Origin: Lachnospiraceae bacterium | Lineage (GTDB): Bacteria > Bacillota > Clostridia > Lachnospirales > Lachnospiraceae | Length of the DNA: 43,586 bases | Assembly (NCBI GenBank): GCA_017550535.1 | Contig: JAFZOS010000023.1 | Coordinates: 1 to 43,586, forward strand | Reading direction: 5' to 3' | Part shown: positions 1 through 43,586 of the stretch, piece by piece | How positions within the stretch are numbered: the stretch's first letter is position 1 | Layout of the letters: every line of letters begins with the position of its first letter | The notes under the pieces: generated by a model | The model's input: the letters and a program-made list of their open reading frames with translations, nothing else | Told to the model about the DNA's origin: nothing | Database searches by the model: none | Position numbers and translations under genes: made by a program

Positions 1-477
1 GAGATATCGCGTGAGGAAGCAAGGCAGAACCGCGAGGAGTTAAACGAAAAGATCGAGCAGTCAAGGGAACTTACGGAGCAGATGATGGAGAGCACCGAGG
101 AGCTTACGGATGAGTTGAGCGACGCCGAGGGTGAGATGCTTCGCGAGATGTCCGAAATGCTCGATGCGATGGAAGTAATAGATCCTCACATGAGTGAGGA
201 GGAATTAAACAAATTAAAGACAAAGCACCGCCTTTCCGAGAACAAGGCACTGATGAAGGCCGATCTTGATTATCTTAAGGGTGTGTTCAAGGAGCTTGAT
301 GTAAAGGGTGCGAACGGGATGACAACGCTTGGACAGGGCTTAAGCTTTGGCGGAACGGTGTCATCGGGCAGCCTTTCGTCAGGAGCCGGCGGATTTTCAG
401 GCGCCATGGGGTTTGCAGGCTCGGGATTTGAACCGTCGGGAGCAGCGCCGTCGGTTTCCGTAGATGTGGCGGTATAG
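1..477 (+). CDS. C-terminal part of a coiled-coil protein of unknown function
   Basis: The reading frame is open from the first base and stops at 475-477, so the N-terminus lies outside the window. About the first 50 visible residues are almost entirely charged and heptad-like (repeated Glu/Gln/Arg/Lys with spaced Leu/Ile/Met), which predicts a coiled coil. After about residue 105 the chain becomes a flexible Gly/Ser/Ala/Phe-rich tail with repeated GGF/GSF-like pieces, ending in a short valine-rich end. There is no signal peptide or membrane segment in the visible part. I do not recognise a family. It ends 36 bases before the response regulator on the same strand and could be co-transcribed with it, but nothing in the sequence ties the functions together. 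An internal ATG at 82 is not needed as a start, because the frame continues upstream. Confidence 0.75.
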   Translation, partial: EISREEARQNREELNEKIEQSRELTEQMMESTEELTDELSDAEGEMLREMSEMLDAMEVIDPHMSEEELNKLKTKHRLSENKALMKADLDYLKGVFKELDVKGANGMTTLGQGLSFGGTVSSGSLSSGAGGFSGAMGFAGSGFEPSGAAPSVSVDVAV

Positions 478-513
478 TAAAAGGCACAACAAAACATAAG
501 GGCAGGATGCAGG

Positions 514-2118
514 ATGCTTAAGGTTTTTCTGGCGGAGGATGAATTTGTCGTCCGTGAGGGCATAAAGAACAATATCGACTGGGCAGGGCACGGTTATGAA
601 TTCGTTGGCGAGGCGGCTGACGGGGAGCTGGCACTGCCTCTTATTGCGCGTCTTAAACCGGATATCGTGATAACCGACATCAAGATGCCGTTCATGGACG
701 GGCTTGAGTTGTCGCGCCTTATAAAGAAGGAATTTCCCTGGATCGAGATAATAATACTGTCTGGCTATGCCGAGTTTGACTATGCCAAGGAGGCAATATC
801 GATAGGAGTGGCTCACTACCTTACAAAGCCGATAAACGGCAGTGACCTCCTGGCACAGATAGACGGACTTAAAACAAAGATCGAGGATAAAAAGCGCGAG
901 CGGGAGCTTAGGGAGAAGTATATCGCGGAAATGGCCGAGAACTCGATCGAGGATAAGCGTAAGCTGTTCAGGCACATGGTAAGCGGAGACCTTGGGGTTT
1001 CCGAACTGCTTGAGCTTGCAGGGAACCTGGATACCGATATTTCGGCGGGACAGTATAACGTTATGTTATTCCAGGTGATCTCAAGCCATCATACGAGCAG
1101 CGAGTATTCGGGAAGTGTCGTATCCGTATATGAAAAGATCGAAGCAATGGCTAAAAAGGAAGGCGCGCTTGTATTTGACAGGAACTTAGAGGGCAAGGCG
1201 TTCATACTGCGTGCGGATTCACCCGAGGATATTGAGGCGGTAAAGGAGCGGCTTATATCACAGATAAGCGAGCTTCTGTCGGAATACGGCCATGTGCGCT
1301 ACTACGGCGGCATCGGGCTTCCGGTTGAGAGGCTTACGGGGCTTCCGCAGTCATTCAGGCAGGCGAGCCATGCGTATGCACACAGGTTTTTTACCGAGAG
1401 GAACGGGTTTAAGACCTATGAAAGCACACAGCTTAAGGAAGATGAGGCGGTTGAGAGCTTCAGCTTAAGCAGCATCGATCCCGAAAAGATAAGCCGCAGC
1501 CGCATAATCGGATTCCTGCGTACCGGCCAGAAGGATGAGATAAGCTATTTCCTTGACGAGCTTATCGGGAACATAGGTGAAGGTGCGATGAATGCAGCCA
1601 GCTTCAGGCAGTACCTTGCGACCGAAGTATATTTTTCGGTAAGCGCGTTTGCCGAGGAGATAGGGGCGGACAGGAACGAGATAGATACCTTTGATGCCGC
1701 ATCCGGTGACGTAAGGGATATTGAGAGCGCACTCGATTATTTTACCCGGATAATGTCAAAAGCCTTGGAGCTTAGGGATGCGGGCGTAAGCAACCGTTAT
1801 AATTCGGTGATAGACGAAGTGAAACGCTATATTGATGAAAACTACGGTGATGAGGAGCTGTCGCTTAACAAGATAGCGGGGCATGTGAATTTCTCGCCCA
1901 ATCACTTGAGCATGGTGTTCAGCGCTCAGACCGGCATGACCTTTATAAAGTACTTAACCGATTACAGGATGAACAAGGCCAAGGAGCTCCTTCGCTGCAC
2001 GAACAGGCGCGGGTCGGATATAAGCTATGAAGTGGGTTACAAGGATCCGCACTATTTCTCATATCTGTTCAAAAGGACCCAGGGCATGACCCCGACACAA
2101 TACAGGGAAAGATCGTAA
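514..2118 (+). CDS. YesN-type response regulator with AraC DNA-binding domain
   Basis: Cytoplasmic transcription regulator of 534 residues. The N-terminal receiver domain (about 1-120) has the acidic pocket AEDE at 7-10, the phospho-acceptor Asp55 in the motif DIVITDIKMPFMDG and the conserved Lys105 before Pro. A long middle region (about 130-420) has no clear family. The C-terminus (about 430-534) holds two helix-turn-helix units of the AraC/XylS type, with the typical SLNKIAGHVNFSPNHLSMVF and GYKDPHYFSYLFKR segments. This build is known from YesN-like regulators, which pair with YesM kinases and switch on carbohydrate uptake genes. The kinase gene follows 3 bases after the stop and a sugar-binding protein gene comes next, so the likely target is the adjacent transporter operon. 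The start at 514 is preceded by AGGATGCAGG. Confidence 0.93.
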   Translation: MLKVFLAEDEFVVREGIKNNIDWAGHGYEFVGEAADGELALPLIARLKPDIVITDIKMPFMDGLELSRLIKKEFPWIEIIILSGYAEFDYAKEAISIGVAHYLTKPINGSDLLAQIDGLKTKIEDKKRERELREKYIAEMAENSIEDKRKLFRHMVSGDLGVSELLELAGNLDTDISAGQYNVMLFQVISSHHTSSEYSGSVVSVYEKIEAMAKKEGALVFDRNLEGKAFILRADSPEDIEAVKERLISQISELLSEYGHVRYYGGIGLPVERLTGLPQSFRQASHAYAHRFFTERNGFKTYESTQLKEDEAVESFSLSSIDPEKISRSRIIGFLRTGQKDEISYFLDELIGNIGEGAMNAASFRQYLATEVYFSVSAFAEEIGADRNEIDTFDAASGDVRDIESALDYFTRIMSKALELRDAGVSNRYNSVIDEVKRYIDENYGDEELSLNKIAGHVNFSPNHLSMVFSAQTGMTFIKYLTDYRMNKAKELLRCTNRRGSDISYEVGYKDPHYFSYLFKRTQGMTPTQYRERS

Positions 2119-2121
2119 ATA

Positions 2122-3603
2122 TTGGATAAATTTAAAAAAGTATGGGGCGACATGCCCCTCGCATCAAAAATCAGATATTCATTTTTTATCGCCATCCTGC
2201 CCCTCCTTATCTTCATGGCTGTGTGCATGGGCACGCTGTGGACGCAGAACAAGCGTTACGACAAGGTTATCGAGGCATCGGGCCGTGCGAGTGAGTTTTC
2301 CCTTGATTTTAAAAAGGATTTTGATTACGAGACATATCTTGTCATAGTTGAGAGCAAGCCCATCGAGGAATCCGAGCTTGAAAAGATGTTAAGCGAGGCC
2401 AACAGGGTCGTTGATTCGCTAGCGACACAGTCCGACTTAAGCTCCGACAATGCAAAAAGGCTTGAGGATATCGGAAAATATCTTGACAACCTGGAAACCT
2501 ATACGCAGCGTATACGGGATAACCTGGAGCAGGGAGATAAATACGAGGAAAACATCGAGATATGGGAAAACGATGTGCAGATAGTTACGGGCCTTGTAAG
2601 GGAAACCATCCTCCAGTTCATCTACTATGAGATCCAGGACATGCAGCAGGTTAAGAGTCAGATGCGGGCCTTCTACGAACGCGTATTTACATACTCTATA
2701 GTCGCGGCACTGATCATCATGGCCTTTGTAGTGTTCATAACCTATACCCTGACAACATCCATAACTTCCCCGGTGCTTGAATTAAGCCGTGTTACCGAGC
2801 GCGTGGCTGACGGTGACTTAAGTGTGCGTGCAAACCTTGAAGCCGGAGCGGAACTTGGCGTGCTTTCACGTTCGCTCGACGGCATGATCGAGCGTATAAA
2901 CGAGCTCCTCGACCAGGTAAAGGATGAGCAGGAGAACTTAAGGATCGCCGAGCTTGAGCTGATGCAGGCCCAGATAAATCCTCACTTTTTATATAATACG
3001 CTTGATACCATCATATGGCTAGCCGAAGCCGGCGATCAGCAGAAGGTCGTGAGCATGGTAGGCAGCCTGTCTGACTTTTTCCGTGCTTCCCTCGGTCAGG
3101 GGCGCGATATCGTGACGATCGGCGATGAGATAAAGCATGTGAACAGCTATCTTGAGATACAGCAGGTAAGGTATCAGGATATCCTTACCTACAGTATCGA
3201 TGTGCCTGAGGAGATATATTTATCGCGTATACCCAAGATAACACTCCAGCCTATCGTTGAGAATGCGCTCTACCACGGCATAAAGAACAAGCGCGGCGGC
3301 GGCAGGATAAACATTACAGGTAAGACCGAGAGTAAGTGTATCTACATATATATAGAAGATAACGGAATAGGAATGACTGAGGAACGTCTTGCGCAGATAA
3401 GCTCTAAGATCTACTACGGCGAGAAGAGCGAAAGCATTTCGGATGCCGGCGGAAACCGTGAAGAAGCCGAGATATTCGGGCTTTACAACGTTAACGAGCG
3501 CATCAGGTTAAAGTTCGGATCGCGCTACGGGATACATATCGATTCCGAGTACGGAAAGGGTACAACGGTCACCGTTTTACTTCCGATGGACTATAAAGTC
3601 TGA
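2122..3603 (+). CDS. YesM-type membrane sensor histidine kinase
   Basis: Membrane sensor kinase of 493 residues, partner of the regulator just upstream. A membrane segment at about 19-41 and a second at about 189-211 enclose an extracellular sensor region of some 145 residues rich in charged helices. A HAMP linker follows (about 212-264). Then comes the His_kinase dimer region with the phospho-accepting His288 in the motif QINPHFLYNTLD, characteristic of the LytS/YesM class. The C-terminal ATPase domain shows an N box (PIVENALYHGIK) and a G box (IEDNGIGM). The start is TTG at 2122, three bases after the regulator stop. An ATG at codon 11 is an alternative, since it keeps both membrane segments. 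By context, the ligand is probably a sugar or a sugar-loaded binding protein handled by the downstream transporter; this is inference. Confidence 0.93.
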   Translation: MDKFKKVWGDMPLASKIRYSFFIAILPLLIFMAVCMGTLWTQNKRYDKVIEASGRASEFSLDFKKDFDYETYLVIVESKPIEESELEKMLSEANRVVDSLATQSDLSSDNAKRLEDIGKYLDNLETYTQRIRDNLEQGDKYEENIEIWENDVQIVTGLVRETILQFIYYEIQDMQQVKSQMRAFYERVFTYSIVAALIIMAFVVFITYTLTTSITSPVLELSRVTERVADGDLSVRANLEAGAELGVLSRSLDGMIERINELLDQVKDEQENLRIAELELMQAQINPHFLYNTLDTIIWLAEAGDQQKVVSMVGSLSDFFRASLGQGRDIVTIGDEIKHVNSYLEIQQVRYQDILTYSIDVPEEIYLSRIPKITLQPIVENALYHGIKNKRGGGRINITGKTESKCIYIYIEDNGIGMTEERLAQISSKIYYGEKSESISDAGGNREEAEIFGLYNVNERIRLKFGSRYGIHIDSEYGKGTTVTVLLPMDYKV

Positions 3604-3614
3604 CCCCTCAATAG

Positions 3615-3675
3615 AAAATCCAACCCAAATCATAAAAAATCCAACTTAAGGGTCACATTTCGAAAAAAATCCAAC
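3615..3675 (+). repeat. Three direct repeats AAAATCCAAC, possible activator sites
   Basis: The decamer AAAATCCAAC occurs three times at 3615-3624, 3636-3645 and 3666-3675, with start-to-start distances of 21 and 30 bases, close to two and three helical turns. All copies lie upstream of the likely promoter of the first sugar-binding protein and just after the YesM/YesN genes. AraC-type regulators commonly bind direct repeats upstream of a promoter with a weak -35, so these are candidate sites for the 514-2118 regulator. Copies one and two are flanked by TGACCC (3601) and GGGTCA (3650), a loose inverted pair. Confidence 0.5.
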
Positions 3676-3695
3676 CTTGATAAGTTATTTGTGAA

Positions 3696-3724
3696 TTCAT
3701 TTTCATATTCCGATGGGATAGTAT
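3696..3724 (+). promoter_or_regulatory. Possible promoter of the sugar transporter operon
   Basis: A -10-like TAGTAT at 3719-3724 is preceded, after 17 bases, by a poor -35 (TTCATT, 3696-3701). A weak -35 with repeats further upstream fits a promoter that needs an activator. The predicted start of RNA is near 3731, which leaves a leader of about 55 bases before the ATG at 3787. Confidence 0.35.
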
Positions 3725-3754
3725 TTCATTGTCAGCATTCGCTGACATACTATC
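3717..3754 (+). promoter_or_regulatory. Two-part inverted repeat in the leader of the binding-protein gene
   Basis: A perfect inner stem GTCAGC (3731-3736) / GCTGAC (3741-3746) is nested inside a second perfect inverted pair GATAGTAT (3717-3724) / ATACTATC (3747-3754). Six unpaired bases (TTCATT) sit on the left side only. If RNA starts near 3731, only the inner hairpin is transcribed and would cap the 5' end of the mRNA, while the outer arms overlap the -10 and could be a DNA operator. Which role applies cannot be told from sequence. Confidence 0.45.
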
Positions 3755-3786
3755 ACTTTTTGTTTCATAACAGGAGGAAAACATTT

Positions 3787-4923
3787 ATGAAGAAGAAAGT
3801 ATTGGCAGTAGTTCTTGCATCAACAATGGCACTTGCTCTTGCAGCATGTGGCGGCCAGGCAGCAGCTACAAGCGCTCCCGCTGAGCCGGCAGCACCTGCA
3901 GCAGTTGAGGAAGCTCCCGCTGAGGAGCCCGCTCCCGCTGAAGAAGCAGCTCCCGCTGAGGAAGCAGCACCCGCTGAGGACGCAGGCGGCGACCTTATCA
4001 GCGTAGGTTTCGCACAGGTTGGACATGAGTCTGACTGGCGTACAGCTTCAACCAAGTCTGCACAGGATGTTTTCTCAGAGGCTAATGGTTACAACTTAAG
4101 CTTTGTTGACTGTGATAACGATTCTGCAGCTCAGCTCGAGGCAGTTAGGTCTTTCATCGAGCAGGATGTTGATTACATCATCATCGACCCTATCGTATCA
4201 ACAGGTTGGGACACGGTTCTCGGCGAGTGTGAAGAAGCAGGTATCCCTGTAATCGTAATCGACCGTACAATCGATGATTCTGACAAGTATGTATCATGGG
4301 TAGGTTCTGACTTCCTTACAGAAGGTAAGGCAGCAGGCGAATGGCTCAAGGCTTATGCTGATGCTCAGGGCATCAAGGAGATCAACGCTCTTATCATCCA
4401 GGGTACAACAGGTTCTTCAGCTCAGATCGGACGTACCGATGGTTTCTGTGAAGTAGCTGACAGGGAAGGTTGGACCGTACTTGACAAGCAGACCGGTGAT
4501 TTCACCGAGGCAGGCGGCCAGGAAGTTATGGAGTCATTCTGTAAGTCATACGCAGGCAAGTTCAACGTAGTAGTTTGTGAGAACGATAACGAAGCATTCG
4601 GTGCTATGACAGCTATGGACAACGCTGGTGTTACTTATGGTCCCGGCAACGATGTTATCCTTATCTCTTATGATGCTTGTACAGCAGGTCTGAAGGAAGT
4701 TCAGGCAGGCAAGATCACAGCTGATTTCGAGTGTAACCCTCTTGCAGCTCCTACAGTTGAGCAGGTTATCAAGACTCTTCAGTCAGGTGGAACACCTGAG
4801 GCTCAGATCCTTGTTCCTGATAACTGGTATGCACTTAAGGATCAGATCGTTCCTTTCTCAGTTGATGGCAATGCAATGTCAATGACTGAAGTTACCGACG
4901 CTGTAATCGAAGCTCAGTACTAA
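3787..4923 (+). CDS. YtfQ-like sugar-binding lipoprotein of an ABC importer (first copy)
   Basis: Extracytoplasmic substrate-binding lipoprotein of 378 residues. The lipoprotein signal peptide ends in ALAAC, with the lipid-carrying Cys21. A low-complexity linker of Ala/Pro/Glu repeats follows (about 25-60), a spacer to the membrane. The rest is a periplasmic-binding-protein type 1 fold (Peripla_BP_4) that resembles the Escherichia coli galactofuranose binder YtfQ, with FAQVG near the start, AVRSFIEQDVDYIIIDP in the middle and NDNEAFGA later. The start ATG at 3787 sits 9 bases after AGGAGG (3772-3777); an in-frame GTG at 3691 lies in the promoter region and is rejected. Every alanine codon I read in the gene is GCA or GCT, unlike its neighbours, which also use GCG and GCC, suggesting selection for high expression. 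The exact sugar is uncertain; relatives bind galactofuranose, fructose or pentoses. Confidence 0.92.
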   Translation: MKKKVLAVVLASTMALALAACGGQAAATSAPAEPAAPAAVEEAPAEEPAPAEEAAPAEEAAPAEDAGGDLISVGFAQVGHESDWRTASTKSAQDVFSEANGYNLSFVDCDNDSAAQLEAVRSFIEQDVDYIIIDPIVSTGWDTVLGECEEAGIPVIVIDRTIDDSDKYVSWVGSDFLTEGKAAGEWLKAYADAQGIKEINALIIQGTTGSSAQIGRTDGFCEVADREGWTVLDKQTGDFTEAGGQEVMESFCKSYAGKFNVVVCENDNEAFGAMTAMDNAGVTYGPGNDVILISYDACTAGLKEVQAGKITADFECNPLAAPTVEQVIKTLQSGGTPEAQILVPDNWYALKDQIVPFSVDGNAMSMTEVTDAVIEAQY

Positions 4924-4944
4924 TTTACAGGCTATATGAAGTTT

Positions 4945-4977
4945 AAGGGGAGGGAGTACTTACTCCCTTCCCTTTTT
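4945..4977 (+). terminator. Hairpin terminator inside the sugar transporter operon
   Basis: A 13-bp stem (4945-4957 with 4962-4974, one G-T pair) with an ACTT loop is followed by a T run ending at 4977. It begins about 20 bases after the binding-protein stop and lies before the ATPase ribosome site. It probably ends most transcripts, so the binding protein is made in excess over the membrane parts, a known arrangement in ABC importer operons. Confidence 0.85.
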
Positions 4978-5000
4978 AATAACAAACGGAGGAGCAGATC

Positions 5001-6515
5001 GTGGAAGATAATGTAGTTTTGACTGCGAGGCAGATTTCAATGACTTTCCCCGGTGTAAAAGCGCTGGATCGTGTTGATTTTACCCTTCGCAAGGGCGAGA
5101 TACACGCGCTGATGGGGGAGAACGGCGCAGGAAAGTCGACGCTTATTAAATGTCTCACCGGTATCAATGATTTTGAGCAGGGTGAGATACATTTGGACGG
5201 CATCGAGGAACCCGTTCGCAATCATTCGACCAAGGATGCTCAGGAGGTAGGTATTTCGACGGTTTATCAGGAAGTCAACTTATGTCCCAACCTGTCGGTT
5301 GCCGAAAACCTGTTCATCGGAAGGGAACCCCTTACGGGGATCGGTACGATCGACAGGAAGACCTATACCGAGCGCGCCCAGAAGATAATGGATGAGCTTG
5401 GGGTAGTGGTTGATGTTACGAGAAACCTTGAGTACTACTCGCTGGCCATTCAGCAGATGGTTGCGATAGCACGTGCCGTTGACATGGACTGTAAGGTCCT
5501 TATACTCGATGAGCCTACTTCGTCACTCGACGATGAGGAAGTTGAGAAGCTGTTCAACGTAATGCGCATGCTTAAAAGCAAAGGCGTAGGCATCATCTTT
5601 GTTACCCATTTCCTTGATCAGGTTTATGCGGTGTGCGACAGGATCACTGTTCTTCGGAACGGTAAGCTCGTAGGTGAATATCCGATCGTGGATCTTCCCA
5701 GGCTTAAGCTTGTTGCAGCCATGATGGGTAAGGAATTTGATGACCTTCAGTCGATCAAATCGGATGAAAACAATGTAACTTATGATGAATTGGAGATTTC
5801 GGCCAGGGGACTTGGTCACACCGGAACGATCAAGCCCTTCGACCTTGACATACATAAGGGCGAAGTTATAGGCGTGGGCGGCCTGCTTGGAAGCGGCCGG
5901 AGCGAACTCGCGCGCGCCATCTACGGCGCAGACAAGGCCAATTCCGGAACACTTAAGGTAAATAATAAGGAAGTTAAGATCAATCAGCCCATAGATGCGA
6001 TGAACTTGGGTATGGGAATGCTTCCCGACGATCGTAAGGCCGAGGGTATCATTGAGGATCTTTCCGTAAGGGAGAACATAATGCTCGCGCTCCAGTCTAA
6101 GAACGGAATTTTCAAGCTTATGACCAGGGCACAGCAGAATGAACTTGCCGATAAATACATAAGCCTTCTGTCGATAAAGACACCTAACCGTGAGACGTTG
6201 GTTAAGCAGCTCTCGGGCGGTAACCAGCAGAAGGTCATCCTGGCAAGGTGGCTTGCAACAAATCCCGATTTCCTTATACTTGATGAGCCCACACGTGGTA
6301 TCGATGTCGGCACCAAGACAGAGATACAGAAGCTTGTGCTTGAGCTTTCCAAGGAAGGGAAGAGCATCATGTTCATATCTTCCGAGATAGCCGAGATGCT
6401 CCGTACCTGTACACGTATGATCATCATGCGCGACGGTGAGAAGGTTGACGAATTAAGCGACGACCTTACCGAGGAAAACATTATGAAATCAATAGCGGGA
6501 GGTGACAAGAAATGA
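5001..6515 (+). CDS. Sugar ABC transporter ATPase with two ABC domains (YtfR-like)
   Basis: Cytoplasmic ATPase of 504 residues that powers the sugar importer. It is a double ABC protein of the ribose/galactofuranose type. The first domain has Walker A GENGAGKST (39-47), the relaxed signature SLAIQQMV and Walker B LILDEPTSSLD. The second domain has the degenerate P-loop GGLLGSGRSELAR, a clean LSGGNQQKV signature and LILDEPTRGID. Degeneration of the second P-loop is normal for this family. The start is GTG at 5001, with GGAGGAG 6-7 bases upstream. It follows the hairpin terminator by about 24 bases, so its expression depends on read-through. The stop overlaps the permease start in ATGA. Confidence 0.94.
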   Translation: MEDNVVLTARQISMTFPGVKALDRVDFTLRKGEIHALMGENGAGKSTLIKCLTGINDFEQGEIHLDGIEEPVRNHSTKDAQEVGISTVYQEVNLCPNLSVAENLFIGREPLTGIGTIDRKTYTERAQKIMDELGVVVDVTRNLEYYSLAIQQMVAIARAVDMDCKVLILDEPTSSLDDEEVEKLFNVMRMLKSKGVGIIFVTHFLDQVYAVCDRITVLRNGKLVGEYPIVDLPRLKLVAAMMGKEFDDLQSIKSDENNVTYDELEISARGLGHTGTIKPFDLDIHKGEVIGVGGLLGSGRSELARAIYGADKANSGTLKVNNKEVKINQPIDAMNLGMGMLPDDRKAEGIIEDLSVRENIMLALQSKNGIFKLMTRAQQNELADKYISLLSIKTPNRETLVKQLSGGNQQKVILARWLATNPDFLILDEPTRGIDVGTKTEIQKLVLELSKEGKSIMFISSEIAEMLRTCTRMIIMRDGEKVDELSDDLTEENIMKSIAGGDKK

Positions 6516-7594
6516 ATTTTAAAACCTGGTTAATGAAGGTAAAGAAGTCACAGCTCCTGTTACCTGTAGTGGCAATGATACTTGTGATGGCCGTTAACAT
6601 CATTCATGATGCTGCGACCGGTGCGGGCGCTTTCTCGTTCTTTACGATCACGCTTCAGCGGACGACAAGCAACGGAACGATCCTGTACGGAAGGATCATA
6701 GATATCCTTAACAGGGGTTCCGAGGCAGCACTTCTTGCACTGGGTATGACCCTTGTTGTATCTGCCTCCGCAGGAACCGATATCTCGGTTGGTTCGGTAA
6801 TGAGCTTATGTGCATCCTTCTGCTGTATGCTTCTTGCAGGATACGGTGTTTCATCTACCAACGATCTTGCGGTACCTTTGGTAGTTGGTGTGATCGCCGG
6901 TATTCTTATGGGATGTGTCTGCGGTGCATTTAACGGACTGCTGGTCGCGCGGCTGAACATACAACCGATGGTCGCGACGCTGATATTGTATTCGGCGGCG
7001 CGTGCGATAGGACTGCTGGTATGTAATGACCTTATCGTGTACATAAGGAATGACAGCTTTGGATTCTTCGGAAGTTTCTTAGGCCCCATTCCCACACCGA
7101 TCATCATTACGGCGATATGTATTGCCATCCTGGCACTTATACTTAAAAAGACTGCTCTCGGAATGTATATCCAGTCGGTAGGTATCAACTCAAGGGCCAG
7201 CCGTATAGCAGGCCTTAATTCCAAGATGATAATACATCTTGCATACATCGTGTGCGGCATGTTCGCAGGTATCGCCGGTATAGTTGCTTCTTCAAGGATC
7301 ACATCAGCCGATTCGAACAATATCGGTCTGTACCTTGAGATGGATGCCATCCTTGCGGTTGCATTGGGCGGTAATTCACTTGGCGGCGGTAAGTTTTCGC
7401 TTGCCGGGTCCATCATCGGTGCCTATACGATCCAGGCTATAACGACAACCTTATATGCGCTCGGTGTTTCGACAAACCAGGCACCCGTGTTTAAGGCAAT
7501 AATCGTCATCCTGATCGTTGCTATCCAGGCTCCGCCCGTTAAGGCATTCATAAGGAAGCGTAACCTTAACAAGGCAACAAAGGGGGTGGCATAA
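6512..7594 (+). CDS. Sugar ABC transporter permease (YtfT-like)
   Basis: Inner-membrane permease of 360 residues of the BPD_transp_2 family, typical of ribose, xylose and galactofuranose importers. It is highly hydrophobic with about 8-10 membrane segments. The family motif GTDISVGSV follows the second or third segment, and a GGNSLGGGKF stretch lies near the C-terminal half, equivalent to the EAA-like coupling region of this class. Gene order (binding protein, double ATPase, then two different permeases) matches ytfQ-ytfR-ytfT-yjfF. It overlaps the ATPase gene by 4 bases (ATGA), so translation is likely coupled. The second permease starts directly after its stop. Confidence 0.93.
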   Translation: MNFKTWLMKVKKSQLLLPVVAMILVMAVNIIHDAATGAGAFSFFTITLQRTTSNGTILYGRIIDILNRGSEAALLALGMTLVVSASAGTDISVGSVMSLCASFCCMLLAGYGVSSTNDLAVPLVVGVIAGILMGCVCGAFNGLLVARLNIQPMVATLILYSAARAIGLLVCNDLIVYIRNDSFGFFGSFLGPIPTPIIITAICIAILALILKKTALGMYIQSVGINSRASRIAGLNSKMIIHLAYIVCGMFAGIAGIVASSRITSADSNNIGLYLEMDAILAVALGGNSLGGGKFSLAGSIIGAYTIQAITTTLYALGVSTNQAPVFKAIIVILIVAIQAPPVKAFIRKRNLNKATKGVA

Positions 7595-8623
7595 ATGAAA
7601 CTGAAAAAGCCTAATCTTAACAGTCATACCATCCTTCTTCTTATAACGATAGCATTGTTTATAGTACTGTATTGTCTCGGATGCATACTTTACGGCAAAA
7701 AGGGCTTTACGCATCTGCAGACCTTCCTTAACATACTTATAACGAATGCGGGGCTCATATGTATTGCCTGCGGAATGACATGCGTAATGCTGACAGCCGG
7801 TATCGATATCTCGGTCGGCGGTCTCGTGGCAATGGACTGTATGATGCTCGCTGTAGGTATGAACAAGGGCATCCCCGCACCCGTAATGGTACTGCTTGTC
7901 ATACTGACGGGTCTTGTATTCGGAGTTATGCAGGGATTCTTCGTAGGTTATCTGCAGATCCAGCCGTTCATCGTATCGATGGCCGGGATGTTCTTCACGC
8001 GAGGCATGACGGCAGTCATCTCGACCGATCAGGTATCGATAACGCAGGAAAGCTCACCGCTTTATTATGCATGGGCCAATTATAAGTTAAAGCTTCCGTT
8101 CGGCGGATATGTTAACAACAAGGGCGTTTACAATGCTCCCTACATACGTATCAACGTTGTGATAGCACTCATAGTGCTTGCCGTGATATTCTTCATGCTC
8201 CGTCATACAAGGTTCGGCCGCAGCCTTTATGCTGTAGGCGGAAACGAGCAGTCGGCAGCCATGATGGGACTTAATGTTAAGAGCGTTAAGTTAAGGGCTT
8301 ACATCTTATCATCGTTCCTGTGCTCGATAGGCGGCATTTGTTTCTCATTAAATACAATGTCGGGTTCGGTTCAGCAGGCACTCGGACTTGAGATGGATGC
8401 GATATCATCGGCCGTTATCGGTGGTACGCTGCTTACCGGTGGTGTCGGCAACGTTATCGGTTCCTTCTTCGGCGTACTGATAAACGGAACCATATCATCG
8501 ATAGTAAAGACAAACGGAAAGCTCGCAAGCTCATGGCCGAACATCTTAACGGCAGCGCTTTTGTTCCTGTTCATCGTGGTACAGAGTGTGTTTGCGGCTA
8601 TAAGGAGCAAGAAAGCCCGTTAA
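7595..8623 (+). CDS. Sugar ABC transporter permease (YjfF-like)
   Basis: Second permease of the same importer, 342 residues, BPD_transp_2 family. The hydrophobic N-terminal segment begins at about residue 10. The motif TAGIDISVGGL appears at about 65-75, and GGTLLTGGVGNVIGS near residue 270 is the conserved cytoplasmic loop. Length matches YjfF (about 330). It starts on the base after the stop of the first permease, with AGGGGGTG just upstream as ribosome site inside that gene's end. The two permeases probably form a heterodimer with the double ATPase. Confidence 0.92.
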   Translation: MKLKKPNLNSHTILLLITIALFIVLYCLGCILYGKKGFTHLQTFLNILITNAGLICIACGMTCVMLTAGIDISVGGLVAMDCMMLAVGMNKGIPAPVMVLLVILTGLVFGVMQGFFVGYLQIQPFIVSMAGMFFTRGMTAVISTDQVSITQESSPLYYAWANYKLKLPFGGYVNNKGVYNAPYIRINVVIALIVLAVIFFMLRHTRFGRSLYAVGGNEQSAAMMGLNVKSVKLRAYILSSFLCSIGGICFSLNTMSGSVQQALGLEMDAISSAVIGGTLLTGGVGNVIGSFFGVLINGTISSIVKTNGKLASSWPNILTAALLFLFIVVQSVFAAIRSKKAR

Positions 8624-8629
8624 TATTTT

Positions 8630-9685
8630 ATGAAAAAATCTTATTTAACTATAATTACACTGATTCTTCTTTTTCTCTCAATATCCGGTTGCGGCACTTA
8701 CGGACAGGCGTCACCTTCGGGTGACGCCGGCCGGCAGTCACAGGGCGGCGATGACGAGCAGCTTATAACCGTCGGTTTTTCGCAGGTAGGTGCCGAATCG
8801 GATTGGAGGAATATCAATACCGATTCCATGAAGGAATCGTTCTGTCCGGAAAACGGATATGATCTTATCTATGATGACGGTCAGCAGAAACAGCATAACC
8901 AGATAACCGCTATTCGTACCTTTATCCAGAAGGATGTTGATTATATTGTCCTGGCACCTGTTATCGAGGACGGGTGGGATACCGTGCTTACGGAAGCAAG
9001 GGATGCCGATATACCGGTCATCCTTGTTGACAGGATGGTAAATGTGAATGATCCCGATCTTTTTACCTGCTGGGTCGGATCGGATTTTGAGCTTGAGGGA
9101 AGCAAGGTATGCGAGTGGCTTAACGGATTCTGCAGGGCCAACCATATAAGCGGAAGTGATATAAACATAGTAAATATCAAGGGAACCGAGGGTGCATCCG
9201 CCGAGCTTGGCAGGTCCAAGGCCTTAAGGACCGCCGTTAACAAATACGGCTGGAACCTGCTTGATGAGCGTTCGGGTGAGTTTACGCAGGCCAAGGGCCG
9301 CGAGGTGATGACGCAGTTCCTTAAACAGCATAAGAACATAAACGTAGTATACAGCGAAAACGACAACGAAGCTTTCGGCGCGATCGAGGCGATCGAGGCG
9401 GAAGGCAGGAAGGTCGGGAGCGACATAAAGCACGGCGAGATAATGGTCCTTGCCTTTGACGGTACATCGGATCAGGCAGTTGAGGCCGTGCGCTCGGGCA
9501 GGATAACCTGTATCGGGGAATGCAATCCGCTGCATGGTCCCAGGGTTGAAAAGATAATACGCAACTTAAGTGAAGGGATCGTTCCCGATAAGTACGAATA
9601 TGTGGATGAAGGCATATTCAGTGCGGATGAGAGCGTAAACAGCGTGATAATCGACGGCGTTTCATACGGCGTCAGGGTACCGTAG
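8630..9685 (+). CDS. YtfQ-like sugar-binding lipoprotein (second copy)
   Basis: Second substrate-binding lipoprotein of the same importer, 351 residues. The signal peptide ends in LSISGC, with the lipid-carrying Cys21. The linker is short (about 25-45), without the Ala/Pro/Glu repeats of the first copy. The binding domain resembles E. coli YtfQ more closely in places, with VGFSQVGAESDWR and the DDGQQKQ segment, whereas the first copy has DCDNDS at the same place. These residues are near the ligand cleft in YtfQ-type proteins, so specificity may differ; this is inference. It starts 7 bases after the permease stop with no good ribosome site (the nearest AGGAG is about 22 bases upstream), and codon use is ordinary. 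I therefore expect much lower expression than the first copy. Another possibility is a sensor role for the upstream YesM kinase. Confidence 0.9.
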   Translation: MKKSYLTIITLILLFLSISGCGTYGQASPSGDAGRQSQGGDDEQLITVGFSQVGAESDWRNINTDSMKESFCPENGYDLIYDDGQQKQHNQITAIRTFIQKDVDYIVLAPVIEDGWDTVLTEARDADIPVILVDRMVNVNDPDLFTCWVGSDFELEGSKVCEWLNGFCRANHISGSDINIVNIKGTEGASAELGRSKALRTAVNKYGWNLLDERSGEFTQAKGREVMTQFLKQHKNINVVYSENDNEAFGAIEAIEAEGRKVGSDIKHGEIMVLAFDGTSDQAVEAVRSGRITCIGECNPLHGPRVEKIIRNLSEGIVPDKYEYVDEGIFSADESVNSVIIDGVSYGVRVP

Positions 9686-9691
9686 AAATTA

Positions 9692-9709
9692 AAGTGCCAA
9701 ACGGCATTT
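9692..9709 (+). terminator. Weak hairpin after the sugar operon
   Basis: A 7-bp stem AAGTGCC (9692-9698) / GGCATTT (9703-9709) containing one G-T pair closes an AAAC loop. Only three Ts end the stem, so termination would be inefficient. It is the only terminator-like element between the sugar operon and the efflux operon. Confidence 0.3.
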
Positions 9710-9729
9710 AAGGATTAATTAAGGATTAA
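9708..9729 (+). repeat. Perfect tandem 11-bp repeat TTAAGGATTAA, possible OmpR-type operator
   Basis: TTAAGGATTAA is present twice head to tail (9708-9718 and 9719-9729), and a related TTAAGACTTTA starts at 9742. Tandem repeats with an 11-bp period are typical binding sites of OmpR/PhoB-class regulators. An OmpR-class regulator is encoded in the same gene group (14498-15214), so this may be its site upstream of the efflux genes. Confidence 0.5.
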
Positions 9730-9742
9730 ACAGGCATTGGGT

Positions 9743-9817
9743 TAAGACTTTACGCCTCCGTGTATTGTATGATGGGTCCGTAGTGAGGAACCGGTATGAT
9801 ATACGGAGGCGGTCTTA
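9743..9817 (+). promoter_or_regulatory. Long inverted repeat covering the ribosome site of the efflux adaptor gene
   Basis: TAAGAC (9743-9748) pairs with GTCTTA (9812-9817), and CGCCTCCGTGTAT (9753-9765) pairs with ATACGGAGGCG (9801-9811) with one bulged G. The right side contains the GGAGG ribosome site and touches the ATG at 9817. If the left side is transcribed, the structure would hide the ribosome site. A TATGAT at 9768-9773, between the arms, could instead be a -10, making the arms DNA operators. Confidence 0.5.
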
Positions 9818-11217
9818 TGAAAAAGTTTTTTGAGGATAAGAAGAAAATAATAATAGGTGGGATAGCGGCATTTACCGTGGCTGTTGTGTCGGTAACGATG
9901 CATGTTAACGCGGCACTTGCGGTGGATTCGTACATAGCCGGCAGGGGCAGCATAAACAGTGTTATAGAGCTTAACGGCAATGTGGGAACGAACGAGGAAA
10001 AGACCTACTACACGCCGTCGGAAGTGCGCATATCCCGTATACATATAAAGCAGGGCGACCATGTTAATAAGGGTGACCTGCTTATTTCATACGATGAGGA
10101 TTATCTTGAATATATGATATCCCTTACAGGTTACAATATGGAATCGGCAAAGGACGGCTATGAGGGCACAAGGCAGGCGGGCGACCGTAATGCGGGACTG
10201 TATTCGGAAGCGGAAAGTTCATTATCGGGCCTTCAGCAGAAGATAGATAATACGCAGGAGAGGATCCTTACCCTTCAGAATGAGCTGACATCAAGGAAGG
10301 CAATGCTTGCAAGCGAGGGAGCAAGGCTTCAGATAGAGCTTATCGATTACGAAGACAATCTGGATGATGATGACGATTTTGTCCTTGGAAACAGGGAATC
10401 CATATTAAAGGACATACAGACCAATACATACGCTCAGCAGTTTGACAGTGAGATCGTGTGGATGCAGGAGGAGCTTGAGAGGTTAAACATGGAGCTGGCT
10501 TCATTAAAGGAGCTTAAGAGTGAGATGACATCCCAGAAGATGTCAACGCTCGGCGGTACCCTTACAAGCGGCGACAGGGACCGCATAGATGTGTTAAAGT
10601 CGGCAAACGAACTGTCGGAAGGTGAGAAGATAGCACATTTTGAGATGGCAAGAGGCGGCATCGTTGCCGATTACGACGGCGTTGTCACCATGATAAACGC
10701 GACCGAGGGCGAAACGGTGAATGAAGGTACACCGGTACTTACGCTTGAATCTACCGAAGATATCGTGGTAAAGTGCAGTGTGAACAAATACGATATTGAC
10801 AGCATTGACAGGGATCAGACGGCAGTTGTTAAGATAAGGGGAAAGGAATACTCGGGTAAGGTCACAAGGATCGAGGGAATGACCGGGACAAACGCCGAGC
10901 AGGCATCCAACATAGGTATAGAAGTAAGCCTCGATGAGCCGGATGATGATATAATAATAGGACTTGAGGTTAAGACATACATCGACACCGCACATAAGGA
11001 TGATGCATTGATCATACCCCTTGATGCACTTGGCACGGACGAAGAAGGTGACTATGTATTTGTCGAGAGGGGCAAAAAGGCGGTAAGGCTGAATATCGAA
11101 ACGGGTATTAAGAATGATGAGATGATCGAGGTCACCTCGGGCCTTGCAGAAGGCGATGTGGTAGTATGGGATGATTCTGTCGAGCTTTCAGACGGGATGG
11201 ATATAAAGGTAAAATAA
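9817..11217 (+). CDS. MacA/HlyD-like efflux adaptor protein
   Basis: Membrane-anchored adaptor of 466 residues for an ABC exporter. An N-terminal membrane helix (about 5-30) precedes a first half of a lipoyl/biotin-like hairpin domain (VRISRIHIKQGDHVNKGDLL, about 66-85). A long helical hairpin rich in Gln/Glu/Leu follows (about 120-255). The second lipoyl half is GGIVADYDGVVTMINATEGE, and beta-barrel and membrane-proximal domains run to the end. I chose ATG 9817 rather than the in-frame ATG at 9796, because GGAGGCGG at 9804-9811 is correctly spaced for the former. The stop overlaps the ATPase start by one base (TAATG). Such adaptors in Gram-positives link to MacB-like permeases that export or sense peptides. 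The substrate is unknown. Confidence 0.88.
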   Translation: MKKFFEDKKKIIIGGIAAFTVAVVSVTMHVNAALAVDSYIAGRGSINSVIELNGNVGTNEEKTYYTPSEVRISRIHIKQGDHVNKGDLLISYDEDYLEYMISLTGYNMESAKDGYEGTRQAGDRNAGLYSEAESSLSGLQQKIDNTQERILTLQNELTSRKAMLASEGARLQIELIDYEDNLDDDDDFVLGNRESILKDIQTNTYAQQFDSEIVWMQEELERLNMELASLKELKSEMTSQKMSTLGGTLTSGDRDRIDVLKSANELSEGEKIAHFEMARGGIVADYDGVVTMINATEGETVNEGTPVLTLESTEDIVVKCSVNKYDIDSIDRDQTAVVKIRGKEYSGKVTRIEGMTGTNAEQASNIGIEVSLDEPDDDIIIGLEVKTYIDTAHKDDALIIPLDALGTDEEGDYVFVERGKKAVRLNIETGIKNDEMIEVTSGLAEGDVVVWDDSVELSDGMDIKVK

Positions 11218-12026
11218 TGGTTACTAAGGAAACGATACTTAAGGCGACGGATCTGTCGAAGACATTTTCAAACGGAGCGGTACAGCAGCATGTGCTTAAA
11301 AACCTGAACCTGTCCATATATAAAGGTGATTTTACGGTCATCATGGGCAACTCGGGTTCGGGAAAGAGTACCCTGCTTTACGCATTATCCGGAATGGACA
11401 GGCCCAGCCTTGGGACCATAACATATTATACCGACGGCAAGGAGACCGAGATATCCAAATACGGTAACGACGCCCTTGCGGTATTCAGGCGCGATCACGT
11501 GGGCTTTGTTTTCCAGCAGAATTACTTAAACGACAGCATGAGCGCGCTTGACAATATCATGGTGTGCGGACTTTTAAAGAGCGGAAGCAGGAAGGAGCTT
11601 GCAGGGAGGGCAAAGAAGCTCCTTGAAAGCGTTGAGATAGGCGAGGGTGACTGGGACAAGTTCCCGACCCAGATGTCGGGCGGCCAGCAGCAGAGGGTGG
11701 CTGTTGTAAGGGGCGTTATAAATAAGCCTGAAGTACTGTATGCGGACGAGCCGACCGGAGCGCTTAACTCACAGAATACCGAGAATGTCCTTAATATCCT
11801 GACCGGTCTTAATAACGAAGGTCAGAGCATTGTCATGGTCACACATACCTTAATGGCTGCCGAGCGCGGCAACAGGATAATATATTTAGCGGACGGCGTC
11901 ATATCGGATGAGATAGATCTTGGCCCATACGTGGGTGATTATAAGGATGAAAACAACGTAAAGCTTTCTGAAGCTAAGGAGCGTCACGCGCGGCTTAAGG
12001 CCTTCCTCCAGAATATGGGCTGGTAG
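11217..12026 (+). CDS. MacB/LolD-type ABC transporter ATPase
   Basis: Cytoplasmic ATPase of 269 residues for the adjacent FtsX-type permease. It shows Walker A GNSGSGKST (44-52), a Q-loop VFQQNY, signature MSGGQQQRVAV, Walker B VLYADEPTGALN and a switch His in VTHTL. The DEPTGALN form is typical of the LolD/MacB/BceA group that drives peptide or lipoprotein export rather than nutrient import. A C-terminal extension of about 35 residues follows the core. It is translationally coupled to the adaptor (one-base overlap) and the permease starts one base after its stop. A BceA-like detoxification or sensing role is an alternative, given the two-component genes downstream. Confidence 0.92.
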   Translation: MVTKETILKATDLSKTFSNGAVQQHVLKNLNLSIYKGDFTVIMGNSGSGKSTLLYALSGMDRPSLGTITYYTDGKETEISKYGNDALAVFRRDHVGFVFQQNYLNDSMSALDNIMVCGLLKSGSRKELAGRAKKLLESVEIGEGDWDKFPTQMSGGQQQRVAVVRGVINKPEVLYADEPTGALNSQNTENVLNILTGLNNEGQSIVMVTHTLMAAERGNRIIYLADGVISDEIDLGPYVGDYKDENNVKLSEAKERHARLKAFLQNMGW

Positions 12027-12027
12027 T

Positions 12028-14412
12028 ATGTACAGATATTATTTTATAGCTAAAAACAATATGAAAAAGCAGCGGAAGGATATGCTCACGTTCTTTATCC
12101 TTACCGCTATCGCGTCAATTCTTATATTCATAAGCATTTCGCTTCTTTACGGCACCCCCAGGGTTCTTGATACAAATTTTGAGAAGATAAACGGCGCGGA
12201 CATCATAGCCATCATGACTGACTATGAGCCCGCCAATGTAAAGCTTACGGAGATAATAAAGGGCAATAAGTATATCGAAAAGTCAGAGATGACCGATTAT
12301 ATCTCGACATACTGCAAGTACCGTAAAAAGGGGGATAAGAGCTGGATCGAGTACTCCTTTGCGGTCTGCGCTGCGGATGAGGAAAGGACGATAGAAAAGA
12401 CCACGGTGGATGTATCGCATCTCCGTGATAATGAGGTGGTCCTTCCCGTATCATTAAGCACCGCCTTTTGTGTGGGCAATATTATCCAGCTTAAGATAGG
12501 TGAGAATATATACGATCTTAAGGTTGCGGGTTTCAATGAGGATTTCTTCTACTGTTCCAGCGTTAACATGGGTACTTACCTTATTTTTGTCCCGCGCAGG
12601 ATATACAGTGATATACGATTTGAGAACCCCAAGAGCATTGCCACACCGTATAAAAGGTTCGCGCTCAAGGTCACCAATACGGCCAGGAAAAGGCATATGG
12701 ATCTAAATGAGATATCGGATCAGCTGATGAACGAATTCATCGACTGGGACCTTAAATATGTTGCCGCTCATCCCGAGTATCCGGGCACGAGCTTTAATTT
12801 CCTGCCGTCTGATCTTATGAAGACCGCGACCATGATAATGCCGTATATCTTTGTCGCGATAGTGCTGCTGTTTGCGCTCATAATCTTTGTTATAGCGGTA
12901 GTCATAATCAATTTCTCGATAAAGAACTTCATAATGACCAACATGAAGAATACTGCGATAATGGAGGCTTCCGGATATACGGTTAAGGAGCTTGTTATCA
13001 TACTGCTCATACAGCTTCTTTTGGTGGCGGGAGCCGGGAGCATATTCGGAGTGCTTGAAGGTGCTGCGCTTATCGATAAGATAGGTGTCATACAGCTGTA
13101 TCTTATGGGACTTTCATGGAACCAGCCCATATTTGTGGGCATCGGAGTGTACGTTGTTATAGGTATATGTTTAGTCATCACCGGGATCACGTTCCTGCTC
13201 GGCAGGGATTACAGCAAGACAACCGTACTTGAAGCCTTAAGGGGCGGCATCAATGCCCATAACTTTAAGAAAAATTATTTCCCGTTCGATAAGACCGTCC
13301 TGCCGGTGGCCGTTACAATGTCCTTAAAGGAGACCTTCGGACGGTTTTCTTCCCAGATAGGTATCATATTCATAGCGGCTGTCCTTACGATATCGACAAC
13401 GACGGGCTTCGGCATGATAGATACGTTTTTCTACGATGACGAGGCGGTGATGAACATGGGCGGTTTCATGGCCGAGGATGCTTCTGCCGGCGGCAATGAG
13501 TCAATGTATAAAAACATCATGACCATGTCGAGCGTTAAGTATGCATACGGCGATATATGGATGTCGTTTGAATATACGCACGGAAAGAGCAGGCAGAGCA
13601 TTACGACAAGGTGTTTTACCGATACGGAGAACGTACACGGCGGCGGCCTTATAGAAGGCAGGTGGCCAAAGCATAATAACGAAGTTCTGCTCGCAACGAA
13701 CGCGGCGAACAGGTTGGGCGTGTCTGTCGGCGATGTTGTAATGGTAAAGAGCGGTGAGAAGGAGGAATCCTATATAATATGCGGGCTTAACCAGACATTT
13801 AACAACATGGGAATGATGGGCTATATGACCACGGCCGGTCAGGAGAGGATCACTCCCAAGTTTAATGAATATAGCTGGAATGTGAAACTTAAGGACGGAT
13901 ATTCGTTTAAGGATTTTGAAAGAGAGTTCAAGGATATCTACACGGATGTCGACGTGGTAAATATCGAGGAATCCACAAAGAGCACGATAGGTACCATTAT
14001 CAATGCTATGAAGGCACTTTCAATGGGTATAGCCGTCCTTACGATAATGATAACCGCTTTTGTCGAGGCTCTTGTCATAAGGACCCAGATAAACAGGGAG
14101 TGGCGTAACTTGGGCGTCAGCAAGGCACTTGGCTTTACCTCGCTGCAGCTTATATTACAGACCATGCTCTCAAACATGCCGGGAGTTCTGATGGGTGTGT
14201 TTGCGGGGCTTTTGCTGTCAAAGGTTTCGGGCAGCAGGCTGAGCATGCTGATGTTCGGGATATTCGGTTTCAAGCGGGTTGACTTTGTCATATATCCGCT
14301 TTCATATCTGCTTACGTTTTTCATCATAGCCGGTGTGGCACTTATAACCTCGGGCTTTGTCGGCAGGAGGATAAAAGTCCTCGATCCGGTAAAGATGATA
14401 ACCGAGGAATGA
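12028..14412 (+). CDS. FtsX-family ABC permease, two FtsX domains
   Basis: Membrane component of 794 residues. A first membrane helix (about 16-40) is followed by a large extracellular region to about residue 270. Three helices come next (about 275-300, 325-350, 370-395), forming the first FtsX domain. A second unit repeats this plan, with a helix at about 445-465, an extracellular domain of about 190 residues and three C-terminal helices (about 660-785). This duplicated build resembles long MacB-like or BceB-like permeases of Firmicutes. The ATPase and adaptor are directly upstream, and an OmpR-type regulator and a kinase are directly downstream, a layout common in antimicrobial-peptide export or resistance modules. 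The substrate cannot be read from the sequence. Confidence 0.9.
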   Translation: MYRYYFIAKNNMKKQRKDMLTFFILTAIASILIFISISLLYGTPRVLDTNFEKINGADIIAIMTDYEPANVKLTEIIKGNKYIEKSEMTDYISTYCKYRKKGDKSWIEYSFAVCAADEERTIEKTTVDVSHLRDNEVVLPVSLSTAFCVGNIIQLKIGENIYDLKVAGFNEDFFYCSSVNMGTYLIFVPRRIYSDIRFENPKSIATPYKRFALKVTNTARKRHMDLNEISDQLMNEFIDWDLKYVAAHPEYPGTSFNFLPSDLMKTATMIMPYIFVAIVLLFALIIFVIAVVIINFSIKNFIMTNMKNTAIMEASGYTVKELVIILLIQLLLVAGAGSIFGVLEGAALIDKIGVIQLYLMGLSWNQPIFVGIGVYVVIGICLVITGITFLLGRDYSKTTVLEALRGGINAHNFKKNYFPFDKTVLPVAVTMSLKETFGRFSSQIGIIFIAAVLTISTTTGFGMIDTFFYDDEAVMNMGGFMAEDASAGGNESMYKNIMTMSSVKYAYGDIWMSFEYTHGKSRQSITTRCFTDTENVHGGGLIEGRWPKHNNEVLLATNAANRLGVSVGDVVMVKSGEKEESYIICGLNQTFNNMGMMGYMTTAGQERITPKFNEYSWNVKLKDGYSFKDFEREFKDIYTDVDVVNIEESTKSTIGTIINAMKALSMGIAVLTIMITAFVEALVIRTQINREWRNLGVSKALGFTSLQLILQTMLSNMPGVLMGVFAGLLLSKVSGSRLSMLMFGIFGFKRVDFVIYPLSYLLTFFIIAGVALITSGFVGRRIKVLDPVKMITEE

Positions 14413-14423
14413 CCGTAAGCTTA

Positions 14424-14452
14424 TTCCTAACGATTCCCCGATGTGATATAAT
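14424..14452 (+). promoter_or_regulatory. Extended -10 promoter of the regulator/kinase pair
   Basis: A perfect TATAAT at 14447-14452 is preceded by TG one base upstream (TGATATAAT), an extended -10. The -35 region (TTCCTA, 14424-14429, 17-base spacer) is poor, as usual for extended -10 promoters. It would give the regulator and kinase genes their own basal transcription. Confidence 0.6.
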
Positions 14453-14497
14453 TTTAATGTTATTTACGTTTGAGCGTGGATTTTAAGGGAGTACCTG

Positions 14498-15214
14498 ATG
14501 CACTATAACTGTCTTATCGTCGATGATGAGGTCGAGCTTGGCAGGATGACGGCGGAATACTTTAGGATGTTTGAAGTATCCACCGAATATGTTGATTCTG
14601 CCGCGGCCTGTTATGACTTTTTTAAGGAAAATACCGCAGATCTTGTACTGCTTGACATTAACTTGGGTGACGGCTCCGGCTTTGATGTGTGTAAAAAGTT
14701 AAGGGAGGATATGCAGCTTCCGATCCTTTTTATAAGCGCAAGGCAGAGTGATGACGATGTGCTCATTGCCTTAAGCATCGGAGGCGACGATTATGTCAAA
14801 AAGCCGTACAGCCTGTCTGTCCTGCTTGCAAAGGTCAAGGTCAACTTAAAAAGGATCGAGCAGATGAAGGGTGCGGTAAGTGACGGGAATGCTATGGAGA
14901 GTCACGGGCCCGGGCAGGATGATTCTGAGTTATGTAAACTAAAACTGGATCCGCCGACAATGTCAGCAGTGCTTGAAGGGAACCGCATTCCGTTAAAGGC
15001 CAAGGAATATGCTCTGCTTGACTGTCTTTACAGGCATAAGAACACCATCGTCAAAAAGGAGGTACTGTTTGATGAAGTGTGGGGCGACTCGTTCTTTTCG
15101 GACAGCACTCTTAATGTGCATATAAGGAAGCTGCGCGAGAAGCTTGAAAAGGATCCCAACGCGCCCGAGCTTATCAAAACCGTTTGGGGAACGGGGTATT
15201 ATCTGGAAATATGA
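14498..15214 (+). CDS. OmpR-family response regulator
   Basis: Cytoplasmic DNA-binding regulator of 238 residues. The receiver domain (about 1-115) shows the acidic pair Asp9-Asp10, the phospho-acceptor Asp53 in LVLLDINLGDGSG and the conserved Lys102 before Pro. The C-terminal winged-helix domain (about 148-238) has the trans_reg_C pattern ending in DSTLNVHIRKLREKLE and the WGTGYYL wing. A linker of about 30 residues joins them. The start at 14498 has AAGGGAG at 14485-14491. The kinase gene overlaps its stop (ATGA). Its position after the efflux genes suggests control of that operon, as in BceRS-like or CprRK-like modules. The tandem 11-bp repeats at 9708-9729 are a candidate target. Confidence 0.94.
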   Translation: MHYNCLIVDDEVELGRMTAEYFRMFEVSTEYVDSAAACYDFFKENTADLVLLDINLGDGSGFDVCKKLREDMQLPILFISARQSDDDVLIALSIGGDDYVKKPYSLSVLLAKVKVNLKRIEQMKGAVSDGNAMESHGPGQDDSELCKLKLDPPTMSAVLEGNRIPLKAKEYALLDCLYRHKNTIVKKEVLFDEVWGDSFFSDSTLNVHIRKLREKLEKDPNAPELIKTVWGTGYYLEI

Positions 15215-16530
15215 AGCTTTTAAAGAGGATAGTGATATTCTTTACGCTGTTCATGCTGGCGGCCCTGCTGATATTTTATAATATCAATAAGCGTAATCAG
15301 TATAAGAAAAGGGATATAGTGGGTTACAACGATATGTTGTACTTAATCTGCGACGATTATACGGCGGGACTTTCCAAGGAGGAGATCGAGGCAAAATACG
15401 GATGCGTCATAGTGCTCTCGACAAGGCTTGACGATCCGGAACTTTCCGCACTGTATGCCGACAACGCTTTTGTGCTGGACCTTGCACCGGACGGTGAATA
15501 CATAGGCAAGGTCGCGTGGACCGACGTAAAGGGTGAATATGAAAGATCAAAGGATGAATTTTTACATGCCGCGCTGGTACTGTGGATCGTAGTACTCATA
15601 TGCGGCTATTTGCTGTTATTTATGCTTTATCGCCTGGTCATTAAGCCTATACGTGAATTGGCCGGCTTTTCCGAGGAGGTGGCCAAGGGTAACCTTGACA
15701 TCCGGCTGCCCATGCGAAGGAACAACCTGTTCGGATCCTTTACCGAAGGTTTTGATCTTATGCGTGAAGAGCTTAAGGCCTCAAAGAAGCGCGAGATGGA
15801 GGCCGAGATAGCAAGGAAGGAAATGATAACGGCCTTAAGTCACGACATAAAAACCCCGGTGGCTGTTATAAAGGCAGCCTGCGAGGTGCTGGAAGTAAAG
15901 GGCAGGCGGCGGCTTGAGGCGATAGGGGACTCTAAGGGGCATGATGACGAACGCAAGGAGCTTGAGGATACACTTGTAAAAACCGGTGCGATAGCCCAGA
16001 AGGCAGATACGATAAGCGCCCTTATGAGTAACGTGATGCATGTGACTCTTGAGGAGCTTGACAGGATAGAAGTAAATCCGGAACCCTACAGTACCGAAGT
16101 TATCGAGGAGTATTTTAAGTCGCTAGTTTCATACGGCAGGATAGTGATCGAGGATCATTTAAATCCCTGTCTTGTGTACATGGATAAGCTGCGCATGGAG
16201 CATGTCATCGACAATATCGTCGGAAATTCCCATAAGTATGCGGGAACGGACATAAAGGTGAGCTTTTCGGAAACGCCGGATATAAAGCTTCCGGACGGGA
16301 ATTTTGTTAAGTTCATACGCATAAGCGTAAGGGATTTCGGACCCGGTGTATCCAAGGAGGACCTTCCGCTCATTGCCGGTAAGTACTACCGCGGGAGCAA
16401 TACGGACGGGAAAACCGGCTACGGCCTCGGGCTGTACCTTTCCAAATGGTATATGGAAAAACAGGGAGGCGGCCTTGAGTACTACAATGACAACGGTTTT
16501 GTAGTGGATATCCTGGTAAGAAAGGTGTAA
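15211..16530 (+). CDS. Membrane sensor histidine kinase
   Basis: Partner kinase of 439 residues. The first membrane helix is near residues 6-24. An extracellular sensor of about 85 residues follows, then a second helix (about 115-140) and a HAMP domain starting at KPIRELAGF. The HisKA motif ALSHDIKTP has the phosphorylated His211. The ATPase domain shows NIVGNSHKYA (N box), VRDFGPGVS (G1) and GYGLGLYL (G2). I use ATG 15211, which overlaps the regulator stop as ATGA; the TTG at 15184 inside the regulator gene is rejected. Unlike BceS kinases it has a real extracellular domain, so it could sense a ligand directly. Confidence 0.93.
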   Translation: MKLLKRIVIFFTLFMLAALLIFYNINKRNQYKKRDIVGYNDMLYLICDDYTAGLSKEEIEAKYGCVIVLSTRLDDPELSALYADNAFVLDLAPDGEYIGKVAWTDVKGEYERSKDEFLHAALVLWIVVLICGYLLLFMLYRLVIKPIRELAGFSEEVAKGNLDIRLPMRRNNLFGSFTEGFDLMREELKASKKREMEAEIARKEMITALSHDIKTPVAVIKAACEVLEVKGRRRLEAIGDSKGHDDERKELEDTLVKTGAIAQKADTISALMSNVMHVTLEELDRIEVNPEPYSTEVIEEYFKSLVSYGRIVIEDHLNPCLVYMDKLRMEHVIDNIVGNSHKYAGTDIKVSFSETPDIKLPDGNFVKFIRISVRDFGPGVSKEDLPLIAGKYYRGSNTDGKTGYGLGLYLSKWYMEKQGGGLEYYNDNGFVVDILVRKV

Positions 16531-16553
16531 TATTTTTTTAGGAGGGTAAAAAA

Positions 16554-19500
16554 ATGAAAACAAGAAAGATTCTTTCATTGATGCTTGCGGTATTGCTGGG
16601 AGTTACTTCGGTTTCATCCCCGCAGTCGGTTTTGGGAAGCGAACCTGATGATATCTCCGTTAATCTGACAGATATGGATGATATATCCGGCATTGCGGAT
16701 GATATTTCGACCGGTGATGATCTGAGCATTGAACCGGAACAGGCTGAACCTGTTTTTGATGATGCCGGTGACCTTATGGATATAAACAATGATAAGGACG
16801 GTAACTGGTTATCGATCAATCTTGCGAGCAATGGTTTGATAACTCCCATGTTTGACAGTGCTAATGCTCCCACAAAGGCAACTTTCTATTATCAGGTGTA
16901 TATAGTCAAAGGTGATCAGAAAGAGGGTCTTCACTGGTTCAGACGGGATAACATCGAAAATCTGGTACCGTTAAGGATAAGGCAGGCGGTACTTACGGAA
17001 AGCGGCAGGCTTGGTTGTTATATAGAAGTTCAAAATGCAGGCAGGTTTAACGGTAAATATTACAGCAATGAGTTCGATTATACCGTACCGTCAAACAGGC
17101 TTTCAAAACCCTCCAATATACAGATCACTGAAACAGGCGGCAATAAATGGCTTACGTGGGACCGGGTACCCGGCAGTGACGGCTATCTTGTAAGTTTTTT
17201 GCCTGAAGGTGCCGATGAGGACCAGAGTCTGAAATATGATGTGAGCCAAAATAAGTTTGACTTAAGCGGTATTATAAAAGAGTACGGATATCGCAAATAC
17301 ACTGTTTCGGTAACTGCCAATTCCGGTAATATAAAAGAAACCCGATGCAGTGAAGCTTCGTCAGCTGTATGCGATCTTAAGAGCTCTGTGTCCGTTTCTA
17401 TCGATCGGGATGAGATGTGGCTTGCAGCCGGGAAAAAGGCAGTTGTGACTGCTAAGCTTACAAACGCGTTAAATAATGATGACAGAACTCTGGTTTGGTT
17501 AAGCTCCGACTCTTCGGTTGCATCTGTGGATCAGGCGGGCAATGTGACCGGTATAAGTGCCGGAACGGCAACGATCACGGCTGAGACGGCAACCGGTGCC
17601 AGGTCGGTAAACAGCTGTAAGGTAACGGTGTATGATCAGATAACATCGATCGTCCTTGATCCTGCGGCAAAGACGATAGGCACGGGTGATGAGTTTGTTT
17701 TAAAGGCTGATGTGGGTGCATATACACCTACCGGAAGTGCTGTTACGGCAACGGGCAGCGCTATTACGGTTACGGGCAGTTCTGTCGTATATGGTCCCGC
17801 AATATCATTTACACCGTCGAATGACTACATTACGGTCACCAATCAGGGTGACGGTAAGGCGCTTGTCAAAGCTGCAGACAGCGTTCCCAATGGTAAGGTA
17901 ACTTCGCAGGTTATCGTAAAGTCTACCGACGGCAGCAACAGAAGCGCGGTTTGTAATGTTACCATAGGATCGAAGGCTCACAGCATTGCGATCATGGAGT
18001 CTTCCGATAAGCATACCATGATCAAAGGCAGCAAGCTTGTCCTGACAGCAAAGACAGAGCCGGCTGATGCCATGAGTACGGGTGTGACATGGAAAAGCTC
18101 TGACAGCAGTATAGCTGTGGTAGATCAGAAAGGAATTGTAACTGCGCTGTCAGCCGGTGATGTTGTGATCAAGGCAACGGATAATTTCAGCGGGATATCA
18201 AGTACATATGCGCTGAAGGTTATAGTTCCGATCAAAAAACTCGGACTTAATGCAGCAGCGATCACGCTGCATGTCGGAAATACATTTAAACTGATCCCCG
18301 TTCCGTATCCGGCAGATGCCGCGATCATAGGGAATGTGGAATATGCTAAATCCGGTGATAATGACGGATGCATCGAGGTTTCTGCAGATGGCAGAGTCAG
18401 GGCAGTTAAGCTCCCGGACGGTCAGAATAAAGCCGTATTTAAGGTTTCGGTAAAAGCAAAAGATGCAGCCGGTGCGGAAACGACGGCCGTATGTAACGTT
18501 ACAGTAGTTAAGGATGCGGTTAAGGCAGGTAAAGTTATATTGTCGGCAGCAAAGATCTGCATGGGCATCGGAACCGTGACAACGATCAAAGCCTCTGTTA
18601 TACCTGAATGGGCTGATAATAAAGATATTAACTGGAGCGAGAGCGGAGCCGGTAAGGTGATCAGCCTTTCGAAAAACGCAGACGGAAGCATTAAAGTAAA
18701 GGCCCTGAGTGCGGGAGCCGTAAAGGTTACTGCCGAGGCGGCTGACGGGAGCGGCAGAAAAGCGGTTTGTACCGTGATCGTGGGTAATCCCGTTGACAGT
18801 GTACAGATCAAAAACAAGGCAAAGATCAATACGCATCTTGCTGTAGGTAAGGGCGTAAGGCTTGGAGCCATAGTTACGGCGGCAAGCGGAAAGCCTGCAA
18901 ATGTTTCGGTAGTCTGGACAAGCAGCAACCAGACAGTTGCAACCGTCGATCAGAAAGGTACGGTTACCGCAAAGGGTGTCGGTCTTGTGACTATAACGGC
19001 GACAGGTGAAGTACCGGAATCAGGAACGGCAAAATACGATTCGATCACGTTTGATGTGTGTGTTCCGGTAACGAAAGTTACCATAGCAAACAAGGCCGTT
19101 ACAATAAAGGAAGGTAAGTCCGGTATCTTGCAGCCGGTCATTGTAACACCTGCCGATGCAACATATAGATCTATCTCGTGGACAAGCAGTAATGAAAATG
19201 TGGTGACCTTGGCAAAGAATATGACGTTTGACGGAGAACAGCTTAAATTCTATGCGGTCGGTCCCGGCGTTGCAAAGCTGACCGGTGTTACGACAGATGG
19301 CTTCAACAGGAAGGTTGTTGTTGCTGTCAGGGTTCTCGGCAGCATGCATGATGAGGATGTTAAGCTGTCGGTAAAGGCACCAAAGGGTGTTACGGTAGAA
19401 AACAACGGTTCAAAGGATGTTAAAGTATCGGGCCTTAAGAGAAAACAGGCAGTAGCACTCATACCTGCATTGACGCCCAAGGCGGCCGATAAGACATATA

Positions 19501-19643
19501 CATTTGTAAGCAGCAATCCCAAGGTGGCTTCGGTCAACAGGAAGGGCGCGGTTACTGCTGTCGGAACGGGCACGGCAACCATTACACTGATTACTTCGGA
19601 TGGAAGTTATACGGCAAAATGCACAGTGATCATAGCAGAGTAA
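16554..19643 (+). CDS. Exported protein with about eight Big2 immunoglobulin-like repeats
   Basis: Secreted or surface protein of 1029 residues. The signal peptide is about residues 1-29 (hydrophobic core LSLMLAVLLGVTSV). An acidic stretch (about 30-90) follows. A fibronectin-III-like unit (about 185-275) contains WLTWDRVPGSDGYLVSF. From about 280 to the end there are some eight Big2-type units, recognised by recurring pieces such as VWLSSDSSVASVDQAGNVTG followed by GTATIT. The C-terminus ends within the last Big2 unit, without an LPXTG signal, a membrane helix or a clear cell-wall binding motif, so how it stays on the surface is unclear. Big2 proteins act as adhesins or scaffolds. AGGAGGG at 16540-16546 gives a strong ribosome site. 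It starts 24 bases after the kinase stop, without a terminator between. Confidence 0.88.
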   Translation: MKTRKILSLMLAVLLGVTSVSSPQSVLGSEPDDISVNLTDMDDISGIADDISTGDDLSIEPEQAEPVFDDAGDLMDINNDKDGNWLSINLASNGLITPMFDSANAPTKATFYYQVYIVKGDQKEGLHWFRRDNIENLVPLRIRQAVLTESGRLGCYIEVQNAGRFNGKYYSNEFDYTVPSNRLSKPSNIQITETGGNKWLTWDRVPGSDGYLVSFLPEGADEDQSLKYDVSQNKFDLSGIIKEYGYRKYTVSVTANSGNIKETRCSEASSAVCDLKSSVSVSIDRDEMWLAAGKKAVVTAKLTNALNNDDRTLVWLSSDSSVASVDQAGNVTGISAGTATITAETATGARSVNSCKVTVYDQITSIVLDPAAKTIGTGDEFVLKADVGAYTPTGSAVTATGSAITVTGSSVVYGPAISFTPSNDYITVTNQGDGKALVKAADSVPNGKVTSQVIVKSTDGSNRSAVCNVTIGSKAHSIAIMESSDKHTMIKGSKLVLTAKTEPADAMSTGVTWKSSDSSIAVVDQKGIVTALSAGDVVIKATDNFSGISSTYALKVIVPIKKLGLNAAAITLHVGNTFKLIPVPYPADAAIIGNVEYAKSGDNDGCIEVSADGRVRAVKLPDGQNKAVFKVSVKAKDAAGAETTAVCNVTVVKDAVKAGKVILSAAKICMGIGTVTTIKASVIPEWADNKDINWSESGAGKVISLSKNADGSIKVKALSAGAVKVTAEAADGSGRKAVCTVIVGNPVDSVQIKNKAKINTHLAVGKGVRLGAIVTAASGKPANVSVVWTSSNQTVATVDQKGTVTAKGVGLVTITATGEVPESGTAKYDSITFDVCVPVTKVTIANKAVTIKEGKSGILQPVIVTPADATYRSISWTSSNENVVTLAKNMTFDGEQLKFYAVGPGVAKLTGVTTDGFNRKVVVAVRVLGSMHDEDVKLSVKAPKGVTVENNGSKDVKVSGLKRKQAVALIPALTPKAADKTYTFVSSNPKVASVNRKGAVTAVGTGTATITLITSDGSYTAKCTVIIAE
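17730..17792 (+). repeat. Three in-frame 21-bp repeats encoding TGSAV-like heptads
   Basis: Within the second Big2 unit, three 21-base copies begin at 17730, 17751 and 17772 and encode TGSAVTA, TGSAITV and TGSSVVY. The copies differ at several bases but keep the frame and the Thr-Gly-Ser core. This insertion lengthens one loop of the domain and looks like a small expanding coding repeat. Confidence 0.7.
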
Positions 19644-21538
19644 GAAGTACAGGATTTTTAAAAGACGGATATTGGATCCCGACCGCGATCGCGGCCGGGA
19701 TCATTCCGCTTATATCAGGCGTGTATCTTTATACGAATGATGTACTGACGGGATATCCGTGGTTCATTGCGTCAGGTAATTATTCGACGGATGTTTTTCT
19801 TGCATATAAATCATTTGCGCTTCAGATACTGATGGCGGTCATGGCGGCAGTCTTTGTTTACGCGGTGATCAAAACAAAGGAGAAGCCCCGCTTTGACAGG
19901 CCGTTTCTTTTACTTGTTCCTTATCTTTTCTGGGTGGTATTGTCGGGGATCTGTTCTGAGTATCCCGGGCTTTCGTTCGGCATATCCTATGACAGGTTCG
20001 AGCCGGTGGGCGTTGTTGTATCTTATGTGGTCATCTTTGTCTATTCATATTTCTTTGTAAATTCCGAAAGCGTGCTTAAAAAGACCGTATGTGCTGTCTT
20101 CGTTTTTTATGCGCTTATGATGCTGACAGGTGTTTTGCAGGGGATAGGAGCCGATCCCTTTGGTACTGAGTTTATCGGCAGGCTGTTAACGCCTGCAGGT
20201 TTAAGGGGTGATGCGGGACAGCTTATGATAATGAGATACGGAAAAGTGGCTTACTGCACACTGTATAACGAAAACTATACAGGTGTGTATATATCCGTAC
20301 TTCTTCCGGTATGCATAATGATCGTTTCGCTTCCCGTAAAAAGGATCTTTCGTATCGCGGCCGGAATACTTGCGGCATCTTCGCTGTTTGTACTTTACAG
20401 GAGCGGATCGAGGTCGGGCTGGATCGCGCTTTTGATGTCTGCATTGATGATATTTGTTTTAAGGATGATAAAAAAAAGAAGGATCATACCGTTGGCGGTT
20501 ATTGCTGCGGTTTTCGTTATCGGCATTATATCGGCATTGTCGGTACCTGCACTTAGGAGCAGGATTGCCGGCAGGTTATCCGGAAACAGCCAGTCTCCTC
20601 CCGGAAGGATAGTTGATATAGAAACAAACGATGATGAAGTGGTATTTAAGTTCTATTTCGGAAACGAACTCCACTGCAGGTTTGACTTTACCGAAGGCGG
20701 TGAGATAGTACCCGGGTTTTGGGATAAGAACGGCAATGTTCTGCTTGCGTCTTACGAAAACGGTGTTTACAGGCTGGATGAATGTTTTGAGTATGCTTTT
20801 GCTGCCGTAAAAGGTGAACCGACGGGACAGCCCGGCATATATATTGCGTCATTTGTCATTGACAAACAGCAATGGCCGATGACCAATTGCACTGACGGAA
20901 CATATTATTATGTTACATCGGGATTAAACCTTGTAAAGTTCCCGAAGATACGATCGGCAGGCATTTTTCCCGATGGATTTTTAAGCGGCAGGGGCGGCAT
21001 TTGGAACAGGTGTATCCCGCTTCTTAAAAAGCATCTGCTGCTCGGATGCGGTTCAAATCTGTTCATAGTGGATTATCAGCAGGATGACTATATAACAAAA
21101 ACATATTCGGTAGGCTGGGGCAATTATGTATATGATGTCAAGGCACACAGCTTTTATCTGGGTACGTGGATGGAAAGCGGACTTCCCGCATTGCTTTTCA
21201 TTATTGCATTCTTCCTGTATTATATTATTAACGGGGCCCGTTTATACGGAAGCATTGATTTAAAAGACGAAAACCGTATGTATGAATCAAGGGTGGGGCT
21301 TGGAATGTTTGCGGGCTGTATCGCATATATGATCATCTCGTTTGCAAATGACAGTAATGTATGCACCTCACCCGTCTTTTGGGCAGTCTTTGGCATGTCA
21401 TTTGCCGTTAACAAACGGCTTGATATGAGCACGGAAAAAGTATCATCGCCTGCAGATACAGAAGACAGGCCGGGGAGAAATACAGGGCATGGAAAAAATG
21501 ACACGGGAAAAGGCAGAAAAAAGGTTAAGGGAGCTTAG
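19619..21538 (+). CDS. O-antigen-ligase-like polytopic membrane protein (Wzy_C type)
   Basis: Membrane protein of 639 residues with about 10-12 helices. The central part contains the pattern YNENYTGVYISVLLP followed by RSGSRSGWIALL, typical of the O-antigen ligase/polymerase (Wzy_C) family, which joins or polymerises surface glycans on the outer face of the membrane. An extracytoplasmic domain of about 150 residues follows, and then VKAHSFYLGTWMESGLPALL, matching the conserved His-containing loop of the family. The C-terminus is a basic, glycine-rich tail. The start ATG at 19619 lies inside the end of the Big2 gene (25-base overlap); no later ATG precedes the first helix. A glycosyl transfer to a surface polymer or protein is likely. 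The donor is unknown. Confidence 0.8.
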   Translation: MHSDHSRVRSTGFLKDGYWIPTAIAAGIIPLISGVYLYTNDVLTGYPWFIASGNYSTDVFLAYKSFALQILMAVMAAVFVYAVIKTKEKPRFDRPFLLLVPYLFWVVLSGICSEYPGLSFGISYDRFEPVGVVVSYVVIFVYSYFFVNSESVLKKTVCAVFVFYALMMLTGVLQGIGADPFGTEFIGRLLTPAGLRGDAGQLMIMRYGKVAYCTLYNENYTGVYISVLLPVCIMIVSLPVKRIFRIAAGILAASSLFVLYRSGSRSGWIALLMSALMIFVLRMIKKRRIIPLAVIAAVFVIGIISALSVPALRSRIAGRLSGNSQSPPGRIVDIETNDDEVVFKFYFGNELHCRFDFTEGGEIVPGFWDKNGNVLLASYENGVYRLDECFEYAFAAVKGEPTGQPGIYIASFVIDKQQWPMTNCTDGTYYYVTSGLNLVKFPKIRSAGIFPDGFLSGRGGIWNRCIPLLKKHLLLGCGSNLFIVDYQQDDYITKTYSVGWGNYVYDVKAHSFYLGTWMESGLPALLFIIAFFLYYIINGARLYGSIDLKDENRMYESRVGLGMFAGCIAYMIISFANDSNVCTSPVFWAVFGMSFAVNKRLDMSTEKVSSPADTEDRPGRNTGHGKNDTGKGRKKVKGA

Positions 21539-22331
21539 AGAGTATATAAAGCCGTTTGGACGGGTGGCGGTGGCATTTTCAGGCGGGGTTGATTCTTCGC
21601 TTTTATTGTATGCCGCCTTTTTGGAGCTTGGAAATGATGCGGCAGCACTTACGGCATCGATGGATGTGACGCCTGTTGGAGAGGCGGATGATGCCCGTGA
21701 TTTCTGTGAGCGTTATGGCATCACGCAAAAGGTCATTGATATAGACGTATTTGGGATAGAAGGCTTTAAGGAGAATCATACGGACAGGTGCTACACCTGC
21801 AAAAAGGCACTGTTTACGCGGTTTATAAATGAGGCTGAAAGCATGGGGATAAAAGCCGTGCTGGAAGGTTCAAACGCGGATGATAAGGGTGATTACAGGC
21901 CGGGGCTTAAGGCAATTTCGGAGCTTGGCGTTATAAGTCCTTATCTTTCACTGTCCGTTACAAAGGATGAGATAAGGGCAATGGCGGATCTTCTTAAGCT
22001 TGATGTGTTTAATAAGCCCTCAGGTGCCTGCCTTGCAAGCAGGATCCCCTACGGTGATGTGATCACCGTGGAAAAGCTTTATATGACGGGCAGGGCGGAA
22101 AAGCTTATTACGGATATGGGTTTTTCGCGTGTCAGGGTAAGGCTGCATGATTCTGTCGCAAGGATAGAACTTGATCCTGCAGACCTTGCGCGTTTTATTA
22201 AAGATGACGTAAGGATTCCCGTTTATAAGGGCTTAAAGGAGCTTGGGTTTTCATATGTGACCCTGGATGTCCTTGGCTACAGGACCGGAAGCATGAATGA
22301 AATGATAGGGAAGGGTTCGGTTAATGGCTGA
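21489..22331 (+). CDS. larE: LarE-type ATP-dependent sacrificial sulfur transferase
   Basis: Cytoplasmic enzyme of 280 residues of the PP-loop pyrophosphatase group. The PP-loop SGGVDS is at 31-36. It further shows TDRCYTCKKALF, EGSNADDKGDYRPGLKA and FNKPSGACLASRIPYG, the last with Cys181, which corresponds by motif to the sulfur-donor cysteine (Cys176) of Lactobacillus plantarum LarE. LarE adenylates and then sulfurates the pyridinium dicarboxylate precursor of the nickel-pincer cofactor of lactate racemase. No LarA, LarB or LarC is in the window, so here it is an orphan. It overlaps the membrane protein gene by 50 bases and the permease gene by 8, so it is part of the operon. It may sulfurate another substrate; that is inference. 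Confidence 0.88.
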   Translation: MEKMTREKAEKRLRELREYIKPFGRVAVAFSGGVDSSLLLYAAFLELGNDAAALTASMDVTPVGEADDARDFCERYGITQKVIDIDVFGIEGFKENHTDRCYTCKKALFTRFINEAESMGIKAVLEGSNADDKGDYRPGLKAISELGVISPYLSLSVTKDEIRAMADLLKLDVFNKPSGACLASRIPYGDVITVEKLYMTGRAEKLITDMGFSRVRVRLHDSVARIELDPADLARFIKDDVRIPVYKGLKELGFSYVTLDVLGYRTGSMNEMIGKGSVNG

Positions 22332-23481
22332 TAAAAATACGGCTAATGACAGGGGAAGTATGATACAGGCGGCATGTATCGTTGCGGGGAACGGTATAGG
22401 CAGCGGCGTTATGGCCATACCGTATTTTGTTATGCGCGCAGGTATCCTTGGAGGAGTTTTGGCATTTGTGCTTGCGTATATCGTAAGCGTGCTCATGCAC
22501 CTTATGATAGCCGAGCTTATGCTCCACGAAGATAATGTATCGGATATTTTGGGTGTGTTTAACACATATCTGTTTAAGGGCGGGATAGGCAAGGTACTTC
22601 GGATCGTGTTCTTTGTGATCCTCGTGGTCGTGCTTGAAGCCAACCTTGCAGCATATATTTCAGGTGCATCGGACATAATCGTAACATTGCTGCCCGTAAG
22701 TGAAGCAGTTATAAAGACGGCCTTTTATATATTCGCGGCACTTGTTGTCCTGCTCGGGCTTAAGGCTGTTGCCGCAGGTGAGGGAGTGACGGTCATGCTG
22801 ATGGCGGTCATCCTGATAACGGCGATAGTATTTTCGCTTGCAAACATAAACGACAATGTGAGCATAGGATCATGGGGAGGCCTTAAGGATGCTGCCGCGC
22901 TGTTTTCGATGATAATGTTTTCGTTCTCGGCGATATTTGCCGTACCGCAGTCGGTTGAGTATTTAAAGCGCGATACCGTGGCCGTAAGGCATTCCATACA
23001 GCTCGGACTTTTTATAAACCTGGTGTTATCAACCGTAGTGGCGGTATGTACGATCATAACATCAAAAGAGGTTACCGAGATAGCCATCGTAGGCTGGGCG
23101 GATGCGGTGGGAGGAGCCGTCAGGGTACTGGGCTCGCTGTTCATCGTATTTGCGATGCTTACCTCATTCTGGTCGATAGGACTGGCTTCATCCGATATAG
23201 TCACGATACAGACGGGACTTAAAAGCAGGATCGCATTTGCCGTGGCGACCGTTCCCGCATTGCTTATAACCTTCATAAAGGGCAGCGGGTTTATGGGTTA
23301 CCTTAAGATAGTTGGCGGGGCTGTGGCACTCATCATTTCACTGATGGTGATCCCGAGCTTTGTCATATGCATAAGGAAGAACCGCCAGCTTAAGCTTATG
23401 AAGGATATGGAAAAGTCGGGATTAATGGTTGCTTTTGTACTTTTGATGTATCTGGTAATGGCAGTCGGATCTGTATTTTAG
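22324..23481 (+). CDS. Amino-acid permease of the aromatic/serine (HAAAP-like) family
   Basis: Membrane transporter of 385 residues with about 11 predicted helices. The first helix carries the motif GNGIGSGVMAIPYFVMRAG, the hallmark glycine-rich helix of APC-superfamily amino-acid permeases of the SdaC/TyrP/Mtr group. A second broken helix is at FSFSAIFAVPQSVEYL. Length (about 400) fits the family. Substrate is likely a neutral or aromatic amino acid, but sequence alone cannot choose. It overlaps larE by 8 bases and ends 7 bases before the first radical SAM gene, whose ribosome site spans its stop codon. Co-transcription with four radical SAM genes suggests it brings in a precursor or moves the product. 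Confidence 0.82.
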   Translation: MADKNTANDRGSMIQAACIVAGNGIGSGVMAIPYFVMRAGILGGVLAFVLAYIVSVLMHLMIAELMLHEDNVSDILGVFNTYLFKGGIGKVLRIVFFVILVVVLEANLAAYISGASDIIVTLLPVSEAVIKTAFYIFAALVVLLGLKAVAAGEGVTVMLMAVILITAIVFSLANINDNVSIGSWGGLKDAAALFSMIMFSFSAIFAVPQSVEYLKRDTVAVRHSIQLGLFINLVLSTVVAVCTIITSKEVTEIAIVGWADAVGGAVRVLGSLFIVFAMLTSFWSIGLASSDIVTIQTGLKSRIAFAVATVPALLITFIKGSGFMGYLKIVGGAVALIISLMVIPSFVICIRKNRQLKLMKDMEKSGLMVAFVLLMYLVMAVGSVF

Positions 23482-23488
23482 GAGGAAT

Positions 23489-24844
23489 ATGAAGGTTGTT
23501 TTTCTGGCTCCGGCGGGAGCGATGCACAGATATAACGGGATGTTCCATAAGAACCTGCATTATGCGCCGATAACACTGGCACTCCTTGCGGCGCTCATTC
23601 CCGCCGAACTTAACGCGGAGCCTGTCATATACGACGAGACCGCGGAGGCGATACCGCTTGACCTTCAGGCAGACGTTATCTGTATCACCTGTATAACGGG
23701 AACCGCAAACCGCAGTTACCGTTTTGCAGACTGGTTCAGGAGCCGGGGGATACCCGTTATCATAGGCGGAGTACATGCCACCGTTATGCCGGATGAGGCA
23801 AAACAGCATGCGGACTGCGTAATGGTGGGCCTCGGGGATGAGACCTTCCCGCAGGCAATGCGCGACCTTGCGGCGGGACAGCTTAAGGATTTCTATTACG
23901 GTCACTCCTGTGTCGATATTTCAGGGCGCCCGATACCGCGCAAGGACCTGCTTAAGAAGGACAGGTACATAACGCTTAATACGGTTGAATGCGTGCGCGG
24001 CTGCAACCATGCATGCTCGTTCTGCGCTTATCCGACGGCATTCGGCAAGGGCGTGATAACAAGGCCGGTTGAGGATGTTATAGCGGAGATAAAGACGTTT
24101 AAGGGAAGGGTGGTCATATTCCCCGATGTCAACCTCATAGCCGATATAAGGTACGCAAAGGAACTGTTCACAGCGATGATACCGCTGAAAAAATGGTGGT
24201 TCGGCCTTACCACGACGGCGATAGGGCATAACGATGAACTCTTAAAGGTCTTTAAAAAGAGCGGATGCAAGGGCCTTCTTCTTGGATTTGAGTCGGTCAA
24301 CCAGGAAACCCAGAAGGATATAAACAAGGGCGTTAATTCGGTCAATGAATACGAATGGATCATGGAAAAGCTCCATGACCACGGCATACTTGTCATGGGC
24401 TGTTTTGCATTCGGAAGTGATGAGGACGGAAAGGACGTGTTTAGGCGTACTGCTAAACTTTGTCTTAATGCAAAGATCGATCTTCCGAGGTTCTCGATAA
24501 TCACTCCGTTCCCGGGAACACCGTTCTACGGCGAGCTTAAGGAACAGGACAGGATAACCGAGACGGACTGGGCTTTATATGATGTTGAGCATGTGGTATA
24601 CAAGCCTAAGAATATGACAAAAGAGGAGCTTGAAAAGGGCATAGAGGAAGCATGGATGATGTGCTATTCATGGAAGGCCATATTCAAAAGGTTTGACTTT
24701 AAACGCATCAAACGATGGTTCTTCATATATCTTATATGCAACATCGGTTACAGGAAATATGCGAAGAATTTTAACAAATATGATGAGAGAGTGATGACCG
24801 ATAATTCGGACATTCCAAAGGCAGGAGACAGGTGCCCCGGATAA
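23489..24844 (+). CDS. B12-fold radical SAM protein 1 of 4
   Basis: Cytoplasmic iron-sulfur enzyme of 451 residues (COG1032 type). The N-terminal part (about 1-150) has a cobalamin-binding Rossmann fold pattern, with VIIGGVHATVMPDEA, but I see no DxHxxG motif for base-off B12 binding. The radical SAM core carries Cys172, Cys176 and Cys179 (CxxxCxxC), which hold the 4Fe-4S cluster that cleaves S-adenosylmethionine. GFESVNQ follows in the barrel. It differs from the other three copies, with FPDVN in place of DDN after the fifth strand. The basic, hydrophobic C-terminus (about 405-435) may touch the membrane. AGGAGG spans the permease stop. The reaction is unknown. Confidence 0.88.
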   Translation: MKVVFLAPAGAMHRYNGMFHKNLHYAPITLALLAALIPAELNAEPVIYDETAEAIPLDLQADVICITCITGTANRSYRFADWFRSRGIPVIIGGVHATVMPDEAKQHADCVMVGLGDETFPQAMRDLAAGQLKDFYYGHSCVDISGRPIPRKDLLKKDRYITLNTVECVRGCNHACSFCAYPTAFGKGVITRPVEDVIAEIKTFKGRVVIFPDVNLIADIRYAKELFTAMIPLKKWWFGLTTTAIGHNDELLKVFKKSGCKGLLLGFESVNQETQKDINKGVNSVNEYEWIMEKLHDHGILVMGCFAFGSDEDGKDVFRRTAKLCLNAKIDLPRFSIITPFPGTPFYGELKEQDRITETDWALYDVEHVVYKPKNMTKEELEKGIEEAWMMCYSWKAIFKRFDFKRIKRWFFIYLICNIGYRKYAKNFNKYDERVMTDNSDIPKAGDRCPG

Positions 24845-26157
24845 AGATAACATTCATAAAAGTAAATATGATGTACTCAAAGGGGAAGGATGCGCTTAAG
24901 CCGCTTGTATTCCCGATCGTTGAAGCCCTTACTCCGGATTATTGTGAAATAAGCTTTTATGATGAGCGGATAGAGTCACTCCCGGATGAGCTTGATGCCG
25001 ACATAATCGCATTCTCGGTCGAGACATTTGCGGCAAGGCATGCATACGAGCTTGCCGACAGGTACAGGAAGGCCGGGGTAAGGATAGTGATGGGCGGCTT
25101 TCACGCATCGGCCATGCCGGATGAAGTGCTTGAGCATGCGGACACTGTACTTACGGGGGATGCCGAGGAAACATGGCCCGCATACCTTGAGGACGTTAAA
25201 AACGGATGTGAAAAGAGGAGGTATGATTCCAAGAATCAGTGTCCCGTAGCCTATGTAAATAACAATGCACACTGCTTTGAGGGAAAGAGATATCTAAAGC
25301 TCGGCATGATCCAGGCATCAAGGGGATGTAAGTTTAACTGTGATTTCTGCTCGATAAAGAGCCTGTACCCAAAGGGTGTAAGGCAGAAGGATATAGAAGA
25401 TGTTGTAAGGGAGATAAAAAACAGCAGGGAAAAGCTTATCTTTTTTATCGACGATAACCTTTTTGTTAACGAGGATACTGCAAGGGAGCTGTTTAATGCG
25501 ATACGTCCGCTTAAGAAACGCTGGGCCTGCCAGATAAGCATGGACATAGCGTTTAACGACGAGCTGCTGACTCTCATGCATGATTCCGGATGTATAATCG
25601 TGCTCATAGGTTTTGAATCGCTTAACAAAAAGAATCTTGAGATAATGCATAAGAGTGCGAATATCGGTGTTAAGGATTATGAGGCGGCCATAAAGAATAT
25701 ATATAAACACGGTATCATGATATATGCGATGTTCGTGCTGGGTTACGATCACGATACCGCGGATTCCATAAGGGAAACATATGATTTTGCGATGCGCAAT
25801 CACTTTGCGGTCGCAAATTTCAATCCCCTGATGATCCTGCCCGGGACCGCTCTTTATGAGCGCATGAAGGAAAAGGGCTGTTTAAGGTTTGATAAGTGGT
25901 GGCTTGACGATGATTACCGTTACGGCGATGCGATGTTTTATCCTGAGTCCATGACCTGTGACGAACTCATGGAAGGGTGCAGGAAGGCAAGGTATGATTT
26001 TAACACCTTTGGCAATATACTAAAGAGGATGTTTGGCACGCCCGTCAATCACCGCGGGCTGTTTGATTCTGTTGTTTTCCTGCTCATAAACCTTATATCG
26101 CGTTCCGAGATACACAGGAAACAGGGAAGTGCCCTGGGAAACGACAAAAGGCTTTAA
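24832..26157 (+). CDS. B12-fold radical SAM protein 2 of 4
   Basis: Paralogue of the gene before, 441 residues. A B12-like N-terminal domain (about 1-140) contains VMGGFHASAMPDEV. The cluster cysteines are Cys166, Cys170 and Cys173 in SRGCKFNCDFCS. The core continues with FFIDDNLFVNED and GFESLNKKNLE, shared with copies 3 and 4. A C-terminal part with WWLDDDYRYGDAMFYPESMT precedes a hydrophobic stretch (about 410-425). The start is GTG at 24832, overlapping copy 1 by 13 bases, with AGGAG at 24823-24827. No ATG is available before the conserved first strand. Neighbouring copies suggest sequential modification of one substrate or recent gene duplication followed by divergence. Confidence 0.88.
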   Translation: MPRIKITFIKVNMMYSKGKDALKPLVFPIVEALTPDYCEISFYDERIESLPDELDADIIAFSVETFAARHAYELADRYRKAGVRIVMGGFHASAMPDEVLEHADTVLTGDAEETWPAYLEDVKNGCEKRRYDSKNQCPVAYVNNNAHCFEGKRYLKLGMIQASRGCKFNCDFCSIKSLYPKGVRQKDIEDVVREIKNSREKLIFFIDDNLFVNEDTARELFNAIRPLKKRWACQISMDIAFNDELLTLMHDSGCIIVLIGFESLNKKNLEIMHKSANIGVKDYEAAIKNIYKHGIMIYAMFVLGYDHDTADSIRETYDFAMRNHFAVANFNPLMILPGTALYERMKEKGCLRFDKWWLDDDYRYGDAMFYPESMTCDELMEGCRKARYDFNTFGNILKRMFGTPVNHRGLFDSVVFLLINLISRSEIHRKQGSALGNDKRL

Positions 26158-26186
26158 AAGTAAACGGGATCACATGGGAGGATAAC

Positions 26187-27590
26187 TTGAAGATAATCCT
26201 TATTAAACCCAATATAGGGAGGCGCGAGCACAGCCTGTATGTGGATAATGCGAGCATGGAACCGCTGCAGCTTGGCGTCCTTGCCGCGCTCACACCTTCG
26301 GATATCGAAGTTAAGATGTATGATGACCGTCTTGAGAGGATCCCGTATGATGAGAAAGCCGATCTCGTGGCGATCACCGTGGAAACTTTTACGGCAAGGC
26401 GTTCGTATGAGATCGCGGATGAATACCGGAAGCGCGGCACAAAGGTCCTTATGGGCGGCATGCATGTAAAGCTCCTGCCCGATGAAGTTAAGGAGCATGC
26501 GGATTCCATAATGATCGGCGATGCCGAGGATAAATGGGCTAAGATGATAGAGGACCTGCGCGCAGGCTCCCTTAAGGAAGTATATGAATGCAATCCCGTA
26601 TGCATACCGCAAAAGGGCGTGATCACAAGACGCGATATCTATAAAGGCAAGAAGAACATGCCGATATCGCTGATGCAGTTTTCCAGGGGATGCAAATACA
26701 GCTGCAAATACTGCGCGAGCAGCGTCTATTTTGAGCGGCGGCATTTTACAAGGGACGTGGATGAAGTGGTCGCCGAGGTAAAGTCACAGAAAAGAAAGCT
26801 TTTGTTTTTTGTCGATGATAACATAGTAGGTGATAAGGAACGCGCAAAGGAACTTTTCAGGGCGCTGATACCGTTAAAGGTTCGCTGGGTCAGCCAGGGA
26901 AGCCTTGATATGCTCGATGATGATGAGCTTATGACTCTTATGGTAAAAAGCGGATGCCTTGGGCTTGTCATAGGGTTTGAATCCATAAGGCCCGAAAGCC
27001 TTGATTATATGCATAAGGGCGTTAACAAAAAGTTCGTAGGTGATCACTATGCGGATGCCATAGAAAAGTTAAGGCACTACGGCCTTCAGACGTGGGCTGC
27101 GTTTACGATAGGGCATGATACGGATACGCTTGAGTCCATAGAAGCGACTTACAGGTTCGCAAGGAAGAATAAGTTCACGTTTGCAGCGTACAACATACTG
27201 ATGCCTTATCCGGGTACCGAGCTGTATGAACAGTTAAAGGAAGAAGGACGGCTGCTGTATGACGGAAAATGGTGGCTGCATGAACAGTACCGGTTCAATT
27301 ATACCGCTTTTGTCCCGAAAAACATGACGCCTGATGAGCTGACTGAGGCCGGTTTTGAGTGCAGAAGGCGGTTTAACAGCTTAGGTTCGATACTTTACAG
27401 GCTGTTTGAACCCCGTACCAATTTAAGGAATCCGGTAAGGTTTTTCACTTATCTTATATACAATCCTGTATTTAAGAAGGAAGTGTTCGAAAAACAGGGC
27501 ATGACCTTCGGATGCAGGGAAAAGGACGAAAATGAAGGTGACGTTCATACTTCCTGCGATAGGGAAGAAGAAAAACGAAAAATATCTTAA
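26187..27590 (+). CDS. B12-fold radical SAM protein 3 of 4
   Basis: Third paralogue, 467 residues. The start is TTG at 26187 with GGGAGG at 26176-26181; the first strand KIILIKPNIG begins at once, so no later start is likely. The N-terminal domain has VLMGGMHVKLLPDEV. The cluster cysteines are Cys169, Cys173 and Cys176 in SRGCKYSCKYCA. FFVDDNIVGDKERAKELF and GFESIRPESLDYMHKG follow. The segment WWLHEQYRFNYTAFVPKNMT matches the equivalent part of copies 2 and 4. A charged tail of about 20 residues extends beyond the others and overlaps the next gene by 59 bases. Confidence 0.88.
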   Translation: MKIILIKPNIGRREHSLYVDNASMEPLQLGVLAALTPSDIEVKMYDDRLERIPYDEKADLVAITVETFTARRSYEIADEYRKRGTKVLMGGMHVKLLPDEVKEHADSIMIGDAEDKWAKMIEDLRAGSLKEVYECNPVCIPQKGVITRRDIYKGKKNMPISLMQFSRGCKYSCKYCASSVYFERRHFTRDVDEVVAEVKSQKRKLLFFVDDNIVGDKERAKELFRALIPLKVRWVSQGSLDMLDDDELMTLMVKSGCLGLVIGFESIRPESLDYMHKGVNKKFVGDHYADAIEKLRHYGLQTWAAFTIGHDTDTLESIEATYRFARKNKFTFAAYNILMPYPGTELYEQLKEEGRLLYDGKWWLHEQYRFNYTAFVPKNMTPDELTEAGFECRRRFNSLGSILYRLFEPRTNLRNPVRFFTYLIYNPVFKKEVFEKQGMTFGCREKDENEGDVHTSCDREEEKRKIS

Positions 27591-28860
27591 GTCCTGGCTT
27601 ATGGAGCCGCTTACGATCGCTGTTATGAACACGCTTTTACCGGACGATATTGAGCGTGAATTCTATGATGACAGGGTGGAGGGTATCAATTATGATACAA
27701 AGACCGACCTTGTCTTAATTACGGTTGAGACCTATACGGCAAAGAGGGCATATCACATCGCCGGGGAATTCAGGAAACGGGGCAGGAAGGTAGTGCTCGG
27801 CGGATATCATGTGACTCTGATGCCGGATGAAGCGGCGCAGTACTGCGATGCGATAATGATAAACAACTGCGGCGAGAACATGCGCGAGCTTATTAAGGAT
27901 GCCGCTGCGGGTGCCCTTAAGGAAAGGTATATAGGGAAGCCGTGTATTGATTACAGGATAGCTGACCGCTCGATATATGCCAGGCAGCAGAAGAAATACC
28001 TGCCCGTGTCTTTGGTCGAAACGGGACGCGGCTGCTATCATAACTGTGAATTCTGTTCGATCGCGAAATATTATGATTCTAAATATATACACCGGGATGT
28101 GGCCGATATAATCGCCGAGATGAAGTCCTGTAAGCACAAGCTTTTCTTCCTAGTTGATGACAGCATCTTTTCCGACAAGGCATTCGCGCGCGAGCTGTTT
28201 GCCGAGATAAAGAAGCTTAAGGTGACATGGACAACGCAGATAACCCTTGATATAGCAAGGGATGATGAGACCCTGCGCCTTATGCGTGAGAGCGGATGCA
28301 CGATGGTGCTAATCGGATTTGAGTCCATTAACCGGGAAAATTTAAAGCAGATGAACAAGGAATGGACGCAGCGCCTGGGTGAGCGCGACGAGCTAATTGA
28401 GAAGATACACGCAGCCGGCATAAGCATATATGCTTCGTTCGTATTCGGATTTGATGAGGACACTGAGGAAAGCTTTAAGACCACGCTTGAATTTACAAGG
28501 AAACATCAGTTTTTCGTTATAGCGTTCAATCATCTGCTGACGTTTCCCAACACGCCTACCTACAATTCATTCCGTGATGAGGGCAGGCTGATATGCGATA
28601 AATGGTGGCTGCAGGAGGGTTATACCTTCGGGACGATATCATTTGAGCCAAAGAGGGTGAGCGCCGAAGAATTAAGCGCACTGTGCAGGAAGTACAAAAA
28701 GGAATTCTTCAGGTTCGGTTCCATAGTACACAGGGGTGTTACCTGCTTTAAGCGCACAAAGAACCCGCTTATCAACTTTGCCTACTGGTTTATAAACATC
28801 CTGTTTCATTTTGAGGTGGATAAGCGCATAGGGATACCCGTGGGCGAAAATATGGATTAA
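27532..28860 (+). CDS. B12-fold radical SAM protein 4 of 4
   Basis: Fourth paralogue, 442 residues. The N-terminal B12-like domain contains VVLGGYHVTLMPDEA. The cluster cysteines are Cys168, Cys172 and Cys175 in GRGCYHNCEFCS. The core has FFLVDDSIFSDKAFAREL and GFESINRENLKQMNK, and the C-terminal region WWLQEGYTFGTISFEPK precedes a hydrophobic tail. The gene begins 59 bases inside copy 3, with AAGGA before the ATG, so translation of both is probably coupled. Together with copies 2 and 3 it forms a closer subgroup than copy 1 does, judged by the DDN and WWL motifs. Confidence 0.88.
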   Translation: MKVTFILPAIGKKKNEKYLKSWLMEPLTIAVMNTLLPDDIEREFYDDRVEGINYDTKTDLVLITVETYTAKRAYHIAGEFRKRGRKVVLGGYHVTLMPDEAAQYCDAIMINNCGENMRELIKDAAAGALKERYIGKPCIDYRIADRSIYARQQKKYLPVSLVETGRGCYHNCEFCSIAKYYDSKYIHRDVADIIAEMKSCKHKLFFLVDDSIFSDKAFARELFAEIKKLKVTWTTQITLDIARDDETLRLMRESGCTMVLIGFESINRENLKQMNKEWTQRLGERDELIEKIHAAGISIYASFVFGFDEDTEESFKTTLEFTRKHQFFVIAFNHLLTFPNTPTYNSFRDEGRLICDKWWLQEGYTFGTISFEPKRVSAEELSALCRKYKKEFFRFGSIVHRGVTCFKRTKNPLINFAYWFINILFHFEVDKRIGIPVGENMD

Positions 28861-28890
28861 GAGTAAGGCCGCTACGGGTGAGGGACAAAC

Positions 28891-29952
28891 ATGGGATTTG
28901 AATTTGCCGCGCGGGAGGATGCGGAAGGCATACTTAGGATAATGGAGGAGGATACGGCTCCGGGCGGGCTCAGGCTCCTGTATACAAGGAGGGATGATCC
29001 TCTTATTTCCTTCCTTTCGGAGAGTCATGAGTCGGCAGTCGGCGTCATAAAAAAGGACGGCCGTGTCATTGCGACTATAGCTGCGATTCCTCGGCTTATG
29101 TACATAAACGGCCGTAAGTCAAGGGTATGCTATGTCACTAACATGAAGCGCCTGCCGGGCGTTGATATACAGCTTAACTGGTATGAGATGTTTGAAAAGA
29201 TGTGTAAAAAGGTTAACTGTGATATCTATTTCTGCTCATTGATAACCGGTAATGACGGCGTTGAACGCATGCTTGGTAAAAAGCGAAAGTTTATGCCGTA
29301 TTCCGTTAAGATGACAGGCTATAAGACATATATAATAAGTCCTTCGGTTAAGATAAAGGCAGCTGCAGCGGGGGTTGAGTTTGTGCGTGCCGTAAAGGAT
29401 GATGAGGAAGGACTTGTGCGGTTCCTTAATGAAAACGGCAGGAAGCGCAATCTTTTTCCGGTGTTTGATAAGCTCTCGGACTTAGGTGACTTAAGGGCGG
29501 ATGACTTTTACCTGCTTAAGAGGGACGGTAATATAGTCGCTGCGGGAGCGTTATGGGACAGGAGAAACGTTAAACAGTATGTACTGATAAGGTGCAGCGG
29601 CATATATACATGGATAAGAAGGTTAAACGCAGTTATCTCAAAGCTTGGTTACATCACTCTTCCGAAGGACGGACAGGCGGCTGATTTTGCCTTTATCTCA
29701 TTCCTTACGGCAAAGGATGATGATGCGGAGCTTTACAGGTATTTACTTAAGATGATATGCGCATCGGCGGATGACCGGGCGATGCTGGTCACGGGGACCG
29801 ATGTGTCAAACCCAAAATACGGAGTACTTGAAGGCATTCGTTCCGTATCGTTTACAAGCGGGATAAACGAGATCATAATGACCAATATTGACAAAAAGGT
29901 GCCGGAACGCTTTGACGGCGGTAATTTGGAGCTTGAGTGCGCGCTGTTGTAG
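28891..29952 (+). CDS. Protein with two GNAT-like acyltransferase domains
   Basis: Cytoplasmic protein of 353 residues. The first part (about 1-150) has the strand-helix order of a GNAT N-acetyltransferase: an N-terminal AAREDAEGILRIMEE helix, then SAVGVIKKDGRVIATIAAIP and VCYVTNMKRLPG, where the acyl-CoA pyrophosphate loop would be. The second half (about 165-320) repeats a similar plan with FYLLKRDGNIVAAGALWDRR, but lacks a clear acyl-CoA loop and may be structural. It begins 30 bases after the fourth radical SAM gene and precedes the hydrolase gene by 43 bases. It probably acts in the same pathway, adding an acyl or aminoacyl group. The family assignment rests on pattern alone. Confidence 0.6.
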   Translation: MGFEFAAREDAEGILRIMEEDTAPGGLRLLYTRRDDPLISFLSESHESAVGVIKKDGRVIATIAAIPRLMYINGRKSRVCYVTNMKRLPGVDIQLNWYEMFEKMCKKVNCDIYFCSLITGNDGVERMLGKKRKFMPYSVKMTGYKTYIISPSVKIKAAAAGVEFVRAVKDDEEGLVRFLNENGRKRNLFPVFDKLSDLGDLRADDFYLLKRDGNIVAAGALWDRRNVKQYVLIRCSGIYTWIRRLNAVISKLGYITLPKDGQAADFAFISFLTAKDDDAELYRYLLKMICASADDRAMLVTGTDVSNPKYGVLEGIRSVSFTSGINEIIMTNIDKKVPERFDGGNLELECALL

Positions 29953-29995
29953 GGAACGGGAGTGTGCATCTGAGGGATCTTTAGGTGGATCATAT

Positions 29996-31105
29996 ATGGG
30001 AAATATAACCGATTACGTAACTGAATACGGGGATAAGACATTGGATGAGCTGCCGTTTAATGAGGTGGATTCGCTCATTCTGTCGCAGTTTGCCTATCTT
30101 AAGTTCGATAAGCCCCTTGAAGCGGCTGACCATACGATGACTATTGGCGAGCTTAAGGACAGCCCCGAGTATGAGCAGCTGTTTACCGATACCAGGTTTG
30201 AGAAGGTAAACCGCGGCCTTTTTGAAGCCATGGCGGCAAGCAGGAGATATTCAAACGTCAAGCTGTTTGAGTACGTTAACATGGTCGATGCCCAGTGGGA
30301 GATACAGTTTTCGGCGATAACGTGTATGTTCGAAAACGGATATATATATGTTGCGTACAGGGGGACCGACGAAACGCTGACCGGATGGAAGGAGGACTTC
30401 AATATGGCGTTCATCACGCCGATCCCGGCCCAGACAAAGGCGGTCCAGTATCTTAACCGGATCATGGCCGGAGTACGGAGTGAAGTGACTCTCGGAGGGC
30501 ATTCAAAGGGCGGTAACCTTGCGGTATATGCGGCCATGAAGTGTAAGCCGGATTTCCGCGAAAGGGTGCGGCTTGTTTATTCGCATGACGGTCCGGGTTT
30601 TGCCGAGGGCGTGCTTGACAGCGATGATTTTATGACCGTAAAGGACAGGATAAGGAAGACGGTGCCCAGGTCTTCGATAGTCGGTATGGTCCTCCAGACA
30701 CAGGAAAACTACGAAGTTGTAAGGTGCAGGCATTTCGGGGTTTTGCAGCATGATCCGTTTAACTGGATAGTGGAGGGCACGGAGTTTAAGAAAGCCGACA
30801 ACATTCACAGGCATACGTATGTGTCGGATGCCTCCGTTAACAGGTGGGTCAGCAACATGGATTACGAGAAACGCCAGGAATTTGTCGAGCTGCTGTTTGA
30901 GATAGTAAGCGGTTCCGGGGCCTCTGACCTTAATGATTTCGTGGCAGACCCGTTAAAGATGGGGCGTGGGATGCTTAACGCGATCGAAGCCATGGATGAG
31001 GAGGATAAGCGTATCCTTCTTAATATAATAAAGGAGATGTCGGCCGCCGTTAACGCAACGATAAAGGAATTCATGGCGGAGCGTGTGGCGGATATGTTCA
31101 CATAA
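29996..31105 (+). CDS. Mbeg1-like (DUF2974) alpha/beta hydrolase
   Basis: Predicted lipase-like hydrolase of 369 residues. The middle shows YIYVAYRGTDETLTGWKEDF (oxyanion region), followed by the nucleophile elbow GGHSKGGNLA with Ser170 as the probable catalytic residue and SHDGPGFA shortly after. These are typical of the Mbeg1-like/DUF2974 family common in Firmicutes. There is no signal peptide or membrane segment. I chose ATG 29996, with AGGTGG at 29983-29988; an upstream in-frame start at 29888 falls inside the previous gene. It is the last gene before a strong promoter. Substrate is unknown; family members are thought to act on lipids or esters. Confidence 0.85.
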   Translation: MGNITDYVTEYGDKTLDELPFNEVDSLILSQFAYLKFDKPLEAADHTMTIGELKDSPEYEQLFTDTRFEKVNRGLFEAMAASRRYSNVKLFEYVNMVDAQWEIQFSAITCMFENGYIYVAYRGTDETLTGWKEDFNMAFITPIPAQTKAVQYLNRIMAGVRSEVTLGGHSKGGNLAVYAAMKCKPDFRERVRLVYSHDGPGFAEGVLDSDDFMTVKDRIRKTVPRSSIVGMVLQTQENYEVVRCRHFGVLQHDPFNWIVEGTEFKKADNIHRHTYVSDASVNRWVSNMDYEKRQEFVELLFEIVSGSGASDLNDFVADPLKMGRGMLNAIEAMDEEDKRILLNIIKEMSAAVNATIKEFMAERVADMFT

Positions 31106-31108
31106 ACA

Positions 31109-31137
31109 TTGTATTATTTTCAAATGAACGGTATAAT
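31109..31137 (+). promoter_or_regulatory. Strong promoter of the methionine importer operon
   Basis: TTGTAT (31109-31114) and a perfect TATAAT (31132-31137) are separated by 17 bases. RNA would start near 31144, giving a leader of about 34 bases, too short for an S-box riboswitch or T-box. Confidence 0.75.
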
Positions 31138-31177
31138 CAGATAAGTTTAAATTTTTATATGAAAAGAGGGAGATAAT

Positions 31178-32020
31178 ATGAAAAAGATATCAGCTAAAAG
31201 GGTTATTTGTCTTGCACTTTCGCTTGTTCTTACGGCGGGACTGCTCTCAGGATGCGCAGGCGCGGCAGGCAAGGGCGGCAATGATAAGACTATAAAGATC
31301 GCGGCTTCGCCGGTTCCCCATGCGGAAATACTTGAGGAAGCAGCCAAGATACTCGAAGGTTACGGATATAAGCTTGAGATCACCGAGTTTGAAGACTATG
31401 TACAGCCCAACCTCGTGGTGGAATCGGGCGAATTTGATGCTAACTACATGGAGCATGTTCCTTATCTTAACAGCTTTAACGAGGAACAGGGTACCCATCT
31501 TGTCGATGCGGGTGACATCCATTATGAGCCCTTCGGCATTTATCCCGGCACCAAGAAAACACTTGACGAGATAGCGGACGGTGATACGATCGCGATCCCC
31601 AACGATACGACCAATGAGGCAAGGGCACTCCTGCTTTTACAGGATAACGGCCTCCTTAAATTAAAAGACGGTGCTTCACTTACGGCTACTGTAAACGATA
31701 TTACCGAAAATCCTTACAATATCGAGTTTGTCGAGCTTGAAGCAGCACAGGTTGCAAGGGTCGTAAACGAGGTTTCGTATGTGGTACTTAACGGTAACTA
31801 CGCACTTGAAGCGGGTTACTCGGTAGGACATGATTCTATCGCATACGAGGCCACCGATTCGGTTGCGGCTCAGACATATGTAAATATCATAGCCGTTCTC
31901 GAAGGCCATGAGAATGATGAAAAGATAAAAGCGCTCGTAAAGGCGCTTAAGTCAGACGATATAAAGAAGTTCATCGAAGACAAGTATGACGGTGCCGTTG
32001 TCTTCTATGAGGGCAAATAG
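31178..32020 (+). CDS. metQ: MetQ-type methionine-binding lipoprotein
   Basis: Extracytoplasmic binding lipoprotein of 280 residues of the NlpA/MetQ family. The signal peptide ends in LLSGC with lipid-carrying Cys26. The binding domain has the family pattern IAASPVPHAEIL at the start, FDANYMEHVPYLNSFN and IAIPNDTTNEARALLLLQ, typical for MetQ. It delivers methionine (L-, and in some species D-) to MetNI. AGAGGGAG (31165-31172) lies before the ATG, and the promoter TTGTAT/TATAAT is just upstream. metN follows after 24 bases. A role with another small amino acid or a methionine derivative cannot be excluded. Confidence 0.93.
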   Translation: MKKISAKRVICLALSLVLTAGLLSGCAGAAGKGGNDKTIKIAASPVPHAEILEEAAKILEGYGYKLEITEFEDYVQPNLVVESGEFDANYMEHVPYLNSFNEEQGTHLVDAGDIHYEPFGIYPGTKKTLDEIADGDTIAIPNDTTNEARALLLLQDNGLLKLKDGASLTATVNDITENPYNIEFVELEAAQVARVVNEVSYVVLNGNYALEAGYSVGHDSIAYEATDSVAAQTYVNIIAVLEGHENDEKIKALVKALKSDDIKKFIEDKYDGAVVFYEGK

Positions 32021-32044
32021 GTATTTTAAGCTGCGGGAGTCGAA

Positions 32045-33058
32045 ATGAGTGATATTGAGATAAAAAATCTTACCAAAAGGTTTGAAGCGGGCGGACATGA
32101 GATCATCGCATTAAATGATGTCAGCTTAAGCATCAAAAAGGGCGAGATATACGGGATAATAGGTATGTCCGGAGCCGGGAAGAGCACACTGGTGCGTTCC
32201 ATAAACTATCTTGAGGTGCCCGACGAGGGTCATGTCCTTATAGACGGTGTTGATCTGTCGGGGCTTTCGGATAAGGAGCTTCGCATAAAGCGCCGTGATA
32301 TCGGTATGATATTCCAGGGCTTTAACCTGCTCGAGCAGAGGAACGTTATTGACAATGTCTGCTTTCCGCTCGAGATATCCGGCATGCCCAAAAAGAAGGC
32401 AAGGGTAAAGGCCCGTGAACTGCTCGAGACGGTAAACCTTGCGGATAAGGAAAAGTCATATCCTTCGCAGTTGTCGGGAGGCCAGAAGCAGCGTGTGGCA
32501 ATAGCCCGTGCGCTTGCAACAAACCCCGGCATACTGTTATGCGACGAAGCCACGAGTGCGCTCGATCCGCAGACTACCGAGTCCATCCTCTCGCTGCTTA
32601 AGGAGATAAACGAAAAGCTTAATATCACGATAGTAGTGATAACGCATCAGATGTCGGTGATCACCGATATCTGTACAAGGGTTGCGATAATAGAAAACGG
32701 TCGTCTGGTGGAGGAAGGCCTTGTAGAGGAGATATTTGCGTCTCCGAAGACCGATGTGGCAAGGGACTTGATCGCCAATAAGAAGAGCAGTTACGCTCCC
32801 GTGGAAAGCCTTAAGTCCGAAAGGGTGATAAGGATAGTCTTTTCCGAGAATTCTGCGTTTGAACCCGTTATATCGAATGTGATCCTTAAGTATAACACTC
32901 CGGTAAACATCCTCGGTGCGGATACCAGGAATGTCGGCGGCAAGGCCAAAGGTGAGATGCTTTTGGGGCTTCCCGATGATGAGGACATGGGAAGGAGCAT
33001 AATAAATTACTTAAAGGAGAGGGGACTCAGCGTTACGGAGGTGAGAGAGGGTGTTTGA
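32045..33058 (+). CDS. metN: MetN methionine ABC transporter ATPase
   Basis: Cytoplasmic ATPase of 337 residues. It has Walker A GMSGAGKST (40-48), Q-loop IFQGFNLL, signature LSGGQKQRVAIARAL, Walker B ILLCDEATSALDP and switch His in VITHQM. The C-terminal part (about 260-337) forms the ACT-like NIL domain that, in known MetN proteins, binds internal methionine and shuts down import. Length agrees with MetN (about 340). It overlaps metI by 8 bases. The LLCDEATSALDPQT string is especially typical of MetN. Confidence 0.95.
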   Translation: MSDIEIKNLTKRFEAGGHEIIALNDVSLSIKKGEIYGIIGMSGAGKSTLVRSINYLEVPDEGHVLIDGVDLSGLSDKELRIKRRDIGMIFQGFNLLEQRNVIDNVCFPLEISGMPKKKARVKARELLETVNLADKEKSYPSQLSGGQKQRVAIARALATNPGILLCDEATSALDPQTTESILSLLKEINEKLNITIVVITHQMSVITDICTRVAIIENGRLVEEGLVEEIFASPKTDVARDLIANKKSSYAPVESLKSERVIRIVFSENSAFEPVISNVILKYNTPVNILGADTRNVGGKAKGEMLLGLPDDEDMGRSIINYLKERGLSVTEVREGV

Positions 33059-33713
33059 TCAGAACGTAATCGGAATGCTTCTTGAAGGTATAAGGGATAC
33101 TCTGTACATGACTCTTGTTTCCGCTATCTTAGGTTATGCGGTCGGGCTCCCTATGGGGATAGTACTGACGGTAACAAAGGCAGGCGGCCTTAAGCCCAAC
33201 TGGATCGTATACAGGGTGCTTGATGTTTTCTGTAATATTATAAGGAGCATACCGTTCCTTATTCTTCTCATACTGCTGATACCGTTTACCAGGGCGCTGG
33301 TGGGACAGAGCTACGGTTCTACCGCGACCATTGTACCGCTTGTTGTGTGTGCCGCACCCTATATTGCAAGGATGGTCGAATCGGCTCTTAATGAAGTTGA
33401 TGCGGGCGTCATTGAGGCGGCAAGGGCAATGGGAGCGAGCAACATGCAGATAATAATGCGGGTGCTCCTTGTCGAGGCCAAAACTTCTCTGGTTACAGGC
33501 GCGACCATAACGACCGGTGTTCTGCTTGGGTATTCCGCAATGTCCGGAACCGTCGGCGGCGGCGGACTCGGAGACATTGCCGTACGTTACGGTTATTACA
33601 GGTGGCAGACGGATATAATGATAGTAACGGTTGCCCTGCTGATAATCATATTCCAGATCATCCAGAACCTCGGAATGAAGGCTGCATCAGGCATAGATCA
33701 CAGGAAGAAGTAA
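33051..33713 (+). CDS. metI: MetI methionine ABC transporter permease
   Basis: Membrane permease of 220 residues with five helices. The cytoplasmic EAA loop reads IEAARAMGAS, which contacts MetN. It begins with GTG at 33051 inside the end of metN (GGAGGTG at 33037-33043 as ribosome site). The C-terminal GTVGGGGLGDIAVRYGYYR motif is standard for MetI. The next gene begins 2 bases after the stop, so transcription continues into it. Confidence 0.95.
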   Translation: MFDQNVIGMLLEGIRDTLYMTLVSAILGYAVGLPMGIVLTVTKAGGLKPNWIVYRVLDVFCNIIRSIPFLILLILLIPFTRALVGQSYGSTATIVPLVVCAAPYIARMVESALNEVDAGVIEAARAMGASNMQIIMRVLLVEAKTSLVTGATITTGVLLGYSAMSGTVGGGGLGDIAVRYGYYRWQTDIMIVTVALLIIIFQIIQNLGMKAASGIDHRKK

Positions 33714-33714
33714 A

Positions 33715-34575
33715 ATGGCCGAAGGCAAAAAGCGGGTTATCATACTTGATGAGAAAAAAGCCGGCGGAAAGAAGGCGGACAGGGACGAGACCGAAAAGCT
33801 TCAGGAGGAGCTTGACAGGTATGACCCCATAGAAGAAGACGAACCTGTTGAAACGCCTTCCGTACAAAGGGTTCATATAAAGGTAAGGAAGAAGAAAAAG
33901 CATCCGCGCTTAAGGCGCCGGATCATCCTTTTGGTGCTTTCGGCGGCTGTTTTTTGTATTGTTGCCGTGACGGCAGTGTCCGGTGTTAAGAACAATTACA
34001 GGACGCCGGTCTTTGTGTATCAGGAATATCTTAACAAAGGCGGCTATTCGTTTGAGGAAGCAGCCACGGCCTACGGAAACGGACTTTCTTCCCGCAGGCT
34101 GTCAAAACTTAGGAAGGTACTGCATTCGTATGATTCTTATATGGATGCGTTTTATGCTTCGATAGATGAGAGTCAGGCGCGCTATGATGAGGATTGTTCA
34201 AGGTACGGTGACGATTTTAAATATACGATCGTCATAAATGAGGCTGTAGCCTTAAGCAGCTTAGAGTGCAGCGCTTATACGGATGATTTTGAGGGTATTA
34301 TTGAAGATATAGGCAGTTCGGGGCTTGCCCGCATGGGCGATGATAAGCTGAATCTTGCCCTTGCCGACCTTACGTCGTCGCTTGGCGGGGCGCGGGTCAC
34401 AAGGGGCTACAGGCTGTATTGTACGAAAACCGTAAAAGGCAGCAGGGCCGATGGTGAGGCAAACGTATCGGAACCCTGCGAGTTTACTGTAGTGAAACTT
34501 AAAGGCAGGTGGATAATGTGGGACAGCATCTATGACATTTTCAAGCTGTCATACGGACTCCCGGCTGAACCGTAG
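33715..34575 (+). CDS. Hypothetical protein with one membrane helix
   Basis: Protein of 286 residues that I do not recognise. The N-terminal 75 residues are highly charged and predicted cytoplasmic, with basic runs before a single membrane helix (about 70-92, IILLVLSAAVFCIVAVTAV). The remaining 190 residues should be outside. They include two Cys residues and a strand-rich end (CEFTVVKLKGRWIMWDSIYD) that resembles the compact domains of NTF2-like or DUF4878-type lipoproteins, but weakly. It starts 2 bases after metI and ends 16 bases before the EAL gene, so it is likely co-transcribed with one or both. No function can be assigned. Confidence 0.7.
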   Translation: MAEGKKRVIILDEKKAGGKKADRDETEKLQEELDRYDPIEEDEPVETPSVQRVHIKVRKKKKHPRLRRRIILLVLSAAVFCIVAVTAVSGVKNNYRTPVFVYQEYLNKGGYSFEEAATAYGNGLSSRRLSKLRKVLHSYDSYMDAFYASIDESQARYDEDCSRYGDDFKYTIVINEAVALSSLECSAYTDDFEGIIEDIGSSGLARMGDDKLNLALADLTSSLGGARVTRGYRLYCTKTVKGSRADGEANVSEPCEFTVVKLKGRWIMWDSIYDIFKLSYGLPAEP

Positions 34576-34590
34576 TGAAAGGGATAATAC

Positions 34591-36477
34591 ATGAATATTG
34601 CGGTCCAGGTCTGCGGACTGATAAACACAATAGTTCTTCTTATCTTTTATAACAGTTCCAAGCGTCTTATGCTGTATAAGCGCAGGATATTCTATTATAT
34701 CCTGCTCATCACGCTTTTCAATATCACAACAGATATACTGTCGGTATTTGCGATTCATTTTTCTGACAATCTATCCCCCATAGTCGTGGAGATATCCTGC
34801 AAGCTTTATCTGTGCATGCTGGTTGTGCTCAGCTGGTCGGCGCTTATATACACGATCTCGGATATCATGCCCAAACAGAAGCATATAATGGTGAGCAGCC
34901 TGCTTGCCATAGTCGGGATAATCGAATGCTTTATGGTCGTAAAGTACCCTATTTATGTATATAACGACGGGTATTACGTCTTCACCTACGGTATGAGCGT
35001 TAAGCTGCTGTATATCTTCGGAGCAGTGAATGTATGCGCCATATGGATATCCACCTTTGTTTTTTCGGACAGGATACTCTCAAGGCGTAAATATGCGGTA
35101 CGCCTGTGGATGGGCATCTGGCTTGCCGGCATGGTTATCCAGGCGATAAACAACTCCCTGCTTGTTGCCGGATTTGCGGCCTCGCTCGGGATGATGGTCG
35201 TATATTTCCTGCTTGAGAATCCCGAGGGTAATATCGATAAGCAGTTTGACTGTCTTAATTCGATCGCTCTTTCCGAGTATACCGGTGAATGCATCTTAAA
35301 CGAGGATCCTTTTATACTGTGCAATATTTCTTTTGACGATTCCGCCGCGGTTAAGGGCGGCGATGACAATGCCGAGAAGAAGCTTAAGGATCTTATTGAT
35401 TATCTTAATACATTTAAGGGAATAAACGTGTTCAAGAGCATTGACAAGAACATTATCATTACTTCAACGGCCCGGGATAAGATCTTAAATGTCATTAACG
35501 GCTTCAGGACACGGTACAGGCTGACTGATGCGTGTATAGCCGATTCGAAGGTGATCATGATAGAGGATGCCCACAGTTTTACGTCGATCGAGGAGATCCT
35601 GCGTCTTATAAACTATATGAAGAGCAGGCGAAGCGATGATGCGGAAAGCCTTGTAACCGTCACCGATAAGAATGTTGAGGATTATGAACGCCATGACATG
35701 ATGAAAGATGAAATAAGGCGGGCACTAAGGGAGGACAGGGTCGAAGTGTTCTTCCAGCCTATTTACAATACCGTCAGGAAATGCTTTACTTCCGCGGAAG
35801 CGCTTGTGCGCATAAGGAATAAGGACGGAAGCCTTATACCGCCCGGAATGTTCATACCGGTGGCCGAGGTGACGGGACAGATAAATGAACTGGGACGGCG
35901 GGTGCTTGAAAAGACCTGTGAGTTCATGGCAGGCAGTGAGGCGGCGGACTTAGGGCTCGAATACATCGAAGTCAACCTCTCCGTCGTTCAGGCTGAGCGT
36001 GTGACTCTTTTTGAAGAGATAATGGACACCGTCAAAAAGTACCGCGTGGAGCCGAAGCGCATAAACCTTGAGATCACGGAGAGTGCTCTCATACAGGCCA
36101 AGGATGCGGTGCTTGACAATATGAACCGCTTAAAGGACGTAGGGTTTACGTTTGCCCTTGATGATTTCGGCAAAGGAGAATCAAACCTGATGTACCTTGT
36201 CGAGATGCCGTTTGACATCCTTAAGCTGGATATGGATATGACAAAGGCATTCCATGTAAACGATAAGGCCAAGAGCGCCGTGAAGACAGTAAGGTATATG
36301 GCGGATGATATGAAGCTTAAGGTGGTTGCCGAGGGCATCGAAAACCAGAACGAGTTGGATGCGTTTGTTGAATATGATATCGACTATATACAGGGATACC
36401 ATTTCTCGAAACCGCTTCCGAAACCGGAATTCATCGATTTTGTAAGGAAGAACAACGAAGGCTGCAGGACAGCATGA
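34591..36477 (+). CDS. Membrane EAL-domain c-di-GMP phosphodiesterase
   Basis: Signalling protein of 628 residues. About seven hydrophobic helices fill the first 210 residues, like a 7TM sensor module with short loops only. A region at about 230-375 looks like a degenerate GGDEF domain without a GGDEF signature. The EAL domain (about 395-620) has E403-A404-L405, VNLSV, EITES and D524-D525-F526-G527, plus VVAEGIE and QGYHFSKPLP. The metal-binding and catalytic residues for hydrolysis of cyclic di-GMP therefore appear present, though DDFGKGES differs from the common DDFGTGYS. It lies 21 bases before potA with no terminator, suggesting joint transcription with the polyamine importer. Confidence 0.9.
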   Translation: MNIAVQVCGLINTIVLLIFYNSSKRLMLYKRRIFYYILLITLFNITTDILSVFAIHFSDNLSPIVVEISCKLYLCMLVVLSWSALIYTISDIMPKQKHIMVSSLLAIVGIIECFMVVKYPIYVYNDGYYVFTYGMSVKLLYIFGAVNVCAIWISTFVFSDRILSRRKYAVRLWMGIWLAGMVIQAINNSLLVAGFAASLGMMVVYFLLENPEGNIDKQFDCLNSIALSEYTGECILNEDPFILCNISFDDSAAVKGGDDNAEKKLKDLIDYLNTFKGINVFKSIDKNIIITSTARDKILNVINGFRTRYRLTDACIADSKVIMIEDAHSFTSIEEILRLINYMKSRRSDDAESLVTVTDKNVEDYERHDMMKDEIRRALREDRVEVFFQPIYNTVRKCFTSAEALVRIRNKDGSLIPPGMFIPVAEVTGQINELGRRVLEKTCEFMAGSEAADLGLEYIEVNLSVVQAERVTLFEEIMDTVKKYRVEPKRINLEITESALIQAKDAVLDNMNRLKDVGFTFALDDFGKGESNLMYLVEMPFDILKLDMDMTKAFHVNDKAKSAVKTVRYMADDMKLKVVAEGIENQNELDAFVEYDIDYIQGYHFSKPLPKPEFIDFVRKNNEGCRTA

Positions 36478-36498
36478 TAATAAATTAAGGAATGACTT

Positions 36499-37962
36499 AT
36501 GGAAGAGACAAAGACAATAATCAGGCTTGACGGAGTAAGGAAGTCTTATGACGGAAAAGTAAATGTTATCGAGGACTTAAGCCTTGATATAAACGAGGGG
36601 GAGTTTGTTACCCTGCTCGGACCTTCGGGCTGCGGAAAAACTACGATACTCAGGATGATAGGCGGATTTGACAAGCCGACCGAGGGCAGGATAATGCTCG
36701 ATGATAATGACATTTCGCTGCTTCCGCCCAACGAACGTCCGGTAAATACCGTGTTTCAGAAGTATGCGCTGTTCCCGCATCTTAATGTGTACGACAATAT
36801 AGCTTTCGGGCTTAAGCTCCTTAAAAAGCCCAAGGATGAAATAGATTCAAAGGTTAAGAAGGTGCTTGAGCTTGTCGATCTTGAGGGCTTTGAAAAGAGG
36901 AGCGTTTCAACCCTGTCGGGAGGGCAGCAGCAGCGTATAGCCATAGCGAGGGCGGTCGTTAACGAGCCGAGGGTCCTGCTCCTTGATGAATGCTTAAGCG
37001 CCCTTGATTATAAGATGCGCAAGGAAATGCAGCTTGAATTAAAGAGCATGCACAAACGTCTTGGGATCACCTTTATCTTTGTTACCCACGATCAGGAGGA
37101 AGCCCTTACAATGTCCGATAAGATAGTGGTGCTTGCGGACGGAAAGGTACAGCAGGTGGGTACTCCCGAGGAGATATACAACGAGCCCGCCAACGTTTTT
37201 GTGGCTGACTTTATCGGCGAGAGCAATATATTCAACGGCGTTATGAGCGGCCGTAAAAAGGCGGCTTTTGCGGGCACGGAGTTTGAATGCGTTGACGATT
37301 ACGAGCCCGGCAAGAAGATCGAGGCTGTCATACGCCCGGAGGATGTTACGGTTGTCGGTGCCGGTCAGGGACAGCTTACGGGCGAGGTTACGAGTGCCGA
37401 CTTTAAGGGAACGTTCTACATCACCTTCGTTCAGTGCGGCCAGTATGAGATGGAGGTACACTGCCTTGAACACTACAGGCCGGGTACTACGGTCGGGCTT
37501 AATGTGCTGCCCGATAATATCCATATCATACCTTACGATATGACCATAAACAATTTCTACGGTATCATAGACGGATTTGTGGACGGCAAGGGCTTATACC
37601 TTGTATTTAAGGACTTTTCGATGTTTGTCGATCAGCACAGGCTGTATCCTCAGTCAAGGGTTTCAAAAGGCAGGCTGCTTGATGAAAACGGCGAACACAT
37701 CGATTATCAGGGAAGGGAAGTCATAGCCTTCTATCAGCCCGAGGACGGAGATATGTCGGATGATGCCAAGGAAGGCGATGTTGTCGGAAAGATCGTATCC
37801 TTCTATTATATAGGCGATCATTACAGCTATACGATAAGGACGGACAGCGAGCTGGATTATGTTGTCGATGATGAGGATCTGTGGAACCAGGATGATAAGG
37901 TAAGCGTTATCCTGCCAAAGGATAAGATGAAATTCAGGTTAAGACAGGAGGAAGCGGATTGA
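36499..37962 (+). CDS. potA: PotA-like polyamine ABC transporter ATPase with C-terminal extension
   Basis: ATPase of 487 residues, longer than usual PotA (about 350-380). The core shows Walker A GPSGCGKTT (41-49), signature LSGGQQQRIAIARAVV, Walker B LLLDECLSALD and the H-loop in VTHDQEEALTMSD. In Walker B the residue after the catalytic Glu is Cys, where Pro is normal. After the first TOBE region (about 250-350) an extra 130 residues include FYGIIDGFVDGKGLYLVF and a second beta-rich unit, possibly a further TOBE-like pair. The potBCD genes follow with overlaps. Substrate is spermidine and/or putrescine by family and order. Confidence 0.9.
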   Translation: MEETKTIIRLDGVRKSYDGKVNVIEDLSLDINEGEFVTLLGPSGCGKTTILRMIGGFDKPTEGRIMLDDNDISLLPPNERPVNTVFQKYALFPHLNVYDNIAFGLKLLKKPKDEIDSKVKKVLELVDLEGFEKRSVSTLSGGQQQRIAIARAVVNEPRVLLLDECLSALDYKMRKEMQLELKSMHKRLGITFIFVTHDQEEALTMSDKIVVLADGKVQQVGTPEEIYNEPANVFVADFIGESNIFNGVMSGRKKAAFAGTEFECVDDYEPGKKIEAVIRPEDVTVVGAGQGQLTGEVTSADFKGTFYITFVQCGQYEMEVHCLEHYRPGTTVGLNVLPDNIHIIPYDMTINNFYGIIDGFVDGKGLYLVFKDFSMFVDQHRLYPQSRVSKGRLLDENGEHIDYQGREVIAFYQPEDGDMSDDAKEGDVVGKIVSFYYIGDHYSYTIRTDSELDYVVDDEDLWNQDDKVSVILPKDKMKFRLRQEEAD

Positions 37963-38744
37963 AGAAATCATTCCTTGACAGGAAGCAGCTTGCGATCCCG
38001 TATTTTATATATCTTGTGCTTTTTGTGGTGATGCCCCTGCTTGTCGTACTCTATTACGGGTTTACAGACGGTGAGGGCCATCTGTCATGCTACAATTTTA
38101 CGGCATTTTTCACAAACGGCAAGACCATGGGTACGCTCGTTTATTCGCTGATAATCGCCGTCCTGGTAACTGTCATCTGCCTTATCCTTGCATATCCTGT
38201 TGCATATATACTGGCCAAGGGGCAGTATGCAAGGAAGCATTCCTTCCTCATGGTGTTTGTCCTTCCCATGTGGATCAACTTTACGCTCCGTATTACGGCG
38301 CTTAAGGAGATACTTACACTTCTTGAGGGAAACCTTGCATATCATCCGTTTATGAACACGGTCATATGTATGGTATATGATTTCCTTCCGTTTATGATAA
38401 TGCCGCTTTTTAACGCGCTTACAAAGCTTGACAGATCGATGATCGAAGCAGGACATGACCTTGGTGCAACGTTCTGGCAGGTACTTATAAAGGTAATCCT
38501 CCCGCTTTCGGTCCCCGGCATCATAAGCGGTGTCACCATGGTGTTCCTGCCTGCGATGACCAATTATGTCGTGCTGGATATGGTGTATAACAGTACTTAT
38601 ATAATGGGAAGCCTTATAGGAAGCTATTTCAATTCGTATGACTGGAACAACGGATCGATCATATCGGCCATACTGCTTATGCTCATCGGATTCTTTACCA
38701 TATTTACGGATAAGGTGATATCGAATAAGGAGGCAGCGGCATGA
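37959..38744 (+). CDS. potB: PotB-like polyamine ABC transporter permease
   Basis: Membrane permease of 261 residues with six helices, BPD_transp_1 family. The EAA loop is IEAGHDLGATFWQVLIKV, followed by LPLSVPGI, characteristic for PotB. The start is TTG at 37959, overlapping the potA stop, with AGGAGG at 37946-37951 at good spacing. It overlaps potC by 4 bases. Confidence 0.92.
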   Translation: MKKSFLDRKQLAIPYFIYLVLFVVMPLLVVLYYGFTDGEGHLSCYNFTAFFTNGKTMGTLVYSLIIAVLVTVICLILAYPVAYILAKGQYARKHSFLMVFVLPMWINFTLRITALKEILTLLEGNLAYHPFMNTVICMVYDFLPFMIMPLFNALTKLDRSMIEAGHDLGATFWQVLIKVILPLSVPGIISGVTMVFLPAMTNYVVLDMVYNSTYIMGSLIGSYFNSYDWNNGSIISAILLMLIGFFTIFTDKVISNKEAAA

Positions 38745-39538
38745 AGAGATACGGACAGCATATGATCATATGGTTCGTGCTTGCGTTCTTATACCTGCCG
38801 ATCCTCATCCTTGCGTTTTACAGCTTCACCGGGTCCACCATGATAGGATCGGTGAGGGGCTTTTCAATGCAGAATTATGTGACTCTTTTTACGGTACCCG
38901 AGCTTCGTGCCATGATGTTCGGTACGCTTTCCCTTGCGGTGGCGGTAGCGGTCTTATCCGTACTGCTCGGGACGACCGGCGCCATCGGAGCATTTTATTC
39001 GAGGAAGGGTATAAGGCGTACGATAGAGGTTTTCAATGAAGTTCCGGTCGTCAATGCGGACGTTGTTACCGGCTTCTCGATATGCATATTCATGATAGTC
39101 CTGCTGCATATGGATAAGGACACGTATATACCGCTTGTCATAGCCCAGACGGCATTGTGTACGCCGTTTGTGTATCTTTCGGTCATGCCGAGGCTTAAGA
39201 TGATGGATAATTCCCTTTATGAGGCGGCACTTGATCTTGGCTGCGATCCCATGCTTGCGCTTAAGAAGGTCGTACTTCCCCAGATAAGGCCCGGTATCGT
39301 GTCGGGCTTCATGACGGCAGTGACTCTGTCCCTTGATGACTATTTTATCGCCACATACACGAAACCTGCGACATTTGATACTATAAGTACCTATGTCGTA
39401 AACGCTACAAGGGGCGCGCAGACCAGCATAAAAACTGCATTATGGGCGCTCTCGGCGGTCATGTTCGTTATAGTTATCGCCGTTGTTGCGGGTGCAAACA
39501 TAAAAGCGGGAAAAGATGAGGAGAATATAAGGGTATGA
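38741..39538 (+). CDS. potC: PotC-like polyamine ABC transporter permease
   Basis: Membrane permease of 265 residues with six helices, partner of PotB. It begins with a helix containing LAFLYLPILILAFYSF, typical for PotC. The EAA loop reads YEAALDLGCDPMLALKK, followed by LPQIRPGI. DDYFIATY in the second half is also usual. It overlaps both neighbouring genes by 4 bases (ATGA), giving coupled translation. Confidence 0.93.
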   Translation: MKRYGQHMIIWFVLAFLYLPILILAFYSFTGSTMIGSVRGFSMQNYVTLFTVPELRAMMFGTLSLAVAVAVLSVLLGTTGAIGAFYSRKGIRRTIEVFNEVPVVNADVVTGFSICIFMIVLLHMDKDTYIPLVIAQTALCTPFVYLSVMPRLKMMDNSLYEAALDLGCDPMLALKKVVLPQIRPGIVSGFMTAVTLSLDDYFIATYTKPATFDTISTYVVNATRGAQTSIKTALWALSAVMFVIVIAVVAGANIKAGKDEENIRV

Positions 39539-40965
39539 TGAAGATGTTCTCTTTAAAATCGCATTTATGCATTATACCGGCCTGTATCCTGCTCGCACTT
39601 GCTTTATCCGGCTGCGGCGGGGAAAGCTCGGATGCCGTTGTCCTTCGTGTATGCAACTGGGAGGAGTACATAGATGAGGGCGGCTGGGATGAGGACGAGG
39701 TCATCGAACTTGATGACGGAACATGCATTGCAGGCACAGACAGCCTTATCGAGGATTTTGAAGAATGGTACCATGAGACTTACGGCGTGCGGGTAAAGGT
39801 TGAGTATTCGACCTTCGGTACCAATGAGGAATTGTATAACCAGCTTACGATAGGGGATGTTTATGATATAGTATGTCCTTCCGAGTACATGATAATGAAG
39901 ATGATGCGGGAGGGGATGCTTGAGCCATATTCCGAAAGCTTCAAAGATACGGAAAATGAGGAAAATTACTATACAAGGGGGCTTTCTCCGTATATAAGGT
40001 CGGTATTTGACGATCTTTCAATAGATGGGGAGCAGTTAAGTGAATATGCGGCCGGTTATATGTGGGGTACCCTCGGGATCGTATATAATCCGGAAGAGGT
40101 AACGCAGGAAGAGGCAAAACACTGGGATATCCTTCTTAATAAGGATCATTTCAGGCGCATTACCATAAAGGACAGTGTCCGTGACGCTTATTTTGCCGCT
40201 GCGGCGATAAATTTCTATGATGAGATAACGGACCCTGCTTTTATGGGGGCTGCGGATTATCATGAAAGGCTTTCGGAGATCCTTAACCGTACGGATCCGG
40301 AAACGGTCAAGGCTGTTGAAGATATCCTTATAAAAGCCAAGGAAAACGTGTATTCCTTCGAAACCGACAGCGGTAAGGCCGATATGGTGACCGGAAAGGT
40401 GATAGCAAACGAGCAGTGGTCCGGTGATGCGGTGTATACGCTCGATCAGGCCGAGGAAGATGATGTTATGCTCTGTTATTCGGCCCCCGAGGAAGGTACC
40501 AACTTATGGTTTGACGGCTGGGTCATGCTGAAGGCGGGAATAGAAGAGGATGAGGCGAAGAAACATGCCGCGGAAGCCTTCGTCAATTATCTGAGCAGGC
40601 CGGAAAGCGCCGTGAGGAATATGTATTATATAGGATACACTTCGGTCATAGCAGGCGGCGGTTCGGATATCATATTTGATTACCTTAACTGGAATTATGC
40701 CGCAGATGATGAAGATGAAGCGGTTGAATATAATGATATAGGTTACTTTTTTGAAGCGGATAATGAAGAATCAAACGAAAAGTACACGGTGCTGACCACA
40801 AAAGATCAGTTAAACCGCCAGCTTTACGCACAGTATCCGCCGGCTTCGGTGGTCGACCGTTCCGTAGTTATGGCCTGTTTTGATGATGAGAGCAACGAAC
40901 GTATAAACCGTTCATGGACGAACGTAAGGTGTTTTGACTTAAATAAGCTGTTTGGAAGGAAATAG
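39535..40965 (+). CDS. potD: PotD-like polyamine-binding lipoprotein, enlarged
   Basis: Binding lipoprotein of 476 residues, about 120 longer than ordinary PotD. The signal peptide ends in LALSGC (lipid-carrying Cys27). The mature part begins with LRVCNWEEYI, the PotD hallmark, but an acidic insert of about 23 residues (from GWDEDEVIELDD) separates this from the next conserved part, and other inserts occur later (YAADDEDEAVEYNDIGYFFE). YDIVCPSEYMIMKMMREGML and AGYMWGTLGIVYNPEEV also match the family. It overlaps potC by 4 bases. Its stop is one base from the end of the convergent gene. Confidence 0.9.
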   Translation: MMKMFSLKSHLCIIPACILLALALSGCGGESSDAVVLRVCNWEEYIDEGGWDEDEVIELDDGTCIAGTDSLIEDFEEWYHETYGVRVKVEYSTFGTNEELYNQLTIGDVYDIVCPSEYMIMKMMREGMLEPYSESFKDTENEENYYTRGLSPYIRSVFDDLSIDGEQLSEYAAGYMWGTLGIVYNPEEVTQEEAKHWDILLNKDHFRRITIKDSVRDAYFAAAAINFYDEITDPAFMGAADYHERLSEILNRTDPETVKAVEDILIKAKENVYSFETDSGKADMVTGKVIANEQWSGDAVYTLDQAEEDDVMLCYSAPEEGTNLWFDGWVMLKAGIEEDEAKKHAAEAFVNYLSRPESAVRNMYYIGYTSVIAGGGSDIIFDYLNWNYAADDEDEAVEYNDIGYFFEADNEESNEKYTVLTTKDQLNRQLYAQYPPASVVDRSVVMACFDDESNERINRSWTNVRCFDLNKLFGRK

Positions 40966-40966
40966 A

Positions 40967-41662
40967 TCATTTATCTTTTGCGCTCCAGCGCTTGTAGAAT
41001 ATATAGGCAAGTATTCCCGCCAATATCGAGAATAGCAGGATGAGTATGAATGACCTGTAATCGGAGCGGTATGCGGCATTTCCCATAAGTGTGCTCACAA
41101 GGATTGACGGAATACGGCCTATCGACACTATCACAAACCATTCAAATACGGAAATGTCACTTAATCCCGCCACATAACAGAATTGATCCTTGGGCGTGTT
41201 TGGTATCATGAATGATACAAACATGAACAGCTTGAGTTTCGGCCGGTTAAGAATGGCGGCATATCTGTCAAATTCGTTGTTTTTAAAGAATATCCTGATT
41301 ATCTTCATTCCGAAGCGCTTTACGAGCAGGAATACGATCATGCTTCCCAATGTATCACCCACAAGGCAGATCACCGTGCCCCAAAGGACGCCGTATGAAT
41401 ACCCGGCCGCAATGTTTACCGGGCCTGCGGGGATTACCGAGATTATGACCTGAAGCACTTCGAGGCCTATGAAAATAAGCCAGCCCCAGGGGCCGTAGCT
41501 GTGTATCCATGCCCGGAATTCATCCTTGTCGGCCATCATTTCAATAAGGGGCCCGCTGAAGTAGAGTACAAGACCTGTCATTATGAGCACGGTCACGAAT
41601 AAGGCGATCGCAGCCGTCCAGAACTTTTTGGATCTAAGTAAATGCTTTATCATATGAACCAC
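40967..41662 (-). CDS. TVP38/TMEM64 (DedA superfamily) membrane protein
   Basis: Membrane protein of 231 residues with about 6 hydrophobic segments. IPAGPVNIAAGYSYGVLWGT and the FMIPNTPKDQFCYVAGLS region match the TVP38/TMEM64 SNARE-associated family, part of the DedA superfamily linked to lipid scrambling and membrane homeostasis. The start could be GTG at 41662 or ATG at 41653 (codon 4). No ribosome site precedes either, and a promoter (41663-41691) ends right at the GTG, so the mRNA seems leaderless or nearly so; ATG 41653 then fits best. It faces potD tail to tail with one base between the stop codons. Confidence 0.85.
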   Translation of the reverse strand: MVHMIKHLLRSKKFWTAAIALFVTVLIMTGLVLYFSGPLIEMMADKDEFRAWIHSYGPWGWLIFIGLEVLQVIISVIPAGPVNIAAGYSYGVLWGTVICLVGDTLGSMIVFLLVKRFGMKIIRIFFKNNEFDRYAAILNRPKLKLFMFVSFMIPNTPKDQFCYVAGLSDISVFEWFVIVSIGRIPSILVSTLMGNAAYRSDYRSFILILLFSILAGILAYIFYKRWSAKDK

Positions 41663-41691
41663 ATATTATTATATGAATAAAATGAAGTCAA
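41663..41691 (-). promoter_or_regulatory. Promoter of the TVP38 gene, giving a leaderless mRNA
   Basis: On the - strand TTGACT (41691-41686) and TAATAT (41668-41663) are 17 bases apart. RNA would start near 41656, three bases before the ATG at 41653. An overlapping TATAAT (41673-41668) would start RNA near 41661. Either way the leader is under about 10 bases. Confidence 0.55.
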
Positions 41692-41702
41692 TAAATTATT
41701 TG

Positions 41703-41731
41703 TTGACATGATGAGCCCCAAGGGCTATTAT
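41703..41731 (+). promoter_or_regulatory. Near-consensus promoter of the PAP2 phosphatase gene
   Basis: A perfect TTGACA (41703-41708) and TATTAT (41726-41731) are separated by 17 bases. The spacer contains a 5-bp palindrome AGCCC (41714-41718) CAA GGGCT (41722-41726), a possible small operator. The predicted RNA start near 41738 rules out the upstream in-frame ATG at 41736. Confidence 0.7.
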
Positions 41732-41771
41732 TCCTATGGTGTGTTTTGAAAGTATCGGAGGAATAAGGGTG

Positions 41772-42473
41772 ATGGATCCCAAAACATTGAAGAAATACGG
41801 CGGATACTTAAAGTATAAGTTTAACAGGTTCCTGCCGCTTCTTATATTCTTTATTTCGTACCTGCTGCTTTTTGCGGTGATCGAGCAGGTTGAGGCGCCG
41901 GAGTATCATTATACATATATGAGGCTCGATCGTCTCATACCGTTCTGTGAGTTCTTTGTTATCCCGTACTTTGCATGGTTTTTAATGGTTCCGGGGGTAT
42001 GCATTTACCTTCTTTTCCATAAGGAAAGTGAGTATAAGCGCATGAGTTACATGCTTGTTTTCGGTATGAGCGTCTTCATCGTGTTTTCGCTCATCGTGCC
42101 CACCAAGCTGTACCTTAGGCCTTATTTCGTACCCGGTGACAATATGTGCAGCAGGCTTGTGTCATATCTTTATTCGATCGATACATCGACGAACGTATTC
42201 CCCAGCATCCATGTATACAATACCTGTGTTGCCATGCAGGCCGTTATGCGGAGTAACACAAAGCTGTTCAAAAAGCCCGGGATGAGGATCGGTATAGATG
42301 TGCTTTCGGTACTTATCATACTTTCGACGGTGTTTATCAAGCAGCATTCGCTCCTTGACGTTGTTGGCGCGCTCCTGCTGTTTGTCCTTGCTGACAGGCT
42401 GGTAAGCATATATGTCGGCGATACATTCACCGAACCTGTATTCAGTAAGGAGCAGGCAAAGGAAAGAGCCTGA
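41772..42473 (+). CDS. PAP2-family membrane phosphatase
   Basis: Membrane enzyme of 233 residues with about 5-6 helices. The motif pieces FPSIHVYNTCVA (with the phosphatase His) and IKQHSLLDVVGALLL (second His and Asp) match the PAP2/inositolphosphorylceramide-synthase-like group, which removes phosphate from lipid phosphates on the outer membrane face. The first motif (KxxxxxxRP) appears as TKLYLRPYF. Start choice: GGAGG at 41757-41761 lies 10 bases before ATG 41772 and 7 before GTG 41769; either is possible. Likely substrates are phosphatidic acid or undecaprenyl pyrophosphate; the sequence does not decide. It is divergent from the TVP38 gene, another lipid-related membrane protein. Confidence 0.82.
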   Translation: MDPKTLKKYGGYLKYKFNRFLPLLIFFISYLLLFAVIEQVEAPEYHYTYMRLDRLIPFCEFFVIPYFAWFLMVPGVCIYLLFHKESEYKRMSYMLVFGMSVFIVFSLIVPTKLYLRPYFVPGDNMCSRLVSYLYSIDTSTNVFPSIHVYNTCVAMQAVMRSNTKLFKKPGMRIGIDVLSVLIILSTVFIKQHSLLDVVGALLLFVLADRLVSIYVGDTFTEPVFSKEQAKERA

Positions 42474-42478
42474 GCACG

Positions 42479-42517
42479 TTAATTAAATATTAACGAAATG
42501 TTCATAAAATGTTAACA
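42479..42517 (+). promoter_or_regulatory. Pho-box-like array: four hexamers at 11-bp period
   Basis: TTAATT (42479), TTAACG (42490), TTCATA (42501) and TTAACA (42512) are spaced exactly 11 bases apart with A-rich 5-base spacers. This matches the known PhoP box of Gram-positive bacteria (TTAACA-like repeats, 11-bp period). A GATAAT at 42544-42549 is a possible -10, which would start RNA near 42556. The gap 42474-42723 also holds the terminator at 42585-42612. Confidence 0.6.
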
Positions 42518-42584
42518 AAACAATATATTGGTCTGTAAGAAACGATAATCCACAAAATATTGCTATTATGTTTACCATATGATG

Positions 42585-42612
42585 AAAAACGCCCCTTGAA
42601 AGGGCGTTTTTT
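42585..42612 (+). terminator. Hairpin terminator, possibly bidirectional
   Basis: AAAAACGCCC (42585-42594) pairs perfectly with GGGCGTTTTT (42602-42611), giving a 10-bp stem with a CTTGAAA loop and a T run. The A run on the left could also serve in reverse. It lies 112 bases after the phosphatase stop and only about 30 bases after the start predicted from the GATAAT -10. Confidence 0.88.
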
Positions 42613-42723
42613 CATTGCCTGAAGCTGTGCGTCTACTGGAAAGAGAAGCACATTTTTGCTATCATATATCAGGATATGCAGTATTGTATCAAATTTATGT
42701 CAACCTACAGGGGGATGAAATAA

Positions 42724-43586
42724 ATGAATATGATGAGGAATAAGTTATTTAAGGGAGTGATATTTGCGCTGACGGCGTTGTGCGCAGTCGCGTTCATCAA
42801 TATAAATAAGGCCTTTGCCGAAGATAAGTACGAGGACTACACGGGGAAGATGGTAGTTCTTTTGTCTGATCCGCAAAGGGACGGTGATGCGGTAACCGAT
42901 ACTGTCGATAAGCTCAGGGATATCTATGAAAGCATAGGTGCCGAAGTCATTTCGGCTGACGTTGTGTTTGACGAAAGCGGAGAGACCAATATAAACGTGA
43001 CGGGAGATGTCGGCGGTATCCTTGCAATGGGAAATGATCTTAAGGATGCGAGTGATGCCGTGCTCATCCTTAATAAGATAATCGATAAGGGCTTTTCAAA
43101 TGTTGAGATACTGGTGGTAGACGGCAAGGAAGATCCGGCAAAGTATTATCCGAAGACAGCCGAGGGCAGCGAAGAAGCTGAAGAAGCTGCGGAAGCTGAA
43201 GAAACCGAAGAAGCTGAAGATGAAGACGATGGAAAGGCTGAATCCGATAATGCGGATGAGGCTGAAGAAGAAGTATTAGAAAAAGCATTAGATGAAGCAT
43301 TAGAAGAAGATGAGGCTGTAGAAGAAGCAGTAGAGGAAGAGAAGACCGAGGAAGTAAAAGAAGAAGCCGCAGAAGATCCCAAAGAGGAAGCGGTAGAAGA
43401 AGCGGCGGTTGAAGGCACAGAAGACGCTGTAGAGGAGCCTGCCGAAGAAGTAAAAGAAGAGGAACCTGCGGAAGAACCCGAAGAAGAAGCGGTAGAAGAA
43501 GCCGCTGCTGAAGAAACAGAGGAAGAAGCTGTAGAAGAGAAGGCTGAGGAAGTAAAAGAAGAGGAGCCGGCAGAAGAAGCAGAGGA
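42724..43586 (+). CDS. Exported protein with very acidic Glu/Ala/Val repeat tail, truncated by window end
   Basis: Start ATG 42724 has AGGGGG at 42709-42714. The frame is open to the last base (287 full codons). A signal peptide of about 32 residues (core VIFALTALCAVAFI, cleavage likely after AFA) precedes a compact domain (about 35-140). That domain begins YTGKMVVLLSDPQRDG and ends with VEILVVDGKEDPAKYYP, with alternating strands and helices. From about residue 145 the chain is a low-complexity run of Glu, Ala, Val and few Lys, with recurring EEVKEEEPAEE- and EEAVEEA-like units. The rest of the gene, and any cell-wall or enzymatic domain after the linker, lies outside the window. I do not recognise the folded domain. 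The acidic tail could span the wall or bind cations. Confidence 0.8.
   Translation, partial: MNMMRNKLFKGVIFALTALCAVAFININKAFAEDKYEDYTGKMVVLLSDPQRDGDAVTDTVDKLRDIYESIGAEVISADVVFDESGETNINVTGDVGGILAMGNDLKDASDAVLILNKIIDKGFSNVEILVVDGKEDPAKYYPKTAEGSEEAEEAAEAEETEEAEDEDDGKAESDNADEAEEEVLEKALDEALEEDEAVEEAVEEEKTEEVKEEAAEDPKEEAVEEAAVEGTEDAVEEPAEEVKEEEPAEEPEEEAVEEAAAEETEEEAVEEKAEEVKEEEPAEEAE

Follow-up and report, generated by a model that had tools for sequence, protein, structure and literature searches.

The gene run at 19619–31105

The window, the whole 43,586-nt stretch of DNA analysed here (contig JAFZOS010000023.1 of a Lachnospiraceae bacterium), carries between positions 19619 and 31105 a run of genes that all lie on the forward strand and overlap their neighbours or stand at most 43 bp from them. 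The ORF coordinates bear out this tight, one-strand packing, which the original prediction had described, but give nine genes rather than ten. At the 5′ end, a Wzy_C O-ligase-like gene (19619–21538; PF04932) overlaps by 50 bp a larE gene (21489–22331; TIGR00268, 280.8 bits versus a cut-off of 150), which in turn overlaps by 8 bp the gene of an amino-acid permease of the Trp/Tyr-permease family (Perm, 22324–23481; PF03222, E = 3.8e-17). Four genes for B12-fold radical SAM (rSAM) proteins begin 7 bp further on: R1 (23489–24844) and R2 (24832–26157), overlapping by 13 bp, then, after a gap of 29 bp, R3 (26187–27590) and R4 (27532–28860), overlapping by 59 bp. R3 starts with a TTG codon preceded by GGAGG. 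A gap of 30 bp leads to the gene of a 353-aa GNAT-like protein (28891–29952), and the run closes with the gene of an Mbeg1-like and presumably hydrolase-like protein (29996–31105; PF11187), 43 bp downstream when the ATG at 29996 is taken as its start instead of the TTG at 29888 given by the ORF listing. The identities proposed earlier for the O-ligase, LarE, permease and Mbeg1 proteins were thus confirmed by their family matches.

Neither terminator-like sites (14 versus 10.1 ± 3.0 in shuffled sequences, both strands) nor promoter-like sites (17 versus 20.0 ± 4.3, both strands) stood out. This agrees with the earlier remark that no terminator is visible, and is no proof of a single transcript. 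Scanned against Rfam at gathering thresholds, the window gave no match, and therefore no B12 riboswitch was found there.

All four rSAM proteins combine a Radical_SAM domain (PF04055 in R1 and R4, with domain matches also in R2 and R3) and an aligned CxxxCxxC cluster motif with a B12-binding-type N-terminus, as predicted. The N-terminal domain (PF02310) exceeded the Pfam cut-off in R1, R2 and R3 and fell below it in R4 (25.5 versus 32.1 bits). R1–R4 probably use cobalamin; according to PMC13331322, the residues under the cobalt differ among known enzymes. In an NCBIfam scan none of the four reached the cut-off of any listed family, the best match being HpnJ in every case (91–106 bits versus 577.6), and the BchE model gave at most 95.4 bits (cut-off 481.35). 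The proteins share with HpnJ and BchE the order of B12-binding and Radical_SAM domains, but here four to five different paralogues occur per set and the scores lie far under the cut-offs. The closest solved sequences, AprD4 (6fd2), 9ccb (probably MgmA, going by the paper tied to that entry) and 6wte (which we take to be TsrM), resemble the window's proteins over only part of the chain. The known substrates of these enzymes differ.

The window's GNAT-like protein itself matched no Pfam or NCBIfam family. Of 58 aligned GNAT-like proteins, the unmatched window protein included, 27 match PF00583 and 14 PF13527 (E ≤ 0.01), and the PF00583 matches among its relatives support the GNAT assignment. The protein had been described as a double GNAT; for the second half, hhalign gave weak probabilities of 42% in one direction and 15% in the other.

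A conserved unit and its local neighbours

Comparison of related loci showed that the conserved unit is permease–R1–R2–R3–R4–GNAT (22324–29952), and hence smaller than the operon reported. R1, R2, R4 and GNAT were present in all 48 R3 loci with enough flanking sequence (80 R3 loci in all; the strict recount takes R1 at at least 42% identity), and R2 in all 77 R3 loci whose upstream flank reaches 1.5 kb or more. R3 is the most conserved member and GNAT the hub of the set. In a sample of the order, five of 295 genomes had GNAT, and in one of the class four of 391, the window's own genome being counted in both; all eight distinct GNAT-bearing genomes carried orthologues of R1 and R4. The members are co-inherited, pairwise identities between them correlating with r = 0.90–0.98 (highest for R1–R4, 0.98). 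The tree resolved five orthologue clades, the fifth being a further enzyme, R0, and each rSAM formed its own supported clade spanning phyla; by this phylogeny the set appears to be an ancient collection of different enzymes.

Of the single pathway proposed for the whole run, the four rSAMs and GNAT therefore stand, on 48 of 48 loci and eight of eight genomes, and almost certainly form one conserved pathway unit; the permease belongs in one architecture only. That the genes would rarely occur together had been named as a possible refutation, and the locus comparison found the core genes kept together, and LarE, Wzy and Mbeg1 rarely or never alongside them. Among 81 related loci these three occur zero, one and two times, respectively (both Mbeg1 loci in the same genus), and we rejected them as pathway parts; they look like local bystanders, Mbeg1 a lineage-specific one. 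A pathway of the full operon, in which LarE gives sulfur and the Mbeg1 hydrolase and the O-ligase finish the product, would fit the close packing in the window and one other genome that retains both Wzy and Mbeg1 (G014). Yet there Wzy immediately precedes the permease without LarE, and the counts above largely refute this reading, which we consider extremely improbable. With all three genes outside the conserved unit, the case for the proposed sulfur transfer falls away.

LarE had been described as an orphan, and no further lar gene was found among the scanned genes of the window. LarC is encoded elsewhere in the genome, and the single Lar_N match lies inside a ferredoxin-like protein that, by our reading, is probably not LarA. 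The locus shares LarE with the lactate racemase cofactor pathway, but the conserved set does not include LarE.

Within the window's genus, 11 of 37 genomes carry the cluster. R2 had ten matches outside the genus; among the five loci examined (G045, G058, G106, G113 and G114, leaving out those of G057, G108, G117, G123 and G136), only that of G114 has the set. More widely, the core recurs as a compact unit in numerous anaerobes: its carriers include Clostridia of rumen and gut, Gastranaerophilales, Synergistota and Chloroflexota, and one copy lies on an enterobacterial plasmid, from Citrobacter. The Citrobacter version had no near match in the E. coli collection (megablast) and, in the plasmid collection, matched only its own record. 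The spread over phyla and the plasmid copy suggest horizontal transfer. They also bear on a role in cofactor synthesis or in tRNA or protein modification, to which weak scores against BzaD and MiaB-type models might point: the patchy distribution in the genus and the plasmid copy argue for an accessory product, and we hold such a role to be quite improbable.

Architectures and modules

The cluster is modular, as seen from nested gene presence. The permease, present in 19 of the 81 loci, marks architecture A, that of the window, and a GH3 amide synthetase, present in 54, marks architecture B; the two are mutually exclusive, no locus having both. In architecture B the GH3 is accompanied by a second GNAT-like protein, U234. 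GNAT, GH3 and U234 occur without a nearby rSAM at two loci, one in an Acinetobacter and one in a Burkholderia record; the GNAT profile detects relatives in both. R1 and R4 are the sole rSAMs at two GNAT–GH3–U234 loci and in one permease version. The cases in which R1, R4 and GNAT occur without R2 and R3 are G202, G506 and G027 (the last genome 59% complete). Further combinations add the R2–R3 pair or the fifth enzyme, R0. An Azospirillum locus with a U234-like gene (L138) showed no GH3, GNAT or rSAM partner.

In the window's genome the R0 gene lies on another contig, beyond the reach of the original prediction. Within the genus, an R0 orthologue was found in six of 11 cluster-positive and none of 26 cluster-negative genomes (chance 2e-4 if genomes are treated as independent), and R0 belongs to the set as its fifth rSAM.

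GNAT and U234 matched each other by hhalign with 55% probability (E 1e-4), which is only suggestive of kinship. PDB profile searches with both gave weak matches, three of them, for the GNAT alignment, to chains named acetyltransferase (E 0.08–0.95). The GH3 assignment is clear for G114 (PF03321, 152 bits versus a cut-off of 23.6). TSGS and GEKL stretches, which have known motif roles in GH3 proteins, are conserved in an alignment of six GH3s, with TGGS in the Citrobacter protein. The sole NCBIfam match of one architecture B GH3 (L086) was OlsH (NF052613), at 47 bits (cut-off 620), whereas no NCBIfam family matched the GH3 of Acinetobacter; both observations speak against the amide model proposed below.

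According to PMC12493201, OlsH attaches fatty acids to ornithine in the OlsH/OlsI ornithine-lipid pathway of Singulisphaera, which pairs a GH3 with an alpha/beta hydrolase. The likeness lies in a bacterial GH3 that links an acyl acid with an amino acid, and in the hydrolase partner; two genomes of the genus (G003, G032) likewise have a hydrolase-like gene, placed between Perm and R1. In contrast to that system, the GH3 of architecture B is accompanied by GNATs together with four or five rSAMs, and the window's genome has neither GH3 (no match) nor U234, so that the amide step there would rest on GNAT.

These recurring partners also bear on maturation of a ribosomal peptide by the four rSAMs. 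Two B12-rSAM RiPP models, ApyD and rSAM_ocin_1, were among the weak NCBIfam matches, but the gaps of 7, 29 and 30 bp and the overlaps leave no space for a precursor gene within the core. Furthermore, when ORFs of at least 80 aa near up to 101 loci were clustered, only GH3 and U234 recurred inside the set besides the core, and to our knowledge GH3 is not a RiPP enzyme. We regard this origin of the product as improbable. Six other members of the ORF clusters that fell inside the set are, by our reading, antisense ORFs over U234.

A possible amide-tailoring pathway

Most likely, the product of the set is a small molecule or lipid derived from an amino acid and not yet described. The acyl and amide logic of the original prediction is retained and is reinforced by the GH3 of architecture B. 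Our tentative model, to which we give not quite an even chance, is a horizontally mobile, modular cluster whose radical enzymes tailor an amino-acid-derived amide. In architecture B this scaffold would be made by GH3, U234 and GNAT, and in architecture A the permease and GNAT would take up and N-acylate it. R1 and R4 would then carry out the first radical reactions on the amide, probably assisted by cobalamin; the R2–R3 pair would follow with a second round, and R0 with a further, optional one, an order read from gene presence. The product may be a small molecule of N-acyl-amino-acid or aminolipid-like type that carries carbon–carbon or carbon–hydrogen modifications, of a kind that aerobes would introduce with oxygenases; an amide of the N-acyl-amino-acid type is conceivable, if somewhat doubtful.

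Alternatively, the rSAMs could couple, cyclise or methylate the acyl chains of membrane lipids, along the lines of membrane-spanning, tetraether or ladderane lipid synthesis, with GH3 and the GNATs adding the head group. HpnJ and TIGR04072 ('lipid biosynthesis B12-binding/radical SAM protein') are among the best NCBIfam scores, genes for a PAP2 protein and for a fatty acid desaturase, which also speak for the amide model, adjoin the set on the Citrobacter plasmid, and hydrophobic C-terminal segments, which could match a membrane substrate, are clear in R0 and R2 and weaker in R4. However, every NCBIfam score is far under its family cut-off, no such segment was seen in R1 or R3, no chain named tetraether synthase appeared among the PDB matches (E ≤ 1e-4), and the HlyD/EmrB/TolC-like genes adjoining the Acinetobacter version suit an exported small molecule. 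We consider lipid-tail chemistry unlikely. In the titles and abstracts of a part of the open-access literature (including PMC11868695, PMC13331322 and PMC12493201), we found no description of this cluster, and its membrane-spanning-lipid papers offered no match to the gene set.

Returning to amide tailoring, a more specific and rather speculative version is an oxygen-independent line extendable step by step by up to five dedicated enzymes, each of them an old specialist, with R1 and R4, then R2 and R3, and optionally R0 acting on a GH3/GNAT amide core, in which the window's lineage would have dropped the GH3 core and would import the scaffold through the permease. That four to five different radical enzymes are kept together across phyla suggests several hard reactions on one substrate, and the nested modules predict which intermediate each gene deletion would leave. 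Since some carriers are apparently cultured (Butyrivibrio sp. NC2007 and CB08, Sedimentibacter saalensis DSM 13558, Peptoclostridium litorale DSM 5388 and Ruminococcus flavefaciens 007c), the product of this undescribed gut and rumen pathway is directly testable. If this specific version is true, the cluster would yield a whole family of natural products or aminolipids not yet described.

The gene row and its counterparts within the genus

The window comprises the entire contig G000:C40 of a 2.74-Mb genome (98% complete, 103 contigs). The original prediction had placed ten genes in the row; we counted nine + strand genes at 19619-31105, overlapping or at most 43 bp apart, and their domains matched the content that had been claimed. 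As a single operonic unit the row stood only in part: a conserved core is present, and bystander genes are mixed into it. The four B12-fold radical SAM (rSAM) proteins R1–R4 have a CxxxCxxC motif in common, with R2, R3 and R4 being 30%, 35% and 32% identical to R1. Flanking the row are an apparently secreted 1029-aa Big_2-repeat protein (16554-19643), the end of which overlaps the Wzy_C gene, and, after the Mbeg1-like gene, an NlpA-type lipoprotein, an ATPase and a permease that look like a MetQNI transporter (31178-33713). One other genome, G014, likewise has the Big_2 and Wzy_C genes as a pair next to its cluster, and there the first two genes of the MetQNI-like trio also adjoin it.

Searching 145 relatives, own genome included, with R2 (E ≤ 1e-30) yielded matches in 21 genomes, 11 of them among the 37 genomes of the window's genus. 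Seven other genus genomes (loci L037–L040 and L042–L044) carry the amino-acid permease (Perm), R1, R2, R3, R4 and the GNAT-like protein (GNAT) in this order and in one direction. Among these seven, G003 and G032 have a hydrolase-like gene separating Perm from R1, and in G002 a fifth rSAM gene, R0, lies between R1 and R2. Contig ends truncate the cluster in G036 and G023. The 59% complete assembly G027 shows Perm-R1-R4-GNAT, its R1 and R4 genes lying directly side by side. Two assemblies of the genus have a broken R3: G035, one of the seven (L039:11791-13188), and G023 (L045:4458-5822); assembly error or gene decay may be the cause. Outside the genus, the set was found in G114 only, among the five of 10 R2-positive genomes with examined loci.

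R0 lies inside the cluster in Butyrivibrio and in many loci of architecture B, which has a GH3 amide synthetase and a second GNAT-like protein, U234; the window's architecture A has Perm. The window's genome encodes a B12-fold R0 orthologue on an off-cluster contig (G000:C37:52480-53769; L051:8481-9770), sharing 64% identity with the R0 that sits within the cluster at locus L066. R0 orthologues (E ≤ 1e-190) occur in six of the 37 genus genomes, all among the 11 cluster-positive ones and five on a contig other than the cluster's in these draft assemblies. With genomes treated as independent, which holds only in part, chance would produce such co-occurrence with a probability of 2e-4.

Composition of the set across species

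An R3 profile built from eight proteins confirmed 174 relatives in an 84,980-species collection, of which we kept the best 80, a sample biased by its query towards R3-holding loci and including seven same-genus contigs from the comparison above. Assigning genes by best BLASTP match to the window proteins, we found R1, R2, R4 and GNAT in 48/48 of these best 80 loci with at least 5 kb upstream and at least 8 kb downstream of R3, and R2 in 77/77 with at least 1.5 kb upstream. Because R0 also matches R1 best, we recounted with R1 at ≥42% identity; the result was unchanged (48/48, 77/77). R0 itself was present in 45 of the best 80 and in 31 of the 48 well-flanked loci. By tblastn (E ≤ 1e-8) against 81 loci (the best 80 of 174 plus a Citrobacter locus), we detected GNAT in 66, U234 in 56, GH3 in 54, Perm in 19, Mbeg1 in two, Wzy in one and LarE in none. 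Perm and GH3 never shared a locus (0/81). Eight loci had neither, most of them short or cut at the cluster, yet two of them, L122 and L134, span about 21 kb.

Whole-genome samples are free of the R3 bias. Within the order, the GNAT profile matched 5/295 genomes (E ≤ 1e-20) and the R3 profile seven (E ≤ 1e-80), namely the same five plus G244 and G343, which gave weaker matches and are without GNAT; in G202, the R3-profile match is R4. U234 was found in 4/295 order genomes and was absent from the window's genome in this search. Within the class, GNAT occurred in 4/391 genomes and R3-profile matches in 29 (E ≤ 1e-70), 25 of them GNAT-free with every match ≤325 bits; only the window's own genome, G532 and G727, all with GNAT, exceeded 600 bits. 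R1 and R4 orthologues were present in all eight distinct GNAT genomes of both samples. G727 is split over contigs (R4-GNAT on one, R2-R3-U234-GH3-R1 on another), and G202 and G506 carry U234-GH3-R1-R4-GNAT; the sample searches matched neither R2 nor R3 in these two.

Phylogeny, hosts and rSAM-free relatives

Phylogenetic analysis of 152 rSAM proteins, drawn from the window and from 33 of the 81 loci, resolved clades for R1 (33 rows, SH-aLRT 96), R2 (34, 100), R3 (34, 100), R4 (32, 99) and R0 (16, 100). The R4-position proteins of the Caldilineaceae and Citrobacter loci fell outside the R4 clade, and the fifth Citrobacter rSAM joined R0, possibly as a long-branch artefact. Hosts include Bacillota, Synergistota, Chloroflexota, Deferribacterota and Gastranaerophilales by record labels, which may err, many records being metagenome bins. 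The Citrobacter portucalensis version (L135:7686-19781) lies on a plasmid with IncFIB and IncFII replicons and comprises five rSAM genes, GNAT, GH3 and U234, adjoined by PAP2 and fatty acid desaturase genes; megablast located it in neither another plasmid record nor any E. coli genome. Across the window and 60 loci with all five proteins, pairwise identities correlated at 0.90–0.98 (reached in 0/999 permutations), although shared ancestry alone would also produce correlation. Sequence comparison points to an ancient set whose members move together.

GNAT, GH3 and U234 also lie near each other in an Acinetobacter baumannii record and in Burkholderia arboris, with no R-type rSAM in the 16.6 kb fetched; the GNAT profile confirmed both GNATs (8.6e-33 and 6.4e-28). 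The Acinetobacter row (L136:5129-12808), a relative of the core free of rSAM genes, reads HlyD-like, EmrB-like, U234, GH3, TolC-like and GNAT, the transporter names coming from ORF reading. In B. arboris, a Rieske oxygenase follows GH3. In Azospirillum brasilense, a U234-like gene (L138:7962-8849) stands without GH3, GNAT or rSAM genes nearby, as far as the 16.7 kb retrieved extend.

Proposed module order and possible product

From few cases (two, three and many), there seems to be an order of dependence in which GNAT/GH3/U234 would come first, R1 and R4 second, and R2 and R3 third, with R0 optional. The ratio of between- to within-architecture identity is 0.52 for GNAT, the steepest drop, followed by R4 (0.69), R1 (0.75), R2 (0.80) and R3 (0.85). 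We infer that this ranking fits GNAT, R4 and R1 acting nearest the step supplied by GH3/U234 or the permease.

For GH3, the precedent is OlsH, which couples ornithine and fatty acids, the second acyl group being added by OlsI, an alpha/beta hydrolase (PMC12493201). OlsH was the sole NCBIfam match (E ≤ 0.1) of the one architecture B GH3 scanned, from L086, but at 47 bits it was far below the cut-off of 620; the Acinetobacter GH3 had no NCBIfam match. Among the open-access papers listed for the core or its parts, none described the core. Given the OlsH precedent and the PAP2 and desaturase genes beside the Citrobacter set, our best single guess, a tentative one with somewhat less than even chances, is that the product could be an N-acyl-amino-acid or aminolipid-like compound. 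Against this guess stand the absence of GH3 from the window's genome and the scores of the rSAMs, none of which reaches a family cut-off.
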